Assembly (NCBI GenBank): GCA_947584295.1
Contig: CANPWM010000018.1
Location: forward strand, 1-35,272
Length of the DNA stretch: 35,272 bases
Direction of reading: 5' to 3'
From: an uncultured Oscillospiraceae bacterium
Lineage (GTDB): Bacteria > Bacillota > Clostridia > Oscillospirales > Oscillospiraceae
Position 1 is the stretch's first letter, and every line of letters begins with the position of its first letter. The translations under genes were made by a program, and so were the position numbers. Below, in pieces: positions 1 to 35,272 of the stretch. The notes below the pieces were generated by a model. That model ran no database searches. It saw only the letters and a program-made list of their open reading frames with translations, and was not told the DNA's origin.

Positions 1-89
1 GCCTTCAGCTCATTGACCAGAGGACACATTTTAATGGCCTCAGGGCGCGTCCCAAAGACCAGCATGATCTTTTTCAGGTTCCCGTTCAT
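1..89 (-). CDS. wecB: UDP-N-acetylglucosamine 2-epimerase, N-terminal fragment (runs off the window)
   Basis: Only the first 29 codons are inside the window. The translated start reads MNGNLKKIMLVFGTRPEAIK, and it continues with MCPLVNEL. The GTRPEAIKMxPL block is the N-terminal signature of non-hydrolysing UDP-GlcNAc 2-epimerases, which interconvert UDP-GlcNAc and UDP-ManNAc in the cytoplasm for cell-surface polysaccharide synthesis. The ATG is preceded by a GGGAG ribosome binding site, and a sigma-A-like promoter lies about 40 bases further upstream. Completeness cannot be judged because the rest of the gene lies outside. The family call is firm; the particular surface polymer it serves is not known from this window. 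Confidence 0.9.
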   Translation of the reverse strand, partial: MNGNLKKIMLVFGTRPEAIKMCPLVNELK

Positions 90-130
90 ATTCCCACTCC
101 CGGACCAGATGATTGTTTGTCGCCGTATAT

Positions 131-159
131 ATTGTATCAGCTTTTCGCCGGGAATACAA
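131..159 (-). promoter_or_regulatory. sigma-A-like promoter for wecB
   Basis: On the minus strand, TTGTAT (154-159) and TACAAT (131-136) are separated by exactly 17 bases and point at the wecB start at 89. The match is good at -10 and moderate at -35. Confidence 0.6.
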
Positions 160-426
160 GGGGTATAGACGGAAAAACCATCTGTACCCCGCAGTTTGTC
201 AAATAACTCAAATTCGACGTTTTTTCCGGCGGCATGTACGTCGGAAAAAATCCCTTTTGTCGCACAAGCGTGCGCTCTGCGTGCGCGAAGGGCGACAGCA
301 GGGCAAATTCGAGTGAATTTCGCAAAATTCACCCGAATTTGCCCGCACGTTTCCCTTATCGGAAAAAGCCCGCCAGGGCTTTTTCCGATAAGCTAAGGGG
401 TACAGACGGAAAACCGTCTGTACCCC
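160..426. repeat. Intergenic hairpin cluster between wecB and the 447-713 gene
   Basis: The gene-free stretch 90-446 holds four inverted repeats. Those at 160-190 and 397-426 are copies of one element: GGGGTACAGACGG, a 4-5 base loop, then its complement. The copy at 397-426 is perfect and the one at 160-190 has small differences. At 301-344 is a 20-bp stem with one mismatch and loop CGCA. At 356-391 is a perfect 16-bp stem with loop GCCA. None is followed by a convincing long U tract, but either of the latter two could stop the minus-strand transcript from the 447-713 gene. No coding sequence is supported here. Confidence 0.7.
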
Positions 427-446
427 GATTTCGCGCGTATGCGGTA

Positions 447-713
447 TCACAAAAGGAGCGTCAGCAGCCACGCCGCGCCCACGCCCCCGGCGCCCATCAG
501 CGAAAAGGCCCACCAGGGAAGCCGCGGCAGGCGGCGCTCCCGCTGGGAGCGGGCGAAGTTCTCCGCCACGGCCTGGGCCTCCTTCAAAAGCCGCTCCGTT
601 GTTACCCCCGGCCCCCGGCCCGTCTCCTCCCGCACCAGGAATATGGCCTCGTCAAACACCTTCGGATCCGGCGACTTCACCACCACGACCCTTCGCGCGA
701 TCCCCTTGACCAT
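447..713 (-). CDS. Small conserved hypothetical protein with C-terminal membrane anchor
   Basis: An 88-residue protein starting MVKGIARRVVVVKSPDP and ending in one hydrophobic segment (roughly residues 67-88, WWAFSLMGAGGVGAAWLLTL). The ATG at 711-713 was chosen over an upstream in-frame ATG because a GAGGTGA ribosome binding site sits just before it. The N-terminal part is soluble, with a basic patch and a predicted helix (VTTERLLKEAQAVAENFARSQRER, split around residues 40-63). This suggests a cytoplasmic domain tethered by a C-terminal tail. I do not recognise a named family; similar short proteins seem common in Oscillospirales, but that is recollection only. It lies downstream of ribU on the same strand. 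Confidence 0.65.
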   Translation of the reverse strand: MVKGIARRVVVVKSPDPKVFDEAIFLVREETGRGPGVTTERLLKEAQAVAENFARSQRERRLPRLPWWAFSLMGAGGVGAAWLLTLLL

Positions 714-802
714 CAAATCACCTCGCGGAAAGTTTTTCCTGAATCCTGGGAAAATATACATGGGGCGGAAAAACCGTGATTTAGCGGTTCGGGGCGGCAG
801 GC

Positions 803-1513
803 TCAGCCGTCCATGCGGATAAGCTTTTTCACCCGCTTATAGAGGGGCAGGGTGACCAGGGACACCAGCAGCGCCTTCACCAGATTGAAGGGGGCCACGC
901 ACAGGGCGGCCATGGTGTAGACGGAGCTTACGCGGCTGTTCACCGCCTGAGCCATGCCGATGATGACGTCCAGAGGCACCTTGTAGAGCCGCGCGAAGGC
1001 GGGGATCAGGTAGACGGCGTTGAAGAGGCTCCCGAACACCGTCATGATCAGGCCCCCGGCGGCCAGGGAGGCCACGGCCCCCTTGAGGGTGCGGTGGGTG
1101 TGGTAGATCACCGAGGCCGGCAGGACGAAGGAACAGCCCACCACGAAGTTGGCGAAATCCCCCACAAAGGCGGTGGTGGTGCCCTTCAACAGAAGCTTCA
1201 GCACCACCTTCAAAAATTCGCAGGTCACCCCGGCGGCGGGGCCCATGGAGAAGGCGCAGATGAGGACGGGGATCTCCGAGAGATCCAGCTTATAAAAGTC
1301 CGGCGCCAGGAACACCAGGGGGACCTCAATGAGCATCAGCACCCCGGCCAGGGCCGCGAACATCGCCATATAAGCCACATGGCGGGCGGGGGACAGACGG
1401 CGCATATCGCGGATCAGCAGCTTCTGCGCCAGCAGGGCCAGGATCAGCAGACCGGCGAACACCGCCACACACACCAGGACGAACGACAGATTTTCCTTCA
1501 AAGCTTGCAGCAT
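803..1513 (-). CDS. ribU: Riboflavin ECF transporter S component RibU
   Basis: This 236-residue integral membrane protein has about six hydrophobic segments and the RibU-like block (MFAALAGVLMLIEVP, then DLSEIPVLICAFSMGP and FLKVVLKLL). RibU is the substrate-binding S component of an energy-coupling factor transporter. It captures riboflavin at the membrane and works with an EcfA-EcfA'-EcfT module encoded elsewhere; none is present here. The function is strongly supported by the FMN riboswitch directly upstream, which represses such genes when FMN is plentiful. The ATG has an AGGAG site seven bases before it. The length is near the upper end of the usual 180-240 residues because of an N-terminal extra segment. 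Confidence 0.92.
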   Translation of the reverse strand: MLQALKENLSFVLVCVAVFAGLLILALLAQKLLIRDMRRLSPARHVAYMAMFAALAGVLMLIEVPLVFLAPDFYKLDLSEIPVLICAFSMGPAAGVTCEFLKVVLKLLLKGTTTAFVGDFANFVVGCSFVLPASVIYHTHRTLKGAVASLAAGGLIMTVFGSLFNAVYLIPAFARLYKVPLDVIIGMAQAVNSRVSSVYTMAALCVAPFNLVKALLVSLVTLPLYKRVKKLIRMDG

Positions 1514-1550
1514 GGGTAAAAACTCCTTTCACAACGGGACAAAATGAAAA

Positions 1551-1573
1551 CGCCTGAACTGTCCGTCCAGGCG
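1551..1573 (-). terminator. Expression-platform terminator of the FMN riboswitch
   Basis: On the minus strand CGCCTG, an 11-base loop and CAGGCG are followed by TTTTCATTTT. It lies between the FMN aptamer and the ribU start, as expected for transcriptional attenuation. A second short hairpin (GCAGAG/CTCTGC, about 1596-1612) between aptamer and terminator may be part of the antiterminator switch. Confidence 0.6.
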
Positions 1574-1613
1574 CGTCAAGCTATGCGCGAAAGGTTCGCA
1601 GAGAGGCTCTGCG

Positions 1614-1745
1614 CATCTTCTCCCATCCAGACTGGGGGCCAAACGCTGGCCCGTCACTGTCGGTACCGGATTTGCACCGGTTCGGCGCGATTTTCGCGCT
1701 CGCGGACTTTACCGCCGGTCGGGGTTCTCACCCTGCCCTGAAGAC
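1614..1745 (-). promoter_or_regulatory. FMN riboswitch (RFN element) controlling ribU
   Basis: On the minus strand the conserved RFN blocks occur in order: GGGCAGGGTGA, CCCGACCGGCGGTAAAGTCC, GCGAG, AACCGGTGCAAATCCGGT, CCGACAGT, and GGATGGGAGAAGATG. These are diagnostic of the six-helix FMN aptamer. FMN binding is known to favour a downstream terminator and reduce expression of riboflavin genes; here the target is ribU. Confidence 0.95.
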
Positions 1746-1768
1746 GAATAGTATCAAGTTGTACCCCT

Positions 1769-1797
1769 ATTATACACCCGCCGCCGGGGAAATTCAA
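1769..1797 (-). promoter_or_regulatory. Promoter of the ribU riboswitch transcript
   Basis: Minus strand TTGAAT (1792-1797), 17-base spacer, TATAAT (1769-1774). The predicted start lies just before the aptamer. Confidence 0.7.
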
Positions 1798-1815
1798 TAC
1801 CCTGCCGCAAAAAAG

Positions 1816-1896
1816 TTGTCGAATGGGCCAGATGAATATTTTTTCCCCGCCTCCCCCGTTTGACGAAATTCTCCCCGGCGGCCCGTGTAGTATTAT
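1816..1896 (+). promoter_or_regulatory. Spo0A-type promoter region of spoIIE
   Basis: An exact 0A-box core TGTCGAA lies at 1817-1823. A second near-match, TTTGACGAA, overlaps the -35 sequence TTGACG (1860-1865). The best -10 is TAGTAT (1888-1893), giving a 22-base spacer. Spo0A-activated sigma-A promoters of spoIIE and spoIIG in Bacillus subtilis are known for unusually long 21-22 base spacers, so the arrangement fits that class. The assignment of boxes is by eye. Confidence 0.6.
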
Positions 1897-1926
1897 GGTA
1901 AACCTATCCACAAGGGGGACTTTTCG

Positions 1927-4203
1927 TTGAAACAGGCAGAGGGCGCCAGGGGCGTCACGATCTCACGGAGCTTTGACAGGGCCGGGGCGGCGGAGCTGGC
2001 GTTACGGCTGGCCTCGGCGTTCCTTTTGGGGCGGGCCAGGATCTTCGGGGGGATCGTCCCCTTCGGCGTGGCCTTTACGGCGGCCTCCGGCGGGGGCTTC
2101 TGGGGGGTCACGGCCCTGGCCGGGGCGCTTTTGGGGACGCTGACCGCCGGGAGCTTCGGCTGGAGCGTCAAGTACATAGCCATTCTCTTTCTCACCTTCG
2201 CCGCCGTGCGTTTTTTCAAAAGCGCCGCGCCCTGGTGGTTCCCCATGGCGGCGGCCTTCGGCTTCACGCTGGTCATCGGCGGTGTCTACGCCCTGGACTC
2301 CGGCTGGGAGGTGACGGCCACGGTCATGTGGGTGGTGGAGAGCTTCCTGGCCGGGGGCTTCACCTATTTTTACGAGACGGCGCTGACGGTCCCCCGTGAC
2401 CGGGGGGAGCAGGCCCTGCGGCCCTGCCGGGCGGCGTCGGTGATCCTGCTGGGGGCCACGATCCTTTTGTCCCTTTCCGCCCTGACGCCCTTCGGGGTGC
2501 TGTCCCTGGGGCGGGCGGCGTCGGTGCTGATGGTGCTGGCGGTGACCTGCCGGGGCGGCATGGGCGCGGGGTGCGTCACGGCGGCGGCCCTGGGGGCGGC
2601 CATGGATCTGGGCCAGGGCGGCATGCCCTTCTTCACCCTGTCCTACACCTTCTCCGCCCTGGTGGCCGGGGTCTTTTCCCGGGAGGGGCGGCTGACCTTC
2701 ACCCTGAGCTGGGTGGCCTCCACCGCCGTGACGGTGCTGTGGTTCTGGCGGTTTTACCGCTGGTTCCCGGCGCTCTACGAGACGTTCGCCGCCTCGGTGT
2801 GCTTTATGCTTCTGCCGGAGGAGCTTCTGGCGCGCCTGTCGGCCTATCTGCCCCGGGAGGGTTCCGGCTACGGGTATCTCAAGGCCCGGGACTACACCCG
2901 GGAGCGGGTGGAGCGGTGCGCGGCGGCCTTCAAGGGCCTCTACGACAGCCTGCGGGCGCGTCTGGGGCAGGAGGAGCCGGAGACCCCGGCCCTGATCTAC
3001 GACCGGGCCAGCGACGCGGTGTGCCGGAGCTGTCCCAACTCCTCCCGGTGCTGGCAGGAGGAGTATGTAGAGACGCTGGACGTGATGAACGCCATGACCC
3101 CGGTGCTGGAGAAGAAGGGCCAGGTGGAGCCGGAGGATCTGCCGGAGCGGTTCACCCGCCGGTGCAACCGGCTGGAGCGGCTTCTGGCCCAGATCAACGC
3201 GGAGGCCAGGGCGTATCTCACCCGCCGGAGCTTCCGGGCGCAGCTCCGGGAGAGCCGCGGGGCGGCCTTTGACCAGTACGGCGACATCGCCCGGGTGCTG
3301 GCCTCCCTCTCCCGGGAGCTGGGCGGGGAGATCCGGGTAGAGCCGGAGCTGGAAAAGCGCCTGCGGAAATATCTGCGGGGCCTTGCCATGGACGCCAGCG
3401 TGGCGGTGTTCCGCCTGCGGGGCGGGCGTCTCCGGGCGGAGATCCGCAGCCAGAGCCTGCGGCTTTTAAAGCGCGACCGGCACTGGCTGGACAACCTGTC
3501 CTCGGTGCTGGGGGTGCGGCTGTGCGCCCCGGAGGGGCAGGAGGAAGGGCGGCTCATTCTGCTGGAGGCGGAACCCCTGGCCGTCACCGTAGGCTCCGCC
3601 GGGGCCAAAAAATCCGGGGAGAGCGTCTCCGGGGACAGGTGCCTGTGCTTCCGCACGGACGAGGGGGTGCTGTATGTACTGCTGTCCGACGGCATGGGGG
3701 CAGGGCCGGAGGCAGCCAAAATGGCCTCCGCCGCCGCCACGGTGACGGAGCGGTTCCTGCGGGCGGGCATCGCCCCGGAGCTGACGCTGGATATCCTCTC
3801 CTCCCTGTGCCTTTTGAAGAATGAGGACAGCCTGGAGAGCGCCACGGTGGATCTCCTGGCGCTGGATATGTTCTCCGGGGAGGCGAAGCTCTACAAATAC
3901 GGGGCGGCGCCGTCGTATCTGCGGCGGGGCGCGTCGGTAAAGCGCGTGGGCGGCTCGGCCCTGCCGGTGGGCTTCGCCGCCAAGGGGGCGGAAAAGGCGG
4001 TCACGCGCCTGTCCTTCCAGGCGGGGGACACCCTGCTGATGGCCTCCGACGGCGCCGGGGACGAGAAGCTCCTGCGCCAGCACCTGGCCTCCGGCCAGGA
4101 CGACCCCCAGCTCCTGGCCCGGACGCTCTTGGGCGAGGCCGCCAAGGCCCCCGCCCAGGACGACATGACGGTGATCGTGGTGAAGGTGGAGACAAGGGAA
4201 TAA
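1927..4203 (+). CDS. spoIIE: Stage II sporulation protein E, serine phosphatase
   Basis: SpoIIE dephosphorylates the anti-anti-sigma factor SpoIIAA and so activates sigma-F in the forespore; it also takes part in polar division. The 758-residue protein has an N-terminal membrane domain of about ten segments (residues ~20-300), a central domain with a Cys-rich block (AVCRSCPNSSRCW, ~360-372) and a C-terminal PP2C phosphatase domain (~540-757). Metal-binding aspartates are visible at D570 (SGDRC), D588 (SDGMGAG), D708 (ASDGAGDE) and D745/D746 (AQDDMTV). The length is a little under the roughly 800-830 usual in bacilli. TTG is taken as start because an AGGGGGA site lies seven bases upstream and no better start is near. 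The upstream region carries Spo0A-box-like sequences. The gene stands alone. Confidence 0.95.
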   Translation: MKQAEGARGVTISRSFDRAGAAELALRLASAFLLGRARIFGGIVPFGVAFTAASGGGFWGVTALAGALLGTLTAGSFGWSVKYIAILFLTFAAVRFFKSAAPWWFPMAAAFGFTLVIGGVYALDSGWEVTATVMWVVESFLAGGFTYFYETALTVPRDRGEQALRPCRAASVILLGATILLSLSALTPFGVLSLGRAASVLMVLAVTCRGGMGAGCVTAAALGAAMDLGQGGMPFFTLSYTFSALVAGVFSREGRLTFTLSWVASTAVTVLWFWRFYRWFPALYETFAASVCFMLLPEELLARLSAYLPREGSGYGYLKARDYTRERVERCAAAFKGLYDSLRARLGQEEPETPALIYDRASDAVCRSCPNSSRCWQEEYVETLDVMNAMTPVLEKKGQVEPEDLPERFTRRCNRLERLLAQINAEARAYLTRRSFRAQLRESRGAAFDQYGDIARVLASLSRELGGEIRVEPELEKRLRKYLRGLAMDASVAVFRLRGGRLRAEIRSQSLRLLKRDRHWLDNLSSVLGVRLCAPEGQEEGRLILLEAEPLAVTVGSAGAKKSGESVSGDRCLCFRTDEGVLYVLLSDGMGAGPEAAKMASAAATVTERFLRAGIAPELTLDILSSLCLLKNEDSLESATVDLLALDMFSGEAKLYKYGAAPSYLRRGASVKRVGGSALPVGFAAKGAEKAVTRLSFQAGDTLLMASDGAGDEKLLRQHLASGQDDPQLLARTLLGEAAKAPAQDDMTVIVVKVETRE

Positions 4204-4899
4204 AGTTTCTAACCCCCCGTACGGGCCGGACACCCGGCCGGCCCGCCTATCGAATTACGCACCGCCTCCCCTAAAAGGTTGCGGCTGCGCCGCGTATTCC
4301 ATTTTCGGGCCGCCAAGAGAGGCGGCCCGCCGTCATACGAAACGATTTCCCAATAATTTTTTCGCTTTCCCCCAACGCACTAACCCCCGTACGGGCCGGA
4401 CACCCGGCCGGCCCGCCAATCGAATTACGATTCCGCCTCCCCAAAAGGTTGCGGCTGCGCCGCGTATTTGAATTGTGGGCCGCCAAGAGAGGCGGCCCCT
4501 ACAACATATGGGGAAGTTTTTCAGAGATACGATACGCGGGAAGATTTTTAAGGATTGCAATTGTGTTGTTTGCAAAATCTTTCATCGGGGCTTGTAGGGG
4601 CCGCCTCTTTAGGCGGCCCGCCGTCTTACGCAACATCTTCCTCATATCTTTTCGCTTTCCCCCAACGTACAATCCCCCGTACGGGCCGGACACCCGGCCG
4701 GCCCGCCAACCGAATTACGATTCCGCCTCCCCTAAAAGGTTGCGGCTCCGCCGCGTATTTAAATTTTCGGGCCGCCGTGGGCGGCGGCCCGTACGGCGAT
4801 TAAAGATAGGTTTTCGGGAAGTCGGAAGGCGGGCCGACCGGGTGTCCGGCCCGTACAGAACATTTTGCGTAATAATTAAATTTCCGTATGTTCGGAAGG
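4204..4899. repeat. REP/REPIN-like repeat block downstream of spoIIE
   Basis: This gene-free stretch is almost wholly made of repeated modules. The hairpin CCGTACGGGCCGG-ACAC-CCGGCCGGCCCGCC (written in parts) occurs at 4217-4247, 4387-4417 and 4677-4707, and inverted at 4828-4857. A second hairpin built on GGGCCGCC/GGCGGCCC occurs at 4307-4328, 4477-4502, 4594-4620 and 4769-4796, with a GTAG or GTAC foot. Between them lies a shared linker with CCGCCTCCCC, AAAAGGTTGCGGC and GCCGCGTATT. The first two composite units are 170 bases apart. No coding potential is supported. Confidence 0.85.
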
Positions 4900-4941
4900 A
4901 ATCAGAAGGGGAACCGTCAGGGTTCCCCTTCTGATTCAATC
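4881..4941. repeat. Second repeat family with a 16-bp hairpin
   Basis: A perfect 16-bp stem (4900-4915 with 4921-4936, loop GTCAG) containing AAGGGGAACC/GGTTCCCCTT follows TTTCCGTATGTTCGGA. A reverse-complement relative lies at about 34253-34316, and a copy lacking the hairpin at about 17070-17100. It sits just past the stop codon of the minus-strand 4968-7598 gene and may end its transcript, although no U tract follows. Confidence 0.65.
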
Positions 4942-4967
4942 ATCAATATAAGCTGTTTTTCCTCTTC

Positions 4968-7598
4968 TTATATCACGAACATCAGCACAATGGACGCCAG
5001 ACACACCGCCGTAAAGGCGATCATGCCGGGATTCAGCCACACGGCCCGCAGGCGGCCCCGGCGGGGCAGCTCCTGGGGGGCGGGGTCGAAGGAGGACCGG
5101 CGGAACCGAACGCAGAACAGCACAAGTCCGGCCACGCACAGCGCCAGGATCGCCAGCCCATAGGCCGCCAGCGGCAGGAGCTGACGCGCCAGCTCCGTCA
5201 GAGCGGCGGCGTCGGTGGGGTCGATGTTCTCCAGCGCCTCCGGCTCCACCCGTCCCAAAAGCCAGGGGGCCAGCACGCCGCCCAGGAAGTTGATGAGCAT
5301 ATGAATGGACACGGAGAAGCGCAGGCGGCCCGTTTTCAGGTACACATACCCCAGTACCAGCCCCAGGGCGAAGGCGTAGAAGAACTGGCTCAGATTCCCA
5401 TGGAAAAGGCCGAACATCAGCGCCGAGGTGACCACCGCCAGCTTCTCCCCGTAGACGTTCATGCGGTCGATGAGCGTCTTGCGAAAGACGTATTCCTCGA
5501 TAAGTGGAGCCAAAACCACCATCACCAGCGCCTGCAAAAGCGGGTACTCGCCGGTGGCGAAGGACTCCAGGGGATTGGCGGAGGCGGCCCCGGACACGGA
5601 CTGCAGGAGGGCCAGGAGCAGCGTTCCCACCAGGTTGCTGGCGTACATCACAAAGACGGCGATGATGGCGATAACGGCAAAATGTCCCGCCCCCAGGGGC
5701 TTTTTCTCCCGGGGCGCGGCGGGGGCCTTGCGCATCACCAAAAGGCCCAGCGGCACCGCCAGACAGTACATAGGCGCGAAGGTGACCAGCCACACCGTCC
5801 AGCCGGGGGCGTCCCCCTCCTGCCAGATAAGGCCGATGACCGCGGCAAAGAGGAGCTGGAAAAGGGCGGCGGAGGCGTAGATGACGAAAGCGCCCAGCCC
5901 CAGGCGGGAGAACCGCTTTTTCGCCTGGGCCAGATCGCCGCAGCCGTTGACCGCCGCCGTGCCGCCCTTGGGATCCAGGAACGCCGGGGCCAGGGCGGTG
6001 AACAGAAGGCCCAGGGCAACGTTAAAGGCGGCGGCGCACAGGACAGTCATGGCTGGGGCGTGGAACACCGCCATGCCCACCGCGGCGATGACTGCGTCCG
6101 GCAGGAGGCCGAAGTAGATGAACATGACCTGGACGACCTGCTTGACCATCTTCCCGGCGGAGACGGGTACGGACGCGTTGATAAAGGCCCCCACGGCGGT
6201 GGCGTAGAAGTCCACGGAGACGATGGCCGGTACCGCCAGCAGGGCGTAGAGCAGGTTCGCCCCGCCCAATATGGCCCCCAGGAGCATCGCCGGAAGCACG
6301 TCCAGGGCGCAGCAGGCGGCGCCGCCCGCCAGCGACCAGAAGAGCTTGGCCCAGGTGGACTCCGGGATCAGCAGAAAGAAGCCCATGCCCGTGTCCTGGG
6401 CCAAGGGGTTGCCCAGGGAGCGGAAGAAGGCCAGCGCCCCCACCGTCAGGGCCATGGGGAGCAGGGGATCGGTGTGGGCGACGAACCGGCACACGGCGGC
6501 CACCAGCAGGGCGGCGACGATGTACGTCTCCATGGTCTTGGTGAGAAAGCCCAGATGGGCAAAGCGCCGCCGGTTATACATGGTCTTCCAGAAGTACACG
6601 TTGGCGCCGCGCCCCCGGTTCAGGCCGTCCCGCAGAAGCTTCTCGTCCCGGTCCTTCTTGCGCCGGACGGCCACGCCGGTGGACTCGGACTGGGCTGCGG
6701 CCATCAGCTCCGCCCGCTCCTCGCTCTTGGCCATGGCGTCCTCGTAGAAGTCGGCCTTGATGCTCCAGATGACGTAAACGAGCAGGCCGCCGCCCAGAAG
6801 CAAGGCCAGCAGGGACAGGAGCGCGCCGGTCGCGTTCCCCCGGACGGCAAAGCCCGCGAAGCCCTTGATCCACCCCCAGAAGGGGATAAAGCGGGTGACG
6901 GGCGCGTTGAAAAAGCCGAAGGCCGCCTGAAGCCACCCCTCCCCGGCCCGGGAGGCGTAGAGGATAAAGGCCCCGGCGATCACCGCCAGCAGCAGGTAGA
7001 GTCCCCGCCGGAGGTTGCGCTTCACGGCGGGATAGGTGGCGGAGAGGGTGTAGAGGGCCAGCTGGATCAGCACGCCAAAGACCACGGTGAGGCACCAGGC
7101 CGCCATCAGGGCCAGCGCCGACCACAGGCTGAGGCCCAGCCCCACGATCAGGTTGGGGAGCTGAAAGAGCATATAGACGCTCCCCAGGATCCCCACGCCC
7201 ATCTGGGTAGCCAGCCGGAACATCAGCACCGACTGGGGCCGCATAGGCGACGGGAACAGCAGATTCACGTCCGCCGGTTGGAAGATGGCGCTGCCGTTCT
7301 TGTCCGCGTTCTGGGCGTAGAAGAAGAAAATCACCATCACCAGGGCCCCCGCCGCCAGCTCCAATACAGCGGCGGCCTCTTCCGGATCCGGCGGCTGGGC
7401 GGGTTCCTCCGTCTCCTCGATGACCTCCCCCTCCGGGGGGATATCCCCGTCCTCCCCGCCGTCCACCAGCGCCGCCACCAGGCCGATGACCACGCCCAGC
7501 ACGACGCAGACCAGGAGAAAGACAAGCACCCAGGTCTTGAAAAGCTTTTTCAGCTGATTTTTAAAGGTGTGCAGGGCGTAATATCCGAAAAAGCTCAT
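4968..7598 (-). CDS. ABC exporter permease fused to a CPBP (CAAX-type) intramembrane protease
   Basis: An 876-residue membrane protein with two parts. Residues ~1-600 resemble the putative ABC-exporter permease family: an N-terminal segment at 25-45, an acidic loop (~48-75) and many hydrophobic segments, with a basic cytoplasmic loop (VRRKKDRDEKLL) near 310. Residues ~620-800 form a CPBP-type metalloprotease with all three motifs: E701-E702xxxR705 (EEYVFR), F729xxxH733 (FGLFHGN) and H766xxxN770 (HMLIN). Such proteases cleave membrane substrates, some in peptide maturation or self-immunity. The start overlaps the stop of the ATPase gene by four bases (ATGA), so the two are translationally coupled and should form one transporter. 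The fusion suggests that cleavage and export are linked, but the substrate is unknown and no precursor peptide gene was found nearby. Confidence 0.85.
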   Translation of the reverse strand: MSFFGYYALHTFKNQLKKLFKTWVLVFLLVCVVLGVVIGLVAALVDGGEDGDIPPEGEVIEETEEPAQPPDPEEAAAVLELAAGALVMVIFFFYAQNADKNGSAIFQPADVNLLFPSPMRPQSVLMFRLATQMGVGILGSVYMLFQLPNLIVGLGLSLWSALALMAAWCLTVVFGVLIQLALYTLSATYPAVKRNLRRGLYLLLAVIAGAFILYASRAGEGWLQAAFGFFNAPVTRFIPFWGWIKGFAGFAVRGNATGALLSLLALLLGGGLLVYVIWSIKADFYEDAMAKSEERAELMAAAQSESTGVAVRRKKDRDEKLLRDGLNRGRGANVYFWKTMYNRRRFAHLGFLTKTMETYIVAALLVAAVCRFVAHTDPLLPMALTVGALAFFRSLGNPLAQDTGMGFFLLIPESTWAKLFWSLAGGAACCALDVLPAMLLGAILGGANLLYALLAVPAIVSVDFYATAVGAFINASVPVSAGKMVKQVVQVMFIYFGLLPDAVIAAVGMAVFHAPAMTVLCAAAFNVALGLLFTALAPAFLDPKGGTAAVNGCGDLAQAKKRFSRLGLGAFVIYASAALFQLLFAAVIGLIWQEGDAPGWTVWLVTFAPMYCLAVPLGLLVMRKAPAAPREKKPLGAGHFAVIAIIAVFVMYASNLVGTLLLALLQSVSGAASANPLESFATGEYPLLQALVMVVLAPLIEEYVFRKTLIDRMNVYGEKLAVVTSALMFGLFHGNLSQFFYAFALGLVLGYVYLKTGRLRFSVSIHMLINFLGGVLAPWLLGRVEPEALENIDPTDAAALTELARQLLPLAAYGLAILALCVAGLVLFCVRFRRSSFDPAPQELPRRGRLRAVWLNPGMIAFTAVCLASIVLMFVI

Positions 7599-8326
7599 TC
7601 CGCCGCCCCTTCCTCCGGCGCGCCGGCGCTCTGCCCCTCCGTCACGTCAAAGAAGAGCTGCTCCAGGGTCTCGCCCCGCTCCGCCAGCTCCTCCCGGCCC
7701 ACGTTGGCCTGGATCTTCCCCGCGTCCATGATGAGCGCCCGATCCCACAGCATATCCACGCTGTCGATGATGTGGGTGCTGACCAGGAGCGTACAGCCTT
7801 TGGAGCGCAGCTCCTCGATGATCAGCTTCAGCTCCTTGATGGCGTGGGGATCGAGGCCGATCATCGGCTCGTCCAGGAGAATGACCCGCGGCTCCGGCAG
7901 AAGCCCCAGGCAGATGTTCAGCTTCTGCTGCATTCCCTTGGACAGCTCGTCGCCGAATTTCCGCCGCTTGTCCTCCAGCTCAAAGCGCCGGAAAAGCTCG
8001 TCGATGCGGCCCTTGTAGTCCGTCAGCTTATAGGCCCGGGCCAAAAACTCCATATGCTCCGACACCGTCAGGTTGGGGTACAGGGACGGCATCTCCGGGA
8101 TATAGCCCAGCAGGCGGCGGGCCTCCGGGGACTTGTTGGGGTGTCCCCCCACGGTGATGGCCCCCTCGAACTTGAGAAAGCCGATGACGGACTTCATCAG
8201 GGTGCTTTTGCCCGCCCCGTTGGGGCCCAGAAGCACCGTGACGCTCCCCGGCTCCAGCCGGAAGGTGACGTCGTCGCAGGCCGTGACCTTGCCGTATTTT
8301 TTGGTGACATGGGAAACTTCAAGCAT
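7595..8326 (-). CDS. ABC transporter ATP-binding protein
   Basis: The 243-residue ATPase has Walker A GPNGAGKST (residues ~34-42), an LSKGMQQKL signature (~128-136), Walker B VILLDEP with the D-loop GLDP, and a switch histidine in STHI. The KGMQQK signature is typical of the ATPases of DRA-like and bacteriocin/ABC-2 exporters. It hydrolyses ATP on the cytoplasmic face to drive the permease encoded directly downstream, with which it overlaps by four bases. The ATG has a GGAGGT site seven bases upstream. A near-consensus promoter lies at 8381-8409. The C-terminus ends in an acidic/alanine tail. The substrate is not evident. Confidence 0.93.
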   Translation of the reverse strand: MLEVSHVTKKYGKVTACDDVTFRLEPGSVTVLLGPNGAGKSTLMKSVIGFLKFEGAITVGGHPNKSPEARRLLGYIPEMPSLYPNLTVSEHMEFLARAYKLTDYKGRIDELFRRFELEDKRRKFGDELSKGMQQKLNICLGLLPEPRVILLDEPMIGLDPHAIKELKLIIEELRSKGCTLLVSTHIIDSVDMLWDRALIMDAGKIQANVGREELAERGETLEQLFFDVTEGQSAGAPEEGAAE

Positions 8327-8380
8327 CAGGTGTACCTCCGATCTTGGCCGTAAAGCGGTCTTTACTCTGTAAGCTTCTTA

Positions 8381-8409
8381 AATATAGCAAATATAGCACA
8401 TTTTGTCAA
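8381..8409 (-). promoter_or_regulatory. Strong sigma-A promoter of the ABC ATPase-permease/protease operon
   Basis: Minus strand TTGACA (8404-8409), 17-base spacer, TATATT (8381-8386). Confidence 0.85.
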
Positions 8410-8451
8410 ATCCTCCAAGGACACAAACAGCGAAAATACGTCCAGAGGGAC

Positions 8452-8481
8452 AAAAAAGCCCCGGCGGTTCCCCGCCAGGGC
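8452..8481 (-). terminator. Rho-independent terminator after the FtsX permease gene
   Basis: On the minus strand a 10-bp stem (8472-8481 with 8458-8467, one G-U pair, loop of four) is followed by six T (8457-8452). It lies about 90 bases beyond the stop of the FtsX-type permease and before the next operon's promoter. Confidence 0.85.
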
Positions 8482-8522
8482 AGTCGTTCACAAAAAATTA
8501 ATTAGATTTATAATATTTTTAC

Positions 8523-8551
8523 TTGACAAATAAGCGTTTCTGTGGTATAAT
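8523..8551 (+). promoter_or_regulatory. Full-consensus promoter directed antisense into the FtsX permease gene
   Basis: TTGACA (8523-8528), 17-base spacer, TATAAT (8546-8551) with a TG at the extended -10 position. The 30 bases upstream are almost all A/T, like an UP element. Transcription would start near 8558 and immediately enter the 3' end of the minus-strand permease gene at 8574. No plus-strand gene follows. Confidence 0.75.
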
Positions 8552-8573
8552 CCAACCATACAGAAGCGGCGCC

Positions 8574-11500
8574 TCACTCGGCGGCCTTCAGGGCCTCGGC
8601 GGGGTTTATTTTCCTGAGCCGCAGGAACATCAGCCCGTCCACCAGGACGCTGAACAGGAACGTCAGGGCGATGCTGTAAACGTAGCTCATGGGCAGGACC
8701 CGGGGGGTGAAGTGGATCAGGTCGATCTTGATCTGCCCCATCACATAGGCGTTCAGCGCCAGCCCCAGGGGGACTCCCGCCGCCGCCCCCAGGACGGTCA
8801 GCAAAAAGTTCTCCCGCAGCACGTACAGGGCCGATTCCAGGTCGAAGAAGCCCAGCACCTTCACGGTGGCCAGCTCCCGGAGCCGCTCCTGGATATTGAT
8901 GTTGGTCAGGTTATAGATGACCACAAAGGCCAGGGCGGCGGCGCAGACGATGGTCAGCAGGACGATGTAGATAAGGCTCTCCATCATGTTCCCGATGCGT
9001 GTCCGCAGCTCCTGGCTGGCGGAGGCGGTCAGCACGTCGTCCATGCCCAGAATAGCCGCCAGGGCCTCCCCGGTGGCGACGCCGTCCCCCTTCAGCACCA
9101 GGGCGTAGTTGATGTCCGGCTGTCCGCCGGTAAAGGCTTCGTAGGTGTCGGAGCTTATGTAGATGTTGTTGTAGATGTAGTTGTCGTATATCCCCGAGAC
9201 GGTCAGCGTCATGGAGGCGTCGTCGTCCCGCAGCTCCAGGGTGTCCCCCACCTTCACCCCCAGCGCCCCGGCAAGGCCGTTGTTGATAAGGGCCTCCCCC
9301 TGGCCGGGGAAGGGCAGGGGCGTGCCGCCCCGGTGGAAGTCCATGAACTCCCCCACGCGATCCAGGGAGTCGGAGGCCACGGCGTTGAGATAGACCTCCT
9401 TCTCCGCCCTGTTGGCGGAGGCGGTGTAGGAGCTCTGGTGGAGGAACAGCGCGTCGGCGGCCATGTCCCCGGCGTCCTCCAAAAACGCCTCCTGCTGGGC
9501 CTTATCCAGATGCCCGGAGAAGGTGACGGTGAAATCGTAGAGGGAGATCTCCGTGAACTGATAGTCCACCACGTTCCTGATGGAGTCGTTGATGCCCATG
9601 CCCGTCATCATCAGGGCGGTACACCCGGCGATGCCCAGGATCATCATAAACACCCGGGATTTGTAGCGGAAGATGTTCCGCACCGTCACCTTCCACAGAA
9701 AGCTGAGCCTGTTCCAGATGAAGGGGACGCGCTCCAGCACCACCCGCTTCCCGGCCTTGGGGGCCTTGGGGCGGATCACGTTGGCCGGCACGTCGCTCAG
9801 CTCCTTCCGGCAGGAGAGCCACGTCACCGCCAGCATGGAGGCCAGATACAGAAGGAAGGTGACCCCGGACAGCTTAAGGTCGAAGAAGAACTCGATGTTG
9901 TCCGAGAAAGAGTACATGATCTTATAGGCCTGCCACACCACCAAGGGTATGACCCTGGAGCCCAGCAGGATGCCGGAAACGCACCCCACCACCGTGGCAA
10001 GCCCTGCGTAGGAGAGGAACTTGCCCATGACCTTAAAGCGGGAATAGCCCAGGGCCATCAGCACGCCCAGCTGGGAGCGCTGTTCCTCCACCATGCGGGA
10101 CACGGTGGTGATGCAGATCAGCGCCGCCACCAGGAAGAAGAACACCGGGAACACCGCCGAGATGGAGCGGACGATGGAGGCGTCGGACTCAAAGCAGGCG
10201 TAGCCCACATTGGCCCAGCGGCCCAGCAGATACGTGTCCGGGTAGGCGATGTCGTCTATCTCCCGCCGCGCGTCCTCCAGCTCCTTTTCCGCGTCGGCCA
10301 GCTCCGCCTCCGCGTCGGCAAATTCCCGCTCCGCCTCCGCCTTGGCGTCCTCATATTCCGCAAGGCCGTCGTCATAGTCTATGTGGCCCTGATCCAGCTC
10401 CGCCCGGGCGTCCTCCAGCTCCGTCCTGGCCTCGTCCAGCGTCCTGGCCGTGTCGTCAAGCTGTCTCTCCGCGTCCACCAGCTCCCGCTGTCCCGCGTCA
10501 AGCTGGGCGCGGGTGTCCATGAGCGTTGCCTGGGCCTCGTCCAAGGCGGCCTTCGTCCCGGCCAGCCGCGCGGAGGCGTCGGCCAGCTCCGCTCCGGCGG
10601 CGTTGAGCTGTCCGTAGGCGTCCAGCAGATCGCCCACCCCCGGCAGCGTCCCCAAAACGGGCATGGCCTCCACCGCCGCCGCCAGCTCCTCTATGGAGCC
10701 GTAGGAGAACCCTCCGGCGGCAAGCTGTTCCAGCGCCCCCTGGGCCGTCACGTCAAAGGCCGCCCTGTTTTGGTCGTATTCCGCCTGTTGGCCGGCTAAA
10801 AGCGCCGCCCCGGCGTTGTAGGCCTCCAGGCCGTCGTTATATTCCTGAAGGCCCTCCTGGTACTGGGCCTCCCCGTCCTGAAGCTGTGCCTGGGCGTCGG
10901 CAAAGTCCCTCAGCGCGTCCTGATACCGGGCCTGCCCGTCCTCGTAGTCCCGTAGGCCCTGCTCATAGTCGCGCTCGCCGTCCTCCAGCTCCTTTTTGGC
11001 GTTTTCCAGCTCGAGCCTGGCGTCCTCCAGCTCCCGCTCCGCGTCGGCCCGCTCCCGCCGGTAGTCGGCAAGCCCGTCCTCATATTCCTGCTCCGCGTCC
11101 TGGAGCTGTGCCTGGGCGTCGGCTATCACGCTGTCGTACCGGGCCTGGGCGCGGGCCTCGGCCAAGGCCGTCAGCGGCTCCTCCAGGGCCTCGCTCCGCC
11201 GGTCGTAGGCGTCGGTGTACGCCTCCGGCATGTCGGGACAGCGCAGATACACCGCGGTGTAGTAGTCCGCGTCGATGGCCTCCGGCGTCACGTAGCAGAA
11301 AGCCGCCACCGAGCCGGAACCCAGGGACGTACTGCCCCGTTCGAAGTTGAGATACAGCGGCGAGGTGCATACCCCCGTCACCGTCAGCTCCCGGACGGTA
11401 AACAGCTCCAGGGTGTCCTGGTCGTTGGCGGGGGAGAGGTATATCTTGTCCCCGGGCTTTTTCCCGGACCAGGAGTCCGCCAGACATTCGTTGGGGGACT

Positions 11501-11873
11501 CCGGCAGGCGGCCCTCCAAAAGCTCCGGCACGTTGATCCGCTCCGGCAGGGTGTAGAAGGCGTACACCGAGTCGATGTTCTCCCCGAAATTCACCAGGGC
11601 GTCCACCTGAAAGCTCCCCTCCGCGTCCAGCACGGCGGGGTCGGCGGCCATGGCCTCCACGTCCTCCTGGGTCAGTCCCAGGGTGTTGGCGGCGGAGAAA
11701 TCGTAAAAGCGCGTCTTGTCAAGATAGGTGTCCGCCGTGGCCGTCATGGCCTTCTGGGACACCCTCAGGCCCACGAAAAAGCCGCTCCCCAGGACGATGA
11801 TGGCCAAAATAGCCAGAAACCGCCCCGGCGAGCGCAGGATCTCCCGGTATGTGTTCTTGAAAAGAGGAGACAT
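8574..11873 (-). CDS. FtsX-family ABC transporter permease with long extracellular coiled coil
   Basis: This 1099-residue permease has one N-terminal membrane segment (~20-40) after the SPLFKNTYREILRSPGRF motif, an extracellular domain (~40-235), and a highly charged coiled coil (~240-540) built from repeated E/D-L-x-D-A and D-G units. The coil is broken at ~360-435 by a less charged insert. Two FtsX domains follow: three membrane segments at ~568-700, a second extracellular domain (~760-960), and a final three-segment block ending in INPAEALKAAE. FtsX/MacB permeases move lipids, peptides or act on the envelope rather than forming a simple channel. Its ATPase partner lies directly upstream. 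ATG 11871-11873 was chosen because an AAAGGCG site precedes it; a TTG 18 bases upstream is also in frame. The substrate is unknown. Confidence 0.9.
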   Translation of the reverse strand: MSPLFKNTYREILRSPGRFLAILAIIVLGSGFFVGLRVSQKAMTATADTYLDKTRFYDFSAANTLGLTQEDVEAMAADPAVLDAEGSFQVDALVNFGENIDSVYAFYTLPERINVPELLEGRLPESPNECLADSWSGKKPGDKIYLSPANDQDTLELFTVRELTVTGVCTSPLYLNFERGSTSLGSGSVAAFCYVTPEAIDADYYTAVYLRCPDMPEAYTDAYDRRSEALEEPLTALAEARAQARYDSVIADAQAQLQDAEQEYEDGLADYRRERADAERELEDARLELENAKKELEDGERDYEQGLRDYEDGQARYQDALRDFADAQAQLQDGEAQYQEGLQEYNDGLEAYNAGAALLAGQQAEYDQNRAAFDVTAQGALEQLAAGGFSYGSIEELAAAVEAMPVLGTLPGVGDLLDAYGQLNAAGAELADASARLAGTKAALDEAQATLMDTRAQLDAGQRELVDAERQLDDTARTLDEARTELEDARAELDQGHIDYDDGLAEYEDAKAEAEREFADAEAELADAEKELEDARREIDDIAYPDTYLLGRWANVGYACFESDASIVRSISAVFPVFFFLVAALICITTVSRMVEEQRSQLGVLMALGYSRFKVMGKFLSYAGLATVVGCVSGILLGSRVIPLVVWQAYKIMYSFSDNIEFFFDLKLSGVTFLLYLASMLAVTWLSCRKELSDVPANVIRPKAPKAGKRVVLERVPFIWNRLSFLWKVTVRNIFRYKSRVFMMILGIAGCTALMMTGMGINDSIRNVVDYQFTEISLYDFTVTFSGHLDKAQQEAFLEDAGDMAADALFLHQSSYTASANRAEKEVYLNAVASDSLDRVGEFMDFHRGGTPLPFPGQGEALINNGLAGALGVKVGDTLELRDDDASMTLTVSGIYDNYIYNNIYISSDTYEAFTGGQPDINYALVLKGDGVATGEALAAILGMDDVLTASASQELRTRIGNMMESLIYIVLLTIVCAAALAFVVIYNLTNINIQERLRELATVKVLGFFDLESALYVLRENFLLTVLGAAAGVPLGLALNAYVMGQIKIDLIHFTPRVLPMSYVYSIALTFLFSVLVDGLMFLRLRKINPAEALKAAE

Positions 11874-11919
11874 ACGCCTTTCACCCCTCAAACCGACCGT
11901 CTGTGGTTTTCCAAAAAGC

Positions 11920-12621
11920 TCACCATTCGATCTCCGAAATGGGCGTGGGAGTTGGGTTCAGCTTCACGTCCCGCACCGTCCCGCTGCGGACGGTGATGAC
12001 CCTGTCGGCCATGGCCGTCAGGGCGGAGTTGTGGGTGATGATCAGCACCGTCATGCCGGACTTCCGGCTGGTGTCCTCCAAAAGCTGTAAGATCTGCTTG
12101 CCGGTGTTGTAGTCCAGCGCCCCGGTAGGCTCGTCGCACAAAAGCAGCTTGGGGTTCTTGGCCAGGGCCCGGGCGATAGCCACCCGCTGCTGTTCGCCGC
12201 CGGAGAGCTGGGAGGGGAAGTTGCGCAGGCGCTCCCCCAGGCCCACGGCCCGGAGGGTCTCGGCGGCGTCCAGGGGATCGGGGCAGATCTGGGCCGCCAG
12301 CTCCACGTTCTCCAGGGCCGTCAGGTTCTCGATCAGGTTATAGAACTGGAACACGAACCCCACGTCCCGCCGCCGGTAGGCGATGAGCCTCTTGGGCGGG
12401 TAGGCGGACACCTCGTCCCCGTCCAGCAGGATCTTCCCCGCCGTCAGGGTGTCCATGCCCCCCAGAATGTTCAGCAGGGTGGTTTTTCCCGCGCCGGAGG
12501 GGCCGACGATGACGCAGATCTCCCCCTTCTCCACGGTGAAGGACACCCCGTGCAGGGCCTCTACCTCCACCTCGCCGGAGCGGTAGGTCTTCTTCACGTT
12601 CTCAAATTGGATAAACGCCAC
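11920..12621 (-). CDS. MacB/LolD-type ABC transporter ATP-binding protein
   Basis: The 233-residue ATPase begins [16 protein letters not shown]. It has Walker [10 protein letters not shown], the signature [15 protein letters not shown], Walker [13 protein letters not shown] and the switch histidine in IITHN. The [19 protein letters not shown] stretch between Walker A and the signature is typical of the family that pairs with FtsX-like permeases. The GTG start (12619-12621) has a GAGGTGA site upstream; the open frame extends 26 codons further but without a good site. It is followed after 46 bases by the permease gene and almost certainly forms one transporter with it. A lone -10-like TATACT lies upstream on this strand without a clear -35. 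Confidence 0.93.
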
Positions 12622-12693
12622 GGCTCTCACCTCATCTGTTGACAGTATAGCAGGAAAAACGGCCCTTAGTGTGAATATTCGGTGAAATTTTAC

Positions 12694-12722
12694 TTGCAAA
12701 ATTTAACTGAAAGATATATGCT
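12694..12722 (+). promoter_or_regulatory. Promoter of the Pr6Pr/YitT genes
   Basis: TTGCAA (12694-12699), 17-base spacer, TATGCT (12717-12722). A GGGAGG ribosome binding site and ATG follow at 12757. Confidence 0.6.
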
Positions 12723-12756
12723 TAAAGGGTGAATACTTATTGGGAGGCGTATTCTC

Positions 12757-13410
12757 ATGCTGCACGTTTTTGAGCTTATCAGTTCCCTGGCCATCGCCGT
12801 ACTGGCGCTGGTGGGCGTCTTTCTCCAGGCCGGCTTCCACGAGGGCCGGTATAGGCTGGGCACCTTCTCTTATTACACAAACCTTTCCAACCTGATCACC
12901 GGCGTCTATCAGCTGCTCCTCTTCATCTTCGCTCTCCCCGGCAGCGCCGTCTACGGGCGCCTCGCCGGCGCGGGGGTGCGCTTCAGCCTGACGCTGATGA
13001 TCTGGGTCACCCACCTTATCTACCACTTCCTGCTGGTGCCGGACTACAAGAAAAAGCAGGGGGAGAAGTTCAAATCCGAGTGGGCCACCTTCAAGAATCT
13101 GGACGTCCACTATGTGGTGCCTCTGCTGGCCCTTTTGCAGTGGCTGGTGTGCGCCGATAAAAACGTCCCCTTTGTCGCCGTGTTCGCCTGGCTGTTGATC
13201 CCCCTGGCCTACCTCGCCTTCGCCATGGTGCGGGCGATGATTTTGGGGCCGGAACCCAAAAGCGGCGTTTTCCGCTACCCCTACTCCTTCATGGATCTGG
13301 ACGAGCAGGGGGGAAAGCAGTGGTGTATCAACATCGGCATGGCCCTGGGCTTCTATGTGATCCTGGGGCTGGTGCTGTACGGCGTGAGCTGGCTTTTCCG
13401 CGTCGTCTGA
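12757..13410 (+). CDS. Pr6Pr-type six-helix membrane protein
   Basis: A 217-residue protein with six hydrophobic segments. It carries the YYTNLSNL motif after the first helix (residues ~41-48) and a WVTHLIYHFLLVP motif near 85-97. These fit the predicted six-transmembrane (Pr6Pr, FAR-17a/AIG1-related) family, whose bacterial members have no established reaction. Conserved histidines (VTHLIYH, NLDVHY) lie near membrane faces, as in the related eukaryotic serine hydrolases, but catalysis here is inference. The start has GGGAGG nine bases upstream. It is followed 19 bases later by the YitT-family gene, so the two are probably co-transcribed. Confidence 0.7.
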   Translation: MLHVFELISSLAIAVLALVGVFLQAGFHEGRYRLGTFSYYTNLSNLITGVYQLLLFIFALPGSAVYGRLAGAGVRFSLTLMIWVTHLIYHFLLVPDYKKKQGEKFKSEWATFKNLDVHYVVPLLALLQWLVCADKNVPFVAVFAWLLIPLAYLAFAMVRAMILGPEPKSGVFRYPYSFMDLDEQGGKQWCINIGMALGFYVILGLVLYGVSWLFRVV

Positions 13411-13429
13411 CGCTTCTCCGAGGTGAACC

Positions 13430-14329
13430 ATGTCCGCCTATAAGATCTCTTTAAAATCGCTCTTTTACATCTTGGTGGGCAATCTGGGGCTGGCTGTGGC
13501 CCTGGACTGCTTCTTCACCCCCAACGAGATCGCCGCCGGGGGCTTCGGGGGCGTGGGCGTCATCGTCAACTCCCTCCTGCCCGTCAGCGTGGGTACGGTG
13601 GTGTTCGTCATCTCCGTGCCGGTGTTCGTCTGGTCCTGGTTTTCCCAGGGGCCTGCCTACACCGTCTCCGCCCTGCTGTCCACCGCCGCCTTCTCCGTGC
13701 TGGCGGATCTGTTGTCCTTCCTGCCGTGCCTGACGGAAAACAGGCTCCTGGCCTCCGTCTGCGGCGGGGCGCTCTACGGCGTGTCCGGGGCCGTGCTGGT
13801 GCGGGGCTATGTGGCCGGCAGCGGCACCGACCTGCTGGCAAGGCTCCTGGTGACAAAAATCCGCCACATCTCCCTGGGTGCCTTTATCTTCATGTGCGAC
13901 GCGGCGGTGGTGCTGGCCTCCGTCTTTGTGTTCGGGGATATCGAGTCCGGCATCTACGCCGGGGCCGCCATCGCCGTCTGCTCCTTCACCACCGACAAGC
14001 TGATCCACGGCTTCAACAAGGCCGTGGTGTTCGAGGTCATTCCCCCCGACGAGGAGAGCGCCGAGCGTCTGGCCCAGGCGGTGATGCGCAAGCTGGACCG
14101 GGGCGTTACCCTGATCCCCGCCGTGGGCATGTACCAGCGCAGCGACAGGCATTTGCTGATGATCGCCGTGTCCCCCAAGCAGATCTACGAGGTCAAGGAC
14201 ATGATCCACGCCCTGGCCCCCGGCTCCTTCGCCGTGATGCTCCACGCCAGCGAGGTCATCGGCGAGGGCTTCAAGGGCCTGGACGTGACCGTACCCCTGA
14301 AGGATCTGCCCCGCGACGGGAGGCTCTGA
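13430..14329 (+). CDS. YitT family membrane protein (DUF161 + DUF2179)
   Basis: This 299-residue protein has five to six N-terminal membrane segments (to ~residue 190) with the family motif FFTPNEIAAGGFGGVGVI (~28-45) and GYVAGSGTDLLARLL. A soluble C-terminal DUF2179 domain (~200-290) includes RGVTLIPAVGMY and the closing SDRHLLMIAVSPKQI region. YitT-type proteins are widespread in Firmicutes; their transported or sensed ligand is not settled. The ATG has AGGTGA seven bases before it. It lies 19 bases after the Pr6Pr gene. Confidence 0.9.
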   Translation: MSAYKISLKSLFYILVGNLGLAVALDCFFTPNEIAAGGFGGVGVIVNSLLPVSVGTVVFVISVPVFVWSWFSQGPAYTVSALLSTAAFSVLADLLSFLPCLTENRLLASVCGGALYGVSGAVLVRGYVAGSGTDLLARLLVTKIRHISLGAFIFMCDAAVVLASVFVFGDIESGIYAGAAIAVCSFTTDKLIHGFNKAVVFEVIPPDEESAERLAQAVMRKLDRGVTLIPAVGMYQRSDRHLLMIAVSPKQIYEVKDMIHALAPGSFAVMLHASEVIGEGFKGLDVTVPLKDLPRDGRL

Positions 14330-14357
14330 GCTTTTCCCGATCCTAAAAATCTTCCCC

Positions 14358-14446
14358 GCCCAAAGGAGGCGCTTCTATCTGATCCGTACGGGCCGGACAC
14401 CGGCCGGCCCGCCGATTTCCCATCTGCCCAAAGGAGGCGCTTTTAT
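14358..14446. repeat. REP-like hairpin flanked by duplicated ribosome binding site region
   Basis: Positions 14358-14378 and 14426-14446 carry the same 21-base sequence with one mismatch, including AAAGGAGG. Between them at 14384-14413 sits a copy of the CCGTACGGGCCGG hairpin. Only the second copy is followed by an ATG; in the first the corresponding bases read ATC. Confidence 0.8.
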
Positions 14447-15386
14447 GCTTGCCATTTACATAATCCTTGCCATACTGGGTCTGTTCGTCTTCTTGGAGAT
14501 CCTTTTCTTCCTCCTGGCCTTCGGCGGGCGCACCTGGGCCGACTTCACCAAGCACAACTTCTTCTTCAAGCCGGAGCTGCGTCCCTACGCCGACCTGATC
14601 CTCTCCGGCAAACGCTGGTGCCTGGAGACGCCCCATGAGGACGTGACTATCCGCGCTCAGGACGGCATACGCCTCCACGGGCGGTTTTACGACGTGCCGG
14701 ACCGCCGGGGGATCGTCATCATGATGCACGGCTACCGCTCCATGGCGGAGAACGACTTCTCCTGCTCCTCCGCGTACGTCCACGGCCAGGGCCTGGCCAT
14801 GCTCCTGGCCGACCAGCGGGCCCACGGCCAGAGCGGCGGCTTCGCCATGACCTTCGGCCTCCGGGAACACCTGGACCTGCTGGAATGGGTGCGCTATATC
14901 GCGGGGCGCTTCCCCGGGGAGAAGATCATTCTGGAGGGCCTGTCCATGGGGGCCTCCACGGTGCTGATGGCGGCGGGGGAGCCGCTGCCGCCGGAGGTCT
15001 CGGGCATTATCTGCGACTGCGGCTACACCTCCCCCCGGGAGATCATCAGCGCCGTCATAAAGAGCTATCACCTGCCCGTGGGCGTCTGTTACCCCATGGT
15101 GCGGCTGGCGGGGCGCGTCCTGGGCGGCTTTGACGTGGAGAGCTGTTCCGCCCTGGAGGCCGGAAAGCGCGCCGATCTTCCGGCCCTCTTTATCCACGGG
15201 GAGGCGGACGACTTCGTTCCCTGCCAGATGGGCCGGGACAACTTCGCGGCCTACGCCGGCCCCAAAAGGCTGTGTACCGTCCCCGGGGCGGGCCACGGCC
15301 TCAGCTACGTGGTGGATATGGAAAAATGCCAGAAGGCCCTGGTGGAATTTCTGAACGGCGTATTGGAAACAGAAAGTTTATCATGA
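14445..15386 (+). CDS. Membrane-anchored alpha/beta hydrolase
   Basis: The 313-residue protein has one N-terminal membrane segment (~3-26) and a serine hydrolase domain. The nucleophile elbow is GLSMGAS (S167), the acid is D255 in HGEADDFVP, and the histidine is H284 in GAGHGLSY. MMHGYRS (~93-99) forms the oxyanion loop and LADQRAHGQS is the usual following strand. This matches bacterial relatives of the BEM46/ABHD13-like group, which are esterases or peptidases of unknown substrate. The domain after the anchor could face either side; orientation is not shown. The start has an AAAGGAGG site that is part of the duplicated 14358-14446 element. No downstream partner gene is obvious. Confidence 0.88.
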   Translation: MLAIYIILAILGLFVFLEILFFLLAFGGRTWADFTKHNFFFKPELRPYADLILSGKRWCLETPHEDVTIRAQDGIRLHGRFYDVPDRRGIVIMMHGYRSMAENDFSCSSAYVHGQGLAMLLADQRAHGQSGGFAMTFGLREHLDLLEWVRYIAGRFPGEKIILEGLSMGASTVLMAAGEPLPPEVSGIICDCGYTSPREIISAVIKSYHLPVGVCYPMVRLAGRVLGGFDVESCSALEAGKRADLPALFIHGEADDFVPCQMGRDNFAAYAGPKRLCTVPGAGHGLSYVVDMEKCQKALVEFLNGVLETESLS

Positions 15387-15412
15387 ATTTTATAATTAAT
15401 TTTGATTTTCCC

Positions 15413-15441
15413 TTGACGAATCAGGGAGAATGAGGTAAAAT
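15413..15441 (+). promoter_or_regulatory. Promoter of the zinc-ribbon surface protein gene
   Basis: TTGACG (15413-15418), 17-base spacer, TAAAAT (15436-15441), preceded by an A/T-rich stretch. Confidence 0.75.
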
Positions 15442-15517
15442 GTTATGTAAATTGGGGCTTTGGTGGCCTCGCGTGAGCCGAACCCCTTTTCCAATGAGAT
15501 GATACGGAGGGATATTC

Positions 15518-16201
15518 GTGGGACTTATACCTCAGACAAAATGCGGAAGATGTGACCGGACGTATTCCAGCCTCCGGAGCCGCTGCCCCTACTGCGGGGC
15601 GCACCGCCACAAAAAGGGCAAGAGAGCGACCGACAACGACAATTCCACCTGGAAGATCATCATCGGCATCCTGCTGATCGTGGTACTTATTGCCGCCGTC
15701 ATTGTGATCGTGGTCACCAGCGCCAACGACAAGGGCCCCAGCGGCGACTCCACGGGCGACTCACACAACAACTCCTCTGACGGGGTCCAGAGCAGTCCCG
15801 GCGGCAGCACCGACGACAGTACGGACGATTCCTCCAACCCCGACACCGAAGACAGCACCGATGACAGCACCAACCCCGGCACCGACAGCACCGACGACTC
15901 CAGCGATCTCCCCGTACAGGTGATCGCCACCAGCATCACCGTCCACAAGGGGAACAGCCGCACCGAGGCCACGGACTTCATGCTCCACGTGGGCGACAGC
16001 TACAACGTCACCGCCGTGGTCACCCCGTCCAACGCCACCAGTATCCCCACCTGGACCTGTGACAACCCGTCGGCCCTGACCATCATTCCCGACGAGACGG
16101 GCATGAAGGCCACCCTGACCGTCACCGGCACCGGCAGCGTCAACGTCACCGTCAGCGTGGACAGCCTGGACTACACCTTCGTCGTCCGCTGCCGCAAATA
16201 A
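15518..16201 (+). CDS. Zinc-ribbon, single-pass membrane protein with Ser/Thr/Asp-rich linker and Ig-like domain
   Basis: This 227-residue protein has four parts. A zinc ribbon CGRCDRTYSSLRSRCPYCG (C9, C12, C23, C26) is followed by a basic stretch. A membrane helix spans ~44-67 (IIIGILLIVVLIAAVIVIVV). A low-complexity region (~70-145) is built of repeats such as DSTDDS and NPGTDST. A C-terminal Ig-like domain (~147-226) resembles bacterial Ig-like group 2 (ATSITVHKG, VVTPSNATSIPTWTCDNPSAL, TGTGSVNVTVSV). The layout implies a cytoplasmic zinc ribbon and an outside domain held away from the membrane. The GTG start has a GGAGGGA site. It has its own promoter and terminator, so it is monocistronic. 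Function unknown. Confidence 0.8.
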   Translation: MGLIPQTKCGRCDRTYSSLRSRCPYCGAHRHKKGKRATDNDNSTWKIIIGILLIVVLIAAVIVIVVTSANDKGPSGDSTGDSHNNSSDGVQSSPGGSTDDSTDDSSNPDTEDSTDDSTNPGTDSTDDSSDLPVQVIATSITVHKGNSRTEATDFMLHVGDSYNVTAVVTPSNATSIPTWTCDNPSALTIIPDETGMKATLTVTGTGSVNVTVSVDSLDYTFVVRCRK

Positions 16202-16220
16202 GCGGATTCCATAAACGTTA

Positions 16221-16255
16221 AAAACCCGCCTTCCGCTCCGCGGAAGGCGGGTTTT
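16221..16255. terminator. Bidirectional intrinsic terminator
   Basis: A perfect 16-bp inverted repeat (AAAACCCGCCTTCCGC and its complement, loop TCC) ends in TTTT on both strands, 20 bases after the stop of the zinc-ribbon gene. Confidence 0.85.
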
Positions 16256-16296
16256 AGTGTATGCCCGCCGAATTCCCGGCGCATTGCGTATAACCC

Positions 16297-17130
16297 CCGT
16301 ACGGGCCGGACACCCGGCCGGCCCGCCGATCGAATTTCGATTCCGCCTCCCCAAAAGGTTGCGGCTTCGCCGCTTATTCCCATTTCGGGCGGGTTTTGAA
16401 CCCGCCCCTACGGTTTTTAAGGAATTTTTTTCTTCTTTTTTTGCAAAATCTTTCATCAGAGCTTGTAGGGGCCGCCTCTCTTGGCGGCCCGCCGAATTCC
16501 CGGAAAATTTCCCCCAACCGCACCCGCCGAATTCCCGGAAAATTTCCCCCGATCGCACCTGCCGAATTCCCGGAAAATTTCCCCCGATCGCACCTGCCGA
16601 ATTCCCGGCAATCTATCTTTTATCGCCGTACGGGCCGCCGCCCACGGCGGCCCACCGTCATACGCAACAATTTCCCAATAATGATTTTGTTTTCTCCCAA
16701 CGCATAACCCCCCGTACGGGCCGGACACCCGGCCGGCCCGCCAAACGAATTACGGAAAATTTAATTTAACCGTCGTAGGGGCCGCCTCTCTTGGCGGCCC
16801 GTCCCGGTCAATATCCGGGCTGTCAATCAACGGTGGACGGGTCGCCCGGGAGGGCGACCCCTACGGAAGCGTAAGAATGAGTCATTGCGAAATTCGATGG
16901 TGCCACGGGCCGCCAAGAGAGGCGGCCCCTACAAGGTTATACGATAGATTCATGGTAATTCGCTGGGCCGCCGTGGGCGGCGGCCCGTACGGCGTATGAG
17001 GATAGATTTTTCGTAAATCGTCAGGCGGGCCGGCCGGGTGTCCGGCCCGTACGGAACATTATGCGTAATAAATCAGGCTTCCGTATAATCGGAGGGATCC
17101 GATTTAATCACCCGCCAACTTACGCCGCTG
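16297..17130. repeat. REP/REPIN-like repeat block upstream of the tRNA cluster
   Basis: No gene is supported in this stretch. Hairpins of the families seen after spoIIE occur at 16297-16327, 16465-16490, 16626-16653, 16712-16742 and 16775-16801 in one orientation, and at 16907-16932, 16965-16992 and 17024-17054 inverted. Two variants have different stems: GGGCGGG/CCCGCCC (about 16387-16412) and GGGTCGCC/GGCGACCC (16835-16866). Nearly all have GTAG or GTAC at one foot. Linkers such as CCGCCTCCCC-AAAAGGTTGCGG are also shared. Confidence 0.85.
16491..16609. repeat. 35-base tandem repeat, 3.4 copies
   Basis: Units start at 16491, 16526 and 16561 with a partial fourth at 16596. Each begins GCCGAATTCCCGGAAAATTT. 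Units 2 and 3 are identical and unit 1 differs at a few bases. The first unit begins directly at the end of a REP-like hairpin. There are no spacers. Confidence 0.9.
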
Positions 17131-17151
17131 TACGATGGTTTTCCCACACAC

Positions 17152-17180
17152 AAAAAGACCGCCTTTCGGCGGTCTTTTTT
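17152..17180. terminator. Intrinsic terminator after tRNA-Lys
   Basis: AAAAAGACCGCC, loop TTTC, then GGCGGTCTTTTTT. The A tract on the plus strand gives a T tract for the minus-strand tRNA transcript, which ends here. Confidence 0.85.
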
Positions 17181-17255
17181 GGTGACCTGGCCGGGATTCG
17201 AACCCGGGACACCCTGCTTAAAAGGCAGGTGCTCTGCCTGCTGAGCTACCAAGTC
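17180..17255 (-). tRNA. tRNA-Lys (TTT)
   Basis: The minus strand folds into a full cloverleaf. The acceptor GACTTGG pairs with CCAGGTC with one G-U, the anticodon loop is CTTTTAA (anticodon TTT), the T-arm contains GGTTCGAATCC, and CCA is encoded. It is the last of five tRNA genes on this strand. Confidence 0.95.
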
Positions 17256-17304
17256 ATACCTTGTTCCATCGTATCTTTCAATATTTGTCGCCGCGCGTTC
17301 CCTT

Positions 17305-17335
17305 TGTCAAAAAAGGCCTCTGGCCTTTTTTGACA
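17305..17335. terminator. Hairpin terminator between tRNA-Gln and tRNA-Lys
   Basis: A perfect 14-bp inverted repeat, TGTCAAAAAAGGCC with loop TCT, gives GGCC-loop-GGCC followed by six T on either strand. It could stop or attenuate the tRNA operon before tRNA-Lys. A minus-strand TTGACA lies inside its outer stem but no good -10 follows, so a separate tRNA-Lys promoter is uncertain. Confidence 0.65.
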
Positions 17336-17339
17336 GGGC

Positions 17340-17414
17340 TGGCAGGGATGGCGGGACTCGAACCCACGAATGCAGGAGTCAAAGTCCTGTGCCTTACCGC
17401 TTGGCGACATCCCT
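17340..17414 (-). tRNA. tRNA-Gln (TTG)
   Basis: Minus-strand cloverleaf with acceptor AGGGATG/CATCCCT, anticodon loop CTTTGAC (anticodon TTG), T-arm GGGTTCGAGTCCC, and encoded CCA. Confidence 0.95.
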
Positions 17415-17430
17415 ATTTAACAGGTATATG

Positions 17431-17456
17431 TTGACGCCGCCTTCAGGCGGCGTCAA
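17431..17456. repeat. Perfect hairpin between tRNA-His and tRNA-Gln
   Basis: An 11-bp perfect stem TTGACGCCGCC with loop TTCA. No U tract follows, so it looks like a processing or spacer structure rather than a terminator. Confidence 0.6.
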
Positions 17457-17460
17457 CGCG

Positions 17461-17538
<78 letters not shown>

Positions 17539-17565
17539 ATATTCAATTTAGCCCCCAAACTTTGT

Positions 17566-17859
17566 CAATTGGGGTCCCCGCGCAATCGTAGATTGCGTGG
17601 GGAGAGGAGGAGCGAACCATCGCCGGTTCCGCCAAAATGGGGCCCCCGCGCGATTCTAAATCGCGTGGGGAGAGGAGGAGCGAAGCCAGCGTGTGAGGCG
17701 TGAGGCGGGCGCCCGTGGCGTTTGCCTCACGCCGAGGAACGCCTTCCGCGTCAATTGGGGCCCCCGCGCAATCGTAGATTGCGTGGGGAGAGGAGGAGCG
17801 AACCTGGCGAGTGAGGGCGAATACCTGGAGCCCGAACCATCGCCGGTTCCGCGACGACG
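17566..17859. repeat. Three copies of a hairpin-plus-tail element inside the tRNA operon
   Basis: Copies begin near 17566, 17635 and 17750. Each has CCCC-variable stem-GGGG followed by AGAGGAGGAGCGAA. The stems differ but still pair (GCAATC-GTA-GATTGC in copies 1 and 3, GCGATT-CTA-AATCGC in copy 2). Copy 3 has the full tail, ending CGCCGGTTCCGCGACGACG at 17859. Copy 1 looks like copy 3 with the stretch between two GAACC words removed. A fourth copy lies past the phage-like locus at 34118-34217. Confidence 0.85.
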
Positions 17860-17862
17860 ACG

Positions 17863-17939
17863 TGGCACGCCAAGAGGGACTCGAACCCCCGGCCTACTGC
17901 TTAGAAGGCAGTTGCTCTATCCTGCTGAGCTATTGGCGC
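17863..17939 (-). tRNA. tRNA-Arg (TCT)
   Basis: Minus-strand cloverleaf with acceptor GCGCCAA/TTGGCGT (one G-U), anticodon loop CTTCTAA (anticodon TCT), T-arm GGGTTCGAGTCCC, and encoded CCA. Confidence 0.95.
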
Positions 17940-18001
17940 GTGTTGAGTCGGCATCAGGTCTGCCTGAGCCGAAAACCGCCGGGGGAACACTGCCTTGCTG
18001 C

Positions 18002-18076
18002 TGGAGCGGGTGATGGGAATCGAACCCACGTCCCCAGCTTGGAAGGCTGGTGCACTAGCCGTTGTGCTACACCCGC
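18002..18076 (-). tRNA. tRNA-Gly (TCC)
   Basis: Minus-strand cloverleaf with acceptor GCGGGTG/CACCCGC, anticodon loop CTTCCAA (anticodon TCC), T-arm GGGTTCGATTCCC, and encoded CCA. It is the first tRNA after the operon promoter. The phage-like locus lies on its 5' side, beyond the promoter. Confidence 0.95.
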
Positions 18077-18139
18077 GGGTATCTACCGATCTTCACGCCG
18101 CTCAGGTCAAATGAAGTTCAGTATCTTCACGGCCTAATG

Positions 18140-18168
18140 ATGGTAACACAAATTTTCCCCTTTGTCAA
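18140..18168 (-). promoter_or_regulatory. Promoter of the tRNA operon
   Basis: Minus strand TTGACA (18163-18168), 17-base spacer, TACCAT (18140-18145), about 65 bases before the tRNA-Gly 5' end. Confidence 0.8.
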
Positions 18169-18188
18169 ATGTTTTTTGAAATTTTCAG

Positions 18189-18218
18189 AAAAAACTCCCC
18201 CCTCGGGGGCGAGGGGGG
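18189..18218 (-). terminator. Terminator of the repressor operon
   Basis: A 9-bp G/C stem (CCCCCCTCG and its complement, loop GGGG) is followed on the minus strand by a T tract (18194-18189), just past the stop of the ImmA-like gene. Confidence 0.8.
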
Positions 18219-18243
18219 AAATCACAGCTTTTCTTTAAAGCCG

Positions 18244-18636
18244 TCAGGCCTTTTTTTGCTGTAAAGCGGCTGTCAGGGTGTCCACATACGTTTTCAGCTC
18301 CTCCAAGGAGGGGAAAACGGGGATCGCCTCTCTTTGCCGGGAAAAGACGTTCCGCGCCGGGGGCTTGGGAGGCTCCGGCTTTTTCGGGGCCGGGGCCGGA
18401 ACAGGGGCGGGCGCAAGCCCGTCTGCCTCCCGTTCCAGATCCTCCACAGGTCTTTCGGAATAAAAATGATCCCGGAAGATGTGCCGCAGCTCATGCTCCA
18501 GGCACTCCTTCCGCCGGGCAGGGCTTAAATGGCTGCTCAGATAGATGTCAAAGGTGCCGTCGTCGTTGGGGACGGTCACCCCCTCCACCGTAGGCGGAAA
18601 ATCAACGACCCGGACAAAATAATCCGGCGTCCACAC
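18244..18636 (-). CDS. ImmA/IrrE-like metalloprotease, phage regulatory region
   Basis: The 130-residue protein contains an HExxH zinc-protease motif (H48 E49 L R H52, in LEHELRHIFRDHF). A Pro/Ala-rich linker follows (~74-95), then a C-terminal helix with LEELKTYVDTLTAALQQKK. ImmA-type proteases cut the partner phage or ICE repressor and so allow induction. The gene follows the repressor gene directly, with a 3-base gap, which supports that role. The start is GTG at 18634-18636 with a weak GGGCGAG site; coupling to the repressor gene is likely. The domain before the motif is short compared with typical ImmA, so activity should not be assumed. A strong terminator lies just downstream. Confidence 0.75.
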   Translation of the reverse strand: MWTPDYFVRVVDFPPTVEGVTVPNDDGTFDIYLSSHLSPARRKECLEHELRHIFRDHFYSERPVEDLEREADGLAPAPVPAPAPKKPEPPKPPARNVFSRQREAIPVFPSLEELKTYVDTLTAALQQKKA

Positions 18637-18639
18637 GGT

Positions 18640-19011
18640 TTACTCGCCCTTCTGCTCGGTGCGGCGCAGCGCGTCGATGATGGCGACGGCCCGCTCCACG
18701 TCCTTGGGGGAGGCGTCTTTGGCCAGGGAGAACAGCATTCTGCACTCGCTGCGGTTGCGCAGCATATCCAGATACGTCTCCAGCTCCGCGTCCATGGGGG
18801 CGGAGAAGGGCATTCTGTCGGTGCTCTCGCCCTTGAGATACGCCAGAGACACGCCAAAGAAGTCGGCGATCTTCTTCAGGGTCGAATCCCGGGGGACGCT
18901 GGACCCGGACTTCCAGGTGCTGAGAGCCGCCTGGGAAATGCCCGTCTCCTTGGACACCCGGTAGGACGTAACGCACTGTTCCTTACAAAGTTGCATAAAA
19001 ATTTCGTACAT
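18640..19011 (-). CDS. Phage repressor, XRE-family helix-turn-helix
   Basis: A 123-residue protein with an N-terminal XRE/cI-type HTH (about residues 16-62: SYRVSKETGISQAALSTWKS, then STLKKIADFFGVSLAYLKGE). The C-terminal helical region includes MDAELETYLDMLRNR and DVERAVAIIDALR. It should bind operators in the 19020-19240 control region to hold the phage-like genes off. No LexA/cI-type self-cleavage domain is seen, in keeping with inactivation by the ImmA-like protease encoded next to it. The ATG has an AGGAG site about ten bases upstream. Confidence 0.9.
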   Translation of the reverse strand: MYEIFMQLCKEQCVTSYRVSKETGISQAALSTWKSGSSVPRDSTLKKIADFFGVSLAYLKGESTDRMPFSAPMDAELETYLDMLRNRSECRMLFSLAKDASPKDVERAVAIIDALRRTEQKGE

Positions 19012-19056
19012 TTTTTGTTCACTCCTACAAATAATTATTTATGCTTAAAAAAGTGC

Positions 19057-19085
19057 TTGACAAATTGCGGCGGGAGAAGTATAAT
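19057..19085 (+). promoter_or_regulatory. Rightward promoter of the phage-like genes
   Basis: TTGACA (19057-19062), 17-base spacer, TATAAT (19080-19085), a perfect consensus. Its -35 lies in TGCTTGACAAA, a word also found at the -35 of the leftward promoter, so it may be a repressor operator. No gene starts for about 190 bases after the likely start site. Confidence 0.85.
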
Positions 19086-19206
19086 ACGACCATCAAAGCA
19101 AAGCAAACTTGCGAATAGTTCCTTACATTCCATTTACAAGCTTTGTGTGGCTTCGACTATATTTCGCCCCGCAGCGGGAGCTTGCGCCTTGGGCAAATAT
19201 ATATGA

Positions 19207-19235
19207 AGTATACCACATGCGCTTAATTTTGTCAA
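19207..19235 (-). promoter_or_regulatory. Leftward promoter towards the repressor, face to face with the rightward promoter
   Basis: Minus strand TTGACA (19230-19235), 17-base spacer, TATACT (19207-19212). It points at the repressor about 190 bases away and converges with the promoter at 19057-19085, so the two transcripts would overlap over roughly 100 bases. The -35 is again inside TGCTTGACAAA. Confidence 0.8.
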
Positions 19236-19279
19236 GCATTGCTTTGAAATTAATTTTCATTTTTAGGAGGAATGTGCAG

Positions 19280-19549
19280 TTGCGAATTTGGAGAAAAAGG
19301 CTGATCCCGGAGGGCGATGAACCGCCCGAAAACCGGGAGATGACGGGCCTCTACTGCCGGCGCTGTCTCCAGGAGCTGGAGCGCGGCGAGCTTTACGGCG
19401 TAGGGGAGCATGGCGTGGTGCTGTGCGCGGCCTGCGCCGGCGAGGAGTGGGAGAGCCTCACGGAAGGGGAGCGCCTCGCCCTGCTGGGGTTCGAGGTGCC
19501 TGACGAGACGGCCCCCGGGCCGGAGCCGGAGGAGGAAGGGGGGATCTGA
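19280..19549 (+). CDS. Small CxxC-CxxC zinc-finger-like protein, first gene of the phage-like operon
   Basis: A 90-residue protein with two CxxC knuckles (YCRRCLQEL and LCAACAGEEW, about 16 residues between them), suggesting a small zinc-binding fold. The C-terminus is acidic with EPEEEGG. TTG at 19280 is the likely start because AGGAGG lies nine bases before it; a GTG six bases earlier is in frame but too close to that site. It overlaps the terminase small subunit gene by one base. Position suggests an early or packaging accessory role, but nothing in the sequence fixes a function. Confidence 0.6.
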   Translation: MRIWRKRLIPEGDEPPENREMTGLYCRRCLQELERGELYGVGEHGVVLCAACAGEEWESLTEGERLALLGFEVPDETAPGPEPEEEGGI

Positions 19550-19950
19550 TGGAGCTTACCGCGAAAGAGCTGAGCGACGGCATCGACAGGTGCATCGCCC
19601 ACTGCACCCAGACGGGGGAGGCCCCGGTGGGATTTGTCCTGCACAAGTTCGTGGACGTCCCGGAGGGGGAGCTGGCCCGCTATCTGGAGCAGGGGGAGAA
19701 GATGCGCCGGGGGGAGCTGAAATATTCCCGCGGCCTGGAGATCCGCTTTCTGGCCGCCCGCCGGTGGGACGAGTTCAAGACGTTCTTTTGGCTGGACAGG
19801 GCCCAGCGCGACCCCAAAAACGCCAGCTTCGCCATGTTCAACCTGAAGCAGTCGGAAAACGGCGGCTACGCCGAGAAGGAGGCCAAAACGGGCAAAAGCA
19901 CCGTGGTCATCAGGCTTGACGGCGTAGGCGGCAGGGAGGCCATGGAATGA
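19549..19950 (+). CDS. Probable terminase small subunit
   Basis: A 133-residue mostly helical protein starting MELTAKELSDGIDRCIAHC. It lies immediately before, and overlaps by four bases, the terminase large subunit gene, where small subunits are normally found. Small subunits recognise the packaging site and activate the large subunit. No clear HTH motif can be read; the EIRFLAARRWDEFKTFFWLDRAQRDPKNA stretch (written here in context, residues ~64-92) is basic and aromatic. The call rests mainly on position and size. Confidence 0.6.
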   Translation: MELTAKELSDGIDRCIAHCTQTGEAPVGFVLHKFVDVPEGELARYLEQGEKMRRGELKYSRGLEIRFLAARRWDEFKTFFWLDRAQRDPKNASFAMFNLKQSENGGYAEKEAKTGKSTVVIRLDGVGGREAME

Positions 19951-21350
19951 GCGGCCTTCTAAGACAGGAGGGGGGAGCGGGCGCGGACAGGGCGGAGGAG
20001 AGCCGGATCGTCTTTGACCCGGGTACGGCCAACGAGAAGCAGCGGCGATTTTTCCTGGCCCGGGCGCCCTTCATCGCCTACGGCGGAGCCAAGGGCGGCG
20101 GCAAGACCTGGGCCGTGCGCGTAAAGGCCGTGGGCGGGGCCGTCTGCAACCCCGGCATCAGGATCCTCATCATGCGGCGCACCTACCCGGAGCTGGAGGA
20201 GAACCACATCGGCCCCATCGTCCATATGGTGCCGCCGGAGCTGGGGACGTACCTGGCCACCACCCGGCGCATGACCTTCTTCAACGGCTCCACCATCAAA
20301 TTCGGCCACTGGGCGGGGGAGCTTTCAGAGCTGGAGTACCAGGGCCAGGAGTTCGACTGGATCTTCATCGACGAGGCCACCCAGTTCACCGAGCGGGCCT
20401 TCCACTACCTGAAGGGGTGCCTGCGGGGCGTCAGTCCCTATCAAAAGCGCATGTACCTGACGTGCAACCCGGGAGGCGTTGGACACGTCTGGGTCAAGCG
20501 GCTTTTCATCGACAGGGACTACCGGCGCTCCCCAAATCCCGAGGAGGACGAGGCCCCGGAGGACTACGTCTTTATCCCCGCCACGGTGGAGGACAACGGC
20601 TTTTTGCTGAAAAGCTCCCCCCACTACCTGAAGATGCTGTCCCAGATGCCGGAGAACGTGCGCCGGGCCTACCGTTACGGCGATTGGGACGCCCTGGGCG
20701 GCAGCTATTTTTCCGAGCTGCGCCGGGACGTACATACCTTCTCCCCCATGCGTATCCCCCATCACTGGCGGCGCTACCGGGCCATGGACTACGGCCTCGA
20801 TATGCTGGCGGTGCTGTGGATCGCGGTGGACGGGGAGGGGCGGAGCTGGGTCTACCGGGAGTGGACGCAGCCGCGGCTCATCGTGCGGCAGGCGGCGGCG
20901 GGGATCCTGGAGCGGACGCTGCCCGGGGAGACGGTGGACGCCACCTTCGCCCCGCCGGACCTGTGGAGTACCCAGAAGGACACGGGCCGGACCATGGAGG
21001 AGATCTTCCGCTCCGGCGGCGTGCCGCTGACGCGGGCCGACAACAGCCGCGTCCAGGGCCATATGCTCATCAAGGATATGCTGGCCCCGGGGTCGGACGG
21101 CAGGCCCGGACTTATGATCTCCACCGACTGCCGGAGGCTCCTGGCGGACATGACCGCCATTCAGGCGGACGAGGACAACCCCGGCGACGCCGCCAGGGAA
21201 CCCCACGAGGTCACCCACACCGTGGACGCCCTGCGCTACTACTGCGTCTCCCGGGTGGCCCCCGCCGATCCGCCCCGGACGGAGACGGAGGAGTGGACGG
21301 GCGATCCCTTCTGGGGCGGGGAGCCGTCCTGGAGCTACCTGATGTATTGA
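19947..21350 (+). CDS. terL: Terminase large subunit
   Basis: This 467-residue packaging motor has an ATPase domain with Walker A G46-GAKGGGKT-54 (K53) and Walker B WIFIDEA (D142, E143), then a coupling motif in MYLTCNPGG. The C-terminal RNase H-like nuclease starts at AMDYGLDM (D281) and ends near EVTHTVDALRYYC. It cuts and translocates DNA into empty heads through the portal. Length and layout match the family, and no frameshift is seen, so packaging could still work. The gene overlaps the small subunit gene by four bases. Its stop codon lies inside the first unit of a decamer tandem repeat (21342-21395). Confidence 0.96.
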   Translation: MSGLLRQEGGAGADRAEESRIVFDPGTANEKQRRFFLARAPFIAYGGAKGGGKTWAVRVKAVGGAVCNPGIRILIMRRTYPELEENHIGPIVHMVPPELGTYLATTRRMTFFNGSTIKFGHWAGELSELEYQGQEFDWIFIDEATQFTERAFHYLKGCLRGVSPYQKRMYLTCNPGGVGHVWVKRLFIDRDYRRSPNPEEDEAPEDYVFIPATVEDNGFLLKSSPHYLKMLSQMPENVRRAYRYGDWDALGGSYFSELRRDVHTFSPMRIPHHWRRYRAMDYGLDMLAVLWIAVDGEGRSWVYREWTQPRLIVRQAAAGILERTLPGETVDATFAPPDLWSTQKDTGRTMEEIFRSGGVPLTRADNSRVQGHMLIKDMLAPGSDGRPGLMISTDCRRLLADMTAIQADEDNPGDAAREPHEVTHTVDALRYYCVSRVAPADPPRTETEEWTGDPFWGGEPSWSYLMY

Positions 21351-21395
21351 GCCTTATGTATTGAGATGAGTTGAGATGTATTGAGATGTGTTGAG
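21342..21395. repeat. Decamer tandem repeat spanning the terL stop codon
   Basis: Five ten-base units of the form ATGTATTGAG, with variants ATGAGTTGAG and ATGTGTTGAG, begin at 21342, 21356, 21366, 21376 and 21386. CCTT separates the first two. The first unit supplies the terL stop codon. Each unit contains a TGA. Confidence 0.9.
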
Positions 21396-21420
21396 TATAA
21401 TTTGCGAAAGGATGAGGGAA

Positions 21421-24144
21421 ATGGCGAAGATCACAACAAACGGCCGGGAGAAGGTCTTTAACATCACCCGCTGGCGGGGGGTCAACGAGGCCCCGGAGGG
21501 GGAGGCGGCCCTGCTGCCGGGGGAGGCGGCGGTGATGCGCAACTTCTGCGTCACCTCCGGCGGGGCGCTGAAAAAGCGGCCCGGGAGCCGGAATGTGGCG
21601 GGGTTTTTAAATGAGTACACCCCCCGCGTCCGGGAGGGGTCGGCCCGGTGCCTTCTCACCGAGACCGGGGCGGGCGGCGGCCTTACGCTGTACCCCCGCG
21701 TGGAGTGCGACGGCGTGGGGGCCGTCCAGTGCGCCGGGGAGGGCGTGACGGTGACCGGGGAGAACGCCGACGCCTACAAGGGGTATTTCTACCCCCGGGA
21801 CGGCCTGTGCTGGGCGCTGGACCGGGTGGAGCGCACCGGCGGCGTGGGCGGGGAGGCCATCACCGGCGGCACGGCGGCCCCGGGGACGCTGTCGCAGATG
21901 GCCTCCGGCGCCCTGAACACCGGCACGGGGGCCTGCGAGGGGACGGCGTACCTGGACACCTGGGCCGAGGCCGTCCTGGACAGCGCCGAGAGCGGCGTCC
22001 GGGTGGCGGGGGAGACTACCCGCCGGGAGGCCCCCGCCCGCCGGAGTCCCGGCTGGGACACCCGGGAGCAGGGCGGGTGGCTTCTGCGGGACGGGCGGCT
22101 GTGGAAGTATTACGGGGCCAGGGTGGACGCCTGCCGCCCCGGCACCGTCTGGAACAAATACCAGTGCGCCGTGGCCTATGACGGGGCCGCCGCCCAATAC
22201 GCCCCCGGGGCCTTTTTAGGGACGGTGACCACCCTGGACAAAGCCCTGCCCGACAGCGGCAGGGGCTATCTGAGCGAGGGGACGTTCTCTTACGGCGGCA
22301 CGGTCTACACGCTGATGCGCCAGGGCGGGGACTACTACTGCTACGAAAAGACCTCCGCCGAGCCGTCCTTCTACGAGGTGAGTTACAGCTTCCACGGGAT
22401 CCCCATGACGGTGACGGCCAACACCTGCCGGTGGTATTTCAACGAGACCTACGCCGCCCCGGCGGAGACGGCGGACAGCGCGGTGCGGGGCGTCTGGTCG
22501 GGCTTTGTCAAGGGCCGGGAGGTGCTGTGCGCCGCCTGCGGGGGGTTCCTCTGGGAGCTGAGGGAGCAGGACGGCGCGTGGACGCGTGTCTCCGCCGGAG
22601 CCATGGACACCTCCCGGGACGTACATATGTTCGGCTTCGACGAGAAGCTCTATCTTCTGAACGGGCAGAAGTACCTGGTCTGGGACGGGGACAGGCTTTC
22701 GGAGGTGGAGGGCTACCGGCCCCTGGTGGCCGTGGCCGTGCCGCCCTCCGGCGGCGGGACGCTTTTGGAGAACGTGAACCGCCTGACGGCGGGCCGCCGC
22801 GCCCGGTTCTCCCCGGACGGGGAGGCAAAGACCTTCCAGCTGCCGGAGGGGGATATCAGATCCGTGGACTGGGTAAAGGATCTGACGGCACCGGCGGCGG
22901 TCATCAGGAGCGACCAGGGCGGAGATGGGACCGTCGGACGGGTCGCCGGGGACGGCGACCCCTACGGCGAACCTGTTGCCGATGTCACAGCCGCCGCCGT
23001 TCCGGGGTACACCGTGGACCTGGCCGCCGGGACGGTGACCTTTGAGACCGCCCCGGAAAAGGGGGTGGATACGCTGGAGATCGCCTGGAGCGCCCGGGAG
23101 GACTACCGGGGGCAGGTGTGCGGTATGCGCTTCGCGGAGATCTACAACGGGGCCCAGGACACCCGGGTGTTCCTCTACGGGGACGGCTCCAACCGGGCCA
23201 TTTATTCCGGCCTTGACTACGACGGCAGGCCCCGGGCGGACTATTTTCCCGATCTCTACGAGGTGTCCGTAGGGGACGCCAACACACCCCTCACCGCCAT
23301 GATCCGCCATTATAATAAGCTGATGGCCTTCAAGCTGGACTCCGCCTGGAGTATTGGCTACGATACCATCACCTTAGTGGACGGGACGGTGACGGCGGGG
23401 TTCTATGTGGCCCCGGTGAACCGGGCCGTGGGCAACTGCGCCTGGGGCCAGGCACAGCTGGTGCAGAATAGGCCCCGCACCCTGGACGGGCGCAGCGTCA
23501 TCGAGTGGCAGGCGGCGGGCGCCTCCGGCGTCACCGGGGATCAGCGCAACGCCCAGCGGGTGAGCCAGCGGGTGGACAGCTCCATCAGGCGGTTCGATCT
23601 GACAAAGGCCCGCACCTTCTACGACAAGTTCAGCCACGAGTATTTCGTCATCGGCGAGGACGGCACGGCCATCGTGCAGAACCTGGACGTGGACGCCTGG
23701 TATGTGTATACGGGCCTGGAGGTGACGTGCATGATCAACTACCGGGACGAGCTTTACTACGGCACCCGGGACGGGACGCTCCGGCACTTCTCCGACAGCT
23801 ACTTTTCCGACAACGGGGAGGCCATCGACGCCGTGTGGGAGTCCGGGGCCATGAGCATGGGGCAGGACTTCCGGCGCAAGTACTCCGCCACGGTGTGGAT
23901 CGGCATACGCCCCGAGGACAACGGGTATCTGGAGGTGACGGCCCAGACGGACAGGAAAAGCGACTTTGCCGTGTACGACGTCCAGAGCCTCAACGCCGCC
24001 GGGGTGCCGGAGATGGACAGGATCAAGCTGAAGGCCAAGAAATTCACCTACTACAAGCTGATTTTGCGCAACGACACCGCCGACAAAACCGCCACCGTGG
24101 TCAGCGCGGACGTGAGGGTGAGAGAAGCGGGGTATGTGAGGTGA
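21421..24144 (+). CDS. P22 gp10-like tail stabilisation/hub protein
   Basis: A 907-residue, beta-rich protein that starts MAKITTNGREKVFNI and has the N-terminal motif typical of tail hub proteins: WRGVNEAP, LLPGEAAVMRNFCVTSGGAL, then KKRPGSR. The middle and C-terminal parts have many propeller-like strands (FLYGDGSNRAIYSG, MIRHYNKLMAFK, DGTLRHF). In P22-like and T7-like short-tailed phages such proteins close the portal and form part of the short tail. ATG 21421 was chosen over one nine bases upstream because of GAGGGAA spacing. Residues 506-516 (GRVAGDGDPYG) are encoded by a copy of a host hairpin repeat (22936-22967). Placement between terminase and portal is unusual. The family call is moderate; the repeat insertion is clear. 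Confidence 0.7.
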   Translation: MAKITTNGREKVFNITRWRGVNEAPEGEAALLPGEAAVMRNFCVTSGGALKKRPGSRNVAGFLNEYTPRVREGSARCLLTETGAGGGLTLYPRVECDGVGAVQCAGEGVTVTGENADAYKGYFYPRDGLCWALDRVERTGGVGGEAITGGTAAPGTLSQMASGALNTGTGACEGTAYLDTWAEAVLDSAESGVRVAGETTRREAPARRSPGWDTREQGGWLLRDGRLWKYYGARVDACRPGTVWNKYQCAVAYDGAAAQYAPGAFLGTVTTLDKALPDSGRGYLSEGTFSYGGTVYTLMRQGGDYYCYEKTSAEPSFYEVSYSFHGIPMTVTANTCRWYFNETYAAPAETADSAVRGVWSGFVKGREVLCAACGGFLWELREQDGAWTRVSAGAMDTSRDVHMFGFDEKLYLLNGQKYLVWDGDRLSEVEGYRPLVAVAVPPSGGGTLLENVNRLTAGRRARFSPDGEAKTFQLPEGDIRSVDWVKDLTAPAAVIRSDQGGDGTVGRVAGDGDPYGEPVADVTAAAVPGYTVDLAAGTVTFETAPEKGVDTLEIAWSAREDYRGQVCGMRFAEIYNGAQDTRVFLYGDGSNRAIYSGLDYDGRPRADYFPDLYEVSVGDANTPLTAMIRHYNKLMAFKLDSAWSIGYDTITLVDGTVTAGFYVAPVNRAVGNCAWGQAQLVQNRPRTLDGRSVIEWQAAGASGVTGDQRNAQRVSQRVDSSIRRFDLTKARTFYDKFSHEYFVIGEDGTAIVQNLDVDAWYVYTGLEVTCMINYRDELYYGTRDGTLRHFSDSYFSDNGEAIDAVWESGAMSMGQDFRRKYSATVWIGIRPEDNGYLEVTAQTDRKSDFAVYDVQSLNAAGVPEMDRIKLKAKKFTYYKLILRNDTADKTATVVSADVRVREAGYVR
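22936..22967. repeat. REP-like hairpin inside a coding sequence
   Basis: The 32 bases match the intergenic hairpin at 16835-16866 with two differences. Those differences are a matched swap of one base pair (C-G to G-C) in the 9-bp stem GGGTCGCC-x/x'-GGCGACCC with loop GGGA. It is read in frame as part of the gp10-like gene. Confidence 0.85.
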
Positions 24145-24184
24145 GTGAAACGGACGGGCATTTTACAGTCTTTCGTTAGACGCC

Positions 24185-24438
24185 GTAGGGGCCGCCGCCC
24201 ACGGCGGCCCGGATAAGGGAGCAGTTGCGTTAGAGATTGTAGGGGCCGCCTCTCTTGGCGGCCCGCGCAAGGACGCGGCGTAACCGCAACTTTTTGGGGA
24301 GGCGGAATCGAAATTCGAGTGGCGGGCCGGCCAGTGTCCGGCCCGTACGGGATCGCTGTACGAAAGAAAACATGAGATACGGGGGCCGAGGTGTATGACG
24401 GCGGGCCGCCTGGAGAGGCGGCCCCTACAAGCCCGATG
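24185..24438. repeat. REP-like hairpins within the phage-like locus
   Basis: The gene-free stretch 24145-24508 contains hairpins at 24185-24210, 24239-24264, 24321-24350 (inverted) and 24413-24438 (inverted), and the linker GGGGAGGCGG with CGGCGTAACCGCAAC (inverted copy of the host-region linker). They are the same families found next to spoIIE and before the tRNA genes. Confidence 0.85.
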
Positions 24439-24508
24439 GAGGGATTGCCCGAAAATAACGGGGTTTTCCCCGGCCGCCCGCAAGGAAGGAGATCATCAGG
24501 AGAAACAT

Positions 24509-25681
24509 ATGGCAATATCCATTTACGACGAACAATTTTTGAATGACGAGCAGAGGAAGCGGCTGCAGGCGTTTACCGACGCCTGGAACCAGGCCAACGC
24601 CAGGGGCGACAGGGCCGGTATGGAGGCCGCCCACGCGGCGGCGGAGCGGGTCCGGGCCGAGGCCAACTACTCCGGCACCATGGACGGCAGCGGCTTTGTG
24701 GATCTGGGCGGCGGCTCCGGCGGCCAGTCCGGCGGCTTTGGCGGCTCCGGGAGCTGGGACGGTCAGTCGGGCGGTTCCGGCGGCTGGGGCGATCTGAGCG
24801 GCTCTGCCGGGGGCTGGGGCGGCCAGACAGGCAGCACCGGCGGCTCAGGCTATGCCGGGGGCGGGTACAGCCCCACCCAGCTGCCTTCCTACGAGGCCGC
24901 CGTCAAGGAGGTGAACGACCTCTACGACGCGGCCCGGGCGCGAAAGCTCGGCGAGCTGAAGGCGGCTTACGACCGCTCCCTGGAGGCCCTGCGGGCGGAG
25001 GCGGAGAAGCTCCCCGGCCTCTATGACGTCCAGCGCAACGAGGCCGCCGCGGAGGCGGAGCTGGCGGGGCGGAATTTCAATGAATACGCCGCCGCCACGG
25101 GCCTCAACTCCGGCGCGGCGGGGCAGGCGGCCCTGGCCCGGTCCAACCGGCTCCAGGGGGAGCTGGCGGCTCTGGGACAGCAGGAGGCGGAGGCCCAGAC
25201 GGAGGCGGCCCGTCGGGAGACGGATCTGCGGACGAAATACGCCGGCGACGTGGCCGACGCCGTGGCCCAGGGGGAGCTGGACCGGGCGGCGGCGCTGCTG
25301 GAGGAGTACCGGCGGGCGGAGGAATCCCGGGTGGAGACGGCCCGCAAGCAGGCCGATGAGAATTACCGGGCCTGGCAGTCCGGGGTCACCGTCGCCCAGG
25401 CGGTGGAGAAGGCCCGGCAGGAGGCGGCCCAGGCGGCGGAGAAGGCCCGGCAGGAGGCGGCCCAGGCCCAGGCGGAGGCCGCCAGCGCCAGCCGGAAGGA
25501 GGCCCTGGAGCGGGCCGAGAGACTGGCGGAAGCCGGGGACTTTTCGGGGTATCTGGCCCTGGGGTATTCCCAGGCCGAGACGGAGGCCATGCGCCAGGCG
25601 TGGATCGCCAAAAATCCCGCCGCCGCCTACCGGGCGGGGCTGATCTCCTGGGAGGAGTTCAGCCGCATGACGGGCAAATGA
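24509..25681 (+). CDS. Gly-rich and coiled-coil phage protein of unknown function
   Basis: A 390-residue protein with a helical N-terminus (~1-50), a Gly/Ser-rich stretch (~55-120, with units such as GGSGGWGDLSGSAGG), and a long Ala/Glu-rich coiled coil (~128-350) with a near-exact repeat VEKARQEAAQA/AEKARQEAAQA. It closes with a short domain ending ISWEEFSRMTGK. The ATG is preceded by AGGAG. Located between the tail hub and portal genes, it could be an internal virion or ejection protein, as these are often Ala-rich and coiled, but that is inference. No transmembrane or enzymatic motif is seen. Confidence 0.65.
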   Translation: MAISIYDEQFLNDEQRKRLQAFTDAWNQANARGDRAGMEAAHAAAERVRAEANYSGTMDGSGFVDLGGGSGGQSGGFGGSGSWDGQSGGSGGWGDLSGSAGGWGGQTGSTGGSGYAGGGYSPTQLPSYEAAVKEVNDLYDAARARKLGELKAAYDRSLEALRAEAEKLPGLYDVQRNEAAAEAELAGRNFNEYAAATGLNSGAAGQAALARSNRLQGELAALGQQEAEAQTEAARRETDLRTKYAGDVADAVAQGELDRAAALLEEYRRAEESRVETARKQADENYRAWQSGVTVAQAVEKARQEAAQAAEKARQEAAQAQAEAASASRKEALERAERLAEAGDFSGYLALGYSQAETEAMRQAWIAKNPAAAYRAGLISWEEFSRMTGK

Positions 25682-25708
25682 GCGGAGAGAAAGGAAAGGG
25701 AGGATATC

Positions 25709-25951
25709 GTGATAAACGTACTTTTGGCCCTGCTGGCGCTGGTGATCGCCGAGGCGGCGGCGCTGGCGGGGGTGGGGATCGTGAAGGCAGTCCGGGAGCT
25801 GAAGGACCGGGGGGATACGCCGCCCCGGGGGATCGGGCAGGAACCCGGAGAGGACTACGAGAAACGCTGGCGGGAGGGCATGGACGCCATGATGGGCTAC
25901 GACCTGGCCGCCGCCCGCCGCGCCGCCGGGAGGGAACAGCATGAGGACTGA
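25709..25951 (+). CDS. Small membrane-anchored phage protein
   Basis: An 80-residue protein with an N-terminal hydrophobic helix (INVLLALLALVIAEAAALAG, ~2-22), then a charged tail with EPGEDYEKRWREGMD. GTG start with GGGAGGATATC before it. It overlaps the start of the portal gene by 11 bases. Function unknown; a signal-anchor topology is likely. Confidence 0.6.
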   Translation: MINVLLALLALVIAEAAALAGVGIVKAVRELKDRGDTPPRGIGQEPGEDYEKRWREGMDAMMGYDLAAARRAAGREQHED

Positions 25952-27539
25952 CGTGTTGAGAAACCGGCTGGCCCCGGAGGGCTTTGACGCCCCGGCGGAG
26001 CCGCCGGAGCGGGAGGATCCGCGAAACGCGCTGACCCCCGAGGCGGTGTGGGCGCTCTACGACAGGGGCAGGGCCTTCAAGGAGGCCATCGGCCTTTACG
26101 AGACGGTGAACACCAACGAGAACTTCTTCATCGGCAAGCAGTGGGAGGGGGTGCGGTCCAACGGCCTGCCCACGCCGGTGTTCAATATCCTGAAGCGCGA
26201 CGTGTGCTTTGTGGTCAGCTCCATCACCTCCGACAACCTGACGGTGCGGGCGACGCCCCTGGCGGCCTCCGCCGGGACGCGGGGGCTTACGGAGCCGGCG
26301 CGGATCCTCAGCGAAGAGCTGGAGAGCATCTTTGAACATGTGCGCCTGCCGTCCCTGCTGCGGGAGTTTGCCAGGGACGCGGCGGTGCGGGGCGATGGGT
26401 GCGTCTATACCTGGTGGGATCCGGAGCTGAAAAACGGCACCCCCGTGGACGGGGGCATCAGAAGCGAGGTGATCCCCAACACCCGCGTCCACTTTGGCAA
26501 TCCCAACGACAGGCGGGTGCAGGATCAGCCGTATATCCTGGTGGAGAGCCGGGAGCTGGTGGAGGCGCTGCGGGAGCAGGCCTATGAAAACGGAAGCCCC
26601 GACTGGGACGCCATCGCCGCCGACGACGACAACACCCACCCCGGCGACGAGCGCCGCACCGACGACAAGGTGACGAAGCTGCTCTACCTGTGGCGGGACC
26701 GGGACAGCGGGGAGATCTGGGGCTATGTCTGCACCAGGAACGCCCAGGTGAAGGCCCCATTCCCCCTGGGGGTGCGGCTCTACCCCCTGACGTGGCTCAA
26801 CTGGGACTATGTGCCTGACTGCTGTCACGGCCAGGCCATGCTGACGGGGCTTATCCCCAACCAGATCTTCATCAACAAGATGTGGGCCATGTCCATGCTG
26901 AGCCTGATGACCACCGCCTACCCCAAGATCGTCTACGACAGGACGCGGATCCCCAAGTGGACCAACCAGGTGGGCCAGGCCATCGGCGTCACCGGCGGGG
27001 ACGTGTCCACCGCCGCCCGCTCCATCTCCCCGGCGGCCATCTCCCCCCAGGTGACCCAATTCATCGAGGCGGCCATCGAGCAGACCAACAGGAACCTGGG
27101 CACCACCAACGCCGCCCTGGGGGACGTGAAGCCCGAAAACACCTCCGCCATCATCGCCCTCCAGCGGGCGGCGGCCACCCCCAGCGAGATCACCAAGCAG
27201 AACCTGCACCAGTGCGTGGAGGAGCTGGCGCGGATCTACATGGAGTTCCTGGCCTCCTTCTACGGCCTTCGGACGGTGGACCGGGAGGACGGTACCGCGG
27301 CGCTCTTTGACTTCAACGTGTTCCGGGAGCTGCCCATGGCGCTGAAGATCGACGTGGGGGCCAGCGCCTACTATTCCGAGATCGCCTCCATCCAGACCCT
27401 GGACAACCTGTTGAGCCAGGGGCGGATCGACATTTTGCAATACCTGGAGCGGGTGCCGGACGGGTACATCACCGACCGGCGGGGGCTGATAGACGAGATC
27501 AAAAAAGCGAGAGAGGAGAAGATGAAAAATGGAAATTGA
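25941..27539 (+). CDS. Phage portal protein
   Basis: This 532-residue protein has the portal pattern: an early helix with YETVNTNENFFIGKQW, GLPTPVFNILKRDVCFVVS, a wing with the NWDYVPDCCHGQAMLTGL segment, and a C-terminal crown. The portal is the dodecameric ring at one vertex through which TerL packages DNA. The middle part SPAAISPQVTQFIEAAIEQT and GDVKPENTSAIIALQRAAATP resembles portals of short-tailed phages of Clostridia. Length is normal and no frameshift is seen. It is followed, with an 11-base overlap, by the scaffold-like gene. Confidence 0.88.
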   Translation: MRTDVLRNRLAPEGFDAPAEPPEREDPRNALTPEAVWALYDRGRAFKEAIGLYETVNTNENFFIGKQWEGVRSNGLPTPVFNILKRDVCFVVSSITSDNLTVRATPLAASAGTRGLTEPARILSEELESIFEHVRLPSLLREFARDAAVRGDGCVYTWWDPELKNGTPVDGGIRSEVIPNTRVHFGNPNDRRVQDQPYILVESRELVEALREQAYENGSPDWDAIAADDDNTHPGDERRTDDKVTKLLYLWRDRDSGEIWGYVCTRNAQVKAPFPLGVRLYPLTWLNWDYVPDCCHGQAMLTGLIPNQIFINKMWAMSMLSLMTTAYPKIVYDRTRIPKWTNQVGQAIGVTGGDVSTAARSISPAAISPQVTQFIEAAIEQTNRNLGTTNAALGDVKPENTSAIIALQRAAATPSEITKQNLHQCVEELARIYMEFLASFYGLRTVDREDGTAALFDFNVFRELPMALKIDVGASAYYSEIASIQTLDNLLSQGRIDILQYLERVPDGYITDRRGLIDEIKKAREEKMKNGN

Positions 27540-28002
27540 GAGACAGGACTGGTTTTCTGAGGGGTGGGCCGAGGACGGCGGCGTTGTGGCCGACGGCCGG
27601 GAGGACGAGGCTCTGCCCCCGGAGCCGGAGGAGACAGGCAAGGCCGCCCCGGAGCCGGAGGAGACGCCCCAGGCCGCCCCGGAGGCGGCGGGGGAGGCGG
27701 CCCCCGAGGCCCAAGGCCCCGCCGCGCCCCAGGGCCGGGAGGCGGACTTCCTGGCGTTTATGGAGGCCTATCCCCAGGTGGAGCCGGGGGATATCCCCCC
27801 GGAGGTCTGGCGGCGGGCCGCCGCCGGGGAGAGCCTCACCGCCGCCTACGCCCGCTATGAGGCGGACAGCCTGCGCCGGGAGAACGCCTACCTCCGCCAA
27901 GGCCAGCGCAACCGCCTGCGCTCCGCCGGGAGCCAGCAGGGCGTTGGCGCGGGGGACAGGCGGCTGGACGCCTTCGACTCCGGCTGGGACAACGCCTATT
28001 GA
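27529..28002 (+). CDS. Probable scaffolding protein
   Basis: A 157-residue acidic, Pro/Glu/Ala-rich protein (residues ~25-70 contain PEPEETPQAAPEAAGEAAPE-type repeats) with a C-terminal helix (LRRENAYLRQGQRNRLRS). It lies between portal and major capsid genes, the usual place for a scaffold, and its composition fits. It overlaps the portal gene by 11 bases. Short for the class, and the call rests on position and composition. Confidence 0.65.
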   Translation: MEIERQDWFSEGWAEDGGVVADGREDEALPPEPEETGKAAPEPEETPQAAPEAAGEAAPEAQGPAAPQGREADFLAFMEAYPQVEPGDIPPEVWRRAAAGESLTAAYARYEADSLRRENAYLRQGQRNRLRSAGSQQGVGAGDRRLDAFDSGWDNAY

Positions 28003-28129
28003 TCCCCGGCGGCCCTTTTCGCGCCGGGAAGGGGGTGAGGCCGGTGTAGGGAGACAGAACGATCATAAAAACAGGAAAATATAACTTTTAAACCAAAAAA
28101 TAGGAAAAATGTAAAGGAGAAACGAACAT

Positions 28130-28963
28130 ATGGCAATCAATCTGGCAAAAAGAGCATCTGACAAGGTAGTGGAGCGGTTCAGGCTGGGATCCTGCACCGA
28201 GGGGATCTTCTCCAACCGCTGGAAGTGGACGGGGGTCAGCACTGTGCAGGTCTACTGTGTGGACAAGCTGCCTCTCAACGACTACGACAAGGCCAAGGAG
28301 GACGGCAGCCGCTTCGGGGCGCTGACGGAGCTGGGCGACACCGTCCAGGAGATGACCGTCACCGACGACAAGGCCTTCAACGGCTCCATCGACAAGGGCA
28401 ACAACACCGCCCAGATGATGATCAAGGCGGCCTCCAGCGTCCTGCGCCGCCAGACCGACGAGGTGATCATACCCTATGTGGACAAGTACCGCCTGAAGAA
28501 GCTGGCCGCCGGGGCGGGCCTCACCGGTGCCAACGTGGCCCTGACCCGGGAGAACGCCATCGAGACCATCATGAAGGCCGGGGCGGAGATGAGCAACCAG
28601 AAGGTGCCCCGGGACGGCCGCGTGCTGTATATCGGCGAGAGCGAGGCCATCAAGGTGAAGCTGGCCGACCAGGTGGTGGGCGCGGACAAGCTGGCGGGGC
28701 AGGTGCTGGTGTCCGGCGTCTGCGGCACCATCGACGGAATGCAGGTGCGGGTGGTACCCGACGACTATATGCCCGAAAACGTGGTGTTCATAATCGTGCG
28801 CAAGGGCTGCGCCGTGGCCCCCAAGAAGATCGAGACGTACCGTATCCTGGAGGAACACCCCGACATCGACGGCGCGGTGGTGCAGGGGCGCCTCCTGCAC
28901 GACTGCTTCGTGCTGGAGCCTCTGGAGGCCGGGATCTATGTGGGGAAGTCCAGTGGCAATTAA
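28130..28963 (+). CDS. Major capsid protein
   Basis: This 277-residue protein lies directly after the scaffold-like gene, where the major head protein is expected. It begins MAINLAKRASDKVVERF, has a flat helix and strand pattern with VQEMTVTDDKAFNGSIDKG and PRDGRVLYIGESEAIKVK, and ends VLEPLEAGIYVGKSSGN. The size and order match the small HK97-fold coat proteins seen in clostridial short-tailed prophages. No protease domain is present. The upstream gap (28003-28129) is A/T-rich with a strong AAGGAG site, suggesting high translation. The HK97 fold is inferred, not shown. Confidence 0.8.
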   Translation: MAINLAKRASDKVVERFRLGSCTEGIFSNRWKWTGVSTVQVYCVDKLPLNDYDKAKEDGSRFGALTELGDTVQEMTVTDDKAFNGSIDKGNNTAQMMIKAASSVLRRQTDEVIIPYVDKYRLKKLAAGAGLTGANVALTRENAIETIMKAGAEMSNQKVPRDGRVLYIGESEAIKVKLADQVVGADKLAGQVLVSGVCGTIDGMQVRVVPDDYMPENVVFIIVRKGCAVAPKKIETYRILEEHPDIDGAVVQGRLLHDCFVLEPLEAGIYVGKSSGN

Positions 28964-29276
28964 GCTGAAGCAGGGCGACGCCTACATGATGCCGCTGAGC
29001 GTCACCGTCAACGGCGGGCAGCTCCCCATAAGCCAGGTGGAGGCGGTGGAGGTGCGGCTGGGGAAGATCCGCAAGCTCTACCCGGAGGAGATCGGCTACG
29101 ACGTGGAGACGGGGCGGTTCCTGGTGCCGCTCCGGCAGGAGGACACCTTCGCCTTGCCGGAGGACGACGCGGCGCGGCTGGACGTGCGGGTGAAATTCAA
29201 GGGCGGCGCCGTGGCCGGGACGCAAAAAACCGCCACGGTGGAGGTCGTAGACGCGGTAAGCGAAGAGGTGATCTGA
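28953..29276 (+). CDS. Small phage structural protein of unknown function
   Basis: A 107-residue protein beginning VAIKLKQGDAYMMPLSVTVNG, with a beta-sandwich-like pattern of alternating strands (EAVEVRLGKIRKLYP, RFLVPLRQEDTF, RLDVRVKFKGGAV). GTG at 28953 is preferred over an ATG five codons earlier because it leaves a short 11-base overlap with the capsid gene. Proteins of this type occur next to capsid or fibre genes in clostridial prophages. It might decorate the head or anchor the fibre, but no function is recognised. Confidence 0.6.
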   Translation: MAIKLKQGDAYMMPLSVTVNGGQLPISQVEAVEVRLGKIRKLYPEEIGYDVETGRFLVPLRQEDTFALPEDDAARLDVRVKFKGGAVAGTQKTATVEVVDAVSEEVI

Positions 29277-29713
29277 GGCCGCATGGCCTTTGATCTGAGT
29301 ACCGGCAGACCCGCCGGGGGTTAAATAAGGTTGCCCGCCTTATGGGCGGGCGGGGATCTGCTTCCCCTCTTTTGACCCGCCAAAAGAGGGGAAGCAGCAA
29401 GGGGAGAAAACCGGCTCAGGGGGGATTTCGTTTTTTCCCCCCTGAGAACCCCCTTTTGAAAACGACCACACAGGGGCCGCGGCCCCTATGTGGAGAACCC
29501 CGGGGGAGCGCCCGCGGGAAAGCGGGCGCGGGAATTGGAATTTCCCCCGCACGAAATTTTGCGTTTTTAGCGTAAAGTTCCTGTACGGGCCGGACACCCG
29601 GCCGGCCCGCCAATCGAATTACGAAAAAACCATCCCTAAACCTTGTAGGATTTCCAAAAATCCGTCGATTAACCTTATCTTTTTACACGCATAAAATAAA
29701 AAGGAGGAATTTA
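29277..29713. other. Gene-free stretch with a cluster of hairpins
   Basis: Hairpins lie at 29361-29396 (15-bp stem GCTTCCCCTCTTTTG, loop of six), 29415-29446 (10-bp CTCAGGGGGG stem with a T-rich loop), 29467-29493 (12-bp stem with one mismatch around AGGGGCCGCGGCCCCT) and 29508-29529 (8-bp GCGCCCGC). A REP-like copy is at 29582-29611. It separates the head genes from the fibre genes. A weak promoter-like pair is at 29669-29697. Short open frames here show no coding character. Confidence 0.7.
29669..29697 (+). promoter_or_regulatory. Possible promoter of the fibre/lysis genes
   Basis: TTAACC (29669-29674), 17-base spacer, TAAAAT (29692-29697), just before an AAGGAGG site and the fibre gene. 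The -35 is weak. Confidence 0.4.
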
Positions 29714-31120
29714 ATGGATATCAACACAAGCTTGCCGGAGGCGGCGGGCGCGGTGGAGGTGGAGCTGGGGCAGTTCGGGCTGGTGCCCGGCCCCAAGGGG
29801 GACGCGGGAGAGCGCGGCCCCAGGGGGTACGGCATAGCGTCCGCCGTGCTGAACGAGGACTTCACGCTGACGCTCAGGTTCGAGGACGGCTCCAGCTACA
29901 CCACCCGCTCCCTGCGGGGGGAGACCGGGGCCAGGGGCGACACCGGCCCCACCGGCCCTGTCGGTCCCGCCGGGGACACCGGCCCCCGGGGAGAGCCGGG
30001 GCCTCAGGGGGAGCGGGGGGAGGCCTTTACTTATGAGGACTTCACCCCCCAACAGCTTAAGGCTCTGACCGGCCCCCAGGGAGAGCGGGGCCCCGCCGGT
30101 CCCGAGGGGCCCCAGGGCGGGAAGGGCGACACCGGCCCCACAGGCCCCCAGGGGGAGCCGGGGGACGTGTGGGTTCCCAGCGTGGCGGAGAACGGCGACC
30201 TCACCTGGGAGAAAAACGCCCCGGACGCGCCGGGGACGGTGAACATCAGAGGCCCCCGGGGGGAGCAGGGCCCCGCGGGGGAGCGCGGCCCGGTGGGGCC
30301 TGCCGGTCCCGGCGGCGGGGATATGGTGGAGGCCACCTACGATCCCCAGGGCATGGGCCAGGACATCTTCGCCTACGCCGACCGGGTGGCCGGGGAGAAG
30401 GCGGGGGAGGCGGTGAAGAACGTCAGCGCCGGGAACGTGAGATTTACAGACGGCGAGACGTTCCAGCAGAAGCTGGAGGCCGGGACGCTCAAGGGCGACA
30501 GGGGGGAGACCGGCCCCGCAGGCCCCACCGGCCCCGCCGGGAAGGACGGGGAACCCGGAGAACCCGGCGCCAGGGGCACTGACGGCCAGGACGGCCCCAC
30601 CGGCCCCGCCGGGAGGGACGGCGACACCTGGTTCCCCCGGGTGGACGCGGACACGGGGGTGCTTTCCTGGACGAAAAACACCGGCGGGGAGCCGGAGAGC
30701 GTGAACATAAAGGGGCCGAAGGGCGACACCGGCGCGCCCGGGGAGCAGGGCGCGCCCGGTAAGGACGGCGCGGCGGGCGCTCCCGGCAGAGACGGCGCCG
30801 ACGGCAAGGACGGCGCACCCGGCAAGGACGGCGCGCCGGGGGCCACCGGGCCCCAGGGGCCGGAGGGGCCGAACAGGGTGAGTACCGCCACCGCCACGGA
30901 CATCACCGGCCTTCTGAAAGGCGACGGGGCCGCCGTCCGGCAGGCGGCGGCGGGGACGGACTACATCTCCCCGGCAAATCTCACCGCCCGCCTGGGGCGG
31001 GGGGACAATGTGGCCGCCGCCAATACGGCCTACGGCAGTTTTATGGCCAGGGCCGTGGCCGCCGGGACGGAGGCGCCCCAGAGCCTTGCCGACGGGTGCG
31101 TTTTTCTGGTGTATGAGTGA
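29714..31120 (+). CDS. Collagen-like phage fibre protein
   Basis: A 468-residue protein with several G-x-y blocks (from [14 protein letters not shown] at ~26 to [12 protein letters not shown] at ~378). Two copies of a shorter linker domain break them: [16 protein letters not shown] and [17 protein letters not shown], each followed by VNI-x-GP-x-G. It should form a trimeric collagen-like rod. The C-terminus (~380-468, [18 protein letters not shown] to DGCVFLVYE) is like the end domain of phage side fibres. It probably carries or works with the lectin-fold adhesin encoded nine bases downstream. The start has AAGGAGG. Repeats make the length prone to change. Confidence 0.88.
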
Positions 31121-31129
31121 GGTGAGGGC

Positions 31130-32290
31130 ATGAGCATCTTATTTGGCGCGGAAGGCGCGAAAAATGTCCGGGAACTCTATGTGGGGGCGGAGGGCGGCCC
31201 CCGGCGGGTGAAGGAGGGGTATCTGGGCGTGGATGGCGCGGCCCGGCTCTTTTACACGTCGGCCCCACGCGTCTACGGCGTGGAGTGGGACGGCTCGGCG
31301 GCCTCCGCCTGGACGAGAACAGACGGCGCGGAGAGGCTGGAAGCGCCCCGGCCCGCCCTGGGCGGCGGCGCTGGCGGCTCCCCCTTTGACAAGCTCCAGC
31401 CCTGGGCCGGTATGGTGAAGGAGGAGCGGGCCGGAGGGACCATGGTGAGGATCCCCCGGTTCTGGTACAAGCTGGCGCGGAGCGGCAAGGGGCTGAAGCT
31501 CCAGATCGCCGCCCAGCCGGTGGAGGGCTTTTCCGTCTCCCCCGCCCACATGGACAGGGGCGACGGCGGGGGCCAGCGGGAGGCGGTGTACGTGGGGCGC
31601 TACCACTGCGCCCAGGGTACCTTTAAAAGCACCGCCGGGGCGGCCCCGGCCTCCAGGCACACCCGCGCCGTGGGGCGGGAGAGCTGCAGGCAGGTGGGGG
31701 AGGGGTATTACCAGATGGATCTGGCCATGCGCTTTACCCTGTGGCTTTTGTATCTGGTGGAGTTCGCGGACTGGAACAGCCAGGCCGCCATCGGCATGGG
31801 CGGCTCCAGCGGCGGCGCCAGGGAGGCAAACGGCCAGACCGACGGGCTGACCTATCACACCGGCACCACCCAGAGTACCCGGGAGGCCGGAGGCTTTACC
31901 CAGTACCGCTGGATCGAGGGGCTGTGGGACAATGTCTACGACTGGTGCGACGGGTGCTACAACAACAGGAACGGCCTGAACGTGATCCTCAACCCCCAGA
32001 ATTTCAGCGAAAGCACCGGCGGCAGGGTCATAGGTAAGCCCGCCAACGGCTGGCCCGCCGCCCTGACCGTGGGATCCACAGGGGGATTCCCCGCCTTTTA
32101 CCCCTCCGCCGCCGGGGGGAGCGAGAGTACCTACACCTGCGACTACTGGTCTTACAGCACGTCCAACCCGTGCGTCTATGTGGGCGGCTCCGAGAGGGCC
32201 TACGGCCAGCACGGCCTTTTCTATGTGGCCTACGACGCGGCCTCCTACGCCAGCGACGACGTGGGTTCCCGGCTCATGGAGCTGCCGTGA
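31130..32290 (+). CDS. Lectin-fold phage adhesin (C-type lectin/formylglycine-generating-enzyme-like domain)
   Basis: A 386-residue protein with an N-terminal attachment region (ILFGAEGAKNVRELYVGAEG, ~3-22) and a large domain with VRIPRFWYKL, YVGRYHCAQG, LLYLVEFADWNSQAAIGMG and YRWIEGLWDNVYDWCDG. It ends VGGSERAYGQHGLFYVAYDA followed by ASYASDDVGSRLMEL. This layout is known from receptor-binding proteins of phages of gut Firmicutes, including targets of diversity-generating retroelements whose last 40-60 residues vary. No reverse transcriptase or template repeat is present in this window, so diversification is not shown. It follows the collagen fibre gene and likely forms the tip. Confidence 0.75.
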   Translation: MSILFGAEGAKNVRELYVGAEGGPRRVKEGYLGVDGAARLFYTSAPRVYGVEWDGSAASAWTRTDGAERLEAPRPALGGGAGGSPFDKLQPWAGMVKEERAGGTMVRIPRFWYKLARSGKGLKLQIAAQPVEGFSVSPAHMDRGDGGGQREAVYVGRYHCAQGTFKSTAGAAPASRHTRAVGRESCRQVGEGYYQMDLAMRFTLWLLYLVEFADWNSQAAIGMGGSSGGAREANGQTDGLTYHTGTTQSTREAGGFTQYRWIEGLWDNVYDWCDGCYNNRNGLNVILNPQNFSESTGGRVIGKPANGWPAALTVGSTGGFPAFYPSAAGGSESTYTCDYWSYSTSNPCVYVGGSERAYGQHGLFYVAYDAASYASDDVGSRLMELP

Positions 32291-32333
32291 GGGACGGGGA
32301 ATAAACTGTATATATAAAAAGAGGGAGAAAAAA

Positions 32334-32801
32334 ATGAAAGAAAATATCTGCAAGGGCCTGGTGGCCGCGGCGGGGGCCGCGGTGGGCCTCTACTTCAAGG
32401 AGCTGCTGGTACCCGTGGCGGTGCTGGTGGCGGTGATGCTCTTAGACTACGTTACCGGCATGGCGGACGCCTGGGCCGCCAGGGAGCTCAGCTCCAAGAC
32501 GGGGATCCTGGGGATCGTGAAGAAGCTGGGCTACCTTATCGCCGTGGCGGTGGCCGTGGTGGTGGACTGGGTGATCCAGTCGGTGGCCCATAACGCGGGG
32601 CTGGAGCTGGGGAGCTTTTACGCCTTCGGCCTTTTGGTGACGGTGTGGCTGATCCTCAACGAGCTTATCTCCATTTTGGAGAACCTGTCGGCCCTGGGCG
32701 TACCCCTGCCGGGGTTTTTGATGAAGGTGATCGAGAAGCTGAAAAAGACGGCGGAGGAGAAAGGGGACAGCAATGAATCTGATGAAATGCCTCCTCATTG
32801 A
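32334..32801 (+). CDS. Phage holin
   Basis: The 155-residue protein has three hydrophobic segments (~8-42, 65-85, 95-115) and a charged C-terminal tail. The DYVTGMADAWAARELSSKTGILG block is the signature of the TcdE/phage holin family (toxin secretion/phage lysis holin). Holins make membrane holes that release the endolysin. The gene overlaps the amidase gene by 29 bases, a normal lysis cassette. The ATG has a GAGGGAG site about seven bases upstream. Confidence 0.93.
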   Translation: MKENICKGLVAAAGAAVGLYFKELLVPVAVLVAVMLLDYVTGMADAWAARELSSKTGILGIVKKLGYLIAVAVAVVVDWVIQSVAHNAGLELGSFYAFGLLVTVWLILNELISILENLSALGVPLPGFLMKVIEKLKKTAEEKGDSNESDEMPPH

Positions 32802-33570
32802 GAACGACTGCTACAAGGCCGGGGCGGCGTTGAGGCCCCGGGGGGTGATGGTTCACTCCACCGGGGCGAACAACCCCCATCTGCGCCGGTACGTCCAGCC
32901 CGCGGCGGGGCAGGAGGGGTACGAGGCCCTTATGGCCGCCCTGGGGCGCAACGCCAACGGCAACCACTGGAACCGGCCCATCGCCGACCCTGATAAGCGC
33001 AAGTGCGTCCACGCCTTTATCGGCAGGCTGGCCGACGGTTCTATCGCCACGGTGCAGACCCTGCCCTGGGAGATGCAGGCGTGGCACTGCGCGGGGCGGG
33101 CCAACGGGACGCATATCGCCTTTGAGATTTGTGAGGATACCCTGGACGACCCGGCGTATTTCCGGGCGGTGTACCGGGAGGCGGTGGAGCTGACGGCGTA
33201 TCTGTGCGGGCGGTTTGGCCTTGACCCGCTGGCGGACGGCGCGGTGCTGTGCCACAAGGAGGGGGCGCGGCGGGGCTGGGCCTCGGATCACATCGACGTG
33301 GAGCATTGGTTCCCCCGGCAGGGGAGGACGATGGACGAATTCAGAAAGGACGTAAAGGAGAGGACGGAGGATATGACAGGCGAGGAGATCGTCAGACGGA
33401 TCAACGAATACACCGCCGCGCTCCCCGTACCCGCGTGGGCGGCGGAGGAGCTGAGGGAGGCCAGGGAGCTGGGGATCACCGACGGGACCGATCCCTTGGG
33501 GCTGATCCCCCGCTATCAGGCGGCCATCATGGCCAAGCGGGCCGTGGACGCGGCGAGGGGGAGGAAATGA
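32773..33570 (+). CDS. Endolysin, N-acetylmuramoyl-L-alanine amidase
   Basis: A 265-residue amidase of the Amidase_2 (PGRP-like) type. Probable zinc ligands are H28 (VMVHSTG), H161 (LCHKEG) and H173 or the neighbouring Asp (SDHIDVEHW). Other conserved residues are H105 and H114 (AWHCAGRANGTHIAFEICED). It cleaves the bond between muramic acid and L-alanine. The C-terminus (~200-260) has a helical region with AAEELREARELGITDGTDPL, similar to short cell-wall-anchoring repeats of clostridial lysins. The gene overlaps the holin gene by 29 bases and is probably translated by coupling. Confidence 0.93.
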   Translation: MNLMKCLLIENDCYKAGAALRPRGVMVHSTGANNPHLRRYVQPAAGQEGYEALMAALGRNANGNHWNRPIADPDKRKCVHAFIGRLADGSIATVQTLPWEMQAWHCAGRANGTHIAFEICEDTLDDPAYFRAVYREAVELTAYLCGRFGLDPLADGAVLCHKEGARRGWASDHIDVEHWFPRQGRTMDEFRKDVKERTEDMTGEEIVRRINEYTAALPVPAWAAEELREARELGITDGTDPLGLIPRYQAAIMAKRAVDAARGRK

Positions 33571-33571
33571 G

Positions 33572-33985
33572 ATGAAAACGGGAAAGGACATTTTTGACGC
33601 CGCCATGGGCCTGATGGACGAGCTTGACCGGGAGGGCAGGCCCGACAACCCGGACACGGAGGAGTATGCCCGCCGCGCGCCGGGGATCCTCAACATGATG
33701 GTGGCGGAGTACAGGATCCTGGCCGGGGAAAAGGGCGGGATCCTGCCCCTGGAGGCGCTGGAGGAGCCGGTCTTGCGGATCCCTGATGTGTACGCCGTGG
33801 GGGTGATGCACTACGGCCTGGCGGCGAACCTGCTGGTGGACGAGAACCCCGCCGCGGCGGGCTTTTACGAGCAGCGGTACGAGGAGCTGCGGAACATCTA
33901 TTTCACGCGCTTCGGCGCGGAGCCGGACGCCGCCGTGGAGGATCTGTACGGGGGCATCGAGTTCGGACAGTTCGGAAGATGGTGA
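33572..33985 (+). CDS. Possible head-tail connector/adaptor protein
   Basis: A 137-residue helical protein starting MKTGKDIFDAAMGLMDEL, with YARRAPGILNMMVAEYRIL, VYAVGVMHYGLAANLLVDENP and a closing GIEFGQFGRW. This resembles the small all-helical connector proteins (P22 gp4-like) that extend the portal of short-tailed phages. It lies at the end of the plus-strand cluster, one base after the amidase stop, rather than next to the portal where such genes usually lie. The assignment is a pattern-based guess. Confidence 0.5.
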   Translation: MKTGKDIFDAAMGLMDELDREGRPDNPDTEEYARRAPGILNMMVAEYRILAGEKGGILPLEALEEPVLRIPDVYAVGVMHYGLAANLLVDENPAAAGFYEQRYEELRNIYFTRFGAEPDAAVEDLYGGIEFGQFGRW

Positions 33986-34042
33986 GGGGGGAGACGTAAA
34001 ACGGCGGAGGAGGCGGATTACCGGCCAATCTTGCCAAAACCG

Positions 34043-34398
34043 CCGTACGGGCCGCCGCCCACGGCGGCCCGTACGGCGATTAAATTAAATTTCCGGGAAT
34101 TCGGCGGGCCGCATTGGGGGCCCCATCGGGCCGTTGCCCGATGGGGAAAGGAGGAGCGAACCTGGCGAGTGAGGGCGAATACTTGGAACCCGAGCCATCG
34201 CCGGTTTCGCGACGACGCAGGCGGCCCCTCCGCCGCACGGCGGCGGGGTGATTGAATCGGAAGGGGAACCCTGACGGTTCCCCTTCCAAACCCTTCCCTC
34301 CGAACATACGGAAGCCGTAGGGGCGGGTTCAAAACCCGCCCGCCGAATTACCAAAAGACTTTCCCATAAGTTGTAGGGGCCGCCTCTCTTGGCGGCCC
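34043..34398. repeat. Repeat-rich stretch after the phage-like locus
   Basis: The gene-free stretch 33986-34583 holds a double-ended hairpin at 34043-34076 with CCGTACGG at one end and its complement at the other. A GTAGGGGCGGG hairpin is at 34317-34342 and a GTAGGGGCCGCC hairpin at 34373-34398. An inverted copy of the 4881-4941 family is at about 34253-34316. All match elements left of the tRNA genes. Confidence 0.85.
34118..34217. repeat. Fourth copy of the hairpin-plus-tail element of the tRNA operon
   Basis: CCCCATCGGGC, loop CGTT, GCCCGATGGGG, then AAAGGAGGAGCGAACC and the full tail to 34217. Positions 34149-34217 match 17791-17859 with four differences in 69 bases and no gaps. The stem is different in sequence from all tRNA-operon copies. 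Confidence 0.85.
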
Positions 34399-34430
34399 GC
34401 AATTGTAATATGCGGCGGAGCCGCAACCTT

Positions 34431-34480
34431 TTCACAATATTTCCGCGGAGGCGTATCCGCCTCCGCGGAAATATTGTGAA
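34431..34480. repeat. Perfect 23-bp inverted repeat
   Basis: A 23-bp perfect stem (TTCACAATATTTCCGCGGAGGCG at 34431-34453, given here only by its limits in part) with loop TATC at 34454-34457. It lies just before the SDR promoter. No U tract follows on the plus strand. Confidence 0.85.
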
Positions 34481-34498
34481 AAATCTCCTATCTTCTAT

Positions 34499-34526
34499 TT
34501 GACTTTTTGTTTAAATATGCTATAAT
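34499..34526 (+). promoter_or_regulatory. Promoter of the SDR gene
   Basis: TTGACT (34499-34504), 16-base spacer, TATAAT (34521-34526). The GAGGAG site and ATG follow at 34584. Confidence 0.8.
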
Positions 34527-34583
34527 TATAACGATAAGCGGGAGGGTATCCCCGCAATATAACGAAACGGGAGGAGTTTTCAC

Positions 34584-35272
34584 ATGGTTGATTTCAGTCT
34601 GAAGGGTAAGATCGCCCTTATTACCGGCGCGTCCTACGGCATCGGCTTCGCCATCGCAAAGGGCATGGCCAGCGCGGGCGCCACCATCGTGTTCAACGAC
34701 ATCAAGCAGGAGCTGGTGGACAAGGGGATCGCCGCCTATAAGGAGGCGGGCATCGACGCCCACGGCTATGTCTGCGACGTCACCAACGAGGAGGCCGTCG
34801 GCGAGTTTGTCAAGAAGGTCACCGAGGAAGTGGGCCACATCAACATCCTGGTGAACAACGCCGGCATCATCATGCGTATCCCCATGCTGGACATGACGGC
34901 GGCCCAGTTCCGCAAGGTCATCGACATCGACCTGAACGGCCCCTTCATCATGGCCAAGGCCGTGATCCCCGACATGATCGAGCAGGGCGGCGGCAAGATC
35001 ATCAACATCTGCTCCATGATGAGCGAGCTGGGCCGCGAGACCGTCTCCGCCTACGCGGCGGCCAAGGGCGGCCTTAAGATGCTCACCCGCAACATCGCCT
35101 CTGAGTACGGCAAGTACAATATCCAGTGCAACGGCATCGGCCCCGGCTACATAGCCACCCCCCAGACCGCGCCCCTCAGGGAGAAGCAGCCTGACGGCAG
35201 CCGTCACCCCTTCGACCAGTTCATCATCGCCAAGACCCCCGCGGAGCGCTGGGGCGAGGCGGAGGATCTGGC
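34584..35272 (+). CDS. SDR-family oxidoreductase, probable gluconate 5-dehydrogenase (3' end outside the window)
   Basis: 229 codons are visible. It has the NAD(P)-binding TGASYGIG motif, NNAG, and the catalytic S144, Y157, K161 (YAAAK). The segment with YIATPQTAPLRE and HPFDQFIIAKTPAERWG is typical of gluconate 5-dehydrogenases, which interconvert gluconate and 5-keto-gluconate. KduD-type 2-keto-3-deoxygluconate oxidoreductase is a close alternative. The FNDI after the second strand (aspartate at its end) suggests NAD rather than NADP preference, which is inference. The ATG has a GGAGGAG site. It has its own promoter and lies after the phage-like locus, so it is a host gene. Confidence 0.85.
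   Translation, partial: MVDFSLKGKIALITGASYGIGFAIAKGMASAGATIVFNDIKQELVDKGIAAYKEAGIDAHGYVCDVTNEEAVGEFVKKVTEEVGHINILVNNAGIIMRIPMLDMTAAQFRKVIDIDLNGPFIMAKAVIPDMIEQGGGKIINICSMMSELGRETVSAYAAAKGGLKMLTRNIASEYGKYNIQCNGIGPGYIATPQTAPLREKQPDGSRHPFDQFIIAKTPAERWGEAEDL

Follow-up and report, generated by a model that had tools for sequence, protein, structure and literature searches.

How can a hairpin that resembles a short dispersed repeat come to be read, in frame, as part of an otherwise intact phage gene? The question is raised by the window, the whole stretch of 35,272 nucleotides that was analysed here, which is contig 18 of a 2.35-Mb draft genome in 123 contigs (the own genome, G000) from an uncultured Oscillospiraceae bacterium. 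The initial annotation had described a hairpin inside a gene labelled gp10-like together with a near copy outside the genes, and had read the pair either as a sign that a mobile hairpin had moved into a coding region while keeping the frame, or as structure-selected variation. Its description of the two copies was confirmed by sequence comparison: they are identical at 30 of 32 bases, the two differing bases form one exchanged pair (C-G to G-C) adjoining the GGGA loop, a 9-bp stem is present in both, and the genic copy is translated within an intact frame of 907 residues (Table 1).

Table 1. Positions of the nozzle gene, its loop and the REP-like hairpins in the window
Feature	Position	Strand	Remarks
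Tail-nozzle gene P0001 (predicted), 907 residues	21421..24144	+	mechanical frame may also start at GTG 21388
Length-variable nozzle loop, recurrent insertion site	22885..23004	+	residues 489-528
REP-like hairpin, in frame as GRVAGDGDPYG	22936..22967	+	residues 506-516
Stems of the genic hairpin	22940-22948 and 22953-22961	+	
Tag CTAC of the genic hairpin (GTAG, other strand)	22962-22965		counting the last C of the run
Hairpin copy outside recognised genes	16835..16866	+	form common in own genome
Nine REP-like hairpins, clustered	16299..17054	.	tag orientation reverses mid-cluster
REP-like hairpin, intergenic, 3' of the nozzle gene	24189..24210	.	
REP-like hairpin within mechanical ORF 24395-25681	24403..24424	.	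most likely 5' of the true start, ~24509
REP-like hairpin, 17-bp stem, past the last phage gene	34041..34078	.	

The repeat family in the window and in the genome

The repeat unit is a 22-nt hairpin inside a 32-nt unit which, read from the tag, runs GTAG, stem, loop, stem, the layout described for REPs in PMC3733652. A search of the window with the 32-base pattern, leaving the two variable bases open and permitting up to three mismatches, revealed exactly two matches, and none of 100 dinucleotide shuffles reached two. In the own genome, 59 exact matches of GGGTCGCC..GGCGACCCCTAC were found (none with the reversed-pattern control) and 521 of a related form, GGGCCG..CGGCCCBTAC (one with the reversed-pattern control). 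Under the search pattern the GGGTCGCC form ends in CTAC, and many of the GGGCCG copies among the matches listed end in GTAC. A set of 35-nt direct repeats with CCGAATTCCCGGAAAATTTCCCC was also observed at 16488-16611, inside the region of the clustered hairpins.

These properties are those by which REPs are recognised: a short palindrome of 20-40 bp in high copy number, here in two forms with 59 and 521 matches; a mostly extragenic location, with one of 216 sampled hairpins coding on both sides; and clusters of alternating orientation, represented here by the nine hairpins of Table 1. As for the associated REP transposase (RAYT), the model NF047646 had no match above its cut-off in any of 34 genomes and matches below it in 18, and the REP-bearing genomes G013 and G020 lacked any match to NF047646 or PF01797. 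Since the transposase test failed, we term the repeat REP-like; a REP transposase as its mover is unsupported by the curated model, and some other or since lost enzyme may have moved it.

The location of the hairpins was assessed in a sample of the genome, namely 216 distinct hairpins in 30 of 51 loci plus the window, with a codon-usage score trained on eight long frames of the window, one of which (14343-15296) is without a family match. The hairpin at 22940 was the only one with a coding score on both sides (0.14 and 0.32); for comparison, 200 benchmark positions, taken from five genes that were not used for training, nozzle gene included, had a 5th percentile of 0.04. The runner-up scored -0.14, and 117 of the 216 had no open frame across 120 bases on either side or lay too near the edge of their locus. 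The hairpin at 24403-24424 had been a candidate for a second in-gene copy and was set aside, as the matches of nine other loci start at residues 23-39 of that frame, that is, 3' of the hairpin.

The gene and its surroundings

The label gp10-like was borne out by the fold. An AlphaFold model built from 73 sequences reached a mean pLDDT of 89.7, and was used in place of an earlier model with a mean of 62. Foldseek matched it to the nozzle chains of SU10, P22, Sf6 and T7 with E values from 2.5e-16 to 6e-8; against the P22 gp10 chains these were 1e-11 to 1e-10, with TM scores by target of 0.62-0.66. A sequence search of the PDB with the protein gave no match. The modelled fold thus identifies the predicted product as a podovirus tail-nozzle protein of the P22 gp10 / T7 gp12 type. 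Matches to the gene occur in 28 of the 34 genomes of the genus, own included, and none was found in G001, G006, G007, G010, G012 and G023; homologues are also present in Bacillus phages, e.g., Pascal and Page, at 24-27% identity.

The hairpin is held by the only stretch of the model with pLDDT below 50, residues 494-523 (22900-22989), which is predicted to be disordered and sits between the strands 481-487 and 530-533, with the caveat that the low pLDDT of this loop may partly come from the few sequences aligned at the insertion. The protein varies in length at a second place, residues 252-264 (22174-22212), where a segment of about 100 residues is present or absent (7-11 residues in five of 18 genomes and 96-112 in 13).

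The gene belongs to a compact cluster at 18529-33985 that comprises terminase, nozzle, portal, major capsid, collagen-like fibre, holin and amidase genes, in the same order in the four other species examined (L245-L248), whose capsid proteins are 85-96% identical. Among the part of the frames that was scanned on this contig, which ends at 35272, no integrase was matched. The cluster could be a domesticated phage-like particle. It is adjoined by five tRNA genes (Lys, Gln, His, Arg, Gly; 17180-18076), and such a set, whole or cut by the contig end, adjoins it on either relative strand in six of the 11 genomes examined, own included. The window also encodes SpoIIE.

The loop is empty, filled, or filled otherwise

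The loop was compared over 19 genomes, own included, 18 of them measured for length and one (G009) taken from the alignment; G002, G003, G004, G005, G008, G011, G016, G018 and G019, being fragments or too divergent over the loop, were left out of the count. When the homologues were aligned, as the initial annotation had suggested, nine of the 19 had a short loop without these residues (5-11 residues in the eight measured) and ten a long one of 27-74 residues, and in seven of these ten the same loop held repeat palindromes, in frame. The idea that a mobile hairpin entered the coding region without breaking the frame is therefore well supported. The own loop has 39 residues against 5-11 in the insert-free genomes, a gain of about 28-34, so that more than the 11 residues of the hairpin were gained.

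The palindromes are of several kinds. Those of G000 and G032 are of the GGGTCGCC type; G033, G031 and G027 carry three different GGGCCG types, with extra palindromes in G031 and G027; the loop of G020 has three palindromes of the AGCTCCCCC kind, and that of G022 one of the GCTCCCCTCAGAGAGGGGAGC type. No strong repeat is present in the inserts of the remaining long loops, those of G014, G024 and G029, and none of the three repeat patterns used had a match in the genomes concerned; the extra residues there therefore arose another way. The loop is empty in the REP-rich genomes G013 and G017. Even among the nozzle proteins of G013, G033 and G020, which are 84-89% identical, one loop is empty and two are filled with different repeats. 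A strict scan for perfect stems of at least 9 bp, run over the 15 full frames of the genus, detected hairpins in six, own included, each of them in the nozzle loop and none elsewhere in the gene. Across all 80 viral homologue frames, near-duplicates among them, the loop is 6-21 residues long; the scan gave no hairpin in the loop and 21 hairpin entries elsewhere in these frames.

Mobile palindromes thus seem to have entered coding DNA repeatedly, at one permissive site. A conserved peptide was rejected as the source of the resemblance, and ordinary protein conservation or chance is hardly credible: the frame is intact and the remainder of the gene well conserved, as that explanation would have it, but in other genomes the residues are absent or unrelated, and the shuffled windows did not reproduce the match. 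An error of short-read assembly, by which a repeat was misplaced into the gene, has to be considered for a draft as fragmented as this one, hairpins being prone to such errors. We regard it as very improbable, since in all seven genomes, which carry different repeats, the frame reads through the insert, and the genic form differs from the one common in the genome; for the latter reason the genic hairpin was not copied from a neighbour, either.

The exchanged base pair

In the own genome, the exchanged-pair form is represented by one of the 59 matches, namely the genic copy. It is abundant in sister species, accounting for 140 of 176 matches in G033, 47 of 67 in G013, 28 of 38 in G027 and 26 of 56 in G032 (the genic copy of G032 included), and it recurs at lower numbers in G020 (5 of 8), G031 (1 of 6) and G016 (1 of 1). 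From these copy counts, the exchanged pair is a standing subfamily of sister species, and not necessarily a change made in this copy. For that reason the structure-selected change proposed at the outset is not needed, nor is a compensatory change in place.

There is still something to be said for a hairpin kept for its RNA or DNA structure in the gene, with the exchanged pair as a compensatory mutation: pairing is intact in every genic palindrome seen, and the loops of G024 and G014 (L095, L097), whose nozzle proteins are 95% identical, have at the same place short palindromes that match none of the repeat patterns searched and differ by a paired change, which is a weak sign of structure being kept. 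Against this, the exchanged-pair form stands in many intergenic copies of sister species, nine of 19 genomes manage without any insert, and palindromes of unrelated sequence occupy the loop, such that we hold this explanation to be unlikely.

As a difference between subfamilies, the exchanged pair probably arrived with the element, whose source was an earlier host of the phage cluster or else a repeat population that this host has overwritten in the meantime. The first of these, that the repeat was picked up in another host species or from another phage cluster and then carried here, has in our judgement an even chance of being right. It accords with the single exchanged-pair copy here as against the 26 of 56 to 140 of 176 in G032, G033, G013 and G027, and with a parallel case in G022, whose genic palindrome has one copy in G022 itself, 44 in G030 and one in G025; of the 14 G030 copies examined, the four nearest match the 51-nt unit surrounding it at 50 of 51 bases. 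The nozzle tree places G030 with G022, G031 and G000 (support 0.95), and the rpoB tree, for which 23 of 30 rpoB loci were used (the gene was not found in G001, G020, G023 and G027), places it with G028 (support 1.00). The two placements of G030 differ and therefore the nozzle gene probably moved between hosts, in keeping with the case of G022. For G000, however, the two trees give the same neighbours, a low-copy native origin is possible, and five of the seven repeat-bearing genomes have the genic type at other places too. The ~51-nt repeat of G030 (L116-L125) is a second kind of repeat, in which two palindromes are joined; its exact core occurs 44 times in G030, and the loop inserts of G020 resemble a variant of it.

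The genic copy may instead be native and old, with the intergenic family of the host later overwritten by another form, a reading that we take seriously while placing it somewhat below an even chance. The two hosts nearest to G000 by rpoB, G016 and G031, each retain a single exchanged-pair copy, that of G016 sharing the GGAC and TACGGCG ends of the genic copy, and the agreement of the two trees for G000 fits such a history. On the other side, G000 and G032 share the form plus 19 of 33 bases on the left (p = 0.0012 in one of 20 comparisons, an agreement that would also fit exchange between phage clusters), and the case of G022 and G030, given the two placements of G030, fits transfer better. 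In two of the seven repeat-bearing cases, the loop hairpin mismatches the repeats that prevail in the host at present; a repeat type that is foreign to the present host, or has been lost from it, can thus be preserved in genic copies.

Proposed replacement of palindromes within the loop

The left flanks of the inserts in G033, G031 and G027 share 22-25 of 33 bases (codon-shuffle p of 0.0004 or less) and their palindromes differ. Each type is frequent in its own genome: the pattern for the loop type of G033 has 76 matches there, with the genic type in all among the matches listed; the type of the G031 loop makes up 32 of 33 pattern matches; and a looser pattern for the G027 type, which does not distinguish exact types, has 81. 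In G020, the loop-type pattern occurs at 27 sites, two of them inside the nozzle gene. The simplest reading of the shared left flank would be that the insertion is old and that local repeats later took the place of its hairpin. REP-by-REP replacement is proposed because G033, G031 and G027 share the DNA on the left although the palindrome of each is of a type frequent in its own genome. The right flanks of the three agree poorly (9-16 of 33 bases), so that separate insertions at a shared landing site are a possible alternative to replacement.

We consider it highly probable that the hairpin is a REP-like mobile palindrome which ended up, in frame, within a flexible loop of the nozzle protein. 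REPs would insert at many places and persist in coding DNA only where the extra residues are harmless, and the nozzle loop, between two beta strands, may be one such place. Once the slot was filled with a REP, other REPs might, and this we propose less firmly, replace the occupant. Going further, the loop may be a standing exchange slot in which host REPs are swapped with the frame kept, the phage cluster thereby recording its past hosts, and this record could be read from the REP subfamilies, which are particular to each host species; we put this forward tentatively, with more doubt than confidence.

If repeat types absent from the host are indeed preserved in genic copies, such copies could serve as markers of the hosts in which phages of uncultured bacteria once lived. 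Repeated uptake of unrelated palindromes at the same coding site helps to distinguish the places that REPs reach from those where they can survive, and a natural comparison is available within one gene, as the site is found empty, filled, or filled otherwise.

Comparison with known systems

The nozzle proteins of podoviruses (P22 gp10 and T7 gp12, also Sf6 and SU10) have the fold predicted for the present protein, which differs from P22 gp10 and T7 gp12 in its low identity (8-11%), its long whole-chain rmsd and the extra loop that it carries.

A literature search, with most subscription journals outside its reach, found no paper on REPs inside a phage structural gene. The repeat itself has clear relatives. 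The passages on GTAG-tagged REPs in PMC3733652 and PMC2817692 describe short palindromes with GTAG at one end, in high copy number, in clusters of both orientations and with occasional intragenic copies, and report subfamilies with complementary stem changes. The present repeat shares the short palindrome, which in the GGGTCGCC form carries the GTAG end, the high copy number, the two-way clusters, the subfamilies with complementary stems and the occasional intragenic copy. It differs in that its related form ends in GTAC or GTAA, that no REP transposase was found above the cut-off, and that the gene entered is a phage structural gene. Its host is also different: the list of GTAG repeats in PMC3733652 names Proteobacteria, Cyanobacteria, Chloroflexi and the PVC group, and GTAG-tagged REP-like repeats are now placed in Oscillospiraceae. 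Different REPs at about the same site have been noted as well, in recB of two Xanthomonas species (PMC3733652, section 15).

The Rickettsia palindromic elements (RPE), given as ~150 bp long and present in many unrelated genes where PMC10969869 and PMC3733652 treat them, are by this description likened to the present repeat as palindromic repeats that lie in frame in protein genes and are apparently tolerated; by the same description they differ from it, in that the present unit measures ~32 nt and the repeated use concerns a single loop of a single gene. In-frame REPs are already known, from Rickettsia and others, and what is new here is the recurrent use of the nozzle-loop site and the mismatch of its occupants with the repeats of the host.
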